This document shows, piece after piece, positions 1-64,000 of a stretch of 64,000 nucleotides of DNA. The notes under the pieces are model-generated. The model was not told the origin of the DNA. It saw nothing but the letters and a program-made list of their open reading frames with translations, and made no database searches. Position numbers and translations under genes: made by a program. The stretch spans positions 2,910,369 to 2,974,368 of the forward strand of contig JAWPML010000001.1 of NCBI GenBank assembly GCA_033344915.1, read 5' to 3'. The first letter of the stretch is position 1. Each line of letters begins with the position of its first letter. This stretch comes from Acidimicrobiales bacterium (lineage in GTDB: Bacteria; Actinomycetota; Acidimicrobiia; Acidimicrobiales; Aldehydirespiratoraceae).

Positions 1-83
1 ACGTCGTCGATCCACCGGCGAACGGTTTCGCCGAGCGCCTCGTGGTCGGCGCCCACCCCGAGGCTCGATCCGATGCCACTCAT
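1..83 (-). CDS. Acyl-CoA dehydrogenase-like N-terminus, partial
   Basis: A reading frame opens with ATG at 83 and runs off the left edge (28 codons). Its start overlaps the stop of the preceding ligase as ATGA, which indicates translational coupling. The residues (a glycine-rich start, then an ADHEALGETVRRW-type helix) resemble the first helix of actinobacterial acyl-CoA dehydrogenases. The ligase neighbour fits a beta-oxidation role. Only this fragment is visible, so the family call is an inference. Confidence 0.4.
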   Translation of the reverse strand, partial: MSGIGSSLGVGADHEALGETVRRWIDD

Positions 84-1690
84 GCCTGCACCGCCTCGAG
101 CGCGGCGCGCTTCGCCCATCCGTAGTCGCCCTTGCCGGTCACCTTGCGCACGACCTCCTCGACCACGATCAGCTCCCGCGGCACCTTGTAGCCCGCGATC
201 ACGGTGCGGCAATGGTCGCCCAACTCCTGCACCGTGGGTGCCACCGCGCCTTCCTGCAGCGACACGACCGCGGCCACGCGGGACCCGAACCGATCGTCCG
301 GCACACCGACCACGAGCGAGTCGAAGATCGCCGGATGGCCCTTCACCGCAGCCTCGACCTCCTCGGGGAAGACCTTCTCGCCGCCGGTGTTGATCACCAT
401 CGACCCCCGTCCGAACACGGAGATCGTGCCGTCCGCCTCGATCGTCGCGAGGTCGCCCGGCACGGAGTAGCGCACGCCGTCGATCGTCGGGAACGTCGCC
501 GCCGCCTTCTCCTCGTCCTTCCAGTAGCCGAGCGGGATCCACCCCGAACGGGCCAGCCGACCCCGTTCACCGGACCCGGGCGTCAAGGGGCGCCCGTCGT
601 CGCCGATCACCGTCGTCTGCTCGTCGGCCAGCAGCTGGAGTGGGCCGGTGCCGTCGGCCGACCGTTTGATCCGACCCTGGCCCCCGGTCTCCGAGGCGCC
701 GAACCGATCGATCACCTTCGTGGCCGGCAGGTACTCCTCGAGCGCCGCCTTCACGGCAGGCGACAGGATGGCTCCGGAAGACGACACGAGCCGCAGCGCG
801 GACAGGTCGTAGAGCTCGTGGTTGCGGCGCAGCTCGTCGGCCAACGGACGGGCCACGGCATCGCCGATGATCATCAGGAACTCGGCCCGCTCGTCCGTCG
901 CGAGCCGCAACGCCGATCCGGCGTCGAGCGAGGCGTCGACGGTCAACAGGCAGGTGCCGCCCGTGAGCAGCGCGGTGAGCGCGATCCATTGGGCGCCGCC
1001 GTGGATCAACGGACAGAGGGGTAGGCGACGGGTGATGCCGGTCCCCTGGGTGACGAACGCGCCGATGTCGTCCGGCGACGCGAGCTTCGGTAGACCCTGG
1101 CGGGGCGCGCCCGTTCCCCCGAGGGCGCCGAAGAACACGTCTTCGTGACGCCAGACGACACCCTTCGGCATCCCCGTCGTCCCTCCCGTGTAGAGGAGGT
1201 AGCGATCGTCCGAGGAGCGGGGGCCGACATCAACGGGGGTGGCCGGCGCGCCGGCGAGGGTGTCCTCGTAGTCCTCGCCGATCGTGATGAGCGGTCGGTC
1301 ACCGGCGGCCGCCGCGGCTTCGCCCCGGATCGCCGATTGGGTGAAGACGGCCGAGACCTCCGCGTCGTCGAACACGTACCGCAGCTCGTCGGTGGTGTAG
1401 CGGAAGTTCCCGTTGACGGGCACGGCCCGCAGCTTGAACACGCCGAGCGTGATCTCCATGAACTCCAGACAGTTCATGGCGTGGACGGCGACATGGTCGT
1501 GCGGGCCGACGCCGAGGTCCGCCAGCACGTGGGCGACCTGGTTCGCTCGGGCATCGAGCTCGGCGTAGGTGCACCGGCGGGTGGGCTCGTCCGCGCCGGC
1601 GGTGACCACGGCATCCTGATCGGGAAGCGCCTCGGCGGCGCCCTCGAACAGGTCGGCGAGGTTGAACGAGCGGCTCGGAACGCTGACCAT
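80..1690 (-). CDS. Acyl-CoA synthetase (AMP-dependent ligase)
   Basis: A 536-residue ANL-superfamily adenylating enzyme, expected to activate a carboxylic acid to its acyl-AMP and then acyl-CoA. The P-loop-like motif YTGGTTGMPKG lies near residue 170, RFGASETGGQG forms the A5 region, and the GDLATIE and GRGSMVINTGGEKVFP motifs mark the hinge and C-terminal domain, with a terminal lysine in KVTGKGDYGW. The ATG at 1690 is preceded by GGAGGA. The open frame extends far upstream, but that part is antisense to the amidohydrolase and ligase genes and is not coding. Similar enzymes act on branched, steroid-derived or aromatic acids; the substrate cannot be read from sequence. Confidence 0.93.
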   Translation of the reverse strand: MVSVPSRSFNLADLFEGAAEALPDQDAVVTAGADEPTRRCTYAELDARANQVAHVLADLGVGPHDHVAVHAMNCLEFMEITLGVFKLRAVPVNGNFRYTTDELRYVFDDAEVSAVFTQSAIRGEAAAAAGDRPLITIGEDYEDTLAGAPATPVDVGPRSSDDRYLLYTGGTTGMPKGVVWRHEDVFFGALGGTGAPRQGLPKLASPDDIGAFVTQGTGITRRLPLCPLIHGGAQWIALTALLTGGTCLLTVDASLDAGSALRLATDERAEFLMIIGDAVARPLADELRRNHELYDLSALRLVSSSGAILSPAVKAALEEYLPATKVIDRFGASETGGQGRIKRSADGTGPLQLLADEQTTVIGDDGRPLTPGSGERGRLARSGWIPLGYWKDEEKAAATFPTIDGVRYSVPGDLATIEADGTISVFGRGSMVINTGGEKVFPEEVEAAVKGHPAIFDSLVVGVPDDRFGSRVAAVVSLQEGAVAPTVQELGDHCRTVIAGYKVPRELIVVEEVVRKVTGKGDYGWAKRAALEAVQA

Positions 1691-1770
1691 GGCGTCATCC
1701 TCCCGCGCCGCACGGCGCCGGTGCGAAACCACCGGCCGCCCACCGGCTTTCCACCTCAGCGACTCTTTCC

Positions 1771-1776
1771 TACGCT
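1771..1776 (+). promoter_or_regulatory. -10 box of a probably leaderless promoter
   Basis: TACGCT lies 7 nt before the ATG of the amidohydrolase gene. There is no Shine-Dalgarno sequence, so transcription probably starts at or beside the start codon. Confidence 0.5.
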
Positions 1777-1783
1777 CGCGGAC

Positions 1784-2983
1784 ATGTCCGAGCTCCCGTA
1801 CCTCGCGTTCGACGCCGACAACCACTACTACGAGGCCGAGGACGCGTTCATCCGCCACATCGACCCGAAGATGAAGAAGCGGTGCATGCAGTGGGCCGAG
1901 ATCGACGGCAAGAAGCGCTTCCTCGTCGGCGGTCGGGTCAACAAGTTCATCCCGAACCCCACATTCGATCCGATCGCGCGGCCGGGCAGCCTCGAGGACT
2001 ACTTCCGCGGCAAGAACGTCGACGGCGGCATGGATCTCGGGAAGATGTTCGGCGAGCTCGACCCGATCGCCGAGCACCCCGGCTACCGCGATCGTGACGC
2101 CCGCCTCGAACTCATGGACAGCCAGGGGTTGGAGACGGTGCTGCTCTTCCCCACCAAGGGCGTCGGCATGCAGGAGGCGCTGAAGAAGGACATCCCCGCG
2201 CTGCACGCCGCGTTCACCGCGTTCAACTCCTGGCTCGACGAGGACTGGGGCTTCGACCGCGGTGACGGCCGTATCTACGCCGTGCCGTTCCTCACGCTCG
2301 CTGATCCGGAGCTCGCCGTCGCGGAGCTCGATCGCGTCCTCGCCATGGGGGCCCGCATGGTGTGCACGGTGCCCGGCCCGGTCCCGACGGAGCACGGCTA
2401 TCAGTCGCCGGGCATGCCCGCGTACGACCCGATCTGGGCCCGCCTCGAGGAGGCCGGCGTGCCCTATGCGATCCACGCCGGGCTCTCGGGCACCGCGCAG
2501 TACGGGAAGATCTGGGAACCGCCCTCCGGCCAGTTCGAGGGTTTCCGCCACTCCCCGTTCCCGGTCGTCGCCTTCGCCGACCGGACGATCGCCGACACGT
2601 TCGCGGCGATGATCTGTCATGGCGTGCTCGACCGCTTCCCGAAGCTGCGGCTCGCCACGATCGAGAACGGCGCGATGTGGGTGCCGGACCTGCTCCGCAA
2701 CCTCCAGGCGGGCTACGGCAAGATGCCCTTCGCCTTCGAACGTCACCCGGTCGAGGCGTTCACGGAGAACATCTGGGTCTCGCCGTTCTTCGAGGACGAC
2801 ATGGATCTCCTGAAGGAGGCGATCGGCATCGATCGGCTCCTGTTCGGCAGCGACTTCCCCCACGCCGAGGGTCTTCCCACGCCCACGGACTATGTGAAGG
2901 ACATCGCCAACTTCACCGACGCGGAGACCCGCCAGGTGATGCGCGACAACGCCTACGACCTCATCGCCTCCTCGGCCCGCTGA
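1784..2983 (+). CDS. Amidohydrolase family protein (TIM-barrel)
   Basis: A 399-residue protein of the amidohydrolase_2 type (metal-dependent TIM-barrel hydrolases and decarboxylases). It starts with a FDADNHYYE segment in place of the usual DxHxH/DxHxxE metal motif, has a mid-protein AIHAG histidine, and ends with the conserved GSDFPHAEG aspartate motif near residue 360. Related actinobacterial proteins often sit in aromatic or lipid catabolic clusters, and this one is followed after 3 nt by an acyl-CoA synthetase in a short operon. The start was chosen because the upstream frame is antisense to the ligase and because a -10 box sits 7 nt upstream. The substrate is unknown. Confidence 0.85.
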   Translation: MSELPYLAFDADNHYYEAEDAFIRHIDPKMKKRCMQWAEIDGKKRFLVGGRVNKFIPNPTFDPIARPGSLEDYFRGKNVDGGMDLGKMFGELDPIAEHPGYRDRDARLELMDSQGLETVLLFPTKGVGMQEALKKDIPALHAAFTAFNSWLDEDWGFDRGDGRIYAVPFLTLADPELAVAELDRVLAMGARMVCTVPGPVPTEHGYQSPGMPAYDPIWARLEEAGVPYAIHAGLSGTAQYGKIWEPPSGQFEGFRHSPFPVVAFADRTIADTFAAMICHGVLDRFPKLRLATIENGAMWVPDLLRNLQAGYGKMPFAFERHPVEAFTENIWVSPFFEDDMDLLKEAIGIDRLLFGSDFPHAEGLPTPTDYVKDIANFTDAETRQVMRDNAYDLIASSAR

Positions 2984-2986
2984 GCC

Positions 2987-4501
2987 GTGTACCCCGGCGC
3001 CCACGATCCCGATCGCGCCGCGGTCGTGATGGCGGGCACCGGCGACACGGTCAGCTACGGCGACCTCGAGGCGCGTTCGATCCGGTTGGCCCGCGTCTGG
3101 CACGAAGCCGGGCTTCGACCCGGCGACCATGTCGCGATTCTGTTGGAGAACCATCCCCGCTACTTCGAAGTCGTGTGGGCGGCGCTGCGGTCCGGCCTCT
3201 ACTACACCCCGGTGAACTGCCACCTCACCGCCGAGGAGGTCGCCTTCATCGTCGACGACTGCGGCGCCCGATCGCTGGTGACCTCCGCGGCGCTCGCCGA
3301 CCGGGCGGCCCCGAGCGTCGAGGTCCCGCTCATGATGGACGGCGCGGCCGACGGCTGGCTCGCCTACGAGGCTGAACTCGACCGCCATCCCGCTCGGCCT
3401 CTCGACGACCAGCCCAACGGCCAGGGCATGTTCTACTCGTCGGGCACCACGGGACGACCGAAGGGCATCCTCTTCCCGCTGCCCGACCGCTCGGTGACGG
3501 ACGACGATCCGATGGTGCTCAACGGTGGCCCGCTCGGCCTCGCCGACGGGTGTGTCTACCTCCTGCCCGCGCCGCTGTACCACGCGTCGCCCGTCGTCAC
3601 GGGCGCCCTGTGTCATCGCTACGGCGGCACCGTGGTCGTCATGGAGCGGTTCGACGCGGAGGCGTGCCTCGACGCGATCGAGCGCTACCAGGTCGATGTC
3701 GCCCAGTTCGTGCCGACGATGTTCGTGCGCATGTTGAAGCTCCCCGACGACGTGCGGACGCGGGCGGACCTGTCGAGCCTCCGCCACGTGAGCCACGCCG
3801 CCGCGCCGTGCCCGGTGGAGGTGAAGCGGCAGATGATCGACTGGTGGGGGCCGATCATCGTCGAGTTCTACGCCGGGTCGGAGAACGTCGGGTCGACGAT
3901 GATCACCTCGGAGGAATGGCTCGACCATCCCGGTTCGGTCGGGCTCCCCCGCTTCTGCACCACCCACATCTGCGACGACGACTTCGACGATCTGCCGACC
4001 GGCGAGATCGGCACCGTTTGGTTCGACACGCCCGGTGCGGCCATGGAGTACCACGGCGACCCCGAGAAGACCGCCGAGAGTCGGAGTCCGCAGGGTTGGT
4101 ACACGATGGGCGACGTCGGCTACGTCGACGACGACGGCTACCTGTACCTGACGGATCGTGCGTCGTTCATGATCGTGTCGGGCGGGGTGAACATCTATCC
4201 GCAGGAAGCCGAGACCGTCCTGATCGCCCACGACGCGGTGCTCGATGTCGCCGTCATCGGGGTGCCCGACGACGACCTCGGCGAGGCGGCCAAGGCGGTC
4301 GTGCAACTCGTCGACCCGGCTGCCGCGAGCGACACGCTCGCTGCCGACCTGCTCGCCCACTGCGGCGACCATCTCGCCCGCTACAAGTGCCCGCGCTCGG
4401 TCGACTTCACCGACGAACTCCCCCGCCTCGACACCGGCAAGCTCTACAAACGTCTGCTCCGCGATCGGTACTGGGGCGACCGCACCTCGAGGATCGTCTG
4501 A
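2987..4501 (+). CDS. Acyl-CoA synthetase (AMP-dependent ligase)
   Basis: A 504-residue ANL-family ligase with a GTG start 3 nt after the amidohydrolase stop. It shows the adenylate-binding motif YSSGTTGRPKG near residue 150, the EFYAGSENVGST A5 region, YTMGDVGYVDDDG (A7) and the SGGVNIYPQEAE hinge, and it ends with a catalytic-type lysine in DTGKLYKR. It should convert a free acid to an acyl-CoA thioester. It overlaps the next gene by one base (TGATG), so amidohydrolase, ligase and SRPBCC protein form one transcription unit. Substrate not determinable. Confidence 0.93.
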   Translation: MYPGAHDPDRAAVVMAGTGDTVSYGDLEARSIRLARVWHEAGLRPGDHVAILLENHPRYFEVVWAALRSGLYYTPVNCHLTAEEVAFIVDDCGARSLVTSAALADRAAPSVEVPLMMDGAADGWLAYEAELDRHPARPLDDQPNGQGMFYSSGTTGRPKGILFPLPDRSVTDDDPMVLNGGPLGLADGCVYLLPAPLYHASPVVTGALCHRYGGTVVVMERFDAEACLDAIERYQVDVAQFVPTMFVRMLKLPDDVRTRADLSSLRHVSHAAAPCPVEVKRQMIDWWGPIIVEFYAGSENVGSTMITSEEWLDHPGSVGLPRFCTTHICDDDFDDLPTGEIGTVWFDTPGAAMEYHGDPEKTAESRSPQGWYTMGDVGYVDDDGYLYLTDRASFMIVSGGVNIYPQEAETVLIAHDAVLDVAVIGVPDDDLGEAAKAVVQLVDPAAASDTLAADLLAHCGDHLARYKCPRSVDFTDELPRLDTGKLYKRLLRDRYWGDRTSRIV

Positions 4502-4989
4502 TGCAACGCCACCAGTTCTCGTTCGACATCGACGCCACCCCGGACGAGGTGTGGCAGGTGTTCCACGGCCCGAAGCCGAAGGTGATGGAGCACGGCGACG
4601 TGCGCATCGAGATCCTCCATCCGGGCACCGAGGGCGGCAACGGGCTGGTGCGTCACTGCCACTTCCGGGTGCCCCGCTACCTGCTCTCGGGCGGACGGGC
4701 GAAGAGCTGGGAATGGCTGACCGAGCTCGACCCGCCGCGTCGCTGGCGCTACGACGCCATCGGCAAGCCGCTCTGGTCCGAGGCGACCGGGGTGACCGAG
4801 TTGGAGGACATCGGCGACGGCCGCACCCGGGTGCACTTCACCGAGACGTACCACGTCTTCAACCCCGTCATGCGGGCGCTGCTCGAACGCCGCGTCCACC
4901 GCTTCATCTCCAGGGACAACGACCGGCTGATGAAGGCCGGGGTGGAGGCCGGGCTCCGCGCCCTGCGGCGCGGGCGTCAGTCCGGGTAG
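4501..4989 (+). CDS. SRPBCC (START/Bet v 1-like) family protein
   Basis: A 162-residue soluble protein. It has the FSFDIDATPDEVWQVF opening of polyketide-cyclase/SRPBCC domains, followed by alternating strands (RIEILHPG, SWEWLTELDPPRRWRY) and a long C-terminal helix (AGVEAGLRALRRG). The fold forms a deep hydrophobic ligand pocket, so binding of a lipid or an aromatic intermediate is plausible. It is the third gene of the amidohydrolase-ligase operon. Its last 13 bases overlap the convergent gene that ends at 4977. Confidence 0.8.
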   Translation: MQRHQFSFDIDATPDEVWQVFHGPKPKVMEHGDVRIEILHPGTEGGNGLVRHCHFRVPRYLLSGGRAKSWEWLTELDPPRRWRYDAIGKPLWSEATGVTELEDIGDGRTRVHFTETYHVFNPVMRALLERRVHRFISRDNDRLMKAGVEAGLRALRRGRQSG

Positions 4990-5195
4990 GCAGTGACTTC
5001 CAGGTGCCGACCATCGGGATCCTCGAAGCGCACGGTCAGCGCAACACCCGCCGTGTCGCTGATCTCGCCGAACAACGAGATGTGATCGATCGGGGCGCCG
5101 TCGCGGATGAGGTTGCCCGGCAGCGACCGCAATGGCGCCTCGACCACCGGCCCCGAACCGGCACTCACGACCTGCACGAAGGACCCGTTCGGCAT
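4977..5195 (-). CDS. Small hypothetical protein with VOC-like C-terminus
   Basis: From the last in-frame ATG (5195) this encodes 72 residues. The end, VRFEDPDGRHLEVTAYPD, matches the final strand of vicinal-oxygen-chelate (glyoxalase-like) domains, but only half a domain would be present. The frame stays open to 5381, with GTG candidates near 5270, but the most upstream part lies inside a perfect palindrome and is unlikely to be coding. It may be a truncated remnant or a short standalone protein. It overlaps the convergent SRPBCC gene by 13 bases. No function is proposed. Confidence 0.35.
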   Translation of the reverse strand: MPNGSFVQVVSAGSGPVVEAPLRSLPGNLIRDGAPIDHISLFGEISDTAGVALTVRFEDPDGRHLEVTAYPD

Positions 5196-5493
5196 GAACA
5201 GCAGGACGCTTCGCTCGTCGCCGACAAGAGGCTCTCGGCCACGACGACTCCCGACCGGCACCGGCGGCACCCGTCCGCACGCTAGTCCCGCGTCGGCGAC
5301 CAGTCCTCTCTCCCCGCGGGGTCGGAAGCGCCCGGACATTCGTCTCACGTACTGCGACATGCGACATGCGACAAGCGACAACCGACAAGCGACAAACGGT
5401 TTTGTCGCATGTCGCAGTACGTGAGACGAAAGCGCGAACGGATCTCCGCCGAGGACTGCTCGTGGCGCGTCGGTCCGCGTCGGTTCGGTTCGG
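5196..5493. other. Intergenic stretch with palindrome, no convincing gene
   Basis: About 300 bases between the small minus-strand frame and the end of the LLM gene. The 5' part could encode an N-terminal extension of the small protein. The remainder is dominated by the inverted repeat at 5339-5430. I see no other supported gene here. Confidence 0.5.
5339..5430. repeat. 28-bp perfect inverted repeat with GCGACAA-type loop
   Basis: Arms at 5339-5366 and 5403-5430 are exact reverse complements over 28 bp (core ACGTACTGCGACATGCGACA). The 36-base loop is made of degenerate 7-8 base units (GCGACAA, CCGACAA). The DNA or RNA could fold into a very stable hairpin. It lies just past the stop of the LLM gene (5494), where it could terminate transcription. 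It also looks like a dispersed REP/MITE-type element, which cannot be tested from one window. Confidence 0.85.
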
Positions 5494-6465
5494 TCAGCCG
5501 GCGAGCGCCGGCTGCACCCGGTCGATCAGGAGGCCGGCCTGCTCCTCCACCATGTCCTCGGGCATGCCGCCGATCGACGCCCAGAGGTAGAGATGCTCGA
5601 CCGGCGCATCGGCCGCGATCGAACGGATGCGTTCGACGGCGGCCTCCGGCGTCAACACGGACAGCGCGCCGATCACACCCGACCCCCGACCCTCGCGCAC
5701 TTCGTCCTCGGTGAGCATCCGGGGCGAGCGGCCGGATCCCTTCGCGGCGTTCTGGCGGTAGCTGTTGAGCTGATGGGTGCGGTGGGGCACGAGCCGCTCG
5801 AAGAAGCGTTCCGGATCCTCGGCCACCAGGAAGTCGACAACGCCGCCCATCCGACCCACCGACGGGTCGTGCCCGGCGGCCACGAGCGCATCGCGATAGA
5901 TCGGCCAGCTGGCCGGGTTCCACGTGAGCAACCCGACCCCGAGTCGACCGGCTCGGCGTGCCCCGACCGGACCGAGATAGCCGGCCCAGATCGGAAGCGG
6001 GTCCTGGACCGGCCCGGGGGTGCAACCACCGTCGGCGTGGATACGACCCACTTCGGCCAGCGCGTGATCGGTGTCGTGGTAGCGCTGCGCGAGGTCGGCC
6101 CCGAACGCCTCGAACTCCGGGGCGACATAGCCGGCGCCGAGGCCGAGCTCGACCCGACCGCCGCTGATCACGTCGGCCAGCGCGGCCTGCTCGGCGATCA
6201 CCATCGGGTGCATCAGCGGAGCGACGACCACCCCGGTGCCGAGCCGGCATCGTGACGTGCGTGCCGCGATCGCCGAGAGCATCGGGAGGGGCTGGGGGAG
6301 ATAGCCGTCCTCCACGAAGTGGTGCTCGGTGACCCAGATCGATCCGATGCCGCGACGGTCGACGTCCTCCATCAGGTCGAGATGCCAGCCGTAGTACGCG
6401 GCGGGATCGCGATGCCACGGTTCCGGATTGCGGAAGTCGAAGTAGAGGCCGATGGTTGGGCTCAT
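5494..6465 (-). CDS. LLM class flavin/F420-dependent oxidoreductase
   Basis: A 323-residue luciferase-like monooxygenase-family TIM barrel. It has the N-terminal IGLYFDFRNPEPW strand, the WVTEHHFVEDGY region typical of bacterial-luciferase-like enzymes, and the GRVELGLGAGY loop. Whether it uses FMNH2 or F420 cannot be decided. The ATG at 6465 overlaps the stop of the upstream NAD(P)H oxidoreductase gene (ATGA); an alternative ATG lies at 6477. Pairing with a putative flavin/quinone reductase suggests that gene may supply reduced flavin. It is the last gene of a minus-strand run with the aldolase and oxidoreductase genes. Confidence 0.88.
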   Translation of the reverse strand: MSPTIGLYFDFRNPEPWHRDPAAYYGWHLDLMEDVDRRGIGSIWVTEHHFVEDGYLPQPLPMLSAIAARTSRCRLGTGVVVAPLMHPMVIAEQAALADVISGGRVELGLGAGYVAPEFEAFGADLAQRYHDTDHALAEVGRIHADGGCTPGPVQDPLPIWAGYLGPVGARRAGRLGVGLLTWNPASWPIYRDALVAAGHDPSVGRMGGVVDFLVAEDPERFFERLVPHRTHQLNSYRQNAAKGSGRSPRMLTEDEVREGRGSGVIGALSVLTPEAAVERIRSIAADAPVEHLYLWASIGGMPEDMVEEQAGLLIDRVQPALAG

Positions 6466-6995
6466 GGGAGTAGCCACTCCTGATAGTCGGCGGCGATTCG
6501 GGCGAGCTCGTCGTCATCGAGCGCGAACGTGGCGTAGGCGACGAAGGGCGACCGCCACCGCATCTCGAGGAAGTTCGCCGTACCGGCGATCGGGAGCAGG
6601 AACGACTCGACCGAATGACCGTTCCAGCCGGCGGTCCCGAACTCCGACGCCGGGGCGCCGGTGGTCACCGCGCAGGCGAGCGTCTTCCCCCTGAGGGCGA
6701 GCCCGGTCCCGTCGGCGCCCATCGGGTCATAGGCCCAGCCGAGCGTGAGAACGTCGTCCTGCCAGGCCTTCAGGAGCGGCGGCGTGCTGTACCAGTGGAG
6801 CGGGAACTGGAAGACGATCGAGTCGTGCGCCTCGACGGCCTGCTGCTCGGCCTCGACATCGATCCGACCCTCCGGGTATGCGGCATGGAGATCGTGGACC
6901 GTGACCTCGGCGAGATCGTGGGCCGCCGCCGCGAGCATCGCGTTGGCGCGCGAGTTGGGCAGATCAGGATGCGCGAGCAGCACCAGGGTGGACAC
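6462..6995 (-). CDS. NAD(P)H-dependent oxidoreductase (flavodoxin-like fold)
   Basis: A 177-residue protein of the MdaB/KefF quinone reductase family. It starts with LVLLAHPDLPNSRANAML, the phosphate-binding loop of flavodoxin-like folds, and contains FQFPLHWYSTPPLLKAWQDDVLT, the signature flavin-binding loop of this family. It probably carries FAD or FMN and reduces quinones or free flavin with NAD(P)H. It lies 3 nt after the aldolase stop and overlaps the LLM gene, so it may be a partner reductase. Confidence 0.88.
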   Translation of the reverse strand: MSTLVLLAHPDLPNSRANAMLAAAAHDLAEVTVHDLHAAYPEGRIDVEAEQQAVEAHDSIVFQFPLHWYSTPPLLKAWQDDVLTLGWAYDPMGADGTGLALRGKTLACAVTTGAPASEFGTAGWNGHSVESFLLPIAGTANFLEMRWRSPFVAYATFALDDDELARIAADYQEWLLP

Positions 6996-6998
6996 GGC

Positions 6999-7757
6999 CT
7001 AGCCCTGATCGAGCAGCGACGGGTCGGCCCGCAGCTCGACGCGCACGGCGGCCTCCCAGAAGCCGATGAAGCCGTCGCCCTCGCTCTTCGCGAACGCGGC
7101 TGCCGGCGCGGCCCCGAGCCGTGACCGGAGCGGGCCCTCGCTGATCGCCCGGGCGTGCCAGGCTCGCTCGGCGCGCTGTTCGAGGGCGACACAGCGTTGG
7201 TGCGCGGCGCGGACGCTGACGCCGGTGACGAAAACCCCGTGGGCGGCGAGCAGCGCCATGTCGGCGTCACCCATCAGCCGCACCGCGGCCGCCGCCGCGC
7301 TGGAGTCGTTGGCCGCTCCGTCGTACTCGTCGACCGCGACGAGCGAGCCACCGCCGAGCGCCGACGACTGATCGAGCACCGGCGGCACCTCGGCGAGGTC
7401 GGCCCACACCGTGGCGTAGAGGGGGTGGCTGTGGACCGCCACCTGCACCTCGGGCCGGACCCGGTGCATCTCCAGGTGCAGCGGGATGCCCAGCGGCACC
7501 GGCCAGTCCTGGCCGTCGAGGCTCGGCTCGACGACAGTGCCGTCGAGGTCGATGGCGATCACGTGCTCCGGCCGGAGCTCCTCCCACGTGAGCAGCCAGG
7601 GGTTGCACCAGAGCGTTCCGTCACCCCGGTTGACCGTGATGTGGCCGGCCAGATGATCGTTGTACCCCTCACGCCACAGGGCCCGCGCCAGCAGCGCGAG
7701 CTCCTGGCGCGGCGTGAGTGTCGGGACCAGACGATCCGGTGTGGGCGTGAACGGCAT
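6999..7757 (-). CDS. Class II aldolase/adducin family protein
   Basis: A 252-residue protein from the ATG at 7757 (an ATG at 7769 would add four residues). It contains GYNDHLAGHITVN near the N-terminus and the zinc-ligand VHSHPLYATVWADL motif near the middle, with a third histidine in LLAAHGVFVTG, as in fuculose/ribulose-phosphate aldolases and bacterial adducin-like proteins. The usual start region is complete, so the roughly 90-bp overlap with the end of the upstream membrane protein gene appears real. The substrate is unknown; related proteins in actinobacterial catabolic clusters may act as aldolases or decarboxylases. Confidence 0.85.
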   Translation of the reverse strand: MPFTPTPDRLVPTLTPRQELALLARALWREGYNDHLAGHITVNRGDGTLWCNPWLLTWEELRPEHVIAIDLDGTVVEPSLDGQDWPVPLGIPLHLEMHRVRPEVQVAVHSHPLYATVWADLAEVPPVLDQSSALGGGSLVAVDEYDGAANDSSAAAAAVRLMGDADMALLAAHGVFVTGVSVRAAHQRCVALEQRAERAWHARAISEGPLRSRLGAAPAAAFAKSEGDGFIGFWEAAVRVELRADPSLLDQG

Positions 7758-8757
7758 GCGCCTGATCATGGCCCACTCGCTCCGCCGGGGCCACGTTTCG
7801 CACGGAGAGGAACGAACGCACGATCAGCACCGCTCCCACCAGCGTCTGCACCGCGATCACGCCGTACATCGCGCCGTAGCGCACCAGGCCCTCCGCCGGC
7901 TCGAGCTGCCAGGCCAGGGCGTAGACGGCGCCGGCGGCGACGGGCATGGCGACGAGCGGAACCAGCGCGACCGGCGCGACCCGTCCGGTGAGTTCCGCCA
8001 GGATGCTGCGGTCGCCGCCGACCGCATGGCGCCGCAGGCCCCAGCGCTGCAGGGCGACGCCGCCCACGAACATCGGCGCCGCCCAGGGGATCGCCACGGT
8101 CCAGCCGATCACCGCGGCGCCGACGACGGCCATCCAGAGCAGGACCATCGGCCGACCGGGACGGAACTGGGGGAGCCAGATCCGGCCGAGGAGCCAGTGC
8201 GCCGCGGCCAGGATCGCGGTGAACGTCAGGGCGTAGATCGCGAAGTCGAGCGGTCCGAGGATCTCGAGCGGTCCGCCGGCGTCGGCGATCAGGCCCGGAT
8301 CCTCCACGTTCTCCGGAAGCCACATCGTCGTCGACCAGACGCCCCAGAACGCGCCGAGCCCGACCGCGACAGCCCACAGCGCGCCGGTCCGCCGGGCGAG
8401 CAGCAGGCGACGGATGCCGAAGACCATCACCGCGAGTCCGAGCACGCCGTGCCAGAACGCGAACCAGACCGGGAAGAACGGAATCGGACCGCCGGCGTAG
8501 ACGACGGGCGTGACGACCCCCTCCACGAAGTAGCCCAGGAGCGGCGCGACGAGGACGAGACCCCACAGCCCACGGACGTGGTAGCGGTCGATGAACCACA
8601 GGCAGCCGGCGACGGCCGGCGCGTACACCATCGCGACGACCAGATGATCCAGCGGGTTCGTCGCCCAGTACCAGAACATCCGCTCCGAGCTGACCCCGAC
8701 CACCGCCGCCATCACGAGAACGAACAGGAGGCGATGAAGACCCGCACGCAGCTGCAT
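7669..8757 (-). CDS. Polytopic membrane protein, unknown function
   Basis: A 362-residue protein with about nine hydrophobic segments (roughly residues 8-24, 38-56, 64-84, 95-116, 126-146, 172-195, 206-230, 262-288, 298-320). I do not recognise a family. The last 38 residues are rich in H, A, G and P, look non-membrane, and lie in the overlap with the aldolase start. A shifted or recently extended C-terminus is therefore possible. It sits 17 bp downstream of the P450 gene on the same strand. Confidence 0.65.
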   Translation of the reverse strand: MQLRAGLHRLLFVLVMAAVVGVSSERMFWYWATNPLDHLVVAMVYAPAVAGCLWFIDRYHVRGLWGLVLVAPLLGYFVEGVVTPVVYAGGPIPFFPVWFAFWHGVLGLAVMVFGIRRLLLARRTGALWAVAVGLGAFWGVWSTTMWLPENVEDPGLIADAGGPLEILGPLDFAIYALTFTAILAAAHWLLGRIWLPQFRPGRPMVLLWMAVVGAAVIGWTVAIPWAAPMFVGGVALQRWGLRRHAVGGDRSILAELTGRVAPVALVPLVAMPVAAGAVYALAWQLEPAEGLVRYGAMYGVIAVQTLVGAVLIVRSFLSVRNVAPAERVGHDQAHAVHAHTGSSGPDTHAAPGARAAGAGPVA

Positions 8758-8774
8758 GCCTTCTCTATCGAGCG

Positions 8775-9980
8775 CTACCCCGCAACCGGTTCACGGGCCG
8801 TGAACGTGATCGGCAGCGAGCGCCATCCGGTCACGTTGCTGGAGTGGAACCGGACCTTGGCGTCGTGGTCCACCGCGAAGTCCGGGATCCGTCGGAGGAT
8901 CTCCTCCACGGCGACCTTCCCCTCCATGCGGGCCAGCGCCGCGCCGAGACAGAAGTGGGCGCCGTAGCCGAAGGCGAGATGGCGCTCGGCCTTGCGGTGG
9001 ATGTCGAACTCCTCGGCCGTGGGTCCGAACTCACGCTCGTCGTGGTTCGCCGCGCCGATCAGGAGCAGGACCGAGTCGCCGGCCCGCATCTGCCGGCCGT
9101 GCATCTCGTGGTCCCGGGTGAGGGTCCGGTGCATGTACTGGGTGGAGTTGTGGAACCGCAGCACCTCCTCGATCACGTCCGGCACGAGGGCGGGATCGGC
9201 CGTCACCTCCGCTCGCTGCTCGGGGTGTCGCGACAGGATCTCGAGCACGTTGGCGACCATCTTCGTGGTCGTCTCGTGACCGGCGATGATGAAGAGGACG
9301 CAGAAGCCGAGCAGTTCCTCGTCGGTCAGGCTCCGCCCGTCGACCTCGAACCCGACCAGGTCGTTGAGCAGGCCGCTCCCCTCCCCCGCCTTGCGCCTGG
9401 GGAGATCCTCCATGAAGTAGCCGACGAGGCCGAGCATCCCCTCCGCCGCGGCGGGCGGGATCTCGAGCACCCCGTCGTTGCGGATCATGATCTTGTCGCT
9501 GTCGCGGCGAAGCCCCTCGCGGAACTCCTCGGGCACGCCGAGGACCGCCGAGATCACATCCATCGGGTACGGGCTCGTGAGGTCCTCGACCACCTCTGCC
9601 CGGCCGGTCTCGACGACCCGGTCGAGATAGCGGGTGAAGATCGTGCGGATCTCGTCCTCCATCCGGGCGACGGTGCGGATGGTGAAGACGCGGCTCACCA
9701 GCTTGCGCAGCACGGTGTGATCCGGTGGATCGAGTTCGATGAACTGGTCGAACCCGGTCGACTGGCCGATCGGCCGCCGGTTCTCCAGCGCGATACCGCC
9801 CGCCGACGAGTAGAGCTCGGTGTCCCGAAAGGCCTCCTGCACATCGGCGAACCGGCTCAGCGCCCAGAAGCGGAGCTCGTCGTTGCGATAGCACGGCGCC
9901 TCGTCGCGCAGCCGCCGGTAGGTCACGTAGGGATCGTCGTGGTGGGAGAACCCGAACGGGTTGAAGACGAGATCGCTCAC
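8775..9980 (-). CDS. Cytochrome P450
   Basis: A 401-residue bacterial class I P450. The I-helix oxygen-activation motif AGHETT is present, an ExxR-type helix occurs in VIEEVLRF, and the heme-binding loop FGYGAHFCLG places the thiolate ligand at Cys344. It would hydroxylate a small hydrophobic substrate using electrons from a ferredoxin and ferredoxin reductase, which are not encoded nearby. The start is GTG at 9980, with a TACGGT -10-like box 6 nt upstream and no Shine-Dalgarno, consistent with a leaderless mRNA. The substrate is unknown; actinobacterial relatives of this length include CYP125/CYP142-like lipid oxidases. Confidence 0.95.
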   Translation of the reverse strand: MSDLVFNPFGFSHHDDPYVTYRRLRDEAPCYRNDELRFWALSRFADVQEAFRDTELYSSAGGIALENRRPIGQSTGFDQFIELDPPDHTVLRKLVSRVFTIRTVARMEDEIRTIFTRYLDRVVETGRAEVVEDLTSPYPMDVISAVLGVPEEFREGLRRDSDKIMIRNDGVLEIPPAAAEGMLGLVGYFMEDLPRRKAGEGSGLLNDLVGFEVDGRSLTDEELLGFCVLFIIAGHETTTKMVANVLEILSRHPEQRAEVTADPALVPDVIEEVLRFHNSTQYMHRTLTRDHEMHGRQMRAGDSVLLLIGAANHDEREFGPTAEEFDIHRKAERHLAFGYGAHFCLGAALARMEGKVAVEEILRRIPDFAVDHDAKVRFHSSNVTGWRSLPITFTAREPVAG

Positions 9981-9986
9981 GGCGTG

Positions 9987-9992
9987 ACCGTA
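9987..9992 (-). promoter_or_regulatory. -10 box of a probably leaderless promoter
   Basis: TACGGT on the minus strand ends 6 nt before the GTG start of the P450 gene, and no ribosome binding site is visible. Confidence 0.5.
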
Positions 9993-10026
9993 GCGAAGCG
10001 GGGTTGCCGGTTCGATTCCGGACGGC

Positions 10027-11349
10027 TCAGCGAGACGCCTCCGCGATCGACGCGATCGTGTCGGCGACCCGCTCGATGTCGCGCTCGGCGAGAGTGCCGA
10101 CGCTCAGCCGCACGTGGCCGGCGGTCGACGCGCCTACCCGGAACGGCGCTCCCGGCGAGACGCCGATGCTGTGGGCGGCCAACGCCACGACCGCACGATG
10201 TTCGTCCTCGACCGGGATCCACATGTTGAGACCGACGCCCGGATCGACCTCGATCCCGTGCTCCGCCAGGCACGCCCGCAAACGGTCACGGCGCCGCTGG
10301 TAGGTCCGCGCCGCGTCGGCGACCAACCGGTCGGTCGCCGGGTCGACCAGCATCGTGAGCAGGATCTGCTGGATGAGGCGGCTGGTCCACGACGGACCCA
10401 GTTGGCGCCGTCGCACGATGTTGCCGACCAACTCACCGGCACCACCGAGGGCGGCGATGCGCAGGTCGGGCCCGTGCGACTTCGAGAAGCTGTGGATGTG
10501 GACGGTCTGGGCGGGGATGACGGTGCCCACGCTCTCCACCGCCACGCCGGCTGCACCGCCGGAATGGTCGTCCTCGACCACGACACAGCGCGTGCCCCGC
10601 ACGAGCCCGGCAATGGCCCGGGCTCGATCGCGTGAGGTGTGGATGCCCGTGGGGTTGTGGGTCCGCGGCTGCGTGAACAGGGCGACGGGGTCGGCCCGCA
10701 GGGCGTCCTCGAGCACGGACACCATCGGCCCCTCGTGGTCGAGCGGTACGCCGATGACCTCGGCGCCCACCGCGTCGAGCATGTCGAGCAGGGGCGGAAA
10801 CGTCGGATCCTCCACCACGACGACATCGCCGAGCCGCACGAGTTCGACGACCACCCGGTCGAGGGCATCGAGCGCTCCGTCGACGACCGTGAGCGATTCG
10901 GGGACGAAGGGCCAGCGCCGCCGCAACTCGATCTCGAGATCCTCGAGCAGGGGTGGATCGACGTAGGAGGTCACCGCGACGTCGGCGTGGAGGCGTTGCA
11001 GGACCGGGCCGAGCGGCGGCAGCAGCGCTTGGTCGGGGGTACCCGCGCTCAGGTCGAGCTCGATCGTGCCCGGCTCGACCGGGACCTGCCAGTGCCGGCC
11101 GATGCCGGAGCGGCGCCCCCGCACGGTGGTGCCCCGCCGCCGGTCGGTCCGGATCGCGCCATGGTTCCGCAGGATCCGCCACGCTTCGGAGACGGTGTTC
11201 GGACTGACGTCCAGGCGGGCGGCGAGGGCCCGCACCGTGGGGAGCCGGTCCCCCTCGACGAGGACGTCGTCGTTGATCAGCGACCCGATCGCGCGGGCCA
11301 GCCCGTCGGCGGAGGTCTCCTCCACCCGGGCGGCGATCCGATCAAGCAT
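10027..11349 (-). CDS. MocR/PdxR-type regulator (GntR HTH plus aminotransferase-like domain)
   Basis: A 440-residue fusion. Residues about 5-75 form a GntR winged helix (LPTVRALAARLDVSPNTVSEAWRIL). The remainder is a fold-type I aminotransferase-like domain with DPTFPPLLDML, TQPRTHNPTG and the PLP-binding lysine at position 290 in HSFSKSHGPDLR. MocR proteins sense PLP or amino-compound ligands and regulate adjacent genes. This one is divergent from the amidase-aminotransferase-hydantoinase operon, whose pathway includes an amino-group transfer, so it probably controls that operon and itself. The ATG at 11349 is preceded by a TATACA box 8 nt upstream. Confidence 0.92.
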   Translation of the reverse strand: MLDRIAARVEETSADGLARAIGSLINDDVLVEGDRLPTVRALAARLDVSPNTVSEAWRILRNHGAIRTDRRRGTTVRGRRSGIGRHWQVPVEPGTIELDLSAGTPDQALLPPLGPVLQRLHADVAVTSYVDPPLLEDLEIELRRRWPFVPESLTVVDGALDALDRVVVELVRLGDVVVVEDPTFPPLLDMLDAVGAEVIGVPLDHEGPMVSVLEDALRADPVALFTQPRTHNPTGIHTSRDRARAIAGLVRGTRCVVVEDDHSGGAAGVAVESVGTVIPAQTVHIHSFSKSHGPDLRIAALGGAGELVGNIVRRRQLGPSWTSRLIQQILLTMLVDPATDRLVADAARTYQRRRDRLRACLAEHGIEVDPGVGLNMWIPVEDEHRAVVALAAHSIGVSPGAPFRVGASTAGHVRLSVGTLAERDIERVADTIASIAEASR

Positions 11350-11356
11350 GGACGTT

Positions 11357-11407
11357 TTGTATAGGACAAAGATGCCCTTGTACACCCTCCATCCAGTCAA
11401 ATAGGTT
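11357..11407. promoter_or_regulatory. Divergent promoter with candidate MocR direct-repeat operator
   Basis: Two similar nonamers, TTGTATAGG (11357-11365) and TTGTACACC (11378-11386), are 21 bp apart, two helical turns, as expected for a dimeric GntR/MocR protein. The first covers the TATACA -10 box of the regulator (minus strand). The second covers a likely -35 (TTGTAC) of the operon, with TAGGTT 18 bp downstream (11402-11407). A bound regulator could therefore influence both promoters. This is pattern-based only. Confidence 0.45.
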
Positions 11408-11473
11408 TGGGGAATCATCGGGACGGGGGTCCCGTCGCTCAGCCGCGCAGGAGGCTCACGTGGAGGTAGCAAG

Positions 11474-12316
11474 ATGTCCGAGGTAGTGAAGGCCGCGATA
11501 CTCCAGACCGCGTGGACCGGTGACAAGGAGTCGATGATCGAGCTCCACGAGAAGTACCTCGCCGAGGCCGCCGAAGCCGGCACCCAGGTGATGTGTTTCC
11601 AGGAGCTGTTCTACGGCCCCTACTTCTGTCAGGTGCAGGACGCGAAGTTCTACAGCTACGCCGAGGCGATCCCGGACGGACCGACCACCAAGCGGTTCCA
11701 GGAGCTCGCCGCCAAGTACGGCATCGTCCTCGTCCTTCCCATGTACGAAGAGGAACAGCCGGGCATCCTCTACAACACCGCGGCGGTGATCGACGCCGAC
11801 GGCAGCTATCTGGGCAAGTACCGCAAGGTCCACATCCCGCAGGTCAACGGCTTCTGGGAGAAGTTCTACTTCCGGCCCGGAAACCTCGGCTACCCCGTGT
11901 TCGACACCGCGGTCGGCAAGGTCGCCGTCAACATCTGCTACGACCGCCACTTCCCCGAGGGCTGGCGGGCGCTCGGTCTCAACGGCGCCCAGATGGTGTT
12001 CAACCCGTCGGCCACCAGCCGAGGCCTGTCGGCGTATCTGTGGCAGCTCGAACAGACCGCCTCGGCCGCGGCCAACATGTACTTCGTCGGCGCCATCAAC
12101 CGGGTCGGCGTGGAGGACCTGGGCGACAACGACTTCTACGGAACCTCCTACTTCGCCAACCCCCGCGGCCAGTTCGTGGGTGACGTCGCCTCCGACACCG
12201 CGGAGGAGTTGGTGATCCGCGACCTGGACCTCGGCCTCGTCAACGAGGTCCGCGATCAGTGGGCCTTCTACCGGGACCGCCGTCCCGACATGTACGGCAA
12301 CCTCACCGAGGCATGA
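11474..12316 (+). CDS. Beta-ureidopropionase-like amidase (N-carbamoyl-beta-alanine amidohydrolase)
   Basis: A 280-residue nitrilase-superfamily (carbon-nitrogen hydrolase) enzyme with a complete Glu-Lys-Cys triad: E44 in FQELFYG, K118 in KYRKVHIP, C155 in NICYDRHFPE. The GKYRKVHIPQ and FYFRPGN stretches resemble beta-ureidopropionases and N-carbamoylputrescine amidases. In context it should hydrolyse N-carbamoyl-beta-alanine (or the beta-aminoisobutyrate analogue) to the beta-amino acid, CO2 and NH3. A strong GGAGGT lies 6 nt before the ATG. It is the first gene of module A; its stop overlaps the aminotransferase start (ATGA). Confidence 0.88.
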   Translation: MSEVVKAAILQTAWTGDKESMIELHEKYLAEAAEAGTQVMCFQELFYGPYFCQVQDAKFYSYAEAIPDGPTTKRFQELAAKYGIVLVLPMYEEEQPGILYNTAAVIDADGSYLGKYRKVHIPQVNGFWEKFYFRPGNLGYPVFDTAVGKVAVNICYDRHFPEGWRALGLNGAQMVFNPSATSRGLSAYLWQLEQTASAAANMYFVGAINRVGVEDLGDNDFYGTSYFANPRGQFVGDVASDTAEELVIRDLDLGLVNEVRDQWAFYRDRRPDMYGNLTEA

Positions 12317-13602
12317 CAACCAACGCCGAGCTGCACGAGCGCTACAAGGCGGTCCTTCCGTCCTACGTCAAGCCGCTCTACGCCGAGCCGATCTCCATCG
12401 ACCGGGGCGAAGGCGGCTACGTGTGGGATCTCGAGGGCAACCGTTACCTCGACTTCTTCGGCGGCGTGCTCACCACGATGATCGGCCACAGCAACCCTGA
12501 TGTGGTCGCCGCGGTACAGGCGCAGGCGGCGAAGGTGATGCACACCTCCACGCTGTATCTCAGCGAACCGATGATCGAGCTCGCCGAGGAGATCGCGGCG
12601 GTGTCGGGCATCCCCAACGCCCGGGTGTTCTTCACCACCTCGGGCAGCGAGGCGAACGACACCGCGATCCTGCTCGCCACCAGCCACCGCAAGTCCAACC
12701 AGGTGCTGGCGATGCGCAACAGCTACCACGGTCGGTCGTTCACGGCCCAGGCCATCACCTCCCACTCGTCGTGGTCGTCCACGAGCCTCTCGGGCCTGTC
12801 CGTCAACTTCGTCCAGGGCGGCTACCGGCTGCGCAGCCCGTTCCGTCACCTCGACGACGACGAATTCACCGAGGCGTGTGTCGACGACCTCCAGCAGGTG
12901 ATCGACATGATGACGGCGGGCGACGTCGCCTGCCTGATCGCCGAGCCGATCCAGGGTGTCGGCGGGTTCGCCACGCCCCCCGACGGCTTCTTCGGCGCGT
13001 TGGGGAAGGTCCTCGCCAACCACGGCATCCTCTTCGTGGCCGACGAGGTCCAGACCGGGTGGGGGCGCACCGGCGAACACTTCTGGGGGTACGAAGCCCA
13101 CGACATCGTCCCCGACATGCTCACGTTCGCGAAGGGCGTCGGCAACGGCATCACCCTCGCCGGCATCGTCGCCCGGGCCGAGATCATGGACTCGATCACC
13201 GCCCTCTCGTTCAGCACGTTCGGCGGGAACCCGCTGTCCGCGTCGGCCGGCCTGGCCACCCTGCGCCACGTGCGCGAGCACGACCTCCAGGGCAACGCCC
13301 TGCGGATGGGCGAGCGGCTGACCGCGGGCCTCGCCCCGGTCGTCGAGCGCACCCCCTGGATCGCCGAGCTACGGGGCAAGGGACTGATGCAGGCGATCGA
13401 GATCGTGCAGCCCGACACCATCGAGCCCGATTCCACCCGGGCGGGCGAGGTTCTCGAGGCGTGCAAGCGCCGGGGGCTGCTCGTGGGCAAAGGTGGGCTC
13501 TACAACAACGCAATCCGCATCACGCCGATGCTCGACGTGAGCGAAACGGAGATCGACGAAGGCATCGACGCGATCGTCGGCGCAATCGAGGAGGCATCAT
13601 GA
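12313..13602 (+). CDS. Class III aminotransferase (probable beta-alanine/beta-aminoisobutyrate transaminase)
   Basis: A 429-residue PLP enzyme. It shows TTSGSEANDTAI (phosphate-binding region), NSYHGRS, the VADEVQTGWGRTG aspartate motif and the Schiff-base lysine K274 in TFAKGVGNG, all standard for class III transaminases. Similar proteins in metazoa and bacteria (AGXT2-like, alanine-glyoxylate/beta-alanine-pyruvate) transfer the amino group of beta-alanine to give malonate semialdehyde. The flanking amidase and hydantoinase, both linked by ATGA overlaps, support that role. Acceptor preference (pyruvate, glyoxylate or 2-oxoglutarate) cannot be read. Confidence 0.88.
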   Translation: MTTNAELHERYKAVLPSYVKPLYAEPISIDRGEGGYVWDLEGNRYLDFFGGVLTTMIGHSNPDVVAAVQAQAAKVMHTSTLYLSEPMIELAEEIAAVSGIPNARVFFTTSGSEANDTAILLATSHRKSNQVLAMRNSYHGRSFTAQAITSHSSWSSTSLSGLSVNFVQGGYRLRSPFRHLDDDEFTEACVDDLQQVIDMMTAGDVACLIAEPIQGVGGFATPPDGFFGALGKVLANHGILFVADEVQTGWGRTGEHFWGYEAHDIVPDMLTFAKGVGNGITLAGIVARAEIMDSITALSFSTFGGNPLSASAGLATLRHVREHDLQGNALRMGERLTAGLAPVVERTPWIAELRGKGLMQAIEIVQPDTIEPDSTRAGEVLEACKRRGLLVGKGGLYNNAIRITPMLDVSETEIDEGIDAIVGAIEEAS

Positions 13603-15008
13603 AGAAGCTCATCAAGAACGGCACCGTGATCACATCGACCGGCGCCGATCCCGCCGAGGTGCTGATCGACGGCGAGACCATCGTGGCCGTGCTCCAGCCC
13701 GGCTCCGAGGTCGCCGCGTCCGCCGAAGCGGGCGCCGACGAGATCATCGACGCGTCCGGGCTCTACGTGATCCCGGGCGGGGTCGACGGCCACACCCACA
13801 TGGAGTTGCCCTTCGGCGGCACGGTCGCGTCCGACGACTTCGAGAACGGCACCCGCGCCGCGGCGTGGGGTGGCACCACCACCATCGTCGACTTCGCCGT
13901 GCAACGCGCCGGCGAGAGCGTGCGTGACTGTCTCGACCAGTGGTTCGCCAAGGCCGAGGGCAAGTGTGCGATCGACTACGGGTTCCACCAGATCATCGGC
14001 GGCGTCGACGACCAGTCGCTGAAGGACATGGACGCGCTCGTGGACGAGGGCATCACCAGCTTCAAGCTCTTCATGGCGTACCCGGGCGTGTTCCTGTCCG
14101 ACGACGGCCAGATCCTGCGGGCGATGCAGCAGGCGGCCGGCAACGGGGCGCTGATCATGATGCACGCCGAGAACGGGCTCGCGATCGACGTGCTGGCCGA
14201 GCAGGCGGTCGAACGAGGCGAGACCGACCCGGTCAACCACGGGCTCGTGCGCCGGGCCGAGTTCGAGAGCGAGGCCACGCATCGGGCGATCCAGCTCGCC
14301 AAGGTCGGGGCCGCGCCCCTCTACATCGTCCACCTCTCCGCATCGCAGGCCCTCGAGCAGGTCGCGATCGCGCGCGACCGGGGCGCCAACGTGTTCGCCG
14401 AGACCTGCCCGCAGTACCTCTACCTCAACGTCGAGGACCACATGGACCGCGGCTTCGACGGCGCCGCCTACGTGTGTTCGACCCCCCTGCGCACCAAACA
14501 CGAACATCACCACGAGGACCTCTGGAAGGGTCTGCGCACCAATGACCTCAGCGTCGTGGCCACCGATCACTGCCCGTTCTGCATGAAGGACCAGAAGGAA
14601 CTGGGCCGTGACGACTTCCGGGCCATTCCGAACGGCATCGGCGGCGTCGAGCACCGCATGGACCTCATCTACCAGGGTGTGGTCAACGGCGAGATCACCC
14701 TGCCCCGCTGGGTCGAACTCTGCGCGACGACCCCGGCTCGCATGTTCGGCCTCTACCCGAAGAAGGGCACGATCCAGCCGGGCGCCGACGCCGACATCGT
14801 CCTCTACGACCCCAACCGCACCTGGACCATCAGCGAAGAGAACCACCACATGAACATGGACCACTCGGCCTGGGAGGGCTTCGAGATCAACGGCCACGTC
14901 CACACCGTGATGTCTCGCGGTCGCGTGATCATCGAGAACGACTCCTACACCGGTTCGACCGGCCACGGGCAGTACCTGCGCCGCGGTCTCTCCGACTACC
15001 TCATCTAA
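13599..15008 (+). CDS. Dihydropyrimidinase (D-hydantoinase family)
   Basis: A 469-residue cyclic amidohydrolase. Metal ligands are visible in GGVDGHTHMELPF, the carboxylated bridging lysine is K156 in SFKLFMAYPG, further histidines lie in MMHAENG and IVHLSA, and the metal aspartate is in ATDHCPF. It should open 5,6-dihydrouracil or dihydrothymine (or a 5-substituted hydantoin) to the N-carbamoyl acid used by the adjacent amidase. It is joined to the aminotransferase by ATGA. Length and motifs are those of functional enzymes rather than the catalytically inactive CRMP homologues. Confidence 0.92.
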   Translation: MKKLIKNGTVITSTGADPAEVLIDGETIVAVLQPGSEVAASAEAGADEIIDASGLYVIPGGVDGHTHMELPFGGTVASDDFENGTRAAAWGGTTTIVDFAVQRAGESVRDCLDQWFAKAEGKCAIDYGFHQIIGGVDDQSLKDMDALVDEGITSFKLFMAYPGVFLSDDGQILRAMQQAAGNGALIMMHAENGLAIDVLAEQAVERGETDPVNHGLVRRAEFESEATHRAIQLAKVGAAPLYIVHLSASQALEQVAIARDRGANVFAETCPQYLYLNVEDHMDRGFDGAAYVCSTPLRTKHEHHHEDLWKGLRTNDLSVVATDHCPFCMKDQKELGRDDFRAIPNGIGGVEHRMDLIYQGVVNGEITLPRWVELCATTPARMFGLYPKKGTIQPGADADIVLYDPNRTWTISEENHHMNMDHSAWEGFEINGHVHTVMSRGRVIIENDSYTGSTGHGQYLRRGLSDYLI

Positions 15009-15015
15009 GGCACGC

Positions 15016-16497
<1,482 letters not shown>

Positions 16498-16503
<6 letters not shown>

Positions 16504-16526
16504 CCCGATACCCAGTAGCCCGATAC
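16498..16526. repeat. Short tandem duplication (15-bp period)
   Basis: The 14-mer CAGTAGCCCGATAC occurs twice in tandem, at 16498-16511 and 16513-16526, starting in the last codon and stop of mmsA. It expands the spacer before the GAGGAG ribosome binding site of the LLM gene. Probably a slippage product. Confidence 0.7.
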
Positions 16527-16541
16527 GCAAGAGGAGCATCC

Positions 16542-17546
16542 ATGGACTTCGGCGTCGTTCTCCAGACCGACCCTCCGGCGTGGCGGGTCGTCGATCTCGC
16601 CCGCAAGGCCGAGACACTCGGCTTCAGCCACGGCTGGACCTTCGACAGCCATGTGCTGTGGCAGGAGCCGTACGTCATCTACAGCCAGATGTTGTCCGCC
16701 ACGAACCGGATGATCGTCGGCCCGATGGTCACCAACCCGGGCACCCGCAACTGGACGGTCACCGCCTCGCTCTACGCCACGCTCAACGACATGTTCGGCA
16801 ATCGCACGATCTGCGGCATCGGCCGGGGCGACTCGGCCATGCGGGTGCTCGGCCACAGCCCCACCAAGCTCTCGACGCTGAGTGAATCGATGCATGTCAT
16901 CAAGGAGCTCGCCGAGGGGCGCGAGGTCACCTACAACGGCACCCAGCAGCACTTCCCGTGGGCCGAGGAGTCGAAGCTCGACATCCTCATGGCCGGCTAC
17001 GGACCGAAGGCGCTCGACCTGTGTGGCCGCGAGTCCGACGGGTTCATCCTCCAGCTGGCCGACCTGTCGCTGGCCGAATGGACCATCGGTGCCGTTCGCG
17101 CGGCCGCGGCCGATGCCGGCCGCGACCCCGACGATCTCTACATCTGTGTCGCCGCGCCGGCCTACGTCGGCACCGACATCGAACACCAGCGCGACCAGTG
17201 CCGCTGGTTCGGGGGGATGGTCGGGAATCATGTCGCCGACCTCGTCGAGCGCTATGGCGACAGTGGTGCCGTGCCCCAGGAGCTCACCGACTACATCAAG
17301 GGGCGCGAAGGCTACGACTACGCCGGCCACGGCAAGGCCGGGCACGACCACACGGACTTCGTCCCCGACGACATCGTCGACCGTTTCTGCATCCTCGGCG
17401 ACGAGGACGCCCACATCGAGCGCCTCAAGGCCCTCGAGGCGCTCGGGGTCGACCAGTTCGCGATCTATCTGATGCACGACCAGAAGGACGAGACCCTGAA
17501 CGCCTACGGCCAGCGCATCATCCCGGCGATCAGCACGCCGGGTTGA
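16542..17546 (+). CDS. LLM class oxidoreductase, probably F420-dependent (module A)
   Basis: A 334-residue luciferase-like TIM barrel. It has VVLQTDPPAWRVVDLARKAE at the start, GPMVTNPGTRNWTVTAS and ICGIGRGDSAMRVLG near residues 60-100, and ILMAGYGPKALDLCGRESDG, which resemble F420-dependent methylene-H4MPT reductase-like proteins. From memory it resembles a subgroup found next to dihydropyrimidinases. A GAGGAG lies 5 nt before the ATG. As the last gene of module A it may act on the pyrimidine or hydantoin ring, for example an F420H2-dependent reduction of uracil; this is a hypothesis. FMN use, as in RutA-type enzymes, is an alternative. Confidence 0.82.
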   Translation: MDFGVVLQTDPPAWRVVDLARKAETLGFSHGWTFDSHVLWQEPYVIYSQMLSATNRMIVGPMVTNPGTRNWTVTASLYATLNDMFGNRTICGIGRGDSAMRVLGHSPTKLSTLSESMHVIKELAEGREVTYNGTQQHFPWAEESKLDILMAGYGPKALDLCGRESDGFILQLADLSLAEWTIGAVRAAAADAGRDPDDLYICVAAPAYVGTDIEHQRDQCRWFGGMVGNHVADLVERYGDSGAVPQELTDYIKGREGYDYAGHGKAGHDHTDFVPDDIVDRFCILGDEDAHIERLKALEALGVDQFAIYLMHDQKDETLNAYGQRIIPAISTPG

Positions 17547-17553
17547 GGGAGTC

Positions 17554-18342
17554 TCAGACGCCGGTGCTCTGGCGCCGCCAGGGCATGGCCACCCATTCCA
17601 GCGCTGCCACCGCCGCGAACATCGCGATGCCCACTGCGCTGGCCCCGAGCACCGCGGCCCAGGCGATGTCGTAGCGGGACAGGCCCGCGCTCTGGGTGAT
17701 CAGCTGGCCGAGCGACCCCTGGGTACCGCCGAAGTACTCCGCCACGATCGCCGAGATGATCGCCAGCGAGCTCGCCAGCCGCAGCGAGGACATGAGGAAC
17801 GGAATCGCGTTCGGAATCCGGACGCGACGGATCACCGACCACTCGGAGGCCGCCTGACTCCGCATCAACTCGACGTGGATCGAGTCCACCTGCGTGAGAC
17901 CCTTGGTCACGTTCACGAACACAGGGAAGAACACCACCACGATCACGACGAGTCGTCGCGAGAACGAGTTGGTCGAGCCGAACCAGATGTTGAAGACCGG
18001 TGCCAGCGAGACGATCGGGACCGCCGCCATGCCCGAAGCGATCGGGGTGACCACATCGCTGAACCAGTCCCATCGCGAAGACAGGAGGGCCGCGAGGATC
18101 GCGATGATCGAGCCGACGATGAGGCCATAGACGGCGTTGCCGCCGGTGATCTCCACGCCGTCCCAGATGCGTTGTGCGTTCTCGCCGACTGCGGTGTAGA
18201 TCGAGGAGGGACTCGGGAGCAGGAACTGTTTGATGTCGAACGCCCGCACCATCCATTCCCAGAGCGAGAAGAACACCGCTCCGAAAACCACCGGGACCAC
18301 GATCGTGGAGGTTCGGTCCGAGAATCGCGCGACGACGCTCAC
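17554..18342 (-). CDS. ABC transporter permease (second, TauC/SsuC type)
   Basis: A 262-residue inner-membrane permease with a GTG start overlapping the upstream permease stop (GTGA). About six transmembrane helices are visible. The EAA-type cytoplasmic loop is present around SQAASEWSVIRRVRIPNAIPF, which contacts the ATPase. It belongs to the BPD_transp_1 family typical of nitrate/sulfonate/taurine and thiamine-precursor importers. It is the last gene of module B and is convergent with the LLM gene of module A, only 7 bp away. It pairs with the 294-residue permease, giving a heterodimeric channel. Confidence 0.9.
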   Translation of the reverse strand: MSVVARFSDRTSTIVVPVVFGAVFFSLWEWMVRAFDIKQFLLPSPSSIYTAVGENAQRIWDGVEITGGNAVYGLIVGSIIAILAALLSSRWDWFSDVVTPIASGMAAVPIVSLAPVFNIWFGSTNSFSRRLVVIVVVFFPVFVNVTKGLTQVDSIHVELMRSQAASEWSVIRRVRIPNAIPFLMSSLRLASSLAIISAIVAEYFGGTQGSLGQLITQSAGLSRYDIAWAAVLGASAVGIAMFAAVAALEWVAMPWRRQSTGV

Positions 18343-19223
18343 AACGGGACGTCCGATCGCTCGCGAGACCCGGGCACGAGCCGTTCGAGACCACCAACGG
18401 CCGAGGTGAACACGAGGCCGAGCACACCGGCGCCGATGATGGCGCAGTACATCTTGGGAGGGTCGGTCTGAGCCTGCTGGGCGTAGGCCAGGATCAAACG
18501 ACCGACCCCACCGGGCAGGCCGATGGAGATCTCGCCCACGATCGAGCCGATGATGGAGGCGGCGGCGGCGAGCTTGAGTGCCGGGATGAGATAGGGCACG
18601 GCGCCCGGCAGGCGGACCTTGAGAAGGGTCTGGCGTCTGGTCGACGCGTACGACTCCATCAACTCGATGGAGTGGGCGGGGGGTGATTGCAGACCGCGCA
18701 GTCCGTTCACCGCCACCGGGAAGAACGTGAGATACGTCGCGATCAGTGACACCGACATCCACGGCTGCCAGTCGACCACTTCGATCCGGTTGCCCCACGT
18801 CACGATGACCGGGGCGAGGGCGAGAAGCGGGATGGTCTGCGAGACGATGATCCAGGGCAGGATCCCCCGCTCGAGCAGCTTCGAACGCAGCATGAGGATG
18901 GCCAACGCCATACCGATGACGGCACCCATGAGGAAGCCCGCGGCCGAGATCCGCATGGTGTACCACGAGCCCTGGATCACGGCCTCGAGCACGGTGGTGC
19001 TGCTTCGCCGCTGCTGTGGCTCGAAGAAGCGGCTGATGATGTCCGCCAACTCGGGCATCGTCACCTGGTTGGTCTTGACGGGAAGGTCACCGCCGAAGAT
19101 CGGCCACTGATCGTCCGTCGCGAGACCCATCCGGCGGTAGCCCTCGTAGAGCGCACAGAGCGCCACGATGGCCACCGCCGGAGGAAGGACTCGCTTCAGT
19201 CCGTTCTTTGCCTTCTGCTTCAC
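18339..19223 (-). CDS. ABC transporter permease (first, TauC/SsuC type)
   Basis: A 294-residue membrane protein with an N-terminal helix, a periplasmic segment of roughly 60 residues, and then about five more helices. The coupling loop around MESYASTRRQTLLKVRLPGAVPY is the EAA motif. It belongs to the same family as the next gene and overlaps it by 4 bp. Downstream of the NMT1-type binding protein it should form the pore of an importer for a nitrogen-containing heterocycle or related compound; the ligand is inferred only from context. Confidence 0.9.
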   Translation of the reverse strand: MKQKAKNGLKRVLPPAVAIVALCALYEGYRRMGLATDDQWPIFGGDLPVKTNQVTMPELADIISRFFEPQQRRSSTTVLEAVIQGSWYTMRISAAGFLMGAVIGMALAILMLRSKLLERGILPWIIVSQTIPLLALAPVIVTWGNRIEVVDWQPWMSVSLIATYLTFFPVAVNGLRGLQSPPAHSIELMESYASTRRQTLLKVRLPGAVPYLIPALKLAAAASIIGSIVGEISIGLPGGVGRLILAYAQQAQTDPPKMYCAIIGAGVLGLVFTSAVGGLERLVPGSRERSDVPL

Positions 19224-19265
19224 GAGTGTTCGAGCTCAGTCGGCATCGACGGACTCAGGCCTCGC

Positions 19266-20408
19266 TCACTCGCCGCCGGGTGTGGGTTCGACGTCGATAC
19301 GGGTGTAGCTGTCGCCGGTCACGTCGAGACCGTCCGCCTTCAGCTCGTCGAGCGCCTCGTTGATCAGGTCGGACCGGGTGGCTTCCTCGTCCGGCTGACC
19401 GCTGAGGATCTCGAACTCGACGGCGACATCCACGGTCTGCTGGTAGAGGTCGGGATCGAGGACACCGACGCCGTCGGGGGACGGCCAGATGAGGCTGTTG
19501 ACCTCGTTGATCATCCAGCGCTGATGGCCCTCACCCAGGATCGGGGCGTTGTCGAGCACGATCTCGACGCCGTCCTCGAGGTTGTCCCGGCAGTAGATCC
19601 AACCCTCCATCGACGCGGCGAGGAAGTCGACGGTCTGGGCCCGGAACTCCTCGTCGTCGAGCCGGTTCGTCTCGGCCCAGAGGGCGTCCTGCAGCATCGC
19701 CACACCGAGGTCGTTGTAGTCGATGACGTGGAGCTCCTCGGGCTGGATCAGCTCACCCGTGTCGGGGTTGACCGTTTCCAGCATCTGGGCGTACTCGTTG
19801 TAGATCGTCGCCTCGGCGGCGTCGATCTCGCGGTTGACGAGTGCGACCATGTCGAACTGCTGTTGCACGAGCTCGACATCGGTCGCAGGATCAAGGCCGG
19901 CCTGTCGGATCGCGGCCAGTACCTCGAACTCGTTGCCGAAGCCCCAGTTGCCGATCTTCTTGCCTTCCCAGTCGGCCACCGTCGTGATCCCCGAATCGGC
20001 CCAGGAGACCTGGCGGGTACCCGAACGCTGGAAGACCTGCGCGATCTGTGTGATCTCCGCGCCGGCCTCCCGGGAGGCGAGACCACGAACAGTGAACGAG
20101 ACCGCATAGTCGGCGTCGCCATTGGCCACGACCGTCTGCGGGACGATGTCGACGCCACCTTCGATGATCGTCAGGTCGAGACCGCGATCGGCGTAGTAGC
20201 CCTGCTCGATACCGGCGTAGTAGCCGCAGAACTGGCCCTGGGTGAACCATTGCAGCTGCAGGGAGATCGGCGTGAGCTCGTCAGTGCTCCCCCCGTCGTC
20301 GCCCGTGCTGTCGTCGGAGTCGTCGTCGCCGCACGCAGCGGCGAAGAGGGCGAATCCGACGAAGAGCGCCAGAAGCAGGCGCCATCGTGGTCTACGTGAC
20401 ATTCTCAT
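19266..20408 (-). CDS. NMT1/THI5-type ABC transporter substrate-binding lipoprotein
   Basis: A 380-residue lipoprotein. The signal peptide ends in a lipobox around LFAAAC (Cys about residue 22), followed by an Asp/Ser-rich linker. The mature part begins with ISLQLQWFTQGQFCGYYAGIEQGYY, characteristic of NMT1/THI5 and ThiY binding proteins that recognise pyrimidine-like ligands. GGAGGAAAC directly precedes the ATG at 20408. Gene order amidase, binding protein, two permeases shows that uptake is coupled to module B. A pyrimidine, dihydropyrimidine or hydantoin ligand would fit but is not shown by sequence. Confidence 0.9.
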   Translation of the reverse strand: MRMSRRPRWRLLLALFVGFALFAAACGDDDSDDSTGDDGGSTDELTPISLQLQWFTQGQFCGYYAGIEQGYYADRGLDLTIIEGGVDIVPQTVVANGDADYAVSFTVRGLASREAGAEITQIAQVFQRSGTRQVSWADSGITTVADWEGKKIGNWGFGNEFEVLAAIRQAGLDPATDVELVQQQFDMVALVNREIDAAEATIYNEYAQMLETVNPDTGELIQPEELHVIDYNDLGVAMLQDALWAETNRLDDEEFRAQTVDFLAASMEGWIYCRDNLEDGVEIVLDNAPILGEGHQRWMINEVNSLIWPSPDGVGVLDPDLYQQTVDVAVEFEILSGQPDEEATRSDLINEALDELKADGLDVTGDSYTRIDVEPTPGGE

Positions 20409-20433
20409 GTTTCCTCCAGGTGATGGGGTTCTC

Positions 20434-21285
20434 TCATGTCGAGGACTCCTCGACGAGACCTTGGTAGAGCGGCGGCCTGCGGTCACGAAGAAACGGAAGC
20501 CGCTGGCGACGCTCGGCGATGGCCGCAAGATCCACCCGTGCGAACACTACCTCCGCATCGTCCGTGCCTGCCTGAGATGAAATGTTTCCGTCAGGCTCAT
20601 AGATCGCGCTCAGCCCGTAGTAGTCCTTGCTCGTTTCGCCCGCGCCCTCGAGCCCGACTCGATTCGCGCAGACGACGAACAGCGAGTTGAACACCGCGTG
20701 GGCGCGGAGCTCGAGCTGGAACACCTCCTTGGTCGGCGCGCTCGCGCACGCGACCGGAACGCACATCACGGATGCGCCACCGAGGGCAACCAGTCGTCCG
20801 AGTTCGGGGAAGTGGCGCTCGTAGCAGATGATGACCCCGGCCTTCGTCGGGCCGACGTCGACGACCGGTGGCGGGTCCTCACCGGGCCGGAAGTAGTACT
20901 TCTCGGGGAAGCCGTTGGAGAAGGGCAGGTGTGACTTGCGGTAGTGCACCGCCGCTTCGCCGTTCACGAAGATGCTTGCGGTGTTGTGGTGAACGCCGGG
21001 CGTCGGGCTGGCCTCGAAGACCGACGACACGATCGTGATCCCGTGGGCGGCCGACCGCTCGGCCACGAGGGTGTTCGACGGGCCGTCCAGGGCCTCGGCC
21101 CACTCGAAGTAGGTCGGATCGACCTCGGCGGCCACGAACGGCGCGGAGAATATCTCCGGGAGGACCACCAGCTCGGCGCCGAGTCCCGCGGCCTCGTCGA
21201 TGAGCTCGGCGGTCTCACGGAGGTTCCGATCTCGATCGGCCGTCGGCCGGACCTGGATTGCGGCGACGCCGTACGGGGAGTCCAT
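20434..21285 (-). CDS. Nitrilase-superfamily amidase (module B, beta-ureidopropionase-like)
   Basis: A 283-residue carbon-nitrogen hydrolase with the full triad: E44 in VLPEIFSAPF, K117 in HYRKSHLP, C154 in IICYERHFPE. The FPEKYYFRPGED segment closely parallels that of the module A amidase, which suggests the same N-carbamoyl-amino-acid chemistry. It lies 6 bp downstream of the LLM gene and 25 bp upstream of the binding protein in one operon. It probably removes the carbamoyl group formed by the module B hydantoinase. Confidence 0.87.
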   Translation of the reverse strand: MDSPYGVAAIQVRPTADRDRNLRETAELIDEAAGLGAELVVLPEIFSAPFVAAEVDPTYFEWAEALDGPSNTLVAERSAAHGITIVSSVFEASPTPGVHHNTASIFVNGEAAVHYRKSHLPFSNGFPEKYYFRPGEDPPPVVDVGPTKAGVIICYERHFPELGRLVALGGASVMCVPVACASAPTKEVFQLELRAHAVFNSLFVVCANRVGLEGAGETSKDYYGLSAIYEPDGNISSQAGTDDAEVVFARVDLAAIAERRQRLPFLRDRRPPLYQGLVEESST

Positions 21286-21291
21286 GCGCGC

Positions 21292-22305
21292 TCAGCCTCT
21301 CCCGGCCGCGGCGGCCAGAGCAAGAAGGGTCTGTTCCTTGTCGCCGTGCGTGGAGATGATGGGCAACTCGACGCCGGCCTCGTGGAACTCGCAGAGCTTG
21401 TCGTAGGCCTGGCCGGCCCGGCCGCACGCAGCGACCTCGTGGACCAGTGACGTCGGCACGAGGCGCATCGCCCGGCGGACGTCGTCGGGGGTCGCCGGCC
21501 AACCCGCAACCTCCTTGATGCGCTCGACCAGATCCGGGTCGACACCGCAGTGCTCCGCGATGTGGGGCTGTTGCATCAGGTACTGCGTGAGGAACGCCCG
21601 ACAGGCATCGACCGCCTCGTCGGGATCGTCATCGTCGACGCTGCAAGCGATGATCTGCGTGACGTGAATCTGCTCGCGGCCGTCGATGCGCTTCGCGATG
21701 CCCTTGCCGATGGCGGCGAGAGCGCCCTCGAGATAGGAGACCGGCAGCAGGAAGTCGAGGTTCACGCCATCGCTGATCTCACCGGCCAGCTGGAGCATCT
21801 TCGGTCCGACCGAGCCGAAGTAGATCGGCACGTCGATCGCCTTGTTCTCGTGGTACATGCTGTCGAACCGCACGCCGTCCATGTGCACGAAGTCGCCGGA
21901 GAACTCGACGAGCTCGTTGCGGAAGAAGGCCTGGAGCACGCCGACGTACTCCCGCATCGCCGTGACCGGCCGTTCGACCGGGGTTCCCACCTTCGACGCG
22001 ATCGGTTCCCACCAGGCGCCGATCCCGAGGATCGCCCGACCCGGCGCGATCTCATCGAGCGTCTTGAATGTGACCGCCATCAACGCGGCGTTGCGGCTCT
22101 TGTTGTTGACCACTCCGGTGGCCACACCGACCCGTTGTGTCCGCGCTGCGATGACCGCCGCCGGGACGATGCCATCGCGGGCCAATCGGCCCTCGGCGAC
22201 CCAGACCGACTCGAAGCCGTGGGTGTCGGCGAACTCTGCCTGCCACCAGGTCTGGTCGAGCGTCAGCCGTTCGCCGAGGTGCACGCCGAGCGGGATCTCG
22301 GTCAT
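21292..22305 (-). CDS. LLM class oxidoreductase, probably F420-dependent (module B)
   Basis: A 337-residue luciferase-like TIM barrel. It opens with IPLGVHLGERLTLDQTWWQAEF and contains WVAEGRLARDG, VATGVVNNKSRNAALMA, ILGIGAWWEP and VPIYFGSVGPKMLQLAGE, typical of F420-dependent LLM reductases. The start ATG overlaps the hydantoinase stop (ATGA), a tight coupling. It is the counterpart of the LLM enzyme in module A but is only distantly similar to it, so the two modules may act on different ring substrates. The reaction is unknown. Confidence 0.85.
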   Translation of the reverse strand: MTEIPLGVHLGERLTLDQTWWQAEFADTHGFESVWVAEGRLARDGIVPAAVIAARTQRVGVATGVVNNKSRNAALMAVTFKTLDEIAPGRAILGIGAWWEPIASKVGTPVERPVTAMREYVGVLQAFFRNELVEFSGDFVHMDGVRFDSMYHENKAIDVPIYFGSVGPKMLQLAGEISDGVNLDFLLPVSYLEGALAAIGKGIAKRIDGREQIHVTQIIACSVDDDDPDEAVDACRAFLTQYLMQQPHIAEHCGVDPDLVERIKEVAGWPATPDDVRRAMRLVPTSLVHEVAACGRAGQAYDKLCEFHEAGVELPIISTHGDKEQTLLALAAAAGRG

Positions 22306-23729
22306 GAAGATCTCCGTGTCGGTTCGATCGGCCGTCGGCGCGCCAAATAGCGACCGCGACCGCGTGCTGCGCTGATCTCGCCGTGGTCCACGACCACCTC
22401 GCCACGCGACAGCACGTGGGTCGGGCCGCCGACGATCTCGGTCCCCTCGTAGAGGTTGTAGTCCGTGCGCATGTGTTGCTCGGCGGCACGAACGGTTCGC
22501 CGCACCTCCGGGTCCCACACCACGAGATCAGCGTCGGACCCCGGGGCGATCGTGCCCTTCTGTGGATAGAGCCCGAAGAGTTTTGCCGGCCTGGTGGAGA
22601 CCAGATCGACGAAGCGACTCACATCGAAGCGGCCCTGGCGAACGCCGGCCTGCCAGATCAACGACAGGCGATCCTCGATCCCGGGGACGCCGTTGGGCAC
22701 GTCGGGGAAATACCCGAGACCCCGCCCCTTCTGGGGCGGCAGATCGTCCGGCTGCCCCATGCAGAACGCTGCGTGGTCGGTGCCGATCGTCGACAATGCG
22801 TCGCTCACGAGCGCATCCCACAGGCTCTCCTGATTGGCGCGTTCGCGGATCGGCGGCGAGCAGAGGTACTTCGCCGCCTCGTGACCGAGACCCTCGTAGT
22901 CCTCGTAGGCCGCCAGCAGGTACTGAGGACAGGTCTCACCATGGACCGGGACCGCTCGGGCCCTCGCCAGCTGGATCTCGGCGGCGGCGTAGCGGCTCGA
23001 CACGTGGACGACGAAGAGCGCGCTGCCCACCGACTCGGCAATGGCGATCGCTCGATGCACGGCCTCGTGCTCGGAGGTGTGGGTGTGCGCCGCGAGATGA
23101 TGGTGTTCCTCGACCATGCCGGCCTCGATGAGCCGGTCGGTCGCGTCCTGCACCAGGTGGCCGTTCTCGGCATGCACCATGGGCAGGACACCCTCCTCGG
23201 CCGCGGCGCGGAAACCGGCGATCAGGGTGGCATCGTCGACCATCATCCCGTGGTAGGCCATGAAGAACTTCCAGCTGGTGGCGCCCTCGGCCGCGAGCTG
23301 GCGGAGCTCGGAGATCGAGTCGACCTCCAGCGCGTTGCTCGGGACCATCGGGTGCAGCCCGTAGTCGACGACGACCTTCGCGTCCGCAACGGCTCGACGG
23401 GCCTGGAAGGCGTCGTAGATCGACTCCTCCGGACGGGACTTGACGAAATCCACGATCGTCGTGGTCCCCCCGGCGGCTGCTGCGATCGTGCCGGTGTGGA
23501 AGTCATCCGAGCTCACGGTGCTGAACGCGAGAGCCGGATTCTCGAGATGGGTGTGGGTGTCGATGCCTCCAGGCAGCACGTAGCACCCACGTGCGTCGAT
23601 CTCGCGGTCGGCCGTAGCGGTCCCGGGATCGACGAGGCCGACGATCTTCTCGCCGTCGATCACGACGTCGGCCGCGAAAACGCCGCTCACGGACACGACG
23701 TCGCCGCCCCGGACGATGAGGGCGGCCAT
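22302..23729 (-). CDS. Dihydropyrimidinase/hydantoinase (module B)
   Basis: A 475-residue cyclic amidohydrolase. It contains GGIDTHTHLENPALAF (metal histidines), K154 as the carboxylated lysine in SWKFFMAYHG, MVHAENGH, VVHVSSR, and the metal aspartate in GTDHAAF. It differs from the module A enzyme in the substrate-loop region (LENP rather than MELP), so it may prefer another cyclic ureide such as a hydantoin. It is joined by TGATG to the upstream aminotransferase and by ATGA to the downstream LLM gene. Confidence 0.92.
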   Translation of the reverse strand: MAALIVRGGDVVSVSGVFAADVVIDGEKIVGLVDPGTATADREIDARGCYVLPGGIDTHTHLENPALAFSTVSSDDFHTGTIAAAAGGTTTIVDFVKSRPEESIYDAFQARRAVADAKVVVDYGLHPMVPSNALEVDSISELRQLAAEGATSWKFFMAYHGMMVDDATLIAGFRAAAEEGVLPMVHAENGHLVQDATDRLIEAGMVEEHHHLAAHTHTSEHEAVHRAIAIAESVGSALFVVHVSSRYAAAEIQLARARAVPVHGETCPQYLLAAYEDYEGLGHEAAKYLCSPPIRERANQESLWDALVSDALSTIGTDHAAFCMGQPDDLPPQKGRGLGYFPDVPNGVPGIEDRLSLIWQAGVRQGRFDVSRFVDLVSTRPAKLFGLYPQKGTIAPGSDADLVVWDPEVRRTVRAAEQHMRTDYNLYEGTEIVGGPTHVLSRGEVVVDHGEISAARGRGRYLARRRPIEPTRRSS

Positions 23730-25087
23730 CAGTCGAGCTCCTCGTCGACGAGGCCGAGCAATTCATCGAGGATGTCCAGACCGAGTTCGAGATCCTCGTG
23801 ACTCGTCACGAGGGGCGGTGCCAGCCGGATGATGTTGTTGTAGCTCGCGAGGAACAGCCCGCGGTCCTTGGCACCGCGCATGATCCTGGCCATTGGGGCT
23901 GCCGCGTCCCCAGTGGCCTTGAAGGGCACGAGCGGCTCTCTCGTGTCTCGATCCCGCACCAACTCGACGCCGTGGAAGAGACCCATGCCGCGCACGTCGC
24001 CGATGCAACGGCGCCGTGCGGCCATCTCCTCGAGCCGGGCGGACACGAGTGCGCCCGCCGCAACGGTACGGGCGAGGATGTCCTCGTCCTGGAAGACCTT
24101 GATCGACTCGACCCCGACCGCACAGGCGAGCGGATGCCCCGCGTAGGTCTGTCCGATCGAGAAGCGATTGTCCTCCAACCACTCCCGTATCGGCGCGCTG
24201 ACGATCATCGCGCCGAGGGGCACGTAGCCCGAGTTGATGCCCTTCGCCACGACGAGGATGTCGGGCACCACGTCGTAGTTGTCGCACGCGAACCAGGTGC
24301 CAGTGCGCCCGAAGCCGACCATGACCTCATCGAGGATCAACATGATCCCGTGACGGTCGCAGACCTCGCGGATCGCGGCGAGATATCCGTCGGGCGGATA
24401 GATGATGCCGTTGGTCCCGGTGACGGTCTCGAGCACGATTGCCGCGACCGACGCAGGGTTCTCGTACATCAGGATCTCTTCGAGGTGCGGGGCGCCGGTG
24501 CAGACGGGACACGGATCGGGGTGCCCGGCCGGGCACCGGTAGGTGTAGGGATCGAGGATACGGACCACACCCGGGACGCCGGGTTCGGCGTCCCACCGGC
24601 GGGGATCGCCGCCGACGGTGATGGTGCCCATCGTCGCACCGTGGTACGAGCGGTTGCGGGCGATGACCTTCGTCCGTCCCGTCACATGCCGGGCCAGCTT
24701 GATCGCGCTTTCGACGGCGGCCGCACCGCCCGTGGTGAAGTAGGAGGCGGTGAGGTCGCCCGGGGTGATCTCCGCCAACTGGCTCGCCAGCTCGCTGCGG
24801 GCATCGTTGGCCATGTTGGGGGCGACGTAGCAGAGCGTGTCGGCCTGCCGCTTGATCGCCTCGACGAGCCGTGGATGCTGATGCCCGAGGTTCATGTTGA
24901 CGAGCTGCGACTGGAAGTCGAGGAACCGACGACCGTCGTGGGTCCAGAACCAGGCACCCTCCCCGCCCGACACGAGAAGTGGATCGACGGCGGACTGGGT
25001 CGACCACGAGGTCAGGACGAGATCGCGATCCCGCTGCAGGGCCACGAGGGCGTCGCCCGGCTCGGGAGTCCCGTCGGATGGGTCCAT
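23729..25087 (-). CDS. Class III aminotransferase (module B)
   Basis: A 452-residue PLP enzyme starting at ATG 25087; the frame extends to a GTG at 25135, but that lies inside the operator. It has YFTTGGAAAVESAIKLAR, RSYHGATMG, ILDEVMVGFGRTG and the Schiff-base lysine K282 in VVAKGINSG, as in taurine/beta-alanine/omega-amino-acid transaminases. A CPAGHPDPCPVC insertion near residue 190 contains three cysteines. It is the first gene of module B and divergent from the IclR regulator. It probably removes the amino group from the beta- or alpha-amino acid released by the amidase. Confidence 0.9.
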   Translation of the reverse strand: MDPSDGTPEPGDALVALQRDRDLVLTSWSTQSAVDPLLVSGGEGAWFWTHDGRRFLDFQSQLVNMNLGHQHPRLVEAIKRQADTLCYVAPNMANDARSELASQLAEITPGDLTASYFTTGGAAAVESAIKLARHVTGRTKVIARNRSYHGATMGTITVGGDPRRWDAEPGVPGVVRILDPYTYRCPAGHPDPCPVCTGAPHLEEILMYENPASVAAIVLETVTGTNGIIYPPDGYLAAIREVCDRHGIMLILDEVMVGFGRTGTWFACDNYDVVPDILVVAKGINSGYVPLGAMIVSAPIREWLEDNRFSIGQTYAGHPLACAVGVESIKVFQDEDILARTVAAGALVSARLEEMAARRRCIGDVRGMGLFHGVELVRDRDTREPLVPFKATGDAAAPMARIMRGAKDRGLFLASYNNIIRLAPPLVTSHEDLELGLDILDELLGLVDEELD

Positions 25088-25122
25088 GGGTTGCGCTGTC
25101 CCTTCACCGGCGACCGACCGGC

Positions 25123-25145
25123 TACACTGGTTCACTGTATGAACC
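25123..25145. promoter_or_regulatory. Divergent promoter with palindromic IclR operator candidate
   Basis: GGTTCA-CTGTA-TGAACC (25129-25145) is a perfect 6-bp inverted repeat with a 5-bp spacer. It overlaps a plus-strand -10 (TACACT, 25123-25128) and a minus-strand -10 (TACAGT, 25134-25139). A dimeric IclR protein bound here would cover both promoters, of module B and of its own gene. Confidence 0.6.
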
Positions 25146-25188
25146 GATGGTCCACAAAAACCGTAGCACAGCGCGACCGGCGACTCGC

Positions 25189-25971
25189 ATGACGCAGGCA
25201 GTTCTCGCGTCTCGGACGGCGGCCCTCCTCCGCCTCGTCGCGTCGAACCCCGCGCCGCTCGGCCTGAGTGAGATCGCGCGGGACTCCACGATCCCGAAAG
25301 CGACCTGCATCCGCATCCTCCGAGCGCTGGTCGAGGAGGAACTGCTCGAGATCGATCCCGAAACCCGGCGCTATCGCGTCTCCTTCGCCCTCACCGCGCT
25401 CATGGCCGATCGCGTGCAAGCCGACGGCTCCATCGAGTTGCTGCGCCACGAGCTCGACCGACTCCGCGCCTCGACCCACGAGACCGCCGGTATCGATCTC
25501 CTGATCGGCGATGACGTCGTCGTCGTGTTGCAGGTGGAAGGTCCACAGCTGATCAGCCAGACGGGCAAGCCCGTGCCTCGGCGACTCCCACTCCTTCGCT
25601 CATCCACCGGGAAGGCGTTCCTGACCTGGCACCACGACCCGTCAATCGCCGAGGCCGCCCTCGCCCCACTCAGCCCGACCGAACGGGCCCGCGTGGCCGA
25701 GGAACAGGACACGAACCGGCAGCGGGGTTACGCGGTCGCGTTCGAGGAACTCGACCCGGCAGCCGCGGCCATTGCCGCGCCGGTGATCGTCCACGACACC
25801 ATGGTCTGCACCGTGTGGATCGGTGGACCCAGCTTCCGGATGACGCCGGAGGAGCTTCCCGACCTCGCCACCCATGTGGTGGAATCGGCGAACCGTCTCG
25901 CTGTCCTACTCCGCACGGGGCAGGTCTCTCTCGACGATCTTCCGTCCGCACCCATGAAGGAAGTCTCATGA
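25189..25971 (+). CDS. IclR family transcriptional regulator
   Basis: A 260-residue regulator. The N-terminal winged helix is seen in LGLSEIARDSTIPKATCIRILRAL (residues about 25-50) followed by YRVSFAL, and the C-terminal effector-binding domain contains RLPLLRSSTGKAFL, the conserved loop of IclR domains. The ATG at 25189 gives the usual N-terminus. An in-frame ATG at 25147 would place the start directly after the operator, and neither start has a clear ribosome binding site. Divergent from module B and overlapping the next amidase gene, it most likely controls this locus in response to a pathway intermediate. Confidence 0.9.
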   Translation: MTQAVLASRTAALLRLVASNPAPLGLSEIARDSTIPKATCIRILRALVEEELLEIDPETRRYRVSFALTALMADRVQADGSIELLRHELDRLRASTHETAGIDLLIGDDVVVVLQVEGPQLISQTGKPVPRRLPLLRSSTGKAFLTWHHDPSIAEAALAPLSPTERARVAEEQDTNRQRGYAVAFEELDPAAAAIAAPVIVHDTMVCTVWIGGPSFRMTPEELPDLATHVVESANRLAVLLRTGQVSLDDLPSAPMKEVS

Positions 25972-26828
25972 CGACGACTCGTATCGCATGCCTCCAGACC
26001 GAGCCCGTGCTCGGAGAGGTGACCCAGAACCTCGCCGACCAGGCGATCGCGTGTGCGGACGCCGTGGCCAATGGGGCCGACCTCCTCGTCCTGCCGGAAT
26101 GTTCGACCACCGGCTGGGCGTTCGAGAGTCCCGCACAGGCGCACGAGGTCGCCGAGCCGGTTCCCGACGGGGCAGCGTTCCGGCAGTGGTCGGCGTTGTG
26201 TCGTGACGAGGGCATCCACCTCGTCGCCGGCGTGGCCGAGAGCGACGGCGACGCGCTCTTCAACACGGCGGTGTTGATCGGCCCTGATGGGTTGATCGGG
26301 AAGTACCGCAAGGCCCACACCTGGGCCCTCGAGAAGACCTTCTACGAGCCCGGGGATCTCGGCGTGCCGGTCTTCGACACCCCGCTCGGTCGAATCGGTA
26401 TGCACATCTGTTACGACTGCTGGTTCCCCGAGTCCTTCCGTCTGATGGCTGCCCAGGGCGCCGACCTCGTGTGTGCACCGTCGAACTGGGTCCCCGTCCC
26501 GACACAACGCGACGACCTGCCGGTGATGGCCAACATGCTCTGCATGACCAATGCCCACGCGAACCTGGTCTACGTCGCGGCCGCCGATCGTGTCGGGGCG
26601 GATGGCGATCAGCCCTTCATCGGGCGGAGCATCATCGTCGATCACACGGGTTGGCCGATCGCCGGTCCGGCCAGCCCCGACCGTCCCGAGATCATCTACG
26701 CGGATGTCGACCTCATCGGCTCACGCGCCGAGCGTCGCGGCAATCCGTTCAACCAGCCCCTGCGCGACCGCCGGCTGGATGTCTACGACGAGATGCTCGG
26801 CTCCGGCCAGGCGGCCGGCGAGTACTGA
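25968..26828 (+). CDS. Nitrilase-superfamily amidase (third)
   Basis: A 286-residue carbon-nitrogen hydrolase with triad E44 (LVLPECSTTGW), K115 (GKYRKAHTW) and C148 (HICYDCWFPE). Its specificity loops differ from the two beta-ureidopropionase-like proteins (it lacks the FYFRPG pattern and has EKTFYEPGD), so it resembles aliphatic amidase/omega-amidase or N-carbamoyl-D-amino-acid hydrolase types instead. It is translationally coupled to IclR (ATGA), so it is co-expressed with the regulator. Three such hydrolases within 15 kb suggest several carbamoylated or amide intermediates. Confidence 0.87.
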   Translation: MTTTRIACLQTEPVLGEVTQNLADQAIACADAVANGADLLVLPECSTTGWAFESPAQAHEVAEPVPDGAAFRQWSALCRDEGIHLVAGVAESDGDALFNTAVLIGPDGLIGKYRKAHTWALEKTFYEPGDLGVPVFDTPLGRIGMHICYDCWFPESFRLMAAQGADLVCAPSNWVPVPTQRDDLPVMANMLCMTNAHANLVYVAAADRVGADGDQPFIGRSIIVDHTGWPIAGPASPDRPEIIYADVDLIGSRAERRGNPFNQPLRDRRLDVYDEMLGSGQAAGEY

Positions 26829-26834
26829 CGAGGG

Positions 26835-27632
26835 TCAGGACAGAACCTGCTCGACGGATCGCAACGCGTTGCGCACTTCGTTCGTTTTCTCGAAGAAGGA
26901 CGGGTCGTTGCGAATGGCATCGGTGCGCTCACCCAGGTCGATGTCGACCGTGGAGTGGATCTGACCGGGGCGAGGCGACATGACGACCACGCGTGAGGAC
27001 AGGTAAACCGCCTCGGCGATCGAGTGCGTGACGAAGATGATCGTGGTGTCGAGCTCGTTGTAGATACGCAGGAGTTCCGCCTGCATGTGCTCGCGGGTCA
27101 TCTCGTCGAGCGCACCGAACGGTTCGTCCATCAACAGGAGCTTCGGCTCGAAGGTGAGGCAGCGGGCGATCGCCACCCGCTGCTGCATGCCGCCGGAGAG
27201 ATGGAACGGATAGTGCGACCCGAACTCGTCGAGCTTCACGAGTTCGAGCATCTCCTCGCTGCGCTTGCGACGGTCCACCTTGGACCAGCCCTTGAGCTCG
27301 AGGGGCAGCTCGATGTTGGCCCGCACGGTGCGCCAGTCGAAGAGACCTGCCTTCTGGAAGGCCATTGCGTGGTCCTGGTCGAGCCGCGCCTGTGGCGCCG
27401 ACTTACCGAAGACCGTGACGGTGCCGCGGTTCGACGGCAGGAGGTCGGCGACAACTCGCAGCAGGGTGGACTTGCCGCAACCGGAGGGACCGATCAACGA
27501 GACGAACTCGCCCTGCTCCACGGTCAGGTCGATGCCGCGGAGCGCCTCCACGGCGTTGGCCGCGCCCTCGTTGAAGACCTTGTCGACGCCAACGAGTTCG
27601 ACGGCCGGGGCGGACGGATCGACGGTGGTCAC
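26835..27632 (-). CDS. ABC transporter ATP-binding protein (TauB/SsuB type)
   Basis: A 265-residue ATPase with Walker A GPSGCGKS, Q-loop in MAFQKAGLFDWRTV, signature LSGGMQQR, Walker B LLLMDEPFGALD and the switch histidine in FVTHSIAEA. It belongs to the nitrate/sulfonate/taurine branch and should power the two permeases and the NMT1-type binding protein of module B, which lack an ATPase in their own operon. GTG at 27632 overlaps the upstream carboxymuconolactone decarboxylase-type gene (GTGA). The 7.4-kb separation from the permeases is unusual. Confidence 0.92.
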   Translation of the reverse strand: MTTVDPSAPAVELVGVDKVFNEGAANAVEALRGIDLTVEQGEFVSLIGPSGCGKSTLLRVVADLLPSNRGTVTVFGKSAPQARLDQDHAMAFQKAGLFDWRTVRANIELPLELKGWSKVDRRKRSEEMLELVKLDEFGSHYPFHLSGGMQQRVAIARCLTFEPKLLLMDEPFGALDEMTREHMQAELLRIYNELDTTIIFVTHSIAEAVYLSSRVVVMSPRPGQIHSTVDIDLGERTDAIRNDPSFFEKTNEVRNALRSVEQVLS

Positions 27633-28039
27633 GCAGACTCCTGGTTCATCCGCTCGTCGGGCACGATTCCGAGCTCGTCGAGCACTTCGCGAGCGAGGCG
27701 GAAGGCCTCGACCCCGGCAGGGACGCCGGCGTAGACCGACACCTGCAGGAGGGTGTCGCGGATCTCCTCGAGTGTGCAGCCGTTGCCGATCGCGGCACGG
27801 AAGTGGGTCTTGAACTCGTGCGACCGGTTGAGCGCCGACAGGATGCAAAGATTGTTGAGGCTGCGCTGCCGGTCGTCGAGTACCGAGCGCCCCCACACGC
27901 CACCCCAGCAGTATTCGGTGACCGTCTCCTGGAACTCGCGGTTGAAGGTGTCCACCCCGGCGAACGCCCGGTCAACGTACTCATCGCCGAGTACCCGGCG
28001 ACGGGCGGCCATGCCTTCGTCGAACTTGGAATTGCTCAC
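27629..28039 (-). CDS. Carboxymuconolactone decarboxylase family protein
   Basis: A 136-residue all-helical protein of the CMD/AhpD-like family. Its start NSKFDEGMAARRRVLGDEYVDRA matches the family N-terminus, which is why GTG 28039 is preferred; ATG 28087 and TTG 28105 are alternatives. DRQRSLNNLCILSALNRSHEFKTH and GCTLEEIRDTLLQVSVYAGVPA form the trimer core. The AhpD CxxC is absent, so it is of the decarboxylase-like rather than the peroxidase type. It lies in the operon of the transporter ATPase; its reaction here is unknown. Confidence 0.85.
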   Translation of the reverse strand: MSNSKFDEGMAARRRVLGDEYVDRAFAGVDTFNREFQETVTEYCWGGVWGRSVLDDRQRSLNNLCILSALNRSHEFKTHFRAAIGNGCTLEEIRDTLLQVSVYAGVPAGVEAFRLAREVLDELGIVPDERMNQESA

Positions 28040-28112
28040 GTCGTGTCTGCTTTCATCCGCGTCGGCGTCACCATACTCCACACCCATTTCCACGAATGCG
28101 GGCAACCGCTCC

Positions 28113-28874
28113 TCATGGGGACTCGTCGCCTCGCGGGGCCATCACCGCGTCGGTGTCGAGGGTCGCCGGGAGACTGCTCGCCCGGATGCGCGCTGCGAAG
28201 GCGTAGTCGAGTGGCGCGATTCCGTCGAAGGGCGCGTCCAGCACGATCTCGGCGCCGGCCCCGTAGGGCGCTGCCGCTCGCGTCGCCAGGGTGACGTCCG
28301 CGGTCACGCCGGACAGCAGATGAATGTCGGCTTCGAGGCCGGGGAAGAACCGGCTCGCGAACGACATCACGCCGTGCACGCCGTCCACCGCGACCGCCCG
28401 TTCGGCCACGGCGCGGGCGTCGCCGTCGCCTCGACGGAGCACGACCCGGATGCCGGTGTGGCCGACATGGGGCACGTCGCGGTCGTCGAGCCGCAGCACC
28501 GGGTCACCCACGACCCACGAGAGATCCATCGCGTCGCCGGTACGCACGGTGCGACGACCGGCGCCCTCCATGCGCCCCGCGGCCTCGAGCACCTCGCGGA
28601 AGCCGGTCATGGCCTGGATGGCCTCACCGGGATCGACCGCGGTCAGATAGATCGTGACGTTCACACCCTTGCCGTCCTCGAAACCGCCGTGGACGCCGGT
28701 GGTCGGCAAACGGATCTCGTGGAGCTCCGGCGGTGCCACGTAGCGGCAACCGCCGGCGATCTCGGGCATGGCGAGGTTCGGTGGCAGGTGTTCGAGGTCG
28801 TACCAACGATTCCAGCTCTCGATGTTGTCGTGGTCGGTGTCGAGCGCCGTGAAGATGATGCCGGTGGCTTCCAT
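28113..28874 (-). CDS. Hypothetical protein with dimeric alpha-beta barrel-like N-terminus
   Basis: A 253-residue soluble protein. The first 55 residues (GIIFTALDTDHDNIESWNRW, then YDLEHLPPNLAMPEI) resemble dimeric alpha-beta barrel (EthD/ABM-like) domains, in which the WYDxEHLP motif recurs. The second half looks like another, more divergent copy. No catalytic motif is recognised. It lies between a histidine phosphatase gene and a CMD-type gene in the transporter ATPase operon. Confidence 0.7.
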   Translation of the reverse strand: MEATGIIFTALDTDHDNIESWNRWYDLEHLPPNLAMPEIAGGCRYVAPPELHEIRLPTTGVHGGFEDGKGVNVTIYLTAVDPGEAIQAMTGFREVLEAAGRMEGAGRRTVRTGDAMDLSWVVGDPVLRLDDRDVPHVGHTGIRVVLRRGDGDARAVAERAVAVDGVHGVMSFASRFFPGLEADIHLLSGVTADVTLATRAAAPYGAGAEIVLDAPFDGIAPLDYAFAARIRASSLPATLDTDAVMAPRGDESP

Positions 28875-28887
28875 GCCGGAACCTCGC

Positions 28888-29508
28888 CTATTTCTCGAAG
28901 AGGGGAATGTGGCTGTCGCCCAGGAAGTGGGTCTCGTTGAAGCTTCGCACGGTGACGGAGTCGTTCGACGCAGACGCGAGGACACGCGTGACGCCCGCGT
29001 AGTCCGGTACGAACCGGAGCGTGTCGTCGATGCCGAGCATCTGGGCGAACCAGACCGAGGTGACCATCCCGTGGCAGAACACGGCCACGCGGCGGCCGGG
29101 GTTCTCCGCGACGATCGAGGCGAACGCGTCGTGCACGCCGGTCATCCACCGACGCTTCTCGTCCTCGCCCAGCACGCTCAACGGATCCTCCCAGGTCTCG
29201 TCGGTCGCGCCGTCCCTGATCAGCTGCCTCGTCACCTCGGCCGGCACGTAGGACGAGTCGTGCCGGTCGTACTCGGCCACGCCGTCGACCACGATCGGTT
29301 CGAGGCCGAGCATCCGGGCAAGCGGCGCGGCCGTCTGACGGGCCCGGGCGAGCGGACTCGTCACGACGACGTCGACGCCCATCGGCGCCAGGTACTCACC
29401 GACCCGCTCCGCCTGCCGGTGACCGACATCGGCGAGATCGGGATCGGCTGCGCCGGCCACGTCCTCGACGTGTTCGGGTCGTCCGTGGCGAACGATGATC
29501 AGCTCCAT
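28888..29508 (-). CDS. Histidine phosphatase family protein
   Basis: A 206-residue phosphoglycerate-mutase-like protein with the catalytic RHGRPEH near residue 7, TSPLARARQTAAPL, the acidic residue in VAEYDRHD, and the second histidine in VFCHGMVTS. It should use a phosphohistidine intermediate to hydrolyse a phosphate ester, but its substrate is unknown. The sequence upstream of ATG 29508 has GGAAGGGGA as a possible ribosome binding site. It is the first gene of the minus-strand operon ending in the ABC ATPase and divergent from the alcohol dehydrogenase. Confidence 0.88.
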   Translation of the reverse strand: MELIIVRHGRPEHVEDVAGAADPDLADVGHRQAERVGEYLAPMGVDVVVTSPLARARQTAAPLARMLGLEPIVVDGVAEYDRHDSSYVPAEVTRQLIRDGATDETWEDPLSVLGEDEKRRWMTGVHDAFASIVAENPGRRVAVFCHGMVTSVWFAQMLGIDDTLRFVPDYAGVTRVLASASNDSVTVRSFNETHFLGDSHIPLFEK

Positions 29509-29575
29509 CTCGCGTCCCCTTCCGCACGCCGCTCCGCATTCTCCTGACAGCGTCGTGCTGCGCGACACTAACGAG

Positions 29576-30664
29576 ATGCAGGGACTCATCCTCGAAGGAA
29601 CCACCGAAGACAGCGTGCGACTGTCGGACGACATCACGCTGGCCGCCGCCGATCTGGCCCCCCGTCAGGTGCGGGTGGAGATCAAGGCCGCCGGCGTCTG
29701 CGGCTCCGACCTGAGCTGTGTGCACGGCAAGTACTACATGCCCACGCCGCTCGTGCCGGGCCACGAGGCCGCCGGCGTCGTGACCGAGATCGGTGCCGCA
29801 GTGACCTACTGCGAGGTCGGCGACCACGTCATCCTCTCGACCTTCTCCAACTGTGGGCACTGCCCCGACTGCGAGGGCGGCGATCCGGGCAACTGCGCGG
29901 TGTCGATGGGCAACCTCACCCAGCCCTATGTCGAGGGCGACCAGCCGCTCTACAACTTCGCGGGCATCGGGGCGTTCGTGCAGGAGACCATCGTCGGCGA
30001 GAACCAGTGCATCCCGATCCCGAAAGAGATGCCGCTCACCGCGGCGGCGCTCATCGGCTGCGGTGTGATCACCGGCACCGGCGCGGTGTTCAACCGGGCC
30101 AACGTGCAGTTGGGCGACACGTGTGTCGTCATCGGTGCCGGCGGCGTCGGACTCAATGTGATCCAGGCGGCCAAGCTCTGCGGCGCCTCGCAGATCATCG
30201 CCGTGGATCGGGCTCCCGAGAAGGAGGCCTTCGCCACCGACTTCGGCGCGACCGACTTCATCCTCGCCGAGGAGGGCGTCGACGTCGTCAAGGAGGTCAC
30301 CCAGATGACCGGCCGGGGCGTCAACCACGCGTTCGAGGTCGTCGGCAGCACCCAGCTGCTCGCGGACTGCATCCAGATGACCCGGCCGGGCGGCAACATC
30401 TGCGCGGTCGGCGTGCCCGACCTCACCGCGACGGTCACCTACGGCTTCCAGTCCCTGCACCAGAACAAGAACCTGATGGGCATCCGGGCCGGCGGCGCCC
30501 GGCCCCGCAAGGACTTCCCGATGCTCGCCGATCTCTACATGAAGGGGAAGCTCAAACTCGACGAGCTCATCTCCAACACCGCCGGCCTCGACGGCATCCA
30601 AGGCGCCTTCGACGCCATCAAGACCGGCACCGAGGCCCGCACCATCCTGCTCCCCAACGGCTGA
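29576..30664 (+). CDS. Zinc-dependent alcohol dehydrogenase
   Basis: A 362-residue medium-chain dehydrogenase. The catalytic zinc site is CGSDLSCVHG with GHEAAG. Structural-zinc cysteines occur in NCGHCPDCEGGDPGNC, and VIGAGGVGLNVIQAAKL is the nucleotide-binding glycine motif with an acidic VDRAPEK end favouring NAD(H). It resembles actinobacterial mycothiol/formaldehyde-type and aryl-alcohol dehydrogenases. A GACACT box lies 6 nt before the ATG. Its gene ends next to the palindrome at 30665. Confidence 0.9.
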   Translation: MQGLILEGTTEDSVRLSDDITLAAADLAPRQVRVEIKAAGVCGSDLSCVHGKYYMPTPLVPGHEAAGVVTEIGAAVTYCEVGDHVILSTFSNCGHCPDCEGGDPGNCAVSMGNLTQPYVEGDQPLYNFAGIGAFVQETIVGENQCIPIPKEMPLTAAALIGCGVITGTGAVFNRANVQLGDTCVVIGAGGVGLNVIQAAKLCGASQIIAVDRAPEKEAFATDFGATDFILAEEGVDVVKEVTQMTGRGVNHAFEVVGSTQLLADCIQMTRPGGNICAVGVPDLTATVTYGFQSLHQNKNLMGIRAGGARPRKDFPMLADLYMKGKLKLDELISNTAGLDGIQGAFDAIKTGTEARTILLPNG

Positions 30665-30695
30665 GAAAGTATGGGGGTCAGACCCCAGTACTTTC
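30665..30695. repeat. Imperfect palindrome containing GGGGTCAGACCCC (copy 1)
   Basis: Arms 30665-30679 and 30681-30695 pair at 13 of 15 positions around a central A. It lies between two convergent genes and supplies the last codons and stop of the minus-strand amidohydrolase. A related element occurs at 41201-41228. The same structure could act as a bidirectional terminator. Confidence 0.8.
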
Positions 30696-31883
30696 TCGGG
30701 GCAACACGACGGCGGGAAGCGGGTGGCGGTAGAGCTTGGCCGCGTTCTCGGAGCAGATCATCCGGAGTTCGTGCGCCGGAAGGTCACCCCAGGCGTCGGC
30801 GATCACTTGCTGCGTGTGCGGCCACGTCGAGTCGCCGTGCGGATAGTCCGTCTCGACACAGATGTTCTCGACGCCGATGACGTCCCTCGTTCGGATCGTG
30901 GACGGGTCATCGATCGTGCAGAACCAGAAGTTGCGCCGCAGCACGTCGGCGGGGCGGACGTCCCATCCCAGCCCGTAGCCGGACCGATCCACGATGTTGT
31001 CGAGCCGGTCGATCAGCATCGCGACCCAGCCGATCCCGCCCTCACTCATGGCGATCTTCAGGCCTGGGTGCTTCAGCGGATACTCGGACCACAGCCACTC
31101 GGCGCACGCCCCGAGCGACAGCTGACCGAACATCGTGGCGCCGAGTTGGAGCCCGGGCGCGCCGGCCGGGATCTCGTGGAGTCCCGACGAGCCGACATGG
31201 AGGGAGATGACCGTGTCGGTGTCGACGCACGCCTGGATGATCGGATCCCAGAAGCTGCGGTCCCACAGATTCGGCAGGCCGATCGCGTGGGGACGCTCGG
31301 GCATCGTCACCGAGGTGAACCCCCGCTGGGCGTTGCGATGGATCTCCGCGGCTGCCGCCTGCGGGTCACCCAGATAGGTGATGCCGCCGGGAATCACCCG
31401 TTCGGGATGCGGCTCGTACCACTCGGTGAAGAGCCAGTCGTTCCACGCCCGGACCGCGTCGAGCCCGATCTCGGGATCGGAGGCCCGGGCGAACACCGCG
31501 CCGCAGAAGCCGGTGACCTGGCTCGGGAAGTTGAGCATCGCCCAGATGCCACCGAGGTCCATGTCGCGGATGCGGGCCTCGACGTCGTAGCAACCGGGGC
31601 GCATGTGCTCGAAGCGGAACGGCTCGACGTTCACCGATTCGGGCCGTCGCCCGGCCACGGCGTTCATCCCCATCTGGACATAGCGCTTGCCGTCGAACTC
31701 CCACAGCTGATGGCCGTGCTCGTTCTCGACGAGTTGGGGGCCGCGGTCGCGCAACGCCGGCTGCATGTAGGTCTCGAAGAGGTGGGGCGGCTCCACGACA
31801 TGGTCGTCCACCGAGATCACGGTGTACCGCACGTCGGCGGGTTCGGGATCGGGGAGGAAGAGCTCCGGGTCGAGGGTTGTCAT
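30678..31883 (-). CDS. Amidohydrolase family protein (TIM-barrel)
   Basis: A 401-residue amidohydrolase_2-type protein. It contains VISVDDHVVEPPHLFE (modified metal motif), SLHVGSSG with a histidine, MSEGGIGWV, and the VETDYPHGDSTWP aspartate motif near residue 355. It is the same superfamily as the gene at 1784. It overlaps the upstream acetyltransferase by one base (TGATG). The C-terminal residues STGV and the stop fall inside the palindrome at 30665-30695, so the natural end may have been remodelled by that element. Substrate unknown. Confidence 0.87.
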   Translation of the reverse strand: MTTLDPELFLPDPEPADVRYTVISVDDHVVEPPHLFETYMQPALRDRGPQLVENEHGHQLWEFDGKRYVQMGMNAVAGRRPESVNVEPFRFEHMRPGCYDVEARIRDMDLGGIWAMLNFPSQVTGFCGAVFARASDPEIGLDAVRAWNDWLFTEWYEPHPERVIPGGITYLGDPQAAAAEIHRNAQRGFTSVTMPERPHAIGLPNLWDRSFWDPIIQACVDTDTVISLHVGSSGLHEIPAGAPGLQLGATMFGQLSLGACAEWLWSEYPLKHPGLKIAMSEGGIGWVAMLIDRLDNIVDRSGYGLGWDVRPADVLRRNFWFCTIDDPSTIRTRDVIGVENICVETDYPHGDSTWPHTQQVIADAWGDLPAHELRMICSENAAKLYRHPLPAVVLPRESTGV

Positions 31884-32398
31884 CAGTCGATCTCCAGGTC
31901 GGGTTCCAGTCGGTAGCGCAGGTGCGGGGCCGGCCAGGCCCCGAGCTCTTCGTCCTTGCGAGCGCCGTCGGCGCGCCAGCCGTGCCGCTCGTAGAAGGTG
32001 ATGGCGCGATCATTGCCCTCGAGCACCCACAGCACGAGCGGCCGGGTGCGATCGGCGCGCAGCTCGGCCGACGCCGCGCGCAGGAGCGCCGACCCGGCGC
32101 CGGTGCCCCAGGCATCCGGGTCGACATAGATCGAGAAGATCTCCCCACAGCCCTCCGTGGGGGACTCGGTCGTGCCCACGACGAAGCCGACGATCTCGTC
32201 GTCCACCTCGGCGGCGAGACGCGCGCCCTGACTCGGTTGCGCGAGCCAGACATCGCGCCATTCGACGGTGCGCTGGGCGACCGTCAGACCGGCGAGGAAC
32301 TCGGGATCGACCAACCCCGCGTAGCCGTGCTGCCAGGCGCGGACGTGCACCCGGGCGATGCCGGGCGCGTCCGCCGCCGTGATCTCCCGGATCTCCAT
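31883..32398 (-). CDS. GNAT family N-acetyltransferase
   Basis: A 171-residue acetyltransferase with IREITAADAPGIARVHVRAW at the start, the acetyl-CoA-binding loop in VDPDAWGTGAGSALLRAA and a C-terminal WVLEGNDRAITFYERHGW, all typical of the RimI-like GNAT fold. The substrate is unknown. The start is ATG 32398, with a TACGGT box 6 nt upstream and no ribosome binding site, consistent with a leaderless transcript. It is coupled to the following amidohydrolase. Confidence 0.9.
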   Translation of the reverse strand: MEIREITAADAPGIARVHVRAWQHGYAGLVDPEFLAGLTVAQRTVEWRDVWLAQPSQGARLAAEVDDEIVGFVVGTTESPTEGCGEIFSIYVDPDAWGTGAGSALLRAASAELRADRTRPLVLWVLEGNDRAITFYERHGWRADGARKDEELGAWPAPHLRYRLEPDLEID

Positions 32399-32404
32399 GG
32401 CCAG

Positions 32405-32410
32405 ACCGTA
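32405..32410 (-). promoter_or_regulatory. -10 box of a probably leaderless promoter
   Basis: TACGGT (minus strand) sits 6 nt before the ATG of the acetyltransferase gene. It shares a 40-bp intergenic space with the oppositely oriented box at 32426. Confidence 0.5.
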
Positions 32411-32425
32411 GCGAGGGCGACGGGC

Positions 32426-32431
32426 TAGCGT
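32426..32431 (+). promoter_or_regulatory. -10 box of a probably leaderless promoter
   Basis: TAGCGT lies 7 nt before the ATG of the epimerase gene; no Shine-Dalgarno is visible. Confidence 0.5.
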
Positions 32432-32438
32432 CCCGCCC

Positions 32439-33530
32439 ATGAAGGTGCTCGTCATGGGGGGAACCAACTTCAACGGCCTGGCGCTCGTGCACGAACTCGT
32501 GCATCAGGGCCACGACGTCAGCGTGCTCAATCGCGGCCGGAGCGAGGCATCCATCCCCGACTCGGTCACTCGCCTCGTCGGCGACCGCAGCGAGCCCGAC
32601 ACGATCCGCGCCGCCCTCGCGGGCACCGAGTGGGACGTGATCCAGGACGTGACCGCCTACCACCCGGAGGACGTCGAGCTCATGATCGAGCTCTTCCGCG
32701 ACCGGGTCGGCCACTACATCTTCGCCAGCTCGACGGTGACCTACGCGGCGAGCGGGCTGCTGCCCATCACCGAGGAGCACCCCGACGACCGCACCAGCGC
32801 GCAGAACGAGTACGGCCTCCACAAGCTCCTCTGCGAGGACGTGCTCTGGCGGGCCCACGCCGAGCACGGCTTCCCCGCGACGAGCGTGCCGTTCTCGATG
32901 GTCTTCGGACCCCACAACATGATCTCGGCCCGCGAGCAGGCCATGTTCCGGCGGGTCGTCGACGGGCGTCCGGTCATCGTGCCGGGCGACGGCGAGACGC
33001 TGCTCCAGGTCGGCCACGTCGACGACCAGGCCAAGGCGCTCACGCAGATGATGGGCAACTCGGCCACCCTCGGCCGGCGTTACAACCTCACCGGAGCCGA
33101 GTTCGTCACCCGCAACCACTATGTCGCCACGATCGCCGCGGCGGCCGGCGGCGACGACCCCGACGTGCGCCACGTCCCCCACGAGACGATGGAAGCGCTG
33201 TGGACCGGCGAGATCCTCGTCGACCTCGGGGAGACCGGCGGCATGCTGCAGACCCGCTCGACATCCGAGGGCCGGGCGAACCCACGCCAGTCCGCCGGCG
33301 CCCAGCGGTTCCAGCTCGCCCAGCTCGTCCAGCATCTCGCGCCCAACATCCACCACTGGAACGCGTCGACCGTCTTCTCGATCGATCGGCTCCGCGCCGA
33401 CGTCGGCTGGGAGCCGGAGCACACGTTCGCGTCGATGGTCGAGGACACGTTCGGGTGGTGGCGCGGCACCGACCTCCCGGCGCAGCCGAAGGACTGGACG
33501 TTCGAGGACAACCTCCTCGGCCTGCTCTGA
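32439..33530 (+). CDS. NAD-dependent epimerase/dehydratase (extended SDR)
   Basis: A 363-residue protein with the Rossmann motif VLVMGGTNFNGLALV (GGTxFxG form), DVIQDVTAY, and the catalytic YxxxK in EYGLHKLLCEDVL. The serine partner is in FASSTVTYAA. Proteins with GGTxFxG include isoflavone-reductase-like and chloroplast RNA-binding-type SDRs as well as sugar epimerases, so the substrate is open. It stands alone between the acetyltransferase and a P450. Confidence 0.88.
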   Translation: MKVLVMGGTNFNGLALVHELVHQGHDVSVLNRGRSEASIPDSVTRLVGDRSEPDTIRAALAGTEWDVIQDVTAYHPEDVELMIELFRDRVGHYIFASSTVTYAASGLLPITEEHPDDRTSAQNEYGLHKLLCEDVLWRAHAEHGFPATSVPFSMVFGPHNMISAREQAMFRRVVDGRPVIVPGDGETLLQVGHVDDQAKALTQMMGNSATLGRRYNLTGAEFVTRNHYVATIAAAAGGDDPDVRHVPHETMEALWTGEILVDLGETGGMLQTRSTSEGRANPRQSAGAQRFQLAQLVQHLAPNIHHWNASTVFSIDRLRADVGWEPEHTFASMVEDTFGWWRGTDLPAQPKDWTFEDNLLGLL

Positions 33531-33580
33531 CCGCCGAGGTCAGCGGAGCAGCGAACGGGCGTCCGCGAGGACGCGCGACC

Positions 33581-33586
33581 TAGGGT
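33581..33586 (+). promoter_or_regulatory. -10 box of a probably leaderless promoter
   Basis: TAGGGT lies 7 nt before the ATG of the second P450 gene, without a ribosome binding site. Confidence 0.5.
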
Positions 33587-33593
33587 TTCGCCC

Positions 33594-34832
33594 ATGGCTG
33601 TCGACGGACTCGATCTCATCTCACCGGAGTACTACGGAGCGGCCGGGCCCCCGTGGGCCCAGTGGCGCGAGCTGCGGGCGCAGCCCCTCACCCGCTTCGA
33701 ACCCGAGGGGTACCAACCCTTCTGGGCGGTGACCCGTCACGCCGACATCGTGGAGATCTCCGGACGCCCGGACGACTTCTGCAACGGGGAGGGCATCGTC
33801 CTGCTCACCAACGAGCAGGCCCGCAACGCCGAGGAGAGCGAGTTCGCCGGCCTCATGAAGACGATCATCGAGATGGATCCGCCGGACCATCGGATGTTCC
33901 GCAAGGTGGCCAGCGGCTACTTCACCCCGCGTGGCATCGAGCGTCTCGACGAGATCGTTTCCACGAGCGCAAAGGCTGTCATCGACGCGCTCGGCCCCGA
34001 AGGCGAAGCGGATTTCGTCGAGCGGATCACCCAGCAGCATCCGCTCCGGGTCCTGTCCACCATCCTCGGCATCGAGCCGGACCAGGAACAGAAGCTCCTC
34101 GAGCTGACGACCCAGCTCTTCGGTGGCGACGACCCCGAGCTCCAGCGCGAGGGCGAGGACCGCGACGAGGCCATGAAGGCGTTGTTCATGGACTTCTACC
34201 TGATGTTCAACGAGATCATCCAGGACCGGCGGGCCAATCCGCGCGACGACCTCGCGACGATGCTCGCCACCGCCACCCTCGACAACGGTGAGCCGCTCGG
34301 CGACATCGAGACGCTCGGCTACTACCTCATCGTCTTCAACGCCGGCCACGACACGACCCGTCACTCCCTCACCGGCGCATTCCAGGCGTTTCTCGACAAT
34401 CCCGGCGAGCTCCAGCGCCTGCGCGACGACCCGAGCCTGATGAAGACGGCGGTCGAGGAGATCGTCCGCTACGTCGCGCCGGTCAACTACATGAAGCGCA
34501 CCGCCACGCGTGACCTCGTCTACGACGGGCACCAGATCACGAAGGGTGACCGGTTCGGACTGTTCTACGCGTCGGCGAACCGTGACGCCGAGGTGTTCGA
34601 CGACCCCGACCGGTTCGACATCGGCCGGTCACCCAACCGGCACCTCGGATTCGGCTGGGCTGAGCACTACTGCCTCGGCGCCCACCTCGCCCGCGCTTCC
34701 ATCGCCGCCCTGCTCGAACAACTCGCGGCCCGCATGGAGTCCATGGAGCCGGCCGGCGATCCGGCGTATGTCGCCTCCTCGTTCGTGGTCGGGCCGAAGC
34801 ACCTTCCCATCCGCTACAAGATCTCGTCCTGA
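33594..34832 (+). CDS. Cytochrome P450
   Basis: A 412-residue bacterial P450. The I-helix FNAGHDTTRHS gives the acid-alcohol pair, EEIVRYVAP holds the ExxR helix, and FGWAEHYCLGAHLAR places the heme thiolate at Cys360. DPPDHRMFRKVASGYFTPRG is the C-helix region typical of actinobacterial steroid/fatty-acid P450s. It should hydroxylate a lipophilic substrate. The next gene, an acyl-CoA synthetase 7 nt downstream, suggests an oxidised side chain is then activated to its CoA ester. Confidence 0.95.
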   Translation: MAVDGLDLISPEYYGAAGPPWAQWRELRAQPLTRFEPEGYQPFWAVTRHADIVEISGRPDDFCNGEGIVLLTNEQARNAEESEFAGLMKTIIEMDPPDHRMFRKVASGYFTPRGIERLDEIVSTSAKAVIDALGPEGEADFVERITQQHPLRVLSTILGIEPDQEQKLLELTTQLFGGDDPELQREGEDRDEAMKALFMDFYLMFNEIIQDRRANPRDDLATMLATATLDNGEPLGDIETLGYYLIVFNAGHDTTRHSLTGAFQAFLDNPGELQRLRDDPSLMKTAVEEIVRYVAPVNYMKRTATRDLVYDGHQITKGDRFGLFYASANRDAEVFDDPDRFDIGRSPNRHLGFGWAEHYCLGAHLARASIAALLEQLAARMESMEPAGDPAYVASSFVVGPKHLPIRYKISS

Positions 34833-34839
34833 CGGGCGG

Positions 34840-36486
34840 ATGACCGACGACCGCAGGTTCCAGGAACCCGACTACCGGGCGACGGCCGGCGAGTTCATCC
34901 GTCATGTGGCGGACGCGTGGGGCGACCGGGAGCTCGCGGTTCTCGATGGTCATCGCCTCACCTTCGCGGAGGCGGAACGGGAATCGGCTCGGCTGGCAAA
35001 AGCACTGCTTGCCACCGGCGTGAAAGCGGGCACCCATGTCGCCCTGCTCGCTCCCAACGGACCGGACTGGATCGTCGGCTTCCTCGCGGCAACCCGCATC
35101 GGCGCGCTCGTGCCGCTGCTCAACACCTACTACAAGCCGCGCGAGCTCGGTTGGGTGCTCGAACACTGCGACGCCGAGGTCCTCCTGACCGTCGATCGCC
35201 ACCTCGGCCACGACTACGCCGAGCGGCTCGAGGAGGTCGCCCCGGGCCTCGCCGACCAGTCCCACGGTCAGATCCATGTGGACACACATCCGACCCTGCG
35301 CACCGTGTGGATGTGGGCCGACGACACGCCGTCGTGGGCCGCGCCGGTGAGTGACCTCCTGGCTCGTGCCGGTGACGTGGCCGACGCCGATCTCCTCGAA
35401 GCCGAGGCAAGCCTGCGTCCCAACGACGCCATGCTCGTCATCTACACGTCCGGCAGCACGGCCGAGCCGAAGGGTGTCATCCACTCCCACGGCGGCACGA
35501 TCCGTCACCCGTACAACCTGCTCCCGTTCCGGGATCTCGAGCCGGGCGACGTCTGCTACACGCCCATGCCGCTGTTCTGGGTCGGCGGACTCACCTACAC
35601 GCTGATCAGCTGCATGCACGCGGGCGCGACCGTCGTCTTCGAGCAGCAGTTCGAACCGGGCGCCACGCTGGACCTGATCGAGCGCGAGCGAGTCACCCAC
35701 GTGATCGGCTGGCCCCACATGGCCAAGGCGCTGACCGAGCACCCGTCGTTCGCCGACCGCGACCTCTCGTCGGTACGTGGCGGCTCGCTCGACGCCCTGC
35801 TGCCCGCGCACCTGCGGGTGGGCGACCCGGAGCTGCGGGCCAACTCGCTCGGCATGACCGAGTCGCTCGGCCCCCACTCGATCGAGTTGATCGGGAGTCA
35901 GCTCCCACCGGACAAGCGCGGGTCCTTCGGTCGCTCGGTGCCGGGCATCGAGCATCGCATCGTCGACCCGATCACGGGCAAGAACCAACCGCCCGGCGAG
36001 ATGGGCGAGATCTGGATCAAGGGCTACTCCCTGATGCTCGGCCATCTCCGGAAGAGCCGACGGGACGTGTTCACGAAGGACGGCTGGCTACCGACGGGCG
36101 ACGCGGGCTATCTCGACGCGGACGGGCACCTGTACTTCAAGGGCCGGCTCGGGGATCAGATCAAGTCGTCCGGCATGAACATCACGCCCCGCGAAGTCGA
36201 GCTCGTGCTCGAGGAGCAGCCCGAGGTCATGCACGCGTTCGTGATGGGCGTGCCCCACACCGAGCGGGGGGAGGACGTCGCCGCCGCGGTGGTGTTCCGC
36301 CCCGAGCAATCGGCAGGCAGTGACGACCTCCGGGCCCGCCTCAAGGCGGAGATGGCGAGCTACAAGGTGCCCCGCCACATCGCGACGTATGCGTCACCCC
36401 AGGAACTGCCCTGGCTCGACAGCGGCAAGATCGACCGCCGGGCGTTGCAGCAGTCGTTGATCGACCGCTTCGGCGACGGGTCCTGA
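34840..36486 (+). CDS. Acyl-CoA synthetase (AMP-dependent ligase)
   Basis: A 548-residue ANL ligase. It contains IYTSGSTAEPKGVIHSHGG (adenylate motif), NSLGMTESLGPHS (A5), LPTGDAGYLDADG (A7) and SSGMNITPREVELVL (hinge), and ends with the conserved lysine in LDSGKIDRR. The start ATG 34840 lies 7 nt after the P450 stop. It likely activates a carboxylic acid generated by upstream oxidation. Substrate unknown. Confidence 0.93.
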   Translation: MTDDRRFQEPDYRATAGEFIRHVADAWGDRELAVLDGHRLTFAEAERESARLAKALLATGVKAGTHVALLAPNGPDWIVGFLAATRIGALVPLLNTYYKPRELGWVLEHCDAEVLLTVDRHLGHDYAERLEEVAPGLADQSHGQIHVDTHPTLRTVWMWADDTPSWAAPVSDLLARAGDVADADLLEAEASLRPNDAMLVIYTSGSTAEPKGVIHSHGGTIRHPYNLLPFRDLEPGDVCYTPMPLFWVGGLTYTLISCMHAGATVVFEQQFEPGATLDLIERERVTHVIGWPHMAKALTEHPSFADRDLSSVRGGSLDALLPAHLRVGDPELRANSLGMTESLGPHSIELIGSQLPPDKRGSFGRSVPGIEHRIVDPITGKNQPPGEMGEIWIKGYSLMLGHLRKSRRDVFTKDGWLPTGDAGYLDADGHLYFKGRLGDQIKSSGMNITPREVELVLEEQPEVMHAFVMGVPHTERGEDVAAAVVFRPEQSAGSDDLRARLKAEMASYKVPRHIATYASPQELPWLDSGKIDRRALQQSLIDRFGDGS

Positions 36487-36501
36487 CCGGCGGCCGCACA
36501 A

Positions 36502-36987
36502 CTAGCTGCCCGCGCCCGCCCGAATCGACGCGGCGAGGTCGTTCGCCTCGGCCTCCGTGAAGTTGCCGGTGATGGAGATCTGGTCGCGGTCGAAGGACGC
36601 AGCGTTGACGGACGGTGCCGAGACGACGCCGCCGTCGACCACGATCGCGATCTGGCCGGCCGGGCAACGCCGGCTACGGGAAACGCAGGCTGCGGCGAGC
36701 GAGTTGAAGTCGTCGATCCCCGGTGACCCGGCATGAAGGGTGAGCGAGACGTTCCACTGCCCCGCGAACGTGGCATAGGCCGACTCGATTCCGCCGGCCG
36801 GGAGCGCATCGCCGAGCACCGGATCCACGCCGAGACCCTCGGACCACGGTTCGAGCAACGCACGGAACTCGACCGTGGCGGGCTCGACCTCGAGTACTTC
36901 GTCGATCGTGTCATCGCCACACCCGACGAGCAGCGCACCCGCGGCCACCAGGCCGACCAGAACTCGCATGCTCCGAGACTCACTCAT
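36502..36987 (-). CDS. Lipoprotein with SecD P1-head-like domain
   Basis: A 161-residue lipoprotein. The signal peptide MRVLVGLVAAGALLVGC ends in a lipobox with Cys about residue 23 (ATG 36987; a shorter start exists at 36969). The C-terminal 50 residues include AIVVDGGVVSAPSVNAASFD and ISITGNFTEAEANDLAASIRAG, strikingly like the P1 head subdomain of the protein-export component SecD (IxGxFTxxEAxxLAxxLRAG). The transmembrane part of SecD is absent. The start lies 5 nt after the acyl-CoA dehydrogenase stop, so co-transcription is possible. Its role, perhaps binding an extracytoplasmic polypeptide, is only a guess. Confidence 0.8.
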   Translation of the reverse strand: MSESRSMRVLVGLVAAGALLVGCGDDTIDEVLEVEPATVEFRALLEPWSEGLGVDPVLGDALPAGGIESAYATFAGQWNVSLTLHAGSPGIDDFNSLAAACVSRSRRCPAGQIAIVVDGGVVSAPSVNAASFDRDQISITGNFTEAEANDLAASIRAGAGS

Positions 36988-36991
36988 GTCG

Positions 36992-38158
36992 CTACCCCCG
37001 TGGCATCCCGAGCATCCGCTCGGCGATGATCGTCCGCTGGACTTCGCTCGTGCCGCCTGCAATGGAGGCGGACTTGGACCACAGCCATTGACGCTGCCAC
37101 GTCCCCGCGGCCGAAGCACCAGTGGGCGTCGGCCACAGCGGGGCCTCGTCGCCCAGGATCCGGAGGGCGAGGGCCGACACGTGCTGGGTCATGTCGGACC
37201 ACGTGAGCTTCACCACGGAGGACTCCGGACCGGGTTCTCCGCCGCGCCCGAGGGCCGACAGCGTGCGCCAGTTCTGCAGGCGCAACAGCCGCAACTGCAC
37301 GAACGCGTCGGCGAGGTCGTCGGCGATCAGCGGGTCCTGCAACGCACCTCGCTCGGCGGCGAGCCGGGCGAGCTCGTCGAGGTACACCTCGTGGACGACC
37401 TGCTCCTTGAACGGGAAGTTCGTGCCCCGTTCGTGGGCGAGCGTGGTGTTGGCGACCATCCAGCCCTGGTGGAGGCCGCCGACGATCTGGTCGTCCGGGA
37501 CGAAGACCTCGTCGAGGAAGACCTCGTTGAACTCCGCCTCGTCGGTGATCTGGTGCAGTGGTCGAATCTCGATCCCGGGCGCAGTCATGTCGATCACCAT
37601 GTAGGAGATCCCGGCGTGCTTCTTCGCCTCGGGATCCGTGCGCACGAGGGCGATGCCCCACCGGGCGAACTGGGCGTAGGACGTCCACACCTTCTGACCG
37701 GACACGAGCCATCCGCCGTCTGCCCGCTCGGCTCGGCTGCGGAGCGCGGCGAGGTCGGACCCGGCGTCCGGCTCGGAGAACAACTGGCACCAGATCTCGC
37801 TCGCATCGAGGATCGACGGCAACCAGCGTTGCTGCTGTTCCTCGGTGCCGCACGCGAGGAGCGTCGGCCCGGCGAGGTTGATGCCCGCGCGGTTGACCGG
37901 CTGCGGCGCGCCGGCTCGGGCGTACTCCATGTTGTAGAGCGCCACCTCGACGGGCGAGGCGTCACGACCGCCGACCGCCGTGGGCCACGAGATCGCCACC
38001 ATGCGGTCGGCCGCCATCCGTGCCTGCCACTGCCGACCCCACGCGACCTCTTCGTCCATCGAGGCGAACCGGGTGGGCTTGTCGGCGAGATGGTCGGCCA
38101 GCCACACCCGCACCTCGGCGGCGAAGGCGGCCTCGGCCGGCGCCAGCGAGAGGTCCAT
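36992..38158 (-). CDS. Acyl-CoA dehydrogenase
   Basis: A 388-residue FAD-dependent dehydrogenase. FSEPDAGSDLAAL and GQKVWTSYAQFARWG line the flavin site, and the C-terminal SIAGGTSEVQRTIIAERMLG is the family signature. It is very similar in layout to the enzyme at 53458. The start ATG 38158 overlaps the upstream PhyH stop (TGATG). The catalytic base typical of straight-chain enzymes cannot be placed with certainty, so alpha,beta-dehydrogenation of a branched or polycyclic acyl-CoA is possible. Confidence 0.92.
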   Translation of the reverse strand: MDLSLAPAEAAFAAEVRVWLADHLADKPTRFASMDEEVAWGRQWQARMAADRMVAISWPTAVGGRDASPVEVALYNMEYARAGAPQPVNRAGINLAGPTLLACGTEEQQQRWLPSILDASEIWCQLFSEPDAGSDLAALRSRAERADGGWLVSGQKVWTSYAQFARWGIALVRTDPEAKKHAGISYMVIDMTAPGIEIRPLHQITDEAEFNEVFLDEVFVPDDQIVGGLHQGWMVANTTLAHERGTNFPFKEQVVHEVYLDELARLAAERGALQDPLIADDLADAFVQLRLLRLQNWRTLSALGRGGEPGPESSVVKLTWSDMTQHVSALALRILGDEAPLWPTPTGASAAGTWQRQWLWSKSASIAGGTSEVQRTIIAERMLGMPRG

Positions 38159-38958
38159 CAGCGGGACCAATCGGCGAGATAGTCGCCGTGGGCCATGTTG
38201 CCGAAGTCGAGCCCGCACAGCGCCTGGAGCCGCGGCGACAGCTGCTCCTGCACGTCGGTGGGGATCGAGCGCCACCAGTTGGTCTGCGGACGCAGGAAGC
38301 CTCGCGTGTAGAACGCGAACAGGAGGGCCCGGTCCCGATCCGCCGACCGGTTCTCGCCGGACGTGTGCCAGAGCCGACCGTGCATGAGGATCACGGAACC
38401 GGCACTCGCCGCGAACGACTGCATGCCGTCACGCGGATCGTCGGGCACCTCGGCGAACGACGTGAACTCGTGGGAACCGGGGAGATAGCGGGTGGCGCCG
38501 TTCTCCTCGTCGGTGTCGTGGAGACACCAGATGGCGTTCATCGCGAACGTCTCCGGCCACGGCTCGGGCATGATCGTCGACTGGTCGCAGTGCGGGTTCA
38601 TCGAGCCGGAGCCGGGCAGCGCCGTGTTGGCGGTGAAGTTCGAGAGGATGATGTCGGGGCCGAGCAGCGTCTCCACGGCCGCGAGCACCGTGGGGTGGGC
38701 GGCGAGTTCGGCGAACACCCTGGCGTGGGCGACGAGGTCGTAGACCCGGATGTTGCGGCCGCCGGGATCGAGGGCCTCCAGCCGCACCGGCATGCCCTTC
38801 GCCTCCGACGCGGCGGTCGCATCCACCAGAGCGCGGCGCGCCTCGTCGACCTGCGTCGTCGACAGCACATCCGGGATGACCGACCAGCCTTCGGCCCAGA
38901 AGCGGTCGATCACCGCGCGGTCCGGCCCGGGGGCGTGAGGTGTGGGTGAGTCGGTCAT
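38158..38958 (-). CDS. Phytanoyl-CoA dioxygenase (PhyH) family protein
   Basis: A 266-residue Fe(II)/2-oxoglutarate oxygenase. The iron-binding HxD is in NPHCDQSTI, the C-terminal histidine is in LMHGRLWHTSGENRS, and the arginine that binds 2-oxoglutarate lies shortly after. It would hydroxylate a small or acyl-CoA substrate using O2 and 2-oxoglutarate. It is coupled to the acyl-CoA dehydrogenase that follows, which supports a role in branched-chain or unusual acid degradation. The ATG at 38958 has no strong ribosome binding site. Confidence 0.9.
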   Translation of the reverse strand: MTDSPTPHAPGPDRAVIDRFWAEGWSVIPDVLSTTQVDEARRALVDATAASEAKGMPVRLEALDPGGRNIRVYDLVAHARVFAELAAHPTVLAAVETLLGPDIILSNFTANTALPGSGSMNPHCDQSTIMPEPWPETFAMNAIWCLHDTDEENGATRYLPGSHEFTSFAEVPDDPRDGMQSFAASAGSVILMHGRLWHTSGENRSADRDRALLFAFYTRGFLRPQTNWWRSIPTDVQEQLSPRLQALCGLDFGNMAHGDYLADWSR

Positions 38959-39006
38959 GAGCGGCAAACGAGCGCGGTCCCTTGGGTGAGCCAGTATCGA
39001 CTGTCC

Positions 39007-39012
39007 TAACGT
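39007..39012 (+). promoter_or_regulatory. -10 box of a probably leaderless promoter
   Basis: TAACGT lies 7 nt before the ATG of the nitroreductase gene, which lacks a Shine-Dalgarno. Confidence 0.5.
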
Positions 39013-39019
39013 CGCTGTC

Positions 39020-39637
39020 ATGTCCGCCGACCCCACCGAGCTCGCCGCCGTCCAGGCCGTCCTCCGCCGCCAGCGCGCCCACCGATCGTTCACCGACGAG
39101 CCGGTCGACGAGCCCACCATCACCGACATCCTCGATCTCGCGACGCGGGCGCCGAGCGCGCAGAACACCCAGCCGTGGGAGTTCGTCGTCGTCCAGGACG
39201 CGGAGCGACGAGCGGCGATCTGGGAGCTGGCCGCCCGTCTGTGGGAGATGGGGGCCAGGGACGCGACGGACGGCAAGGTCGACGACCACATGAAGACCGA
39301 CGTCGAGCAGGGCGTGCTCGGCGGGTTCGCGCAGGCGCCCGTGTCGATCGTCGTGTGCGCCGACACCGCGAAGTGGCCGGCGAACCTGATGGACTCGTCG
39401 ATCTGGCCCGCGATCCAGAACATCATGACGGCGGCCACCGCCCACGGCCTCGGCAGCGCCCTCACCACGATCGGCACGATCCTCGTCGACGACCTGCGCG
39501 AGATCCTGGCGTTGCCCGACACGCTGGAACCCAAGGCCGTCGTCCCGATCGGCCACCCCGCCCGCACGCTCGGCTCGTCGCGGCGCGAGCCCGTGAGCGA
39601 ACATGCCCACCGAGAGGAGTTCGGGCGTGCCTGGTGA
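39020..39637 (+). CDS. Nitroreductase family protein
   Basis: A 205-residue FMN-dependent protein of the NfsB/BluB-like fold. RQRAHRSFTDEPVDEPTITDILDLA and APSAQNTQPWEFVVV form the FMN phosphate and ring pocket, and the C-terminal VPIGHPA is typical. It could reduce nitro, quinone or enone groups with NAD(P)H. The 3' end overlaps the next gene's start region by 11 bases. Confidence 0.9.
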   Translation: MSADPTELAAVQAVLRRQRAHRSFTDEPVDEPTITDILDLATRAPSAQNTQPWEFVVVQDAERRAAIWELAARLWEMGARDATDGKVDDHMKTDVEQGVLGGFAQAPVSIVVCADTAKWPANLMDSSIWPAIQNIMTAATAHGLGSALTTIGTILVDDLREILALPDTLEPKAVVPIGHPARTLGSSRREPVSEHAHREEFGRAW

Positions 39638-40025
39638 CGATCTGAAGCACGAGAGCGGGATCCGTCGGCTGCTGGCGATGTATTGCCAGCTCCTCGACGA
39701 CGGGCGCTTCGACGAGTGGATCGCGCTGTTCACCGACGACATCGAGTTCGTCGTCATGGGCATGCACAAGCACGGACACGCCGAGCTCCGCGGCTTCATC
39801 GAGCCGAGCCAGCAGGCCGACGCGCGTGGCAAGCACATGATCAGCGAGCCGTGGGTGGAGCTGACGTCCGACGTCACCGCCGCCGCGACGACCGACTTCG
39901 CCTGGATCTCGAAGACCGGCGAGGTCGGGCAGACCGGCCGCTACCACGACCAGATCGTCCACACCGGCGAGCGTTGGCAGTTCCGACGCCGCGAGATCGT
40001 CTTCACAGGAGACCAACCCGAATGA
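39627..40025 (+). CDS. SnoaL-like/nuclear transport factor 2-fold protein
   Basis: A 132-residue protein of the SnoaL_4/NTF2-like family (cone-shaped alpha+beta barrel). LLAMYCQLLDDGRFDEWIALFTDDIEF is the family N-terminal signature and DQIVHTGERWQFRRREIVF the C-terminal strands. Relatives include hydroxylating-dioxygenase small subunits and dehydratases. GTG 39627 is preferred because GAGAGGAG lies 7 nt upstream; ATG 39603 is possible. It is coupled to the next acyl-CoA dehydrogenase by ATGA. Confidence 0.85.
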   Translation: MPGDDLKHESGIRRLLAMYCQLLDDGRFDEWIALFTDDIEFVVMGMHKHGHAELRGFIEPSQQADARGKHMISEPWVELTSDVTAAATTDFAWISKTGEVGQTGRYHDQIVHTGERWQFRRREIVFTGDQPE

Positions 40026-41200
40026 GTGCCCCGTCCACCAACCCCGTCACACCCAAGGACGTCGCCGATCAGATGATCGAGACGATCGCCCAGTGGGTCG
40101 ACAAGGAAGTCATCCCGAACGCGAGCGAGCTCGAGCACGCCGACGAGTTCCCCGAGACGATGTTCCGGCAGATGTGCGAGTTCGGCCTCTTCGGCGCCAC
40201 GATCCCCGAGGAGTACGGCGGACTCGGGCTCGACGTCACCACTTACGCCCGCATCGTCGAGGAACTGTCGCGGGGGTGGATGTCGCTCTCCGGCATCCTC
40301 AACACGCACAAGATCGCGGCGACGATGATCGGCCGCTACGGCACCGAGGAACAGCGCCGGACCTATCTCCCCCGGATGGTCGACGGCAGCTACCGGGCCG
40401 CGTTCTCGCTGAGCGAGCCGGACTCCGGATCCGACGCCGGCGCCCTTCGCTGCAAGGCGACCCAGGACGGCGATGAGTGGATCATCAACGGCACGAAGAT
40501 GTGGGTGACCAACGGCGAGCGGGCCCACCTCGTCATGCTGCTGGCCCGCACGCCGGACGATCGAGTGACCTGCTTCATCGTGGAGAAGGAGCCGGGCGAC
40601 CGGTTCGAGGGAATCGCCACCAGCAAGAAGATCCACAAGCTCGGCTACAAGGGGCTCGAGACCGTGGAGATGAGCTATGTCGATCATCGGGTCCCCCACT
40701 CGCAGCTGCTCGGCGGTGACGAGGGCATGGGCAACGGGCTGCGCTACGCGCTGTCGGCGCTCGAGCTCGGCCGGATCAACATCGCGTCGCGCGCGGTCGG
40801 CGTGGGCCAGGCGGCGTTCGACTCGGCGATGAAGTACGCCCAGGAGCGCGAGACGTTCGGCAAGCCGATCTTCCAGCACCAGGCCATCCAATTCAAGCTC
40901 GCCGAGATGGCCACGAAGCTCCAGGCGGCCCGGCTGATGACCTATGACGCCGCGGCCCGCTACGACCGCGGCGAGCGCATCGATCTCGAAGCGGGCATGG
41001 CAAAGCTCTTCGCCTCCGAGGCGTGCTTCGAGATCTGCACTGACGCGCTGCGCATCCACGGCGGCAACGGCTACACCCAGGAGTACGACGTCGAGCGCTA
41101 CTTCCGGGATTCGCCGCTGATGATCATCGGGGAAGGCACCAGCGAGGTCCAGAAGATGGTGATCGCCCGCAAGCTCCTCGAACGCCATGCGATCGAGTAA
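40022..41200 (+). CDS. Acyl-CoA dehydrogenase
   Basis: A 392-residue FAD enzyme. ATIPEEYGGLGLD, FSLSEPDSGSDAGALRCKA and MWVTNGERAHLVMLL are flavin-site motifs, QERETFGKPIFQHQAIQFKLAEMA contains the interdomain helix, and YFRDSPLMIIGEGTSEVQ carries the C-terminal signature with a glutamate at the position used as base in short/branched-chain enzymes. It likely oxidises a short or branched acyl-CoA using electron-transfer flavoprotein. The stop is followed directly by the palindrome at 41201. Confidence 0.94.
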   Translation: MSAPSTNPVTPKDVADQMIETIAQWVDKEVIPNASELEHADEFPETMFRQMCEFGLFGATIPEEYGGLGLDVTTYARIVEELSRGWMSLSGILNTHKIAATMIGRYGTEEQRRTYLPRMVDGSYRAAFSLSEPDSGSDAGALRCKATQDGDEWIINGTKMWVTNGERAHLVMLLARTPDDRVTCFIVEKEPGDRFEGIATSKKIHKLGYKGLETVEMSYVDHRVPHSQLLGGDEGMGNGLRYALSALELGRINIASRAVGVGQAAFDSAMKYAQERETFGKPIFQHQAIQFKLAEMATKLQAARLMTYDAAARYDRGERIDLEAGMAKLFASEACFEICTDALRIHGGNGYTQEYDVERYFRDSPLMIIGEGTSEVQKMVIARKLLERHAIE

Positions 41201-41228
41201 GTACCGGGGTCTGACCCCAGAAAGTATG
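41201..41228. repeat. Palindrome with GGGGTCTGACCCC core (copy 2)
   Basis: GGGGTC-T-GACCCC at 41206-41218 with flanks GTACC and AGAAAGTATG, matching the element at 30665-30695. It fills the space between the acyl-CoA dehydrogenase stop and the next start at 41231. Confidence 0.75.
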
Positions 41229-41230
41229 CG

Positions 41231-42712
41231 ATGACGATTCGGCAGCCGGCGGAGCGGTTTCGGGCGCTGTTCGAGCCGCGGGGGATCGTCGTGGCGGGGG
41301 CGGCCACGCATCCGGGCAAGTTCGGGTTCGTGGCGTACCACAACCTCCGGGCCGCCGGCTTCGAGGGCGCGCTCGTGGGGACGAACCTCGCCGGGGAGGA
41401 CGTGCTCGGCGAGCGGACCTACGCCTCGATCGACGAGATCCCCGACGGGGACTACGACCTCGTCTTCCTCGGTGTCCCGGCGAAGGCAACGGCCGACATG
41501 CTCCGCCAGGCGGCTGACCGGGGCATCACCGCGGCGTTCTGTGCGTCAGCCGGCTACGGCGAGATCGACGAGGACGGTCGCGCTCACCAGCACGAGCTGG
41601 CGGAGCTCGCCGACTCGCTGGGCATCCTGTTCGCCGGCCCCAATGGACAGGGCGTGATCTCCACGCCGGTGAACATGTGCGCCCAGATCGTCGCGCCGAT
41701 GCCACCGCGGGGAACGATCGCCATCGCGAGCCAATCCGGGGGCATGGTGTCGACATTCGGCAACTACGCCCGCCAGTGCGGTGTGGGGATCAGCCGGGCG
41801 ATCTCGGTCGGCAACGGTGCCCAGATCAACGTCGCCGACTACATGGAATGGTTCGCCACGGATCCGGAGACCACGGTCGGTCTCGCCTACCTGGAACACG
41901 TCGGCGACGACACGGTCGAACGGCTCGGCGCCGTCGCGGAGGCGATGCCGGTGGTCGTGATGCGGGGCGGGCGTACGGGGTCCGGCGTGGCCGCGGTGGC
42001 CGCCCACACCGGATCGACCGCCGGGCTCGACGGCACGGACGAAGCCCTCGCCGCCGTCGGTGTCACCGTGGTCGGGTCGATCGACGAGGCCTGGCGCACC
42101 GCCGCCACCTTTGCGACCCAGCCCCTCCCCGCGGGTCCGCGCACCGTCGTCTTCGGCACCGCTGGCGGCTGGTGCGTGATCACCGGCGATGCGGTCGAGC
42201 GCAGCGAGCTCGAACTCATCGAGCTGCCCGCCGACCTCCGGGCCGAGGTGGACGCCCGGGTGCCGCCCCGCTGGAGCCGTCGCAATCCGATCGACCTGGC
42301 CGGGGGCGAGACCCGCGACACGATCCCCGAGCTGTTGCCGATCATCGCTGCGCATCCCGATGTCGACGCCGTCGTGTACCTCGGCCTCGGGATCCAATCG
42401 AACACCGGAGCCATGGAGAAGGCCGGTCCCTACTATCCCGACCACGGCCTCGACCGCATCGTCGAGTACCACGAGCGTCAGGACACCCGCTTCGCCGAGG
42501 CGGCGGCCGCGGCGTCGGTCCAGTCCGGCAAGCCGGTGATCACCTTCACCGAGCTCGCAACGACCAATCCCGACAACGCCGGGCCGGCCACCGTGCGCGC
42601 CACCGGTCGCTTCTGCCATGCCGCCGGCGACGAGGCCGTCCAGGCCCTCGAACATCTCTGGCGCTACGCCCGATTTCAGCTCGTGGTGCAGGGGCCGGCG
42701 GCGAACTCGTAG
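41231..42712 (+). CDS. NDP-forming acyl-CoA synthetase, alpha-type subunit
   Basis: A 493-residue protein with an N-terminal CoA-binding Rossmann domain (FEPRGIVVAGAATHPGKFGF), a flavodoxin-like ligase domain (IASQSGGMVSTFGNYA) and a second one containing VAAHTGSTAGLDG, whose histidine corresponds to the phospho-histidine of ADP-forming acetyl-CoA synthetases. No ATP-grasp (beta) domain is fused or encoded nearby. This subfamily recurs in actinobacterial lipid clusters. Its 3' end overlaps the convergent lipoprotein gene by 37 bases. Confidence 0.88.
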   Translation: MTIRQPAERFRALFEPRGIVVAGAATHPGKFGFVAYHNLRAAGFEGALVGTNLAGEDVLGERTYASIDEIPDGDYDLVFLGVPAKATADMLRQAADRGITAAFCASAGYGEIDEDGRAHQHELAELADSLGILFAGPNGQGVISTPVNMCAQIVAPMPPRGTIAIASQSGGMVSTFGNYARQCGVGISRAISVGNGAQINVADYMEWFATDPETTVGLAYLEHVGDDTVERLGAVAEAMPVVVMRGGRTGSGVAAVAAHTGSTAGLDGTDEALAAVGVTVVGSIDEAWRTAATFATQPLPAGPRTVVFGTAGGWCVITGDAVERSELELIELPADLRAEVDARVPPRWSRRNPIDLAGGETRDTIPELLPIIAAHPDVDAVVYLGLGIQSNTGAMEKAGPYYPDHGLDRIVEYHERQDTRFAEAAAAASVQSGKPVITFTELATTNPDNAGPATVRATGRFCHAAGDEAVQALEHLWRYARFQLVVQGPAANS

Positions 42713-43269
42713 AAGGCGCCGATCGGGTTCCAGCCGGATTCGTTGCCGGCGGCGTCGCCCACCGTCACGGCCATCTGTACGACCTCGCCCGAGGGAACAG
42801 GCCAGGCGACGGCCCACCAGCGGTCGGTGTCGGTGCGGACCTGGCCGGAGTCGATCGTGTACTTGTGCAGGCGGGTGAACCCCGCCCCCTCGTCGATGTA
42901 GATGCGCACGTCGGCGATGTCGGCCGGATCCGCCGGTGCGTCCCATTCGAGCGTGATCTCGCCGCTGCCTGCGCCGACCCCGCACGTCACGTTGGTCGGC
43001 GCCGGCGGTGCCTCGGTGTCGGCAGGTTCGGACGTCGGGGTGACCGCGACGGTCGTGGTGGTCGTCGTGGTCGTCCCCTCCGCCACCGTCGTCGTGGGCG
43101 CGGTCGTCGTGGTCGTGGCGGCCGCGGTCGTGGTGGGCGCCGCGGTCGTCGTTGTGGTGGTCGTCGTGGTGGTCGGTGCCGTGTCGTCGCTGTCGTCGGA
43201 ACATCCGGCCATGACGACCAGAGCGACGACCAGTGCCGACCCGCCGAGGGCCCGTCGCAGGTGCTGCAT
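42676..43269 (-). CDS. Thr-rich lipoprotein with fibronectin III-like domain
   Basis: A 197-residue lipoprotein. The signal peptide (ALVVALVVMAGC) has a lipobox, then a linker of about 60 residues made almost only of Thr, Ala, Val and Pro. The folded C-terminal part contains GEITLEWDAPADPADIADVRIY and MAVTVGDAAGNESGW, which is a fibronectin III-like pattern. It is probably anchored outside the membrane with the linker spanning the wall. ATG 43269 has a TACCGT box 6 nt upstream. Function unknown. Confidence 0.8.
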   Translation of the reverse strand: MQHLRRALGGSALVVALVVMAGCSDDSDDTAPTTTTTTTTTTAAPTTTAAATTTTTAPTTTVAEGTTTTTTTTVAVTPTSEPADTEAPPAPTNVTCGVGAGSGEITLEWDAPADPADIADVRIYIDEGAGFTRLHKYTIDSGQVRTDTDRWWAVAWPVPSGEVVQMAVTVGDAAGNESGWNPIGAFYEFAAGPCTTS

Positions 43270-43275
43270 GCGCCA

Positions 43276-43281
43276 ACGGTA
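43276..43281 (-). promoter_or_regulatory. -10 box of a probably leaderless promoter
   Basis: TACCGT (minus strand) lies 6 nt before the ATG of the Thr-rich lipoprotein gene. Confidence 0.5.
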
Positions 43282-43306
43282 GTTCGGCACGGGGTACCCA
43301 CAGCGG

Positions 43307-43312
43307 TACCGT
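43307..43312 (+). promoter_or_regulatory. -10 box of a probably leaderless promoter
   Basis: TACCGT lies 7 nt before the GTG start of the ligase gene, with no ribosome binding site. It is the divergent partner of the box at 43276. Confidence 0.5.
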
Positions 43313-43319
43313 CCAGCAG

Positions 43320-44717
43320 GTGACGACCCTGGACGATCTGCTGCGCGCCGCCCCGCCGAGGGTCGACGCCGTCGTCGACGGCGACATTCGCCTGTCTTCC
43401 GATGACCTGACCGAGCGGGCCAGCGCGATCGCCGGCGCGCTCAACGGCCGCGGCGTGGGCCACGGTGACCGGGTCGCGTTCCAGCTCCCGATCGGCTGGC
43501 CCACGGTCGCGCTCTACCGGGCCTGCTGGCAGATCGGTGTGGTGCCCGTCGCCCTCCACCCGATGGCGGGCGCCGCCCAACTTCGCGATGCCCTGAACCA
43601 GTCGGAGCCGAGCGTGATCCTCGCCGCGCCCGGCATGACCCTGGCCGAGAACCCACAGGCCACCACCGTGGATTCACTGACCGGCGGCGCCGCTCCACTC
43701 GTGGCGGTCGATCCCGACGACGACGCGCTCGTGATGTTCACGTCCGGCAGCGGCGGTCCGCCGAAGGGCGTCGTCCATCGCCACCGCGGCCTCGTCTACA
43801 AGGCTCGTCAGTCGATCGACGTCCACGGCTTCACTGCCGATGACGTCGTGCTGATGCCCGCCCCCCTCGCCCACGTGTCGGGGCTGCTCCACGGCGTCCT
43901 CGTTCCCGGCACGGCCGGCGCCAAGGCGGTCCTCATGACGAAGTGGGAACCCGGTGCTGCGCTGGACCTGATCGAACGCGAGGGGGTCACCTGGATGATC
44001 GGGCCGCCCACCTTCTTCATCGGGCTCATGGACCATCCGGGCTTCGCGTCGAGCCGCGTGGAGTCGCTGCGGCTCCTGTCGTGCGGCGGCGCCGGCGTCA
44101 GCCCGGCGTTCGCCGAACGGGCCCGCCGCGAATTGGGCGCCGTGGTCAAGCGCGCCTACGGGTCGACCGAGGCGCCGACCATCACGACGAGCCACCACGA
44201 CGACCCACCCGAGCGCATGATCGGCACGGATGGGAGGGCGTTCGGCGACGCCGAACTGCGCGTCGACGAGCACGGCGAACTCTGGGTGCGGGGACCGGAG
44301 CTCGCCCGCGGCTATCTCGACCCCGCGCGCACCGCGGACGCGTTCGTGGACGGCTGGTTCCGCACCGGCGACCTCGCGACGTTGGACGACGGCTGGCTGA
44401 CGATCACCGGTCGGCTCGGCGATCGCATCATCCGCGGCGGCGAGAACATCTCGGCCTCCGAGGTCGAACAGCATCTCGAGGCGCATCCGGCCGTGCACCA
44501 CGCGACTGCGGTTGCCGAACCGGACGAACGTCTCGGGGAACGCGTCGCCGCGTTCGTCATCGCGCCGGAGGGATTCGATCTCGACACCTGTCGCGCCTGG
44601 TTCGCCGATCGAGGCGCGGCCCGCTACACGACCCCCGAACGGATCGAAATCGTCGACGAGTTCCCCGTCCTCGCGAGCGGGAAGGTCGACCGCGCGGCCC
44701 TCGTCGCCCGCCTGTGA
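43320..44717 (+). CDS. Acyl-CoA synthetase/class I AMP-dependent ligase (short form)
   Basis: A 465-residue ANL protein with GTG start. It shows MFTSGSGGPPKGVVHRHRG (adenylate motif, SGG instead of SGTT), RAYGSTEAPTITTS (A5), FRTGDLATLDDGWL (A7), IIRGGENISASEVE (hinge) and the catalytic-type lysine in ASGKVDRAAL. It is about 50 residues shorter than typical family members, mainly because of a minimal N-terminus (VTTLDDLLRAAPPRVDAV). The substrate is open. It is first in a plus-strand run with the dehydrogenase and VOC genes. Confidence 0.9.
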   Translation: MTTLDDLLRAAPPRVDAVVDGDIRLSSDDLTERASAIAGALNGRGVGHGDRVAFQLPIGWPTVALYRACWQIGVVPVALHPMAGAAQLRDALNQSEPSVILAAPGMTLAENPQATTVDSLTGGAAPLVAVDPDDDALVMFTSGSGGPPKGVVHRHRGLVYKARQSIDVHGFTADDVVLMPAPLAHVSGLLHGVLVPGTAGAKAVLMTKWEPGAALDLIEREGVTWMIGPPTFFIGLMDHPGFASSRVESLRLLSCGGAGVSPAFAERARRELGAVVKRAYGSTEAPTITTSHHDDPPERMIGTDGRAFGDAELRVDEHGELWVRGPELARGYLDPARTADAFVDGWFRTGDLATLDDGWLTITGRLGDRIIRGGENISASEVEQHLEAHPAVHHATAVAEPDERLGERVAAFVIAPEGFDLDTCRAWFADRGAARYTTPERIEIVDEFPVLASGKVDRAALVARL

Positions 44718-44753
44718 ATTCGCACAACCCGGCTGCAATCGCGAAGCTGGTTC

Positions 44754-45764
44754 ATGGCCGAGACGATGCGAGCGGCGCAGTACCGCCGCCCCGGGGAGGT
44801 CGAGATCGTGCATCTCGATGAACCGTCGGGCGACGACGCCACGATCGTGGAGATCGACTACTGCGGCATCTGCGGCACGGACCTGCACATGATGATCGAC
44901 GGGTGGGGCACCCCCGACACCGTGTTCGGGCACGAGTGGTCCGGCCGGATCCTGGAGTCCGGGGCCAGTGATCTCGCCCCCGGCACACTGGTGGTCGGCC
45001 TGCCCGACACCCCGTGCGGGCGATGCGACCGATGTGCGGCGGGGCGCACGAGTCTGTGCCGCAACCGGCCCGAGGCGGGCGCGGCGCGCAGCCACGGGGC
45101 GTTCGCCCAGCGGATGACGACACCACCGGAGTCCCTGGTCGCCGTACCGCCCGGCATCGACGCGCGCGAGGCGGCCTACACCGAGCCGCTCGCCGTCGCC
45201 CTCCACGCCGTCACGCTGTCGGCGATCGGCGACGATCAGGCCGCGCTCGTCATCGGCGCGGGGCCGATCGGCGCCGCGATCATCGCCATCCTGGTGGACC
45301 GGGGCATCCGCGTCCGCGCCACCGAGCTGAGCGCGTCTCGCGCCGCCCTCGCCGCGGAGCTGGGCGCCACCGTCATCGCCCCCACCGAGCTCGACGTTCC
45401 CGCCCACCCCGGCCAGGACGCCGCCGACGCGGCCGACGTCGTCTTCGAGACGTCCGGGGCCCGCGCCGCGGCCGAACAGGGCCTCACCCAGGTCACCGCC
45501 GGCGGCCTCCTCATGCTCGTCGGCACCGGTCTCGACGCTCCTCGGATCGACACCAACCGCGTGATCCTCAACGAGATCCGTATCACCGGCGCGTTCAACT
45601 ACGACGCAGCCGGTTTCACCGATGCACTCGCGTTGATCGGCAGCGGCCGTCTCCCGCTGGACCTGCTCATCGAGCCGCAGGCGGTCGGACTCGATGCGAT
45701 GATGGATGCGATGCTCGCGCTCCGCGCGGGCACGATCGCCGGAAAGGTATTGGTGACACCATGA
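44754..45764 (+). CDS. Zinc-type medium-chain dehydrogenase (threonine dehydrogenase-like)
   Basis: A 336-residue MDR protein. YCGICGTDLHMMIDGWG and FGHEWSG are the catalytic zinc motifs, TPCGRCDRCAAGRTSLC the structural zinc cysteines, and VIGAGPIGAAIIAIL the cofactor glycine motif, followed by TELSASR, which is more compatible with NAD. It probably oxidises a secondary alcohol. It is coupled to the next VOC gene by ATGA. Confidence 0.9.
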   Translation: MAETMRAAQYRRPGEVEIVHLDEPSGDDATIVEIDYCGICGTDLHMMIDGWGTPDTVFGHEWSGRILESGASDLAPGTLVVGLPDTPCGRCDRCAAGRTSLCRNRPEAGAARSHGAFAQRMTTPPESLVAVPPGIDAREAAYTEPLAVALHAVTLSAIGDDQAALVIGAGPIGAAIIAILVDRGIRVRATELSASRAALAAELGATVIAPTELDVPAHPGQDAADAADVVFETSGARAAAEQGLTQVTAGGLLMLVGTGLDAPRIDTNRVILNEIRITGAFNYDAAGFTDALALIGSGRLPLDLLIEPQAVGLDAMMDAMLALRAGTIAGKVLVTP

Positions 45765-46198
45765 GCGAATTCCGAGGCCCCACGCGGTTCAACCATGTCG
45801 CGATGAGCATGGCGCCCGACGCGCTCGACGAGAAGAACCGAGCGGACATCACCGCGTTCTACGGCGAGGTCTTCGGCTGGCAGGAACACCCGACCATGAC
45901 CGAGGATCGCAAGCGACTCGTGATGGGTGTTCACAGCTACGACCAGTTCGTGTTCCTCATCGCGGAGGACGAACCGATGAAGGCCCCCCGCCTCGACCAT
46001 TTCGGTCTCGCCGTCGACACCCTCGACGAGCTCCAGGCGGTGCTCGCCAAGGCCAAGGCGTATGCCGAGAAGGACGACCGGGTCGACGTGATCGATTACG
46101 ACGTCGAGGACCACGGCGTCCTGAAGCTGCACAACTTCTACGTCGGCTTCCTGCTCCCGATGATGGTCGAGGTGCAGTGCTTCGAGTTCACCGAGTGA
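45761..46198 (+). CDS. VOC superfamily (glyoxalase-like) protein
   Basis: A 145-residue single VOC domain. FNHVAMSMAPD supplies the first metal histidine, ITAFYGEVFGWQEHP the following helix, LDHFGLAVDTLDELQAVL the second half-site, and MMVEVQCFEF the terminal glutamate. Such domains bind Fe/Zn/Mg and act as dioxygenases, epimerases or lyases. Function not assignable. It overlaps the dehydrogenase by ATGA. Confidence 0.87.
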   Translation: MSEFRGPTRFNHVAMSMAPDALDEKNRADITAFYGEVFGWQEHPTMTEDRKRLVMGVHSYDQFVFLIAEDEPMKAPRLDHFGLAVDTLDELQAVLAKAKAYAEKDDRVDVIDYDVEDHGVLKLHNFYVGFLLPMMVEVQCFEFTE

Positions 46199-46216
46199 CG
46201 GGCCGGACCGCGCGGG

Positions 46217-46537
46217 TCAGTCGTCGTTCGGACCGTCCGTCTCGGTGCCGACGAGGTTGAACTCCTCGTCGAGCTGGACGTCGACCTGCCGGCCGTCGTC
46301 GAGGGTTACCTCGACCTCGTAGTAGCTCTCCTCGTCCTCGATCTCGGTCGCCGTCACGCGGCCCTCGCCGGTGTGCTCGAGGGCCACGGCCGACGCCCAG
46401 TCGAGCGCATCGCCGGTGATCGGCGTGTCGCCGGTGTCGTCGTCCACGTTTCCCGAGGCCAGCGCGGCGCCGGTGCCGCCGGCGGCAACCGCCGCAGCGA
46501 TCGCGCCGGCGGCGAGAATCTTCGTCTTCGTCTGCAT
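46217..46537 (-). CDS. Secreted PepSY-like small protein
   Basis: A 106-residue protein with an N-terminal signal/anchor (ILAAGAIAAAVAAGGTGAALA) and a compact domain with DALDWASAVALEHTGEGRVTATEIEDE and YYEVEVTLDDGRQVDVQLD, the PepSY pattern of a helix and strands (VTxxExExxxxxYEVxV). AAGGAGCACCC precedes the ATG. It lies 73 bp from the downstream histidine kinase on the same strand, in the opposite order of expression. It may be an extracytoplasmic modulator of that kinase or of a protease. Confidence 0.85.
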   Translation of the reverse strand: MQTKTKILAAGAIAAAVAAGGTGAALASGNVDDDTGDTPITGDALDWASAVALEHTGEGRVTATEIEDEESYYEVEVTLDDGRQVDVQLDEEFNLVGTETDGPNDD

Positions 46538-46610
46538 GGGTGCTCCTTGCATCTGCGGTGGGTTGACGAGGGCACCGTGCCAGACCGTCGCTGACGGGCT
46601 CCTGACCGGC

Positions 46611-47957
46611 TCAGCGAGCTTCGGCGGGGAGGCGGATCTCGACGACCGTGCCACCGTTCGTCCCCGAGTCGATGCGAATGCTTCCTCCGTGGCGCTCGAC
46701 GATCTCCCGGGTGATCGCCAAGCCGAGTCCCGAGCCGACGCCGGCGGTGCGGGCCGCGTCGAGCCGCGTGAAACGCTCGAACACGCGGTGACGATCCGCG
46801 ACGGGGATCCCCGGCCCGTCGTCGCTCACCCGGACCACGGCGCGGTCGCCGTCCCGGCGGAGCTCGACCTCGATCGCCGCGCCCGCATGGCGAGCGGCGT
46901 TGTCGAGCAGATTCCTGATCGCTCGTCGGAGGTGACCTTCGTCGCCACGAACGGGCACCGGTTCGACGCGCGTCGTGATCTGGTGCGCATCGTCACGCCA
47001 CGGGCGGACCTCGTGCAGAACGAGATCGTCCAGATCCAGCAGGGTCCACCGGTCCGGCGTGACGTGCTCGGTCCGGGCGAGGAGCAGGAGGTCGTCGATC
47101 ATGCGTTGGAGCGTGTCGACCTCCTCCAGCACGCTTCGGTGCGTCGCCTCCAGATCGGCGCCGCCGGGATGGGTGATGTCGACCTCGAGTTCGGACCGCA
47201 TCCGCGCCAGTGGGGTCCGCAGTTCGTGCGATGCATCGGCGGTGAACTCCCGCTGTCGTGCGTGGGCGTTCTCGACGCGAGCGAGCATCGCGTTCATCGT
47301 CGTGGCGAGTCGCGAGATCTCGTCGTTGCCGTCGGGGACCGGCACCCGACGATCGAGCCGGTCGGCGCCGATCGCTTCGACTTCGCCCCGGATCGCCTCG
47401 ACCGGCCGGAGCGTTCGCCCGACCAGCACCCACACGGCGGCCACGAGAAGCAGCGTGACGGCCGGGCCGACGACGCTCAGGGTTGCGACGAGGATCGTCT
47501 GTGACTCGTTGATGTCGTCGACGCTCTGGGCGACGTGGAGCACGAGCCCGTCGTCGATGCTCCTGCTGAGGATCCGGAAGCGATCATCGTCGACGGCGAC
47601 CGTCGACGATTCGCTGATCCGTTCGCCGTCCGTCGCGAGGGCGATCGGGTCGAGCGTGATGGCCGTGTGGCTCGCCGCGACGACGACCCCGTCGGCGTCG
47701 ACGATCTGGGCGACGGTGTCGTTCACCGCCGCGAGCAGCGGATCGCCGAGCGGCTCCCGCTCTTCCACGAGCGACTCGATGTCGTCGGCGCGGAGCCGGA
47801 GGTTGTCGTCGACACCGGCGAGCCGGAGCTGGCGAAGCGTCACGACGAGGGCCACCGACGCCAAGAGGAGAATGAGCGCGAACAGGACGCCGGCGAGCGA
47901 CGCGACCTGGGCGCGAACCGACCGACCGGCGAGGAACCGGATCCGACGGTCAGACAT
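46611..47957 (-). CDS. Two-component sensor histidine kinase
   Basis: A 448-residue membrane kinase. TM1 at about 20-42, an extracytoplasmic sensor region of about 110 residues, TM2 at about 155-180, HAMP, HisKA with the phospho-histidine H244 (ADASHELRTPLARM), the N-box LRRAIRNLLDNAARHAG, G-boxes VSDDGPGIP and GVGSGLGLAI. It overlaps the response regulator stop by 8 bp. The sensor domain matches no family I recognise. Downstream lies the PepSY gene. Confidence 0.94.
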   Translation of the reverse strand: MSDRRIRFLAGRSVRAQVASLAGVLFALILLLASVALVVTLRQLRLAGVDDNLRLRADDIESLVEEREPLGDPLLAAVNDTVAQIVDADGVVVAASHTAITLDPIALATDGERISESSTVAVDDDRFRILSRSIDDGLVLHVAQSVDDINESQTILVATLSVVGPAVTLLLVAAVWVLVGRTLRPVEAIRGEVEAIGADRLDRRVPVPDGNDEISRLATTMNAMLARVENAHARQREFTADASHELRTPLARMRSELEVDITHPGGADLEATHRSVLEEVDTLQRMIDDLLLLARTEHVTPDRWTLLDLDDLVLHEVRPWRDDAHQITTRVEPVPVRGDEGHLRRAIRNLLDNAARHAGAAIEVELRRDGDRAVVRVSDDGPGIPVADRHRVFERFTRLDAARTAGVGSGLGLAITREIVERHGGSIRIDSGTNGGTVVEIRLPAEAR

Positions 47958-48624
47958 CGGGGTTGAGCCGATACCCGGCGCCGCGCACGGTCTCGATCGA
48001 CCGCCGCCCGAAGGGGTCGTCGATCTTGCGGCGCAGTCGACCCATGTAGACCTCCACGATGTTCGGGTCACCGTCGAAGTCGTCGGCCCAGACGCCGTCC
48101 AACACGTCCTTCTTCGACAGAACGGTGTTGACCCGACGCACGAAGAATTCGAACACGTCGAACTCGCGGGTCGTGAGCCCGACCTCGACGTCTCCCCGCC
48201 AGGCTCGGCGGGCTCGGGTGTCGATCCGGAGATCGCCGACGCGCCCCGGCGACCCCTCGCTGCTCGACGCGCGGCGCAGCAGGGCGCGAATCCGCGAGAC
48301 GAGGACCGGGAACCGGACCGGCTTCACGAGATAGTCGTCCGCTCCCGTGTCCAGCGCCTCCGCCTCGTCGAGGTCGCCGTCCTTCGCGGTCAACATCAGG
48401 ATCGGGGTCCAGTCCCCCTGCGCGCGCAGGTCGCGGCAGATCTGATAGCCGTTGCGTCCGGGCAGCATGATGTCGAGGACGATGAGGTCGTAGCGGCCCT
48501 CGGTCGCGAGCCAGAGTCCGTCCGTGCCGGTCTCGGCGACCTCGACGTGGAATCCCTCCGCCTTGAGTCCACGGCGAACGGACGCGGCGATCTTCTCGTC
48601 GTCCTCGACCAGCAGCAGCTTCAC
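47950..48624 (-). CDS. OmpR/PhoB-family response regulator
   Basis: A 224-residue regulator: an acidic pocket LLLVEDDEKI, the phosphoacceptor D51 in IVLDIMLPGRNG, the conserved lysine in LVKPVRFPVL, and a C-terminal winged helix (TTREFDVFEFFVRR, VEVYMGRLRRKI). The start is GTG 48624. It is the first gene of the two-component operon. The position of a PepSY lipoprotein-like gene downstream suggests an envelope or metal/stress response. The target genes are unknown; the neighbouring divergent ABC operon is a candidate. Confidence 0.94.
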   Translation of the reverse strand: MKLLLVEDDEKIAASVRRGLKAEGFHVEVAETGTDGLWLATEGRYDLIVLDIMLPGRNGYQICRDLRAQGDWTPILMLTAKDGDLDEAEALDTGADDYLVKPVRFPVLVSRIRALLRRASSSEGSPGRVGDLRIDTRARRAWRGDVEVGLTTREFDVFEFFVRRVNTVLSKKDVLDGVWADDFDGDPNIVEVYMGRLRRKIDDPFGRRSIETVRGAGYRLNPDV

Positions 48625-48719
48625 GACGAGCAGTCTTCCAGGCCAACCTGACTCGCCGCTGAACGTCGGGGCCCCGCAGTCAGCATCCGGTCAGGCCCTC
48701 CGGCGCAGGATCGGCGTCG

Positions 48720-49667
48720 ATGATCACCTGCGACCAGATCAGCGTCTCGTACGGCCGGACCATCGCCGCGGAACGCGTGACCTTCGACGTGGCCGCCGGC
48801 GAGATCCTCGGCCTGCTCGGGCCGAACGGTGCCGGCAAGACGAGCGTGATCCGCGCCCTCACCACGATCCTGGAGCCGACCGGCGGATCCGCAGTCATCG
48901 ACGGGTGCCCGCTGACGGACGCGCCCGCCGTGCGATCGCGGATCGGCGTGCTTCCCGAGAGCAGCGGCTACCCGACCGCCCGCTCCGCCCACGAAGTGCT
49001 CTTGTTCCACGGACGCCTCTTCGGACTGGACCGCGCCGAAGCGTCGGCGCGAGCTGATGAACTCCTCCAGCGCGTGGGCCTTCGCGACCAACGCGACGCC
49101 CGGGTGTCGACCTTCAGTCGCGGGATGCGGCAACGGCTCGGGATCGCCCGCGCTCTCGTGAATCGCCCGCGAGCCCTCTTCCTCGACGAACCGACCCTCG
49201 GACTCGACCCCGCCGGCCAGCAGGAGATCCTCACCTTCCTGCGCGAGGACGCGATCGCCGGCGGCGGAGCGGTCGTGCTGTGCAGCCACCTGCTCGACGA
49301 GGTCGAACGCGTGTGCGACCGGGTGGCGATCATGCACGACGCCCGGGTCGTCGCGGCCGGCTCCGTCGCCGACGTGGTCGCGTCCGCCCGGGTCCTCGGT
49401 GGGGCACGGCTCGACGTCCGCCCGACGGCGGTCGCGACGACGGTCGCCGCCCTCAACGAAGTCGCCGGCATGCACGCGACCTGCGGGACGGGCTCCGCCG
49501 GACGTGTCGACGTGGACTTCAGGCCGAACGGACCCACGATGTCGGACCTCGCCCGCGAGCTCGGCGAACGGCGGCTCGACTTCACAGCCCTCGAGGCTCG
49601 CGGCGCCCGCCTCAGCGACGCGTTCCTCGAGCTCACGGGGGCGACCGGAGAGGTGCTGGCGTGGTGA
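48720..49667 (+). CDS. ABC-2 type transporter ATP-binding protein
   Basis: A 315-residue ATPase. Walker A is LLGPNGAGKTS, signature FSRGMRQRLGIA, Walker B LFLDEPTLGLDP, H-loop VLCSHLLDEVER. The last ~90 residues form the C-terminal extension typical of DrrA/CcmA-like exporters. It is the first of four co-transcribed genes (overlapping by GTGA and ATGA) encoding ATPase, permease, envelope protein and a mini-membrane peptide. It is divergent from the two-component system. Confidence 0.93.
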   Translation: MITCDQISVSYGRTIAAERVTFDVAAGEILGLLGPNGAGKTSVIRALTTILEPTGGSAVIDGCPLTDAPAVRSRIGVLPESSGYPTARSAHEVLLFHGRLFGLDRAEASARADELLQRVGLRDQRDARVSTFSRGMRQRLGIARALVNRPRALFLDEPTLGLDPAGQQEILTFLREDAIAGGGAVVLCSHLLDEVERVCDRVAIMHDARVVAAGSVADVVASARVLGGARLDVRPTAVATTVAALNEVAGMHATCGTGSAGRVDVDFRPNGPTMSDLARELGERRLDFTALEARGARLSDAFLELTGATGEVLAW

Positions 49668-50443
49668 CCGGCCGGAGGGCGCCCGGCTGGCAGGTCGTCG
49701 CGGCCCAGGAGTTGCGCGACCTGTGGCGCTCCGCCAAGGGGCTCAGCGTGCTGTTCGGCTTCACCGTCCTGCTGAGTGCGATGGCCTACGCCGCCGCGAG
49801 CGACGCCGACCTGAACCTTCTCGACTCCCGCGAATCCGTCGGGCTGGTCGGCCAGGCAGCGATCGCCCTCGGCGCGCTGGCGGCGCTCGTGGTCAGCGCC
49901 GACGCCATCTCCGGCGAGCGCGAGCGGGGCACGCTCGAATCGATCCTGGTGACGCCGCTGGCCCGGCGCGATCTGGTGATCGGCAAGCTCGTCGCGGCCA
50001 GCACGATGTGGCTCGCGGCGGTGGCGGTCGCCATCCCCTACCTCGCGACGATGGGCCGGGGGCCGGGTATCTCGTTCGACGCGGTCCTGACGGTCGGTCT
50101 GGCCGGCTCGCTGGCCGCGGCCGCGCTCACGGCCCTCGGACTCGCGATCAGCGCGGTCAGCTACTCGAATCGAGCGAGTCTCGCCGCATCCGTGGCGCTG
50201 CTTCTTCTCCTCGCCGCGCCGAGTCAGCTCCCCGCCATCACGACGAAGAGCACCCTCGGCTCGATCCTCATCAGGGCGAACCCGGTCGCCGCGGGGATGC
50301 GGCTGACCGATCGGGTGCTCGTCAAGCAGCACAGCTGGAGTTCCCAGTGGACGCTCCTGCTCGCGCCGGCGATCGCTGCGGTCCTGTTCACGGTGCTCGC
50401 CGTGCGAATGTCACGGCGTCTCGAGCTCGGAGACTCGCGATGA
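49664..50443 (+). CDS. ABC-2 type transporter permease
   Basis: A 259-residue membrane protein with a GTG start overlapping the ATPase stop. About six transmembrane segments and the loop DAISGERERGTLESILVTPLARRDLVIGKL, which is the conserved coupling region of ABC-2 permeases (NosY/YadH-like). It would form the exporter with the upstream ATPase. The exported substrate is unknown. Confidence 0.92.
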   Translation: MTGRRAPGWQVVAAQELRDLWRSAKGLSVLFGFTVLLSAMAYAAASDADLNLLDSRESVGLVGQAAIALGALAALVVSADAISGERERGTLESILVTPLARRDLVIGKLVAASTMWLAAVAVAIPYLATMGRGPGISFDAVLTVGLAGSLAAAALTALGLAISAVSYSNRASLAASVALLLLLAAPSQLPAITTKSTLGSILIRANPVAAGMRLTDRVLVKQHSWSSQWTLLLAPAIAAVLFTVLAVRMSRRLELGDSR

Positions 50444-50976
50444 GGGTCGCCCTCACCCGATCAGCCGGCGCCATGGCGATCCTCCTCACGACGCTGCTGT
50501 CGGTGGCCGCACCGGCCACCGCTGCCGAGCGGGTCGCCGTCGGGATCGATCCGCCCGCCTCCGATCTCCGCCTCGGCGACGCGACGACCCTCACCATCAC
50601 CGTCACCAACAACGGCGACGCCCCGACCGGCCGCCTCGCGGTGCACATCGACGTGACCAGCCCGACCGGTTCCGGCTCGGTCGATCCGGAGGACTGGAGT
50701 GCGACGCTCACCCGCCGCATCGACAGCATCGAACCCGGCGCGAGTCGTCGACTCGACTGGCGCCTGCAACCGATCAGCGGTGGCCGGTTCGTCGCCTACG
50801 CGGTGGCGATCCCGGTGGACGACGGCACCGATGTCTTCGTGTCCAACGGCGTGACCATCACCGTCGAGGAACGGCGCTCGCTCAATCCGGAAGGTGTCCT
50901 GCCCGTCGCCATCGGAGCACCGGCGGTCGTGGGTGTTCTCCTGCTGAGCCGGGTGCGGCGCGGGAGGCAGCGATGA
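50440..50976 (+). CDS. Secreted/membrane-anchored beta-sandwich protein
   Basis: A 178-residue protein with a signal peptide (MAILLTTLLSVAAPATAAE), a domain of about 100 residues with ATTLTITVTNNGDAPTGRLAVHIDV, similar to CARDB/DUF11-type immunoglobulin-like repeats, and a C-terminal anchor (VLPVAIGAPAVVGVLLL) followed by RVRRGRQR. The topology is thus extracytoplasmic with a single anchor. Between an ABC permease and a tiny membrane peptide, it may be an accessory of the exporter. Confidence 0.8.
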   Translation: MRVALTRSAGAMAILLTTLLSVAAPATAAERVAVGIDPPASDLRLGDATTLTITVTNNGDAPTGRLAVHIDVTSPTGSGSVDPEDWSATLTRRIDSIEPGASRRLDWRLQPISGGRFVAYAVAIPVDDGTDVFVSNGVTITVEERRSLNPEGVLPVAIGAPAVVGVLLLSRVRRGRQR

Positions 50977-51077
50977 AGCCGAGGCTCGCGCGGGGACTCG
51001 TGTGCGGATGGGCCGTGTTCGCCGTGTTCGTCGCGCTGCTGCTCGGCGGCGTGATCGACTACGGCAGCGGGATCTAG
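50973..51077 (+). CDS. 34-residue single-pass membrane peptide
   Basis: A small frame missed by length filters. It starts with ATG overlapping the preceding stop (ATGA) and encodes MKPRLARGL, then one hydrophobic helix (CGWAVFAVFVALLLGGVI) and DYGSGI. The overlap, the positive-inside charges and the clean hydrophobic segment argue that it is translated. It shares the CTAG at its stop with the convergent PhyH gene. Possible exporter accessory subunit. Confidence 0.65.
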   Translation: MKPRLARGLVCGWAVFAVFVALLLGGVIDYGSGI

Positions 51078-52321
51078 CGGCCGCGCCCCGGCGCGTAGCG
51101 GTGGTCGGCCTCGGGGTTGTCCGCGGCCTGGATCCGGTCCTGCACGTCGGTCAGTTCCGCTCGTGCCTCACGGGAGTAGCGCGGGTCGGGCTTGACCTCG
51201 TCGCCGGGCAGCGGCGGAAGTCCGAAGCCCGAATACACGACCTTGCGGGGCCGTTCGACCGGCGGATGGGCCCGGTGCAGCGTGTCGCTGCAGTGCACCG
51301 TGACGTCGCCGGTCGCCGTCTCGAGCATCCGGGGCCGCAGGTCCAGGTCGCGGTCGCGCATGGTCGCGATGGTGTTGGCACGGTGCGATCCGGGGATCAC
51401 GCCGAGCGCGCCGCTCACCCGGTCGGCCCCCGTCACCGAGATCCCGCACGTCATGCCACTGCACACGTAGGAGTGGCGGCCCTGCCCGCAGTCCTTGTGC
51501 CACGGGAGATCACTGAGGCCCTTGACGATGCCGAGCGGCTTCACCAGTCCTTCCGCGCCGCCCTTGTGTTCGTGTCCGTCACCGGTCAGGTCCTTGAGCC
51601 ACTGGTAGCGCTCGGACTCGACGAGGTCACGCAGCGCCTCCGACTTCTCGTAGAAGAAGAGCACGCGTACCGCCTGGTCGACGCCGTCCTCGTCTGTTGC
51701 CCACCAGGACTCGCCGTCATCGGGCGTGGCCCGTTCGATCCAGGTGTCGATGTCGTCGGCCACCGCCGCCATCTCCGCCTCGTCGAACACCCCCCGGATG
51801 TGGAGGAACCCGGCTTCGGCGAGGAAGTGGCCGATCTCCTCCTTGTCGTCCTCCGGCGTGAACGAGCGGTCGAGGTCGAGCGGTTCGCCGTCGAGACCGA
51901 CGAAGTCGACATCGCCGGATTCGTGGACCTTGCGGCCGTCGAGCAGGGCCCGCAGGATCGGCTCCCAGAGAATCCACGCGTTGATGTCGCCGGCGGTCAG
52001 CTGCACCCGCGAGGTCATCGCGAGACCCATCGTCGACTGGCTGTCCTGCACCAGGTCGGAGAGGGCGTCCGCGCCCATCTCCGCGACCACGCCGGCGTCG
52101 TCGAGACCGGCCACCATCGTCATCGTGGAGCCTTCGGTCCGCAAGGTGATCGACCGATCGTCGACGCAGAGGCCGAGCGCCGGCGCGTTCTTGTAGGTCG
52201 CCCCCCGCCCGGCGAGATCGGCGTGGGTCGCGAGCGCCGTCGGGATCAGGTCGTCGAAGACCTCGTCGCGGGCGAGCTCACGGACGTCCTTCTGGAGCCG
52301 AGTGCGCTGATCGATCGACAT
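51074..52321 (-). CDS. Phytanoyl-CoA dioxygenase-like protein with SCP2-like N-terminal domain
   Basis: A 415-residue protein. Residues about 45-135 resemble a sterol-carrier-protein-2 (SCP2) domain: SITLRTEGSTMTMVAGLDDAG, ALSDLVQDSQSTMGLAM and LTAGDINAWILWEPILRALLDGR. Residues about 165-400 form a PhyH oxygenase fold with LPWHKDCGQGRHS (HxD iron ligands), TVHCSDTLHRAHPPVERPRK (distal histidine and arginine) and GALGVIPGSHRAN. The fusion suggests lipid or sterol binding coupled to Fe/2-oxoglutarate hydroxylation. The start is ATG 52321. Confidence 0.85.
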   Translation of the reverse strand: MSIDQRTRLQKDVRELARDEVFDDLIPTALATHADLAGRGATYKNAPALGLCVDDRSITLRTEGSTMTMVAGLDDAGVVAEMGADALSDLVQDSQSTMGLAMTSRVQLTAGDINAWILWEPILRALLDGRKVHESGDVDFVGLDGEPLDLDRSFTPEDDKEEIGHFLAEAGFLHIRGVFDEAEMAAVADDIDTWIERATPDDGESWWATDEDGVDQAVRVLFFYEKSEALRDLVESERYQWLKDLTGDGHEHKGGAEGLVKPLGIVKGLSDLPWHKDCGQGRHSYVCSGMTCGISVTGADRVSGALGVIPGSHRANTIATMRDRDLDLRPRMLETATGDVTVHCSDTLHRAHPPVERPRKVVYSGFGLPPLPGDEVKPDPRYSREARAELTDVQDRIQAADNPEADHRYAPGRGR

Positions 52322-52352
52322 GGATGGCCTCCTCGAGTGCCTCCATGGTCGC

Positions 52353-53390
52353 TCACCCGAGGACGGACCCGCCACTCTCGAGGCGAGCGGTCAGCAGCGC
52401 AGCGAGCTCGGCCCGGTGATGGCGCGCGTCGCCGAACGAGACCTGATCGAGCTGGGCCCGCTTGAGGTACCGGTGGACGTCGGCCTCCCAGGTGAACCCG
52501 ATGCCGCCGTGCACCTGGAGCGCCGACTCCGCGACCCGTACCCCGGCGTCGCTGCACCAGACCTTCGCCGTGGCGGCGGCCACCGCCGCATCCGGATCAT
52601 CCGCGCCGATTGCCCATGCTGCGTGGAACACCGCCGAGCGCATTCCCTCGACGTCCACCAGCATGTCCGCGCACCGGTGCTTGACCGCCTGGAAACTGCC
52701 GATCGGCCGCCCGAACTGCTCTCGCTCCTTCGCGTACTCGACGGCCAGCGTCATCACCGCCTCGGCGCTGCCGAGCATCTCCGCGGCGTGGAACACCGCG
52801 CCACGACGCCGGTGGGCCGCCACGGCGTCGGCCCCGCCGATCACGGTGGCGGGCGCATGATCGAGATCGATCCAGGCGAGCTGTCGCGTCCGGTCCATAG
52901 CCGGCTCGGCCACCCGATCCACACCGGCCAGATCGACGACCACGAGTTCGTCCCCCGCCGGCACCACCAGGAGGTCCGCGACCGCGCCGTAGACCACGGG
53001 CTCCGGACGCCCGGATGCCGTGCCGTCGTCGTTGCGGGCGATCGAGCGATGGGCGACGGCGGCGACGGTGTCGCCGGCGAGCAGCGAGGGCAACGACACC
53101 GATTCGGGCAGCGCCGCGATCGCGGTGAGCTGTTGGAGCAGGGGCACGGGCGCGAGGTGGGCACCCGCCTGCTCGAGCAGGACGGCGATCTCGACGACGC
53201 CGAGACCGAGCCCGCCGAGCCGCTCGGGTACGGCGATGGCCGTCCATCCCTGTTCGACCATGGACGCCCACAGCTCGCGATCGAAGCCGTCCGCCGCGGC
53301 GCGCACGCGTTCGATCGAACACTCGGCATCGAGCAGATTCGCAGCGGCATCACGCAGGGCCACCTGGTCAGGCGACAGATCGAAGTCCAT
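52353..53390 (-). CDS. Acyl-CoA dehydrogenase, short form
   Basis: A 345-residue acyl-CoA dehydrogenase-like protein with FDLSPDQVALRDAAANLLDAE at the start, VPERLGGLGLG, YAKEREQFGRPIGSFQAVKHRCADMLVDVE and LQVHGGIGFTWEADVHRYLKRA. The middle beta domain is reduced and lacks the EPDAGSD-type flavin motif. In mycobacteria such shortened FadE proteins form alpha2beta2 dehydrogenases with a normal-length partner; the divergent gene at 53458 is the obvious candidate. ATG 53390. Confidence 0.88.
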   Translation of the reverse strand: MDFDLSPDQVALRDAAANLLDAECSIERVRAAADGFDRELWASMVEQGWTAIAVPERLGGLGLGVVEIAVLLEQAGAHLAPVPLLQQLTAIAALPESVSLPSLLAGDTVAAVAHRSIARNDDGTASGRPEPVVYGAVADLLVVPAGDELVVVDLAGVDRVAEPAMDRTRQLAWIDLDHAPATVIGGADAVAAHRRRGAVFHAAEMLGSAEAVMTLAVEYAKEREQFGRPIGSFQAVKHRCADMLVDVEGMRSAVFHAAWAIGADDPDAAVAAATAKVWCSDAGVRVAESALQVHGGIGFTWEADVHRYLKRAQLDQVSFGDARHHRAELAALLTARLESGGSVLG

Positions 53391-53457
53391 CGAGGCCGCA
53401 TCGTAGGACCCCGCTGCGTTTCCTGACAGTTCTCGCAGTTCTTGGTAGACCCGCGGC
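53391..53457. promoter_or_regulatory. Divergent promoter region of the acyl-CoA dehydrogenase pair
   Basis: A 67-bp spacer. On the plus strand, CTGACA (53423-53428) and TAGACC (53446-53451) are 17 bp apart, 6 nt before the GTG, which suggests a leaderless mRNA. CAGTTCT occurs twice, 11 bp apart (from 53427 and 53438), as a possible operator. Weak pattern only. Confidence 0.35.
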
Positions 53458-54639
53458 GTGGATCTCACGCCGACCGCGGATCAGGACGCGTTCCGGGCGG
53501 AGTGCCGCGCCTGGCTCGAGGACAACCTGCCCTGGGCGTACGGGGTCGGCCTGCCGCCCCTGTTCGACGACCTCGCCGAGGAGGTCGCCTTCCTGCGTGA
53601 TTGGCAGGCGAAGCTCGCCGAGGCGGGGCTCGTCGGCGTGACCTGGCCGAGCGAGTACGGCGGTCGGGACGCAACGCCCCTCGACCACTACATCGTGCAG
53701 GAGGAACTCGCCCGGGCCCGCGCCCCCGAGCTGGTCGGCCGCATCGGCGTCAACCTCGTCGGCCCGACCCTGCTCGCCCACGGCACCGCGGAGCAGAAGG
53801 CCCGCTGGCTCCCGAGCATCCTCGGTGCCGACCAGCTCTTCTGCCAGCTCTTCAGCGAGCCGGATGCCGGCAGCGATCTCGCCGCGGTCAAGACACGGGC
53901 GACGCGGGTGGACGGCGGCTGGCTCCTCGACGGGCAGAAGGTGTGGACCTCCTACGCCCAGTTCGCCGACTGGGGCCTCTGCCTCGCCCGGACCGATCCG
54001 GAAGCCCGCAAGAACAAGGGGATCTCGGCGTTCATGGTGGACATGGCGGCGCCCGGTATCGACATCCGCCCGTTGCGGCAGATCACCGACGAGGCGGACT
54101 TCAACGAGGTGTTCTTCGACGAGGTGTTCGTCGCCGACGATCAGCTCATCGGCCCCGAGAACGGCGGGTGGGGTGTCTCCGGGTCGACCCTCACGCACGA
54201 GCGGGGCACGAACCCGCGCCAGTTGGTGATCCACTCGCAGCTGCTCGACGAGCTGTACCGCCTGGCGACGGACCGCGGCCTCACCGCCGACGTCCGCACC
54301 GAGCAGGACCTGGCACAGGCATTCGTCGAGCTGCGGCTGTTCCAACTCCAGAACTGGCGCTCGCTCAGTCGGCTCCAGCACGGTCGCGAGCTCGGGCCGG
54401 AGGCGGCAACGGCGAAGCTCTACTGGAGCGAGATGAGTCAGCGGTTGCACGCGACCGCGATGCGGGTCCTCGGCGACGAGGCGCCGCTGTGGCGAGGGGC
54501 CGCCGACAACCCGGCCGACGGGCGGTGGCAGCGGTCGTGGCTCTACTACCGGGCAGCGTCGATCTTCGCGGGCACGAACGAGATCCAGCGCAACATCATC
54601 GGTGAACGCACGCTGGGGCTTCCCCGCGAACCCCGCTGA
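53458..54639 (+). CDS. Acyl-CoA dehydrogenase
   Basis: A 393-residue FAD-dependent dehydrogenase with a GTG start. VTWPSEYGGRDATPLDHYIVQEEL, LFSEPDAGSDLAAVKTRA, GQKVWTSYAQFADWG and IFAGTNEIQRNIIGERTLG are the family landmarks. It is closely similar to the enzyme at 36992. Divergence from the shortened partner at 52353 suggests a heteromeric enzyme for bulky (steroid-like) acyl-CoA substrates. The chemistry is alpha,beta-desaturation with electron-transfer flavoprotein as acceptor. Confidence 0.94.
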   Translation: MDLTPTADQDAFRAECRAWLEDNLPWAYGVGLPPLFDDLAEEVAFLRDWQAKLAEAGLVGVTWPSEYGGRDATPLDHYIVQEELARARAPELVGRIGVNLVGPTLLAHGTAEQKARWLPSILGADQLFCQLFSEPDAGSDLAAVKTRATRVDGGWLLDGQKVWTSYAQFADWGLCLARTDPEARKNKGISAFMVDMAAPGIDIRPLRQITDEADFNEVFFDEVFVADDQLIGPENGGWGVSGSTLTHERGTNPRQLVIHSQLLDELYRLATDRGLTADVRTEQDLAQAFVELRLFQLQNWRSLSRLQHGRELGPEAATAKLYWSEMSQRLHATAMRVLGDEAPLWRGAADNPADGRWQRSWLYYRAASIFAGTNEIQRNIIGERTLGLPREPR

Positions 54640-54645
54640 AGGGGC

Positions 54646-55101
54646 TCAGGACTCGAGCGCGGCCTTCACTCGGCCCAGGGTCTTCCCCATGCCGGCCACC
54701 ATCGCCTTGCGGCGGCTCCCGAACGCGTTGTACATGACTCGCTTGATTCCCGTGGTCGGCGGGTGGGAGAACGACTGGACCACGCGGGTGCCGTCGTCGA
54801 CGGCGGAGAAGTCGAAGCGCCACGTCGTCGTGTCCTCCGTGACGAACTCGAAGACGACTCCTTCCTTGAAGGCGGTCACCTCCGAGACGGTGGTCCACTT
54901 CTTGAGTGTGATCGGCCCGAGCGCCGCGAGATTGTCTCCCTCGAACGTGGCGCCGACGCCTCGGCCGTCGCCGAGCCAACGGCACGCCACGGTCTCCGGG
55001 CTCCACTCCCCCATCCGGGTGATGTCGGCGATCGCGGCGAACACCTCAGCGGGTGGGCGCCCGATCGTGATCTCGCTGCGGCCGGTCGTCGTGTCGGTCA
55101 T
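54646..55101 (-). CDS. SRPBCC family protein (polyketide cyclase-like)
   Basis: A 151-residue protein. ITIGRPPAEVFAAIADITRMGEWSPET is the classic SRPBCC N-terminal signature. The rest follows the seven-stranded grip fold: TLKKWTTVSEVTAF, VFEFVTEDTTTWRFDFSAVDDGTRV and a terminal helix. It probably binds a hydrophobic ligand. It is convergent with the acyl-CoA dehydrogenase at 53458 (6 bp apart). A GAGACT box lies 7 nt before the ATG. Confidence 0.88.
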   Translation of the reverse strand: MTDTTTGRSEITIGRPPAEVFAAIADITRMGEWSPETVACRWLGDGRGVGATFEGDNLAALGPITLKKWTTVSEVTAFKEGVVFEFVTEDTTTWRFDFSAVDDGTRVVQSFSHPPTTGIKRVMYNAFGSRRKAMVAGMGKTLGRVKAALES

Positions 55102-55128
55102 GGCACGAAGTCTCGCGCCGATCCGGCG

Positions 55129-57999
55129 CTACCGTTCGATCGCGCTGACGTCGACGACGCGGTCCGCGGGCCAGAGAAGGTTCGTGATCGCACCGGCGGG
55201 TGCGGGGCGGGCGTAAAGGTAGCCCTGGGCGTAGGTGCCGCCGACGGAGAGGAGTTGTTCGTGCTGCTCGGCGGTCTCGACGCCCTCGGCGATCACGGTC
55301 AGGCCCATCGTGCGGCCGAGACCGAGCACCATCGCGGCGATGGAGGACTCGGCGTTGCCGTTGGCGAGCTCCTCGATGAAGCGCCGATCGATCTTCACGA
55401 TGTCGACGGGCATGTCCCGCAGGTAGGTGAGCGACGAGTAGCCGGTCCCGAAGTCATCCAGCGCGATCTGCACGCCCGTTCGACGCAGTCGAGTCAGGTT
55501 GTCGATCGCCGCCTGGGCATCGGTGACCAGCACGCTCTCCGTCACCTCCAGGGTGAGCGAGGACGGTGATGCTCCTGCGGCAGCAAGCGTGTCCAACACG
55601 GTGTCGACGATCGTGGGATCCATGACTTCACGGGCGGAGAGGTTCACGGCGATCCGCGGCGACCCGCCGCTGCGAGTACTCCAGTCGACGATCTGGCGGG
55701 CGACCTCCCGCAGGACGACGCGACCGATGTTGGTGACGAGACCGGTTTCCTCTGCCGTCGGGATGAACTCGGCGGGAGGGATGAAGCCGCGGGTCGGATG
55801 CTCCCACCGCACCAGCGCCTCGGCCCCCTCGAACTCACCGGAGACCACGTTCACGATGGGCTGGTAGTGGACCTCCAGCTCGTCGTTGTCCAGCGCGTGG
55901 CGGAGTTCCGTGTGGAGACGGTGACGGGAGCGCACCTTGTCGCGCATGGCGCCGTCGAACACGGCGACGCGACCGCGCCCACCGGTCTTGGCCGCGTACA
56001 TGGCGACGTCCGCTTGACTCACGAGGTCGTTGGCGCTCACCCCGGGCTCGTCGCCGAGGGCGAGACCGACGCTCGCACCGACATAGGTGACGTGGTCGCC
56101 GAGTCGGAACGGGCTCTCCAGCTCGCGGATGATCCGGCGACCGAGCGCGACCAGCTCGTGGGGATCGTCCGTCGTCATCGCCATCACGACGAACTCGTCG
56201 CCACCGAAGCGGGCGAGAAGATCGCCGTCGCGGATCGCGTTCTTCAGCCGAGCCGTGACCAGCTTGAGGAGTTCGTCACCGGCCGCGTGGCCCCACGCGT
56301 CGTTGACCACCTTGAATCGATCCAGATCGATGAAGAGGACGGCCGGGATCTCGTCGTCCACCCGTTCGGTCGCCGACGCGAGGACCTGGTCCAGCTCCGA
56401 CAGGAAGAGCTCCCGGTTCGGAAGACCGGTCAGACCGTCGTAGTGGGCGGACTCCCAGAGCCGACGCTCGAAGTCCACCGCCTCGGAGACGTCGCGCACG
56501 AGCACATGGAACCGCACGTTGTCGTCGATCTCGACCCGACTGAGCGAGATTCGCAGCGGCACCCGCTCGCCGGTGTCGCGGCGGGCGTACAGACCGAGGA
56601 CCTCCTCCTCGCGGTTCCAGATCCACTCGACGAGGTTCGCACGCTCGGGGTCCACGTCGTCGCCGAGTGAGCTCACGCCGAAGTGATGGCTGAAGGGTTG
56701 TCCCTCGATCGCCGACGCCGGGCACCCCAGCAACGCCGCGGTCGCGGGATTGACCGACTCGATGATCCCTGCCCTTGAACAGGTCATGATGCCTTCGGCC
56801 GCGTGGTCGACGATCGACCGCACATTCGCATCGCTCGCCTCGAGCTGCGCGTTGACCTGCTCGAGTTCGCGGATGCGGAGGGCCTCGACCTCGTTGGCGT
56901 GCACGAGTGTGTCGGTCATCGTGGTGACCGCCGACGCGAGCGCGCCGATCTCGTCCCGGGTGGTGATGTCCGCCCGCGCCGCGAGGTCGCCCTCGGCAAC
57001 GCCGACGGCGGCCTCGGTGAGGCGCTGGATCGGCTTCGAGATACGGCGCCCGAACAGGACGGCCAAGCCGATCACGAGGAGTGCGCCGATGAGGGTGGCG
57101 CCCACCAGCGTCGTCCGGAACGACGCCATGCCGGCGAGCGCTTCCGCCCGGTCCATCTTCACGACCACCGCCCAACCCGGCCCGTCGACCGTGCGGGTGA
57201 CGGCGAGAACCGACTGGGCGCGATAGTCGGGCACACCGTCGAAGCGCTGCTCGTGGCCGGCGAGGGCGAGCGTGATCGGCGCCTCCGTGGCGGACGCCGG
57301 AATCACCAGGTCGAGAACCGCGCCGTCCGTGAAGCGGAGCGGGGCGATGAACTCGGCGCCGCCGGACTCGTGCCGTTGCGCGACCGACGTCTCGCCGGTC
57401 TCGCTCAAACCGTCGTAGTTGGTGGCGAGCGCCGTGATCGCATCGATCGACGTCTCGATGATGATGCAGCCGACCTCCACGCCGTCGACGACGACGGGAG
57501 TGGCACTCATCACGACCGGATCACCGTCGGCCCCCTCGACGACGACACCCTCGAACCCACCCTCCATGGACAGGAGGTCGCGGACGTCGTTGACGCGATC
57601 GACGGCGGAGGCGTCGCTGCCGGCGATCACGTTGTTGCCGGTGTCGAGGACGGCGACCGACTCGAGCCGTTCGATCTCCTCGACGGCCTCGACGAGCGCG
57701 GACTCGATGTCCGCGGACACCATCGTGAGTCCGTTGCGAACCGCCGTCTGGGTCACGAGGATCTCGGCGATCTCGCGATCGGCGTTGATGATGGCGTCGA
57801 GCTGACCGACTTGGGCGGCGGCGATTCCCTCCAGCCGCTCGAACGCACTCTCGAGGGCCAGGGACTCCTGTTTGGCGTCCGAGACGAGGCCCACGATCGC
57901 CAGCGGGGCGAGCGCGGCGACCAGCACCGCGGCGGTCATCTTCGTGCGAATGGAACGTCCACCCGCTGTCATTGCCGGACCGGCGCGCCGCGTTCCCAT
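55129..57999 (-). CDS. Sensor diguanylate cyclase/phosphodiesterase (Cache-HAMP-PAS-GGDEF-EAL)
   Basis: A 956-residue membrane signalling protein from ATG 57999 (ATG 57972 also possible). An N-terminal TM helix, a periplasmic double-Cache-like sensor of about 270 residues, TM2 (LVGATLIGALLVIGLAVLF), HAMP, a PAS domain (DHAAEGIMTCSRAG), GGDEF with intact RFGGDEFVVM (599-603), and EAL with E727 in GAEALVRW plus DDFGTGYSSL, KIDRRFI and EGVET. Both catalytic domains look complete, so it could make and degrade c-di-GMP, biased by an extracellular ligand. No neighbouring operon. Confidence 0.95.
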   Translation of the reverse strand: MGTRRAGPAMTAGGRSIRTKMTAAVLVAALAPLAIVGLVSDAKQESLALESAFERLEGIAAAQVGQLDAIINADREIAEILVTQTAVRNGLTMVSADIESALVEAVEEIERLESVAVLDTGNNVIAGSDASAVDRVNDVRDLLSMEGGFEGVVVEGADGDPVVMSATPVVVDGVEVGCIIIETSIDAITALATNYDGLSETGETSVAQRHESGGAEFIAPLRFTDGAVLDLVIPASATEAPITLALAGHEQRFDGVPDYRAQSVLAVTRTVDGPGWAVVVKMDRAEALAGMASFRTTLVGATLIGALLVIGLAVLFGRRISKPIQRLTEAAVGVAEGDLAARADITTRDEIGALASAVTTMTDTLVHANEVEALRIRELEQVNAQLEASDANVRSIVDHAAEGIMTCSRAGIIESVNPATAALLGCPASAIEGQPFSHHFGVSSLGDDVDPERANLVEWIWNREEEVLGLYARRDTGERVPLRISLSRVEIDDNVRFHVLVRDVSEAVDFERRLWESAHYDGLTGLPNRELFLSELDQVLASATERVDDEIPAVLFIDLDRFKVVNDAWGHAAGDELLKLVTARLKNAIRDGDLLARFGGDEFVVMAMTTDDPHELVALGRRIIRELESPFRLGDHVTYVGASVGLALGDEPGVSANDLVSQADVAMYAAKTGGRGRVAVFDGAMRDKVRSRHRLHTELRHALDNDELEVHYQPIVNVVSGEFEGAEALVRWEHPTRGFIPPAEFIPTAEETGLVTNIGRVVLREVARQIVDWSTRSGGSPRIAVNLSAREVMDPTIVDTVLDTLAAAGASPSSLTLEVTESVLVTDAQAAIDNLTRLRRTGVQIALDDFGTGYSSLTYLRDMPVDIVKIDRRFIEELANGNAESSIAAMVLGLGRTMGLTVIAEGVETAEQHEQLLSVGGTYAQGYLYARPAPAGAITNLLWPADRVVDVSAIER

Positions 58000-58077
58000 G
58001 TGTTCATATCGGCGGAAACTCGCAAAATCGAGATAGGCCGTATCGCCCAACCTCGCCGGGCCTGCCAGCATGGAGCG

Positions 58078-58920
58078 ATGAGCGACCTACGGACCATCAC
58101 CTACGAGGTCGACGGAATGATCTGCACGATCACTCTCGATCGACCCGACGTGGCGAACGCGCAGGACACGCAGATGATCGACGAGATCGACGAGGCGTTC
58201 GATCGGGCCGATGCCGATGACACCGTGCGCGTGGTGATCCTCGCCGCCAACGGCAAACACTGGTCGGCCGGCCACGATCTGAAGGCCCTCGTCGGCGATA
58301 CCGAACCGGACCAGTGGCGCCAGATGCGCGACACGCCCGAGGGGAAATGGCAGCACGAGAAGGTCATGTACTTCGACCGCTGCCTGCGCATTCGTGACTT
58401 CCGCAAGCCGACGATCGCCGCCGTGCAGGGCAAGTGCATCGCGGCGGGGGTCATGCTCGCCTGCATGTGCGACATCATCGTCGCGAGCGACGACGCCTCG
58501 TTTCAGAACCCCGTGCTGCGGATGACCGGTGCGGGGGTCGAGTTGCTCGTCGAGCCGTGGGAGATGCCGGCCCGCAAGGCGAAGGAGTTCCTGCTCGCGG
58601 CGGAGACCTTCACCGCCCAGGAGGCCGAGCGGCTCGGCATGGTCAACCGCGTCGTCCCCCGCGACGAGCTCACAACGGCAACGCGGGAGCTGGCCGACCG
58701 GATCGCGCTCGTCCCCCCGGCCACGGCGCAGGTCGTGAAGCGGTCGATCAACAAGACGCTCGACCTCCAGGGTCAGCGCGACGCGTACGACTACCACTTC
58801 CAGGCGCATCACTGGATGCACAACACGTCGACCGCGCTGGAGGCGCTGGAGGCCCGGCAGGCCAAGGGGTCGATGAAAGAGGTGTTCGCGGAGCACCGGG
58901 ACGAAGAGACGTCCCGGTGA
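58078..58920 (+). CDS. Enoyl-CoA hydratase/isomerase family protein
   Basis: A 280-residue crotonase-fold protein with TITLDRPDVANAQDTQMI, the oxyanion-hole segments SAGHDLKAL and AVQGKCIAAGVMLACMCDIIVAS, and TGAGVELLVEPWEMPARKAKEFLL. The usual catalytic glutamates are not in their standard crotonase positions, so the activity (hydratase, isomerase or another crotonase reaction) is open. GGAGCG precedes the ATG. Divergent from the c-di-GMP protein. Confidence 0.9.
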   Translation: MSDLRTITYEVDGMICTITLDRPDVANAQDTQMIDEIDEAFDRADADDTVRVVILAANGKHWSAGHDLKALVGDTEPDQWRQMRDTPEGKWQHEKVMYFDRCLRIRDFRKPTIAAVQGKCIAAGVMLACMCDIIVASDDASFQNPVLRMTGAGVELLVEPWEMPARKAKEFLLAAETFTAQEAERLGMVNRVVPRDELTTATRELADRIALVPPATAQVVKRSINKTLDLQGQRDAYDYHFQAHHWMHNTSTALEALEARQAKGSMKEVFAEHRDEETSR

Positions 58921-58932
58921 CCGACCGCGATC

Positions 58933-59106
58933 TCAACCCTCGGTGATTCCCGCCCGGATCGCGGCAACGACCTCGTCGGGCACCTCGCTCATGCCGTGGA
59001 CGGTCGCGGCGTGCTCGGCGGCGGCCGCCAACACCTCGTCGTCGGTGGCGCCGGTTACGACGCCGTCACATCCCTCCACCACGGTTCCACACGCGAACTG
59101 CTTCAT
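58933..59106 (-). CDS. DUF1059-type small protein
   Basis: A 57-residue protein with MKQFACGTVVEGCDGVVTGATDDEVLAAAAEHAATVHG, fitting the DUF1059 pattern (CG, C, EHxxxxHG). The paired cysteines and histidines suggest metal binding. AGGAGTGTCAG precedes the ATG. It lies downstream of a similar 50-residue protein on the same strand; function unknown. Confidence 0.85.
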   Translation of the reverse strand: MKQFACGTVVEGCDGVVTGATDDEVLAAAAEHAATVHGMSEVPDEVVAAIRAGITEG

Positions 59107-59144
59107 CTGACACTCCTGTCTGTTTGCGGCTCGACGGAGTGCGA

Positions 59145-59297
59145 TCAGGCCGGCCGTGCCATCGCCCGCGCCTCGTGGGCGCCGAGATCCATGTCGTGGA
59201 CCTCTTTCGCGTGCGTTCGTGCTTCCTCGACCGCTCGGTCGAGATCGCCGCCACGCAGCACCGTGCCGCAAGGACACTCGATGACGTGTTCGGACAT
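59145..59297 (-). CDS. DUF1059-like small protein, second copy
   Basis: A 50-residue protein. SEHVIECPCGTVLRGGDLDRAVEEARTHAKEVHDMDL retains the CxCG, the helix and the H-V-H end of the neighbouring DUF1059 protein. GGAGGT precedes the ATG at 59297. The two genes form a tandem pair on the minus strand, divergent from a BTAD regulator. Confidence 0.8.
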   Translation of the reverse strand: MSEHVIECPCGTVLRGGDLDRAVEEARTHAKEVHDMDLGAHEARAMARPA

Positions 59298-59356
59298 GCT
59301 CGCTACCTCCGTGTGCGACGCTACGAGCACCCTATTGGCGACGGATTGGCGAATCC

Positions 59357-60109
59357 TTGGTACGAGTCTTCCTCACCGGCCGGCTCACGGTCGTGGGCGC
59401 CGACGGGTCCTTCGACGAAGCCGATCTGCCCGGCACCCAGGGGCGGGTGGCATTCGCCGCGCTCGCGCTACACCACGATCCGCTTGCCCGTGATGACCTC
59501 GCGGATCTCGTCTGGGACAACGACACGCTGCCGGGCGCATGGAGCCAGGCGCTGAACTCGATCGTAAGCAAGGTGCGTCGCCTGTTGACGTCGATCGGCG
59601 TCGACGGGCGGGCCGCCCTTCGCCAGGTGGGCGGCTCGTATCAACTCGTCGTTCCGAGCGACTGGTGGATCGATGCCGAGGACGCCGTGCGGCGCCTCGA
59701 CCGGGCTGAAGGCGCGGCCCGGCACGGCGACTGGAAGGCTGCGGCAACCGACGCCACCGTCGCCGCGTCGATCTTCCGGCGCCCCTTTCTCACGGGAAGC
59801 GAGGGTCTGTGGGTCGAGCGGGAGCGGGCGCGGCTGCGCAATGCGCAGTACCGAAGCCACGAGGTCCTCGCCGAGAGCTGGATCGAGCAGCACGACCCGG
59901 GACTCGCGGCGACGATCGCCCGCCAGGCGATCGAGCTGGACCCTCTGCGCGAGAGCGCGTACCGGCTCGCGATCCGCGCCGAGCTCGCACGGGGTGATCG
60001 CGCCGCCGCCGCGCTCGTGTTCCGGCGCTGCGAGCAAACGCTGCGCGACGAACTCGGCATCACGCCGTCGGCGGACACCCGTCACCTCCGGGATCAGCTC
60101 GGGCCGTGA
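59357..60109 (+). CDS. BTAD/SARP-type transcriptional regulator
   Basis: A 250-residue protein with a TTG start. An OmpR-like winged helix occupies residues about 1-100 (RVAFAALALHHDPLARDDLADLVWDND, ALNSIVSKVRRLLTSIG), followed by a bacterial transcriptional activation domain of TPR-like helices (YRSHEVLAESWIEQHDPGLAATIARQAI, FRRCEQTLRDELGITPSADTRHL). It is a minimal SARP without NB-ARC or LuxR extensions. No alternative start is available in frame. Divergent from the DUF1059 pair, 14 bp before the CoA-transferase gene. Confidence 0.9.
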   Translation: MVRVFLTGRLTVVGADGSFDEADLPGTQGRVAFAALALHHDPLARDDLADLVWDNDTLPGAWSQALNSIVSKVRRLLTSIGVDGRAALRQVGGSYQLVVPSDWWIDAEDAVRRLDRAEGAARHGDWKAAATDATVAASIFRRPFLTGSEGLWVERERARLRNAQYRSHEVLAESWIEQHDPGLAATIARQAIELDPLRESAYRLAIRAELARGDRAAAALVFRRCEQTLRDELGITPSADTRHLRDQLGP

Positions 60110-60122
60110 CAGACTCCGGATC

Positions 60123-61328
60123 GTGAGCGCACGACGACCACTCGAAGGCCTCCGGGTCCTCGATCTGGGGACCCGGATCGCGGCGCCGTTCTGTGCCGGG
60201 TTGCTCGGCGAGCAGGGCGCCGAGGTGATCAAGATCGAGCAGCCCCAGGGTGGCGACCCGCTCCGGGACCTGGGTCCGTTCGTGGAGACCGATGAGGGTC
60301 CGTACTCGCTGTACTGGGCGGTCGAGGGCCGCGGCCGCCAGTCGGTCACCCTCGACCTCCGCACCGAGGAGGGCCAGGCGATCTTCCGCGATCTCGCCGC
60401 CGCGTCCGACGTCGTGTGCGAGAACTTCCGCCCCGGCACGCTCGAACGTTGGAACATCGATCCTTCCCGACTCGACCCGCGGCTCGTCACCGTGCGCATC
60501 AGCGTGTTCGGCCAGGACGGCCCCAAGTCGCTGCGCCCCGGTCTCGATCGCAACGGTGTCGCCTACGGCGGCCTGCTCCACCTCACCGGCGAACCGGATC
60601 GACCCCCGGTCCGGCCCGGCGTGACGGTCACCGACTACCTCACGGGCGTGTTCGCCGCTCAGGCCGCGCTGGCGCTCCTCTACGAGCGCGACGCCAAAGG
60701 GTCCGGCGTGGGCGGCGTCATCGACGCGTACCTCTACGGCTCGGCGCTGCGCATCCTCGAATGGTCGATCGCCGCCTACGACAAGCTCGGGATCGTCCGC
60801 ACCCGCACGGGCAACCGGCTCGAGCACTCGGCGCCACTCGACAACTACCCGAGCAAGGACGGTCGCTACGTCTGCATCGTCGCCGCCGCCCAGAACAACT
60901 TCGAGCGGCTGTGCGCGGCGATGCAACGACCGGATCTCCTCACGGACGATCGCTACGCCACCCCGCAGGCCCGCGCCGCGAACAACGCGGCGATCAACCA
61001 GGTCGTGACCGACTGGGCCGCCGAGCTGACCGCCGCGGAGATCGAGGCGCGCTGTGTGGCCGAGGACGTGCCGGTCGGCACGGCCTACGACGCGGCGGAC
61101 CTGAGCAGCGACGAGCACGTGCTCGCCCGCGGCGACATCCTCACGGTCGACGACCCGGTGATCGGCTCGGTCCGCCAGCAGGCCCCGTTTCCACGCCTCG
61201 CCGGCGAACCCCACCCGCAACCGACTGGCGCGCCCCGGCTCGGCGCCGACACCGATCGGGTGCTGCGCGAGGTCCTCGGATACGACGCCGATCGGCTCGC
61301 CGATCTCCGCGAGCGTGCGGTGATCTGA
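60123..61328 (+). CDS. CaiB/BaiF-type CoA transferase (class III)
   Basis: A 401-residue formyl-CoA transferase-like protein. LEGLRVLDLGTRIAAPFCAGLLGEQGAEVIKIE is the family N-terminus; GPYSLYWAVEGRGRQSVTLDL and FVCENFRPGTLERW-like segments (DVVCENFRPG) follow. The catalytic aspartate is expected near the GLDRNGVAYGGLLHLTGEPDRPPVRPGVTVTDYL region. The start is GTG 60123. It transfers CoA between carboxylic acids, saving ATP; donor and acceptor unknown. Confidence 0.93.
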   Translation: MSARRPLEGLRVLDLGTRIAAPFCAGLLGEQGAEVIKIEQPQGGDPLRDLGPFVETDEGPYSLYWAVEGRGRQSVTLDLRTEEGQAIFRDLAAASDVVCENFRPGTLERWNIDPSRLDPRLVTVRISVFGQDGPKSLRPGLDRNGVAYGGLLHLTGEPDRPPVRPGVTVTDYLTGVFAAQAALALLYERDAKGSGVGGVIDAYLYGSALRILEWSIAAYDKLGIVRTRTGNRLEHSAPLDNYPSKDGRYVCIVAAAQNNFERLCAAMQRPDLLTDDRYATPQARAANNAAINQVVTDWAAELTAAEIEARCVAEDVPVGTAYDAADLSSDEHVLARGDILTVDDPVIGSVRQQAPFPRLAGEPHPQPTGAPRLGADTDRVLREVLGYDADRLADLRERAVI

Positions 61329-61399
61329 CCCCGGCAACAACGACCTTGGTCGAGAATCGGTTGGAGGGGGTCTCCTCAACCGCCGCCAGGACGTTTCCG

Positions 61400-61978
61400 A
61401 TGGGTGAGATGATGCCGTCGATGGCCGACCCCCACGAGCCTCCGCACCCGCTCGATCGGGCAGTCGTCGCCGCGCGCTCGGGCGAGTCGACCGGGTTCGA
61501 CACGCTGTACCGCCGGTTGGCCGGCCCCATCACCGCGTTCGCCCGAACCCGAGGCGCGGCTGACCCCGAGGGCGTGTGCAACGAGACATTCCTGCGCGCG
61601 TTCCGGTCGATCCGCGAGTTCGAAGGTGACGGCGCCGCTTTTCGTCGCTGGTCGTTCTCGATCTGTCGCAACCAGCTGATCGACGATCATCGCCGGCGTC
61701 AGCGCCGCCCCGACGAGGTCCTCGCCGAGCCGCCGGTCATCACACAACCTTCGGCGGAGGACGCGGCGCTCGAGCAGCTGGCCGGCACCGACGTCGGCCG
61801 CATCCTGCGCGAGCTCACGGACGAGCAACGCGAAGTGATCGTCCTTCGCCTCGTGGCCGATCTCTCGCTCGCTGACACCGCCGAGATCGTGGGCCGACCC
61901 GTCACCGCCGTGAAACGACTCCAGGCTCGCGCCCTCAAGCGCCTGCAGTCGGAAATTCTTCGCCAGGAGGTCTCCTGA
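61400..61978 (+). CDS. ECF-type RNA polymerase sigma factor
   Basis: A 192-residue sigma factor (ATG 61400; other in-frame ATGs at 61409, 61412, 61421). Sigma region 2 is seen in GFDTLYRRLAGPITAFARTRG, NETFLRAFRSI, RRWSFSICRNQLIDDHRRR; region 4 in LTDEQREVIVLRLVADLSLADTAEIVGRPVTAVKRLQARALKRL. It overlaps the next gene by TGATG, which indicates that the downstream membrane protein is its co-expressed partner. Confidence 0.93.
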   Translation: MGEMMPSMADPHEPPHPLDRAVVAARSGESTGFDTLYRRLAGPITAFARTRGAADPEGVCNETFLRAFRSIREFEGDGAAFRRWSFSICRNQLIDDHRRRQRRPDEVLAEPPVITQPSAEDAALEQLAGTDVGRILRELTDEQREVIVLRLVADLSLADTAEIVGRPVTAVKRLQARALKRLQSEILRQEVS

Positions 61979-62826
61979 TGTCGTTCGACGACGTTGACGG
62001 GGATGACATGACCCCCGACGACCTCTCCGCCGAGCAACTCGCTGCGCTTCTCGACGTCGACCCCGATGCGTTCCCCGGTCACCCGGTGGCCGACGCGCTT
62101 CGGGCGGCCCGAGTCGAGCTCGCGAGTCAGCCGGCGCCGACACCGAACGCGGCGTTGGCGGAGTTCCTCGACGTGGGTCCGGTCGCCCAACCCTTCCCCC
62201 CGTCTGCACGAGTCGACGAGGTCCTCGACCTCGACGCGGTCGCCGACACACACGCCAGGAGACCAGCCTTGATCAGTACCATCACCACCTTCGTGGGCAC
62301 CTTCGCCGGAAAGGTGATCGTCGGCACGACGGTTGCCGCCGCATCCGTCGGCGGAGTTCACGCCACCGGTGTCGTCGACGTCCCGGGTCTGCCCGAGATC
62401 GACGATCCGGTCATCGTCGAGATCGAAGACGAGGACGACATGGACGATCTGGTCGAAGAGGTCGAAGACCAACTCGAGGCCCTCGAGGACGACGCAGACG
62501 ATCAGGACGACGGGTCCGACCACGACGAGTCCGACGACGACGAGTCCGACGAGTCCGACGACAGCGACCACGACGACGACTCCGACAACAACGACTCCGA
62601 CGACGACGAGTCCGACGACGACAACGACGAGTCCGACGACGACGACGAGTCCGACGACGACTCCGACGACGAGTCCGACGAGGACGACAGCGATCACGAC
62701 GACTCCGACTCCGACGACGACGACGACTCCTCCGACGACGACTCCGACGACGACTCCGACGACGACGACTCCGACGACTCCGACGACGACTCCGACGACG
62801 ACGACTCCGACGACGAAGAGGAGTGA
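61978..62826 (+). CDS. Membrane protein with extreme Asp/Ser-rich tail (putative anti-sigma partner)
   Basis: A 282-residue protein with three parts. Residues 1-95 are soluble, acidic and helical (LSAEQLAALLDVDPDAFPGHPVADALRA). Residues about 98-128 form a hydrophobic helix (ITTFVGTFAGKVIVGTTVAAASVGG). Residues about 150-282 are almost only Asp, Ser and Glu in DDDSD-type repeats encoded by GACGAC/TCC units. Position and coupling suggest an anti-sigma factor, but no standard ASD motif is seen. The tail is probably extracytoplasmic. Confidence 0.75.
   Translation: MSFDDVDGDDMTPDDLSAEQLAALLDVDPDAFPGHPVADALRAARVELASQPAPTPNAALAEFLDVGPVAQPFPPSARVDEVLDLDAVADTHARRPALISTITTFVGTFAGKVIVGTTVAAASVGGVHATGVVDVPGLPEIDDPVIVEIEDEDDMDDLVEEVEDQLEALEDDADDQDDGSDHDESDDDESDESDDSDHDDDSDNNDSDDDESDDDNDESDDDDESDDDSDDESDEDDSDHDDSDSDDDDDSSDDDSDDDSDDDDSDDSDDDSDDDDSDDEEE
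62515..62822 (+). repeat. GAC/TCC codon repeat encoding an Asp/Ser tract
   Basis: About 300 bases composed of imperfect TCCGACGAC and GACGAC units, read as Ser-Asp repeats. The regular triplet phase keeps the frame open on several strands, creating long shadow frames (Thr/Pro-rich on the plus strand, Ser/Glu-rich on the minus strand) that are not genes. Confidence 0.9.
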
Positions 62827-62829
62827 TCC

Positions 62830-63519
62830 TCAGCCGTCGGCGGTCTCATCCTCCGGCGGCTTCCTCTTCCCGATCCGCACATACACCTCATCCGGAATGT
62901 CGGTGGGCCGGCGGTACACATGGTGTACGCACGGCTCACCGGCGCGTTCGGGCGGAAACTCCACCGACGTCAGCCGGCCCGTCGTCTCGACGGCCTGCAT
63001 CTCGTTGTTGACCGAGCAGTGGGCGCAGTACACCCACATCGAGTCGCGCCCGAAGGTGCGGGGGCCGGCCTCCTGCAGCACGAGCAGCGCGTCGTCACCC
63101 TCGTAGGCACCCGAGTCCACCAGCCAGCCGCCGGAGCCGCAGCGAAACGACATGACGATCTTCTCGTCGTCCTCGGTGATGTCAACGTCCGCACCGTTGG
63201 CGAGCATCGCCCGGGCCACGACCTTCGCCCGCACCTCCGCCGGTACGGACCACCAGTCATTCTCGGGTAGCGCACGCGCCGCGAGGTTCCGCTCACCGAA
63301 CCGGCGCAGGGCATCCTCGACGGCCGCCTCACCCTGCGTCTCGCCGATCCTGGACAGCAACTCTGCGATCCAGCGGATCGAGTACTGCTTGAGCTCACGA
63401 GCCTGACGCTCCGCCCGCTCGACCTGGTCGGCGGCACGACCGACATCCCCGGCGTCGAGCGCGGCCCGGGCCTGGGCGAAGTGAGAGCTGCGGTCGATGC
63501 CATCGGAGGGCGTTGTCAT
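62830..63519 (-). CDS. Hypothetical protein with Cys-rich C-terminus
   Basis: A 229-residue soluble protein starting at ATG 63519. A helical N-terminus (HFAQARAALDAGDVGRAADQVERAERQA) is followed by FRCGSGGWLVDSG, VYCAHCSVNNEMQAVE and EPCVHHVYRR, in which four cysteines and two histidines could bind a metal. I do not recognise the family. It is convergent with the Asp/Ser protein, with only 3 bp between stops. Confidence 0.7.
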   Translation of the reverse strand: MTTPSDGIDRSSHFAQARAALDAGDVGRAADQVERAERQARELKQYSIRWIAELLSRIGETQGEAAVEDALRRFGERNLAARALPENDWWSVPAEVRAKVVARAMLANGADVDITEDDEKIVMSFRCGSGGWLVDSGAYEGDDALLVLQEAGPRTFGRDSMWVYCAHCSVNNEMQAVETTGRLTSVEFPPERAGEPCVHHVYRRPTDIPDEVYVRIGKRKPPEDETADG

Positions 63520-63567
63520 CTCGTGATCGTCGCACCCGCACCGGAACCGCGCCACGGCTCCGACCGA

Positions 63568-64000
63568 TCAACGAAGGAACTCGGACAACTCCACGACGCG
63601 ACCTTCGTCGATCGAGCGGTGCGCCGCGGCGCCGATCGCGACGGAGAGCAGTCCGTCCTCGAGCGTGACCTCCGGATCCGTCCCCTCGAGGATCGCGTCA
63701 CGGAACCGGAGGTGCTCGAGGTACGACGAGCCGTCGTGGTGCCCCTCGTAGGCGACACGGTCGTCGTGCACCTCGTGGGTCTCGACGCTCCCCATCCAGT
63801 GCTCGCCCCGGCGACCGATGCGCACGAGCGGGTGGGGCACGTAGGTCTCCACCTTGCCCTTCTCACCGACGACGCTCAGCTGCTCCTGGTCGTGGGTCGC
63901 CTCGGCGAACATGCAGAGGTCGAGCATGCCCCGTCCCCCGTCGTCGAACTCCACGATCACGAAGGCGTTGTCGAGGATGTCGGGCACCTCGCCGTCGTAG
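63568..64000 (-). CDS. Gfo/Idh/MocA family oxidoreductase, C-terminal part (partial)
   Basis: The frame runs off the right edge. The visible 143 codons begin YDGEVPDILDNAFVIVEFDDG and include MLDLCMFAEATHDQEQLSVVGEKGKVE, which matches the substrate-binding C-terminal domain of NAD(P)-dependent sugar/inositol dehydrogenases. The Rossmann N-terminus lies outside the window. An internal GTG at 63987 is not taken as the start because the family pattern continues upstream. Confidence 0.85.
   Translation of the reverse strand, partial: YDGEVPDILDNAFVIVEFDDGGRGMLDLCMFAEATHDQEQLSVVGEKGKVETYVPHPLVRIGRRGEHWMGSVETHEVHDDRVAYEGHHDGSSYLEHLRFRDAILEGTDPEVTLEDGLLSVAIGAAAHRSIDEGRVVELSEFLR

What the first reader, a model, noticed from the sequence alone, without database searches (positions are those of the whole stretch)
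11474..25087. Possible F420-dependent route for reductive pyrimidine/hydantoin breakdown
Seen: two complete ring-opening modules (hydantoinase, amidase, aminotransferase), one with a CoA-acylating semialdehyde dehydrogenase, each tightly coupled to an LLM-family enzyme, and no PreA/PreT-like dihydropyrimidine dehydrogenase in the window. Known: RutA, which attacks the uracil ring, is LLM-type, and many LLM enzymes in actinobacteria use F420H2. Inference: the LLM proteins at 16542 and 21292 may replace the NADPH-dependent first step, either by F420H2-dependent reduction of uracil/thymine or by chemistry on a hydantoin. That would be an undescribed pathway variant.
Basis: partly seen in the sequence, partly recalled or inferred. 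Interest (0 to 1): 0.8.

Follow-up and report, generated by a model that had tools for sequence, protein, structure and literature searches.

The report
F420-linked pyrimidine breakdown gene module
A set of bacterial genes for dismantling pyrimidine rings such as uracil appears to use the rare cofactor F420, through an enzyme of unknown function, for a first step that other organisms do with a quite different enzyme; the chemistry has not been tested.

Summary
Module A (11474-17546, +) encodes a beta-ureidopropionase-type amidase, aminotransferase, dihydropyrimidinase, CoA-acylating semialdehyde dehydrogenase and LLM1, a member of the uncharacterised family TIGR03842 (580 bits, cut-off 295). 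Module B (20434-25087, -) is a second set with LLM2. In the whole genome the only dihydroorotate-dehydrogenase homologue is PyrD beside carB, no RutA match was found, and F420 synthesis genes are present. In 197 Actinomycetota genomes, 41 of 42 with TIGR03842 have a dihydropyrimidinase, against 19 of 155 without; 41 of the 42 encode CofH or CofD. The most telling loci are two Leisingera plasmids: TIGR03842 ends a complete cofGHDCE-npdG operon, divergent from pntAB-aminotransferase-Zn hydrolase-dihydropyrimidinase-nucleobase symporter. The LLM1 model ranks nearest to F420 enzymes. Best reading: LLM1 is an F420H2-dependent uracil/thymine reductase replacing PydA in the reductive pyrimidine pathway. 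Cofactor well supported; substrate inferred. LLM2 is a separate Mer-like protein, 38-45% identical to proteins in purine-degradation-like clusters; its substrate is open. In the open-access library I found no such pathway proposed; nearest precedents are an F420/FMN-type gene needed for uracil-ring reduction in an antibiotic (PMC10714638) and a suggested F420 yanthine reductase (PMC12507026).

The parts
10027..11376 (-). MocR-type regulator (GntR HTH + aminotransferase-like domain), divergent from module A
   Evidence: Pfam GntR and Aminotran_1_2; found divergent upstream in 9 of 55 related loci with at least 9 kb upstream, 14 of 80 overall
11474..12316 (+). A1: CN-hydrolase amidase, beta-ureidopropionase type (PydC role)
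   Evidence: Best solved relatives: Drosophila CG3027 (2vhh, 204 bits), N-carbamoylputrescine amidohydrolase (193) and beta-ureidopropionase (8pt4/6ftq, 192); N-carbamoyl-D-amino acid hydrolases 98 or less. No NCBIfam equivalog over cut-off
12316..13602 (+). A2: class-III-type aminotransferase (beta-alanine / 3-aminoisobutyrate aminotransferase role, PydD)
   Evidence: Aminotransferase families, none of the 25 shown over cut-off
13599..15008 (+). A3: dihydropyrimidinase/hydantoinase (PydB role)
   Evidence: TIGR02033 541 bits, cut-off 393; best solved relatives D-hydantoinase/dihydropyrimidinase
15016..16503 (+). A4: CoA-acylating (methyl)malonate-semialdehyde dehydrogenase
   Evidence: TIGR01722 716 bits, cut-off 448.5
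16542..17546 (+). A5 = LLM1: TIGR03842 family; proposed F420H2-dependent uracil/thymine reductase
   Evidence: TIGR03842 580 bits, cut-off 295; AF2 model pLDDT 91 closest to Mer and other F420 enzymes; F420 operon linkage of relatives
17554..18390 (-). T1: ABC permease (approximate start)
   Evidence: 30% identical to T2; found downstream of LLM1 in many relatives
18339..19223 (-). T2: ABC permease
   Evidence: Pfam BPD_transp_1
19266..20408 (-). T3: NMT1/THI5-type substrate-binding protein
   Evidence: Pfam NMT1; transporter genes lie downstream of LLM1 on its strand in 30 of 51 related loci with at least 4.5 kb downstream
20434..21285 (-). B1: second CN-hydrolase amidase
   Evidence: 37% identical to A1; solved relatives a carbon-nitrogen hydrolase, N-carbamoylputrescine amidohydrolase, nitrilase homologue 2
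21292..22305 (-). B2 = LLM2: Mer-like LLM protein, putative F420-dependent, substrate unknown
   Evidence: Pfam Bac_luciferase; best NCBIfam Mer, below cut-off; shares conserved blocks with a haloarchaeal/actinobacterial group
22302..23729 (-). B3: second dihydropyrimidinase/hydantoinase
   Evidence: TIGR02033 496 bits, cut-off 393; 41% identical to A3
23729..25087 (-). B4: class-III-type aminotransferase (PRK06062 type)
   Evidence: NF004718 546 bits, cut-off 472; B4-like enzymes lie near module A in several relatives, e.g. L032, L038, L078, L081
25048..25971 (+). IclR-type regulator (approximate start), divergent from module B
   Evidence: Pfam HTH_IclR and IclR_C
25962..26828 (+). C1: third CN-hydrolase amidase
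   Evidence: Pfam CN_hydrolase; 35% identical to A1
26835..27650 (-). T4: ABC ATPase, probable partner of T1-T3
   Evidence: Pfam ABC_tran; in relatives T4 lies between T2 and T1

Best explanation
Module A is a reductive pyrimidine (Pyd) pathway in which the first step is done by an F420H2-dependent enzyme instead of the flavin/iron-sulphur dihydropyrimidine dehydrogenase (PydA/PreAT). Proposed steps: an ABC transporter imports the pyrimidine (inferred). LLM1 transfers a hydride from F420H2 to C6 of uracil or thymine, giving the 5,6-dihydro compound (inferred; F420 use strongly supported by gene linkage, and fits the fold). A3 opens the ring to N-carbamoyl-beta-alanine or N-carbamoyl-3-aminoisobutyrate (from family). 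A1 removes CO2 and NH3 (from nearest solved relatives). A2 transaminates to malonate or methylmalonate semialdehyde (role inferred). A4 makes acetyl-CoA or propionyl-CoA (from family). F420H2 is likely re-made from NADPH by an NpdG-type reductase or by F420-dependent sugar dehydrogenases (inferred; npdG is linked in the Leisingera and Paracoccus loci, and was not searched for in the own genome). Module B is a paralogous ring-opening set whose LLM2 probably also uses F420 but on another, unidentified ring.
For: (1) LLM1 is TIGR03842 at 580 bits. (2) In two Leisingera species TIGR03842 is the last gene of cofG-cofH-cofD-cofC-cofE-npdG-TIGR03842, divergent from pntA-pntB-aminotransferase-Zn hydrolase-dihydropyrimidinase-NCS1 nucleobase symporter; Paracoccus alcaliphilus has the same F420 operon ending in TIGR03842. 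The Leisingera carbamoyl-hydrolase is of another family than A1 (allantoate amidohydrolase/hydantoinase-carbamoylase type), so the pathway step rather than one gene string is shared. (3) The amidase-HYD-LLM1 core is kept: HYD upstream in 62 of 65 loci and A1-type amidase in 56 of 59 with enough sequence, while MMSDH (35 of 59) and A2-type aminotransferase (18 of 59) vary; LLM1 therefore belongs to the ring steps. (4) In 197 Actinomycetota genomes 42 have TIGR03842; 41 of 42 have TIGR02033 against 19 of 155 (32 of 42 within 10 kb); CofH over cut-off in 37 of 42 against 60 of 155, and 41 of 42 counting CofD. Of 48 further genomes 47 have CofH over cut-off or CofD. (5) No PydA-type protein in the own genome; no PreA (NF006183) in the 42 or the 48; RutA over cut-off in 0 of 64. 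(6) Model of LLM1 (pLDDT 91.2): by VIA-align the first 15 entries are all F420-dependent enzymes (Z 35.7-28.9), RutA 25.1 or less. (7) Against Mer (PMC11094777), Asp96 aligns with invariant D97 and the position-178 carboxamide with invariant Q171, while catalytic Glu6 aligns with V6, as expected for a pyrimidine-like ring with different chemistry (my inference). [quoted passage not shown]
Against: No activity, cofactor binding or growth data exist, and in the precedent of PMC10714638 no product was seen in vitro. PreA is rare in the phylum (2 of 197), so its absence with TIGR03842 discriminates little. The genome counts are not independent of phylogeny, so the Fisher values are only a guide. 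Leisingera LLM is just 42% identical to LLM1. In Paracoccus no dihydropyrimidinase lies within the stretches viewed. Loci L028, L036 and L054 lack HYD within 4 kb upstream and L028, L034 and L054 lack the amidase. Of the 42 genomes, HYD lies on another contig in seven, 12 and 50 kb away in G031 and G044, and is not found in G194. G115 (a 220-contig assembly) and G230 (a MAG) show neither CofH over cut-off nor CofD. By Foldseek a luciferase (8cbb) ranks 12th, ahead of FGD1 and Adf, so that ranking separates the cofactors less cleanly than VIA-align. Dihydropyrimidinases also open hydantoins, so the ring could be something else.
Confidence: 0.72

Rival explanations
1. LLM1 is F420H2-dependent, but the ring reduced is not uracil or thymine; it is another unsaturated cyclic ureide, for example a hydantoin-type or 5-substituted pyrimidine, whose reduced form is opened by A3.
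For: A3 and B3 fall in the mixed dihydropyrimidinase/D-hydantoinase family; LLM2-type relatives sit in purine-like clusters, so LLM proteins of this kind may act on other rings.
Against: A1 matches beta-ureidopropionases far better than N-carbamoyl-D-amino-acid hydrolases (204-192 against 98 bits or less), though N-carbamoylputrescine amidohydrolase is as close; the aminotransferase plus MMSDH is the set expected for beta-alanine/3-aminoisobutyrate; the Leisingera locus has an NCS1 nucleobase symporter.
Confidence: 0.17
2. LLM1 is an FMN-dependent monooxygenase that attacks the pyrimidine ring like RutA.
For: RutA is in the same superfamily and acts on uracil; the model of LLM1 matches RutA (Z about 25).
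Against: In the 50 VIA-align rows the F420 enzymes rank above RutA and the other FMN-type enzymes; TIGR03842 is encoded inside F420 operons; oxygenolytic ring opening would leave the dihydropyrimidinase without a role; RutA model over cut-off in 0 of 64 genomes, with one weaker match in G242 (255 bits, cut-off 498).
Confidence: 0.04
3. LLM1 uses F420 but oxidises a downstream alcohol or aldehyde (for example 3-hydroxypropionate), supplying F420H2 rather than using it on the ring.
For: Several LLM F420 enzymes are dehydrogenases (Adf, FGD).
Against: The conserved partners are the ring-opening enzymes, not the aminotransferase or semialdehyde dehydrogenase; no PydA is found to make the dihydropyrimidinase substrate; the Leisingera locus pairs it with transhydrogenase and npdG, a natural supply line for F420H2.
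Confidence: 0.05

Closest known systems
Reductive pyrimidine degradation (Pyd) clusters: PydA, PydB, PydC, PydD, MSDH (PMC7332683)
   Same: Dihydropyrimidinase, ureidopropionase-type amidase, aminotransferase and malonic/methylmalonic semialdehyde dehydrogenase are present
   Different: PydA (dihydroorotate-dehydrogenase family with Fe-S clusters; NADPH-, NADH- or ferredoxin-linked) is missing; an unrelated LLM protein stands in its place
NCBIfam TIGR03842 (hypothetical equivalog, LLM class F420-dependent oxidoreductase)
   Same: LLM1 is a full-length member well over the cut-off
   Different: The model name assigns no reaction; this report proposes one
SSGG-03002 / NpsU, putative F420/FMN-dependent oxidoreductase of mureidomycin and napsamycin clusters (PMC10714638)
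   Same: Genetically required for reducing C5-C6 of a uracil ring in Streptomyces
   Different: Antibiotic tailoring, not catabolism; the paper found only 42 homologues and showed no in vitro activity; its sequence was not compared with LLM1 here, and the paper text does not call it luciferase-like
F420-dependent methylene-tetrahydromethanopterin reductase (Mer)
   Same: Closest solved structure by sequence and fold; Asp96 and the carboxamide at position 178 have counterparts D97 and Q171
   Different: Below Mer cut-offs (118 of 276 and 108 of 349 bits); catalytic Glu6 replaced by V6
Putative F420-dependent yanthine reductase of Chloroflexota uric acid clusters (PMC12507026, proposed there, not assayed)
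   Same: Same idea: an LLM protein replaces a flavin/Fe-S ring reductase ahead of cyclic amidohydrolases; LLM2 relatives here sit in comparable XdhA/SsnA-like clusters
   Different: Purine-derived substrate; the Chloroflexota proteins themselves were not available here; LLM1 is 22% identical to the haloarchaeal relative sampled, and module B lacks XdhA and SsnA partners
RutA (Rut pathway)
   Same: LLM superfamily, pyrimidine catabolism
   Different: FMN-dependent oxygenase that opens the ring itself (recalled); no family match at 1e-60 in the own genome

Membership tests
TIGR03842 (LLM1) | Full-length match over curated cut-off | tested here: met
   580 bits, cut-off 295.45, residues 2-330 of 334
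TIGR03842 (LLM2) | Match over curated cut-off | tested here: not met
   66 bits, cut-off 295.45
F420-dependent enzyme (LLM1) | Host encodes F420 synthesis | tested here: met
   CofH 455 bits, cut-off 374, in a 901-aa open frame whose other half also matches weakly; CofD 320 bits, cut-off 257
F420-dependent enzyme (LLM1) | Binds F420 and transfers hydride | not testable with these tools
   Needs purified protein; indirect support only
Methylene-H4MPT reductase (Mer) | TIGR03555/NF002619 over cut-off | tested here: not met
   108 bits of 348.7 and 118 of 276
Methylene-H4MPT reductase (Mer) | Catalytic Glu at position 6 (jMer numbering) | tested here: not met
   V6 in LLM1, nearly invariant V in alignment A1, C in the Leisingera protein; role of Glu6 from PMC11094777
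RutA | TIGR03612 over cut-off | tested here: not met
   No match at 1e-60 in the own genome; 0 of 64 genomes over cut-off
Reductive pyrimidine (Pyd) pathway, module A | PydA-type dihydropyrimidine dehydrogenase | tested here: not met
   Single PF01180 protein in the genome, a dihydroorotate dehydrogenase next to carB; NF006183 none at 1e-60
Reductive pyrimidine (Pyd) pathway, module A | Dihydropyrimidinase (PydB) | tested here: met
   TIGR02033 541 bits, cut-off 393
Reductive pyrimidine (Pyd) pathway, module A | Beta-ureidopropionase (PydC) | tested here: inconclusive
   Nearest solved relatives include beta-ureidopropionases, but N-carbamoylputrescine amidohydrolase is about as close and no equivalog model passes
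Reductive pyrimidine (Pyd) pathway, module A | Beta-alanine aminotransferase (PydD) | tested here: inconclusive
   Aminotransferase; none of the 25 models shown is over cut-off
Reductive pyrimidine (Pyd) pathway, module A | CoA-acylating (methyl)malonate-semialdehyde dehydrogenase | tested here: met
   TIGR01722 716 bits, cut-off 448.5
F420-linked reductive purine cluster (for LLM2) | Mo-hydroxylase (XdhA/XdhD) and SsnA-type hydrolase as neighbours | tested here: not met
   None among the module B genes; of 20 regions around relatives, 17 have a Mo-hydroxylase match, 17 an SsnA-like match and 14 both

The most novel reading that the evidence does not exclude
TIGR03842 is a new, non-homologous class of dihydropyrimidine dehydrogenase that uses F420H2 instead of NAD(P)H or ferredoxin. 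It is a common route of reductive pyrimidine breakdown in Actinomycetota and has moved with the whole F420 pathway into Rhodobacterales plasmids, giving F420 a catabolic role there. LLM2 and its haloarchaeal and actinobacterial relatives would be a second, parallel group of F420-dependent reductases for purine-type or related rings, making F420-driven dearomatisation of nucleobase rings a general theme.
Probability: 0.6. Interest if true: 0.85.

Novelty: new variant of a known kind. Interest (0 to 1): 0.77.

Why it matters
[quoted passage not shown] the Leisingera locus suggests one concrete role in that class. It would also offer an F420H2-dependent C=C reductase for pyrimidines, of possible use in biocatalysis (inference).

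Tried and rejected
RutA-like chemistry: rejected on family, fold and pathway logic. Mer itself: rejected on cut-offs and the missing Glu6. A hidden PydA elsewhere in the genome: rejected; PreT-type and npdG genes were not searched for in the own genome. Fusion of LLM1 to a neighbour, hinted at by long open frames (817-923 aa in some genomes): not followed further; in the window the 731-aa frame starts inside the MMSDH gene in another reading frame, and LLM1 has its own ATG and ribosome-binding-like site. I tried to sample Pseudomonadota genomes for TIGR03842, but the search needs a genome handle from that phylum and I had none (E. coli locus L092 not held), so the evidence outside Actinomycetota rests on plasmid records only (12 records, 15, some of the latter too distant to be TIGR03842). 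Literature. [quoted passage not shown] PMC12507026 proposes an F420-dependent yanthine reductase; PMC8305020, PMC10117117, PMC8097209 and PMC13367373 make no such link in the passages shown. PMC10477518 and PMC5640708 and the three papers were seen only in the listing. Subscription papers and preprints are not covered. One residue detail does not agree: PMC11094777 calls jMer position 178 Gln, while the deposited chain as printed reads Asn there by my count; both are carboxamides. LLM2 was not modelled. Rows not used: of 80 related loci, 50 were given to (48 held; L069 and L082 not held); one search used the 48 genomes plus 3 plasmid records, one search used 64 genomes (the 42 plus 22 of the 48). 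One search counts only matches of at least 60 bits to the window proteins.

Full report
What is there. The window lies in a single-contig 4.48 Mb genome; its nearest named relative is an Acidimicrobiales MAG (L012, LLM1 97% identical). Module A on the plus strand encodes, in order, an amidase (A1), an aminotransferase (A2), a dihydropyrimidinase (A3, TIGR02033), a CoA-acylating methylmalonate-semialdehyde dehydrogenase (A4, TIGR01722) and LLM1 (A5, TIGR03842). Module B on the minus strand encodes aminotransferase, dihydropyrimidinase, LLM2 and amidase, with overlapping stop and start codons at two of the three junctions, followed by the binding protein and permeases of an NMT1-type ABC transporter.

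A search with PF01180 finds one protein in the genome. It is a 304-residue dihydroorotate dehydrogenase (NF005574, 313 bits, cut-off 269; PreA model only 87 bits, cut-off 335) directly beside a carbamoyl-phosphate synthase large-subunit gene, cut by the end of the locus held. So no PydA, PreA or ferredoxin-type PydA is present; PreT was not searched for separately. F420 synthesis is present: CofH within a 901-residue open frame whose other half also matches weakly, as in a fused FbiC, and CofD. No RutA match is found at 1e-60.

LLM1 and dihydropyrimidinase travel together. Of these, 71 of 80 have a dihydropyrimidinase within 4 kb on the same strand; among loci with enough upstream sequence it is 62 of 65, and the A1-type amidase 56 of 59. 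The semialdehyde dehydrogenase is adjacent in 35 of 59 and the A2-type aminotransferase in 18 of 59. The constant core is thus amidase-dihydropyrimidinase-LLM1, including in Streptomyces, Lentzea, Amycolatopsis and Kutzneria loci. This places LLM1 at the ring steps, not at the semialdehyde steps. In a sample of 197 Actinomycetota genomes, 42 carry TIGR03842 over its cut-off, 60 carry TIGR02033, and 41 of the 42 carry both, against 19 of the other 155; in 32 of the 42 the two are within 10 kb, in two they are 12 and 50 kb apart, in seven on different contigs, and one (G194) has no TIGR02033 match. Of those 19, nine (G007, G017, G032, G067, G081, G083, G119, G130, G179) carry an LLM2-type protein and one (G196) carries PreA.

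F420. In the same sample CofH is over its cut-off in 97 of 197 genomes: 37 of the 42 with TIGR03842 and 60 of the 155 without. Four of the five exceptions have CofD, leaving one (G115, a 220-contig assembly). Of 48 further genomes behind the related loci, 40 have CofH over cut-off, and CofD is found in 7 of the other 8; the remaining one, G230, is a MAG. The records titled as strains rather than MAGs in that set are all CofH-positive over the cut-off. PreA is absent from the 42 and from the 48, but it is rare in the phylum anyway (2 of 197), so this absence is weak evidence on its own. RutA is over its cut-off in 0 of 64 genomes, with one weaker match in G242. These counts are not corrected for phylogeny.

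The most telling loci are outside Actinomycetota. TIGR03842 proteins on plasmids of two Leisingera species are the last gene of a complete F420 operon (cofG, cofH, cofD, cofC, cofE, npdG, TIGR03842). Divergent from it run transhydrogenase pntA and pntB, an aminotransferase, a Zn-dependent hydrolase, a dihydropyrimidinase (TIGR02033, 614 bits) and an NCS1 nucleobase:cation symporter. Paracoccus alcaliphilus has the same F420 operon ending in TIGR03842, followed by an ABC transporter, but no dihydropyrimidinase in the stretches viewed. A Caballeronia plasmid keeps a TIGR03842-like fragment (75% identical to the Leisingera one over 38% of it) next to a Zn-dependent hydrolase, an 'alanine dehydrogenase' and a transhydrogenase beta gene. 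The Leisingera hydrolase is of a different family from A1, so the same pathway logic appears to have been assembled with different parts. Transhydrogenase, NpdG and LLM together read as a supply line NADH to NADPH to F420H2 to substrate (inference).

Structure. The AlphaFold model of LLM1 (pLDDT 91.2, pTM 0.91) is closest to Mer by Foldseek (first eight rows), although there a luciferase (8cbb) ranks 12th, ahead of FGD1 and Adf. By VIA-align the first 15 of 50 listed entries are F420-dependent enzymes (Z 35.7 to 28.9); luciferase- and monooxygenase-type entries begin at 27.5 and RutA at 25.1. A shared fold shows no function, but the order agrees with F420 use. Aligned with Mer of M. jannaschii, LLM1 keeps GPxVTNP around the non-prolyl cis-peptide site. 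D97 stands at Asp96 and Q171 at position 178, both invariant in alignment A1 and in the alphaproteobacterial proteins. V6 (C in Leisingera) replaces the catalytic Glu6 (roles from PMC11094777, passages and part 1 of section 8). A ring like the pyrimidine part of pterin, reduced without Glu6-assisted iminium formation, fits uracil (my inference).

Which ring? A1 resembles beta-ureidopropionases and N-carbamoylputrescine amidohydrolases (204-188 bits) much more than N-carbamoyl-D-amino-acid hydrolases (98 bits or less). Together with an aminotransferase and a semialdehyde dehydrogenase of the methylmalonate-semialdehyde family, this favours uracil and thymine over hydantoins. This is the least secure step.

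LLM2 and module B. LLM2 is 94% identical to its counterpart in L013, where the whole two-module arrangement is kept. Otherwise its nearest relatives found are 38-45% identical: in 28 of 395 other Actinomycetota genomes and on haloarchaeal plasmids. Those relatives form a group of their own: in the 20 regions read, 55-60% identical to the Haloterrigena protein, with a Mo-hydroxylase match in 17, an SsnA-like hydrolase match in 17 and both in 14. The haloarchaeal clusters have npdG in two of the three read, allantoinase-like and carbamoylase-like hydrolases, and selenium-molybdenum maturation genes in the two viewed further upstream; the SsnA, allantoinase and XdhA models are best matches below their cut-offs. 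This resembles the reductive purine pathway for which PMC12507026 (passages and section 9) proposed an F420-dependent LLM in Chloroflexota. LLM2 shares conserved blocks with that group but lacks its partners, so an F420-dependent role on another ring is plausible and its substrate is open. B4-like aminotransferases stand near module A in several relatives, which suggests overlapping products such as beta-alanine or 3-aminoisobutyrate (inference).

Known or new. The rest of the pathway is the known reductive Pyd route; known first enzymes are of the PydA family and use NADPH, NADH or ferredoxin (PMC7332683, passages). Searches of the open library for F420 with dihydropyrimidinase, dihydrouracil, pyrimidine catabolism or degradation, hydantoin, or for the family name found no such pathway. 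[quoted passage not shown] The F420 review of 2021 has no word beginning with uracil or hydantoin. I therefore call it a new variant of a known kind: known pathway, proposed new and unrelated first enzyme with an unusual cofactor.

Noticed in passing
L093, L094, L095 and L124-L143: LLM2-type proteins in haloarchaea and in several actinobacterial families often lie beside XdhA-type Mo-hydroxylases and SsnA-like hydrolases (14 of 20 actinobacterial regions have both), and npdG lies in two of the three haloarchaeal clusters read: candidate F420-linked reductive purine clusters beyond the Chloroflexota named in PMC12507026.
   Followed up: partly
L144 12001-16000 (Caballeronia sp. SBC2 plasmid pSBC2-6): TIGR03842-like fragment next to a Zn-dependent hydrolase and a transhydrogenase beta gene, near IS66 elements: apparently a decayed copy of the Leisingera-type locus in a betaproteobacterium.
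   Followed up: no
window 5494-6477 (-): A further LLM-family (Bac_luciferase) gene in the window; the genome has 31 LLM matches to the TIGR03842 model in all.
   Followed up: no
window 25962-26828 (+) and 27629-28105 (-): A third CN-hydrolase amidase and a carboxymuconolactone-decarboxylase-type protein flank the ABC ATPase next to module B; their role is unknown.
   Followed up: no
L036 and L072: Loci titled 'Gammaproteobacteria bacterium' and 'Bifidobacterium breve' MAGs carry TIGR03842 proteins of actinobacterial type (L072 with an acidimicrobial-like module; the genome of L036 with a CofH match in a 962-aa frame), so the record names look doubtful.
   Followed up: no
window 10027-11376 (-): The MocR-type regulator has an aminotransferase-like domain; such regulators can sense amino compounds through PLP (recalled), so beta-alanine or 3-aminoisobutyrate is a possible inducer (inference).
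   Followed up: no
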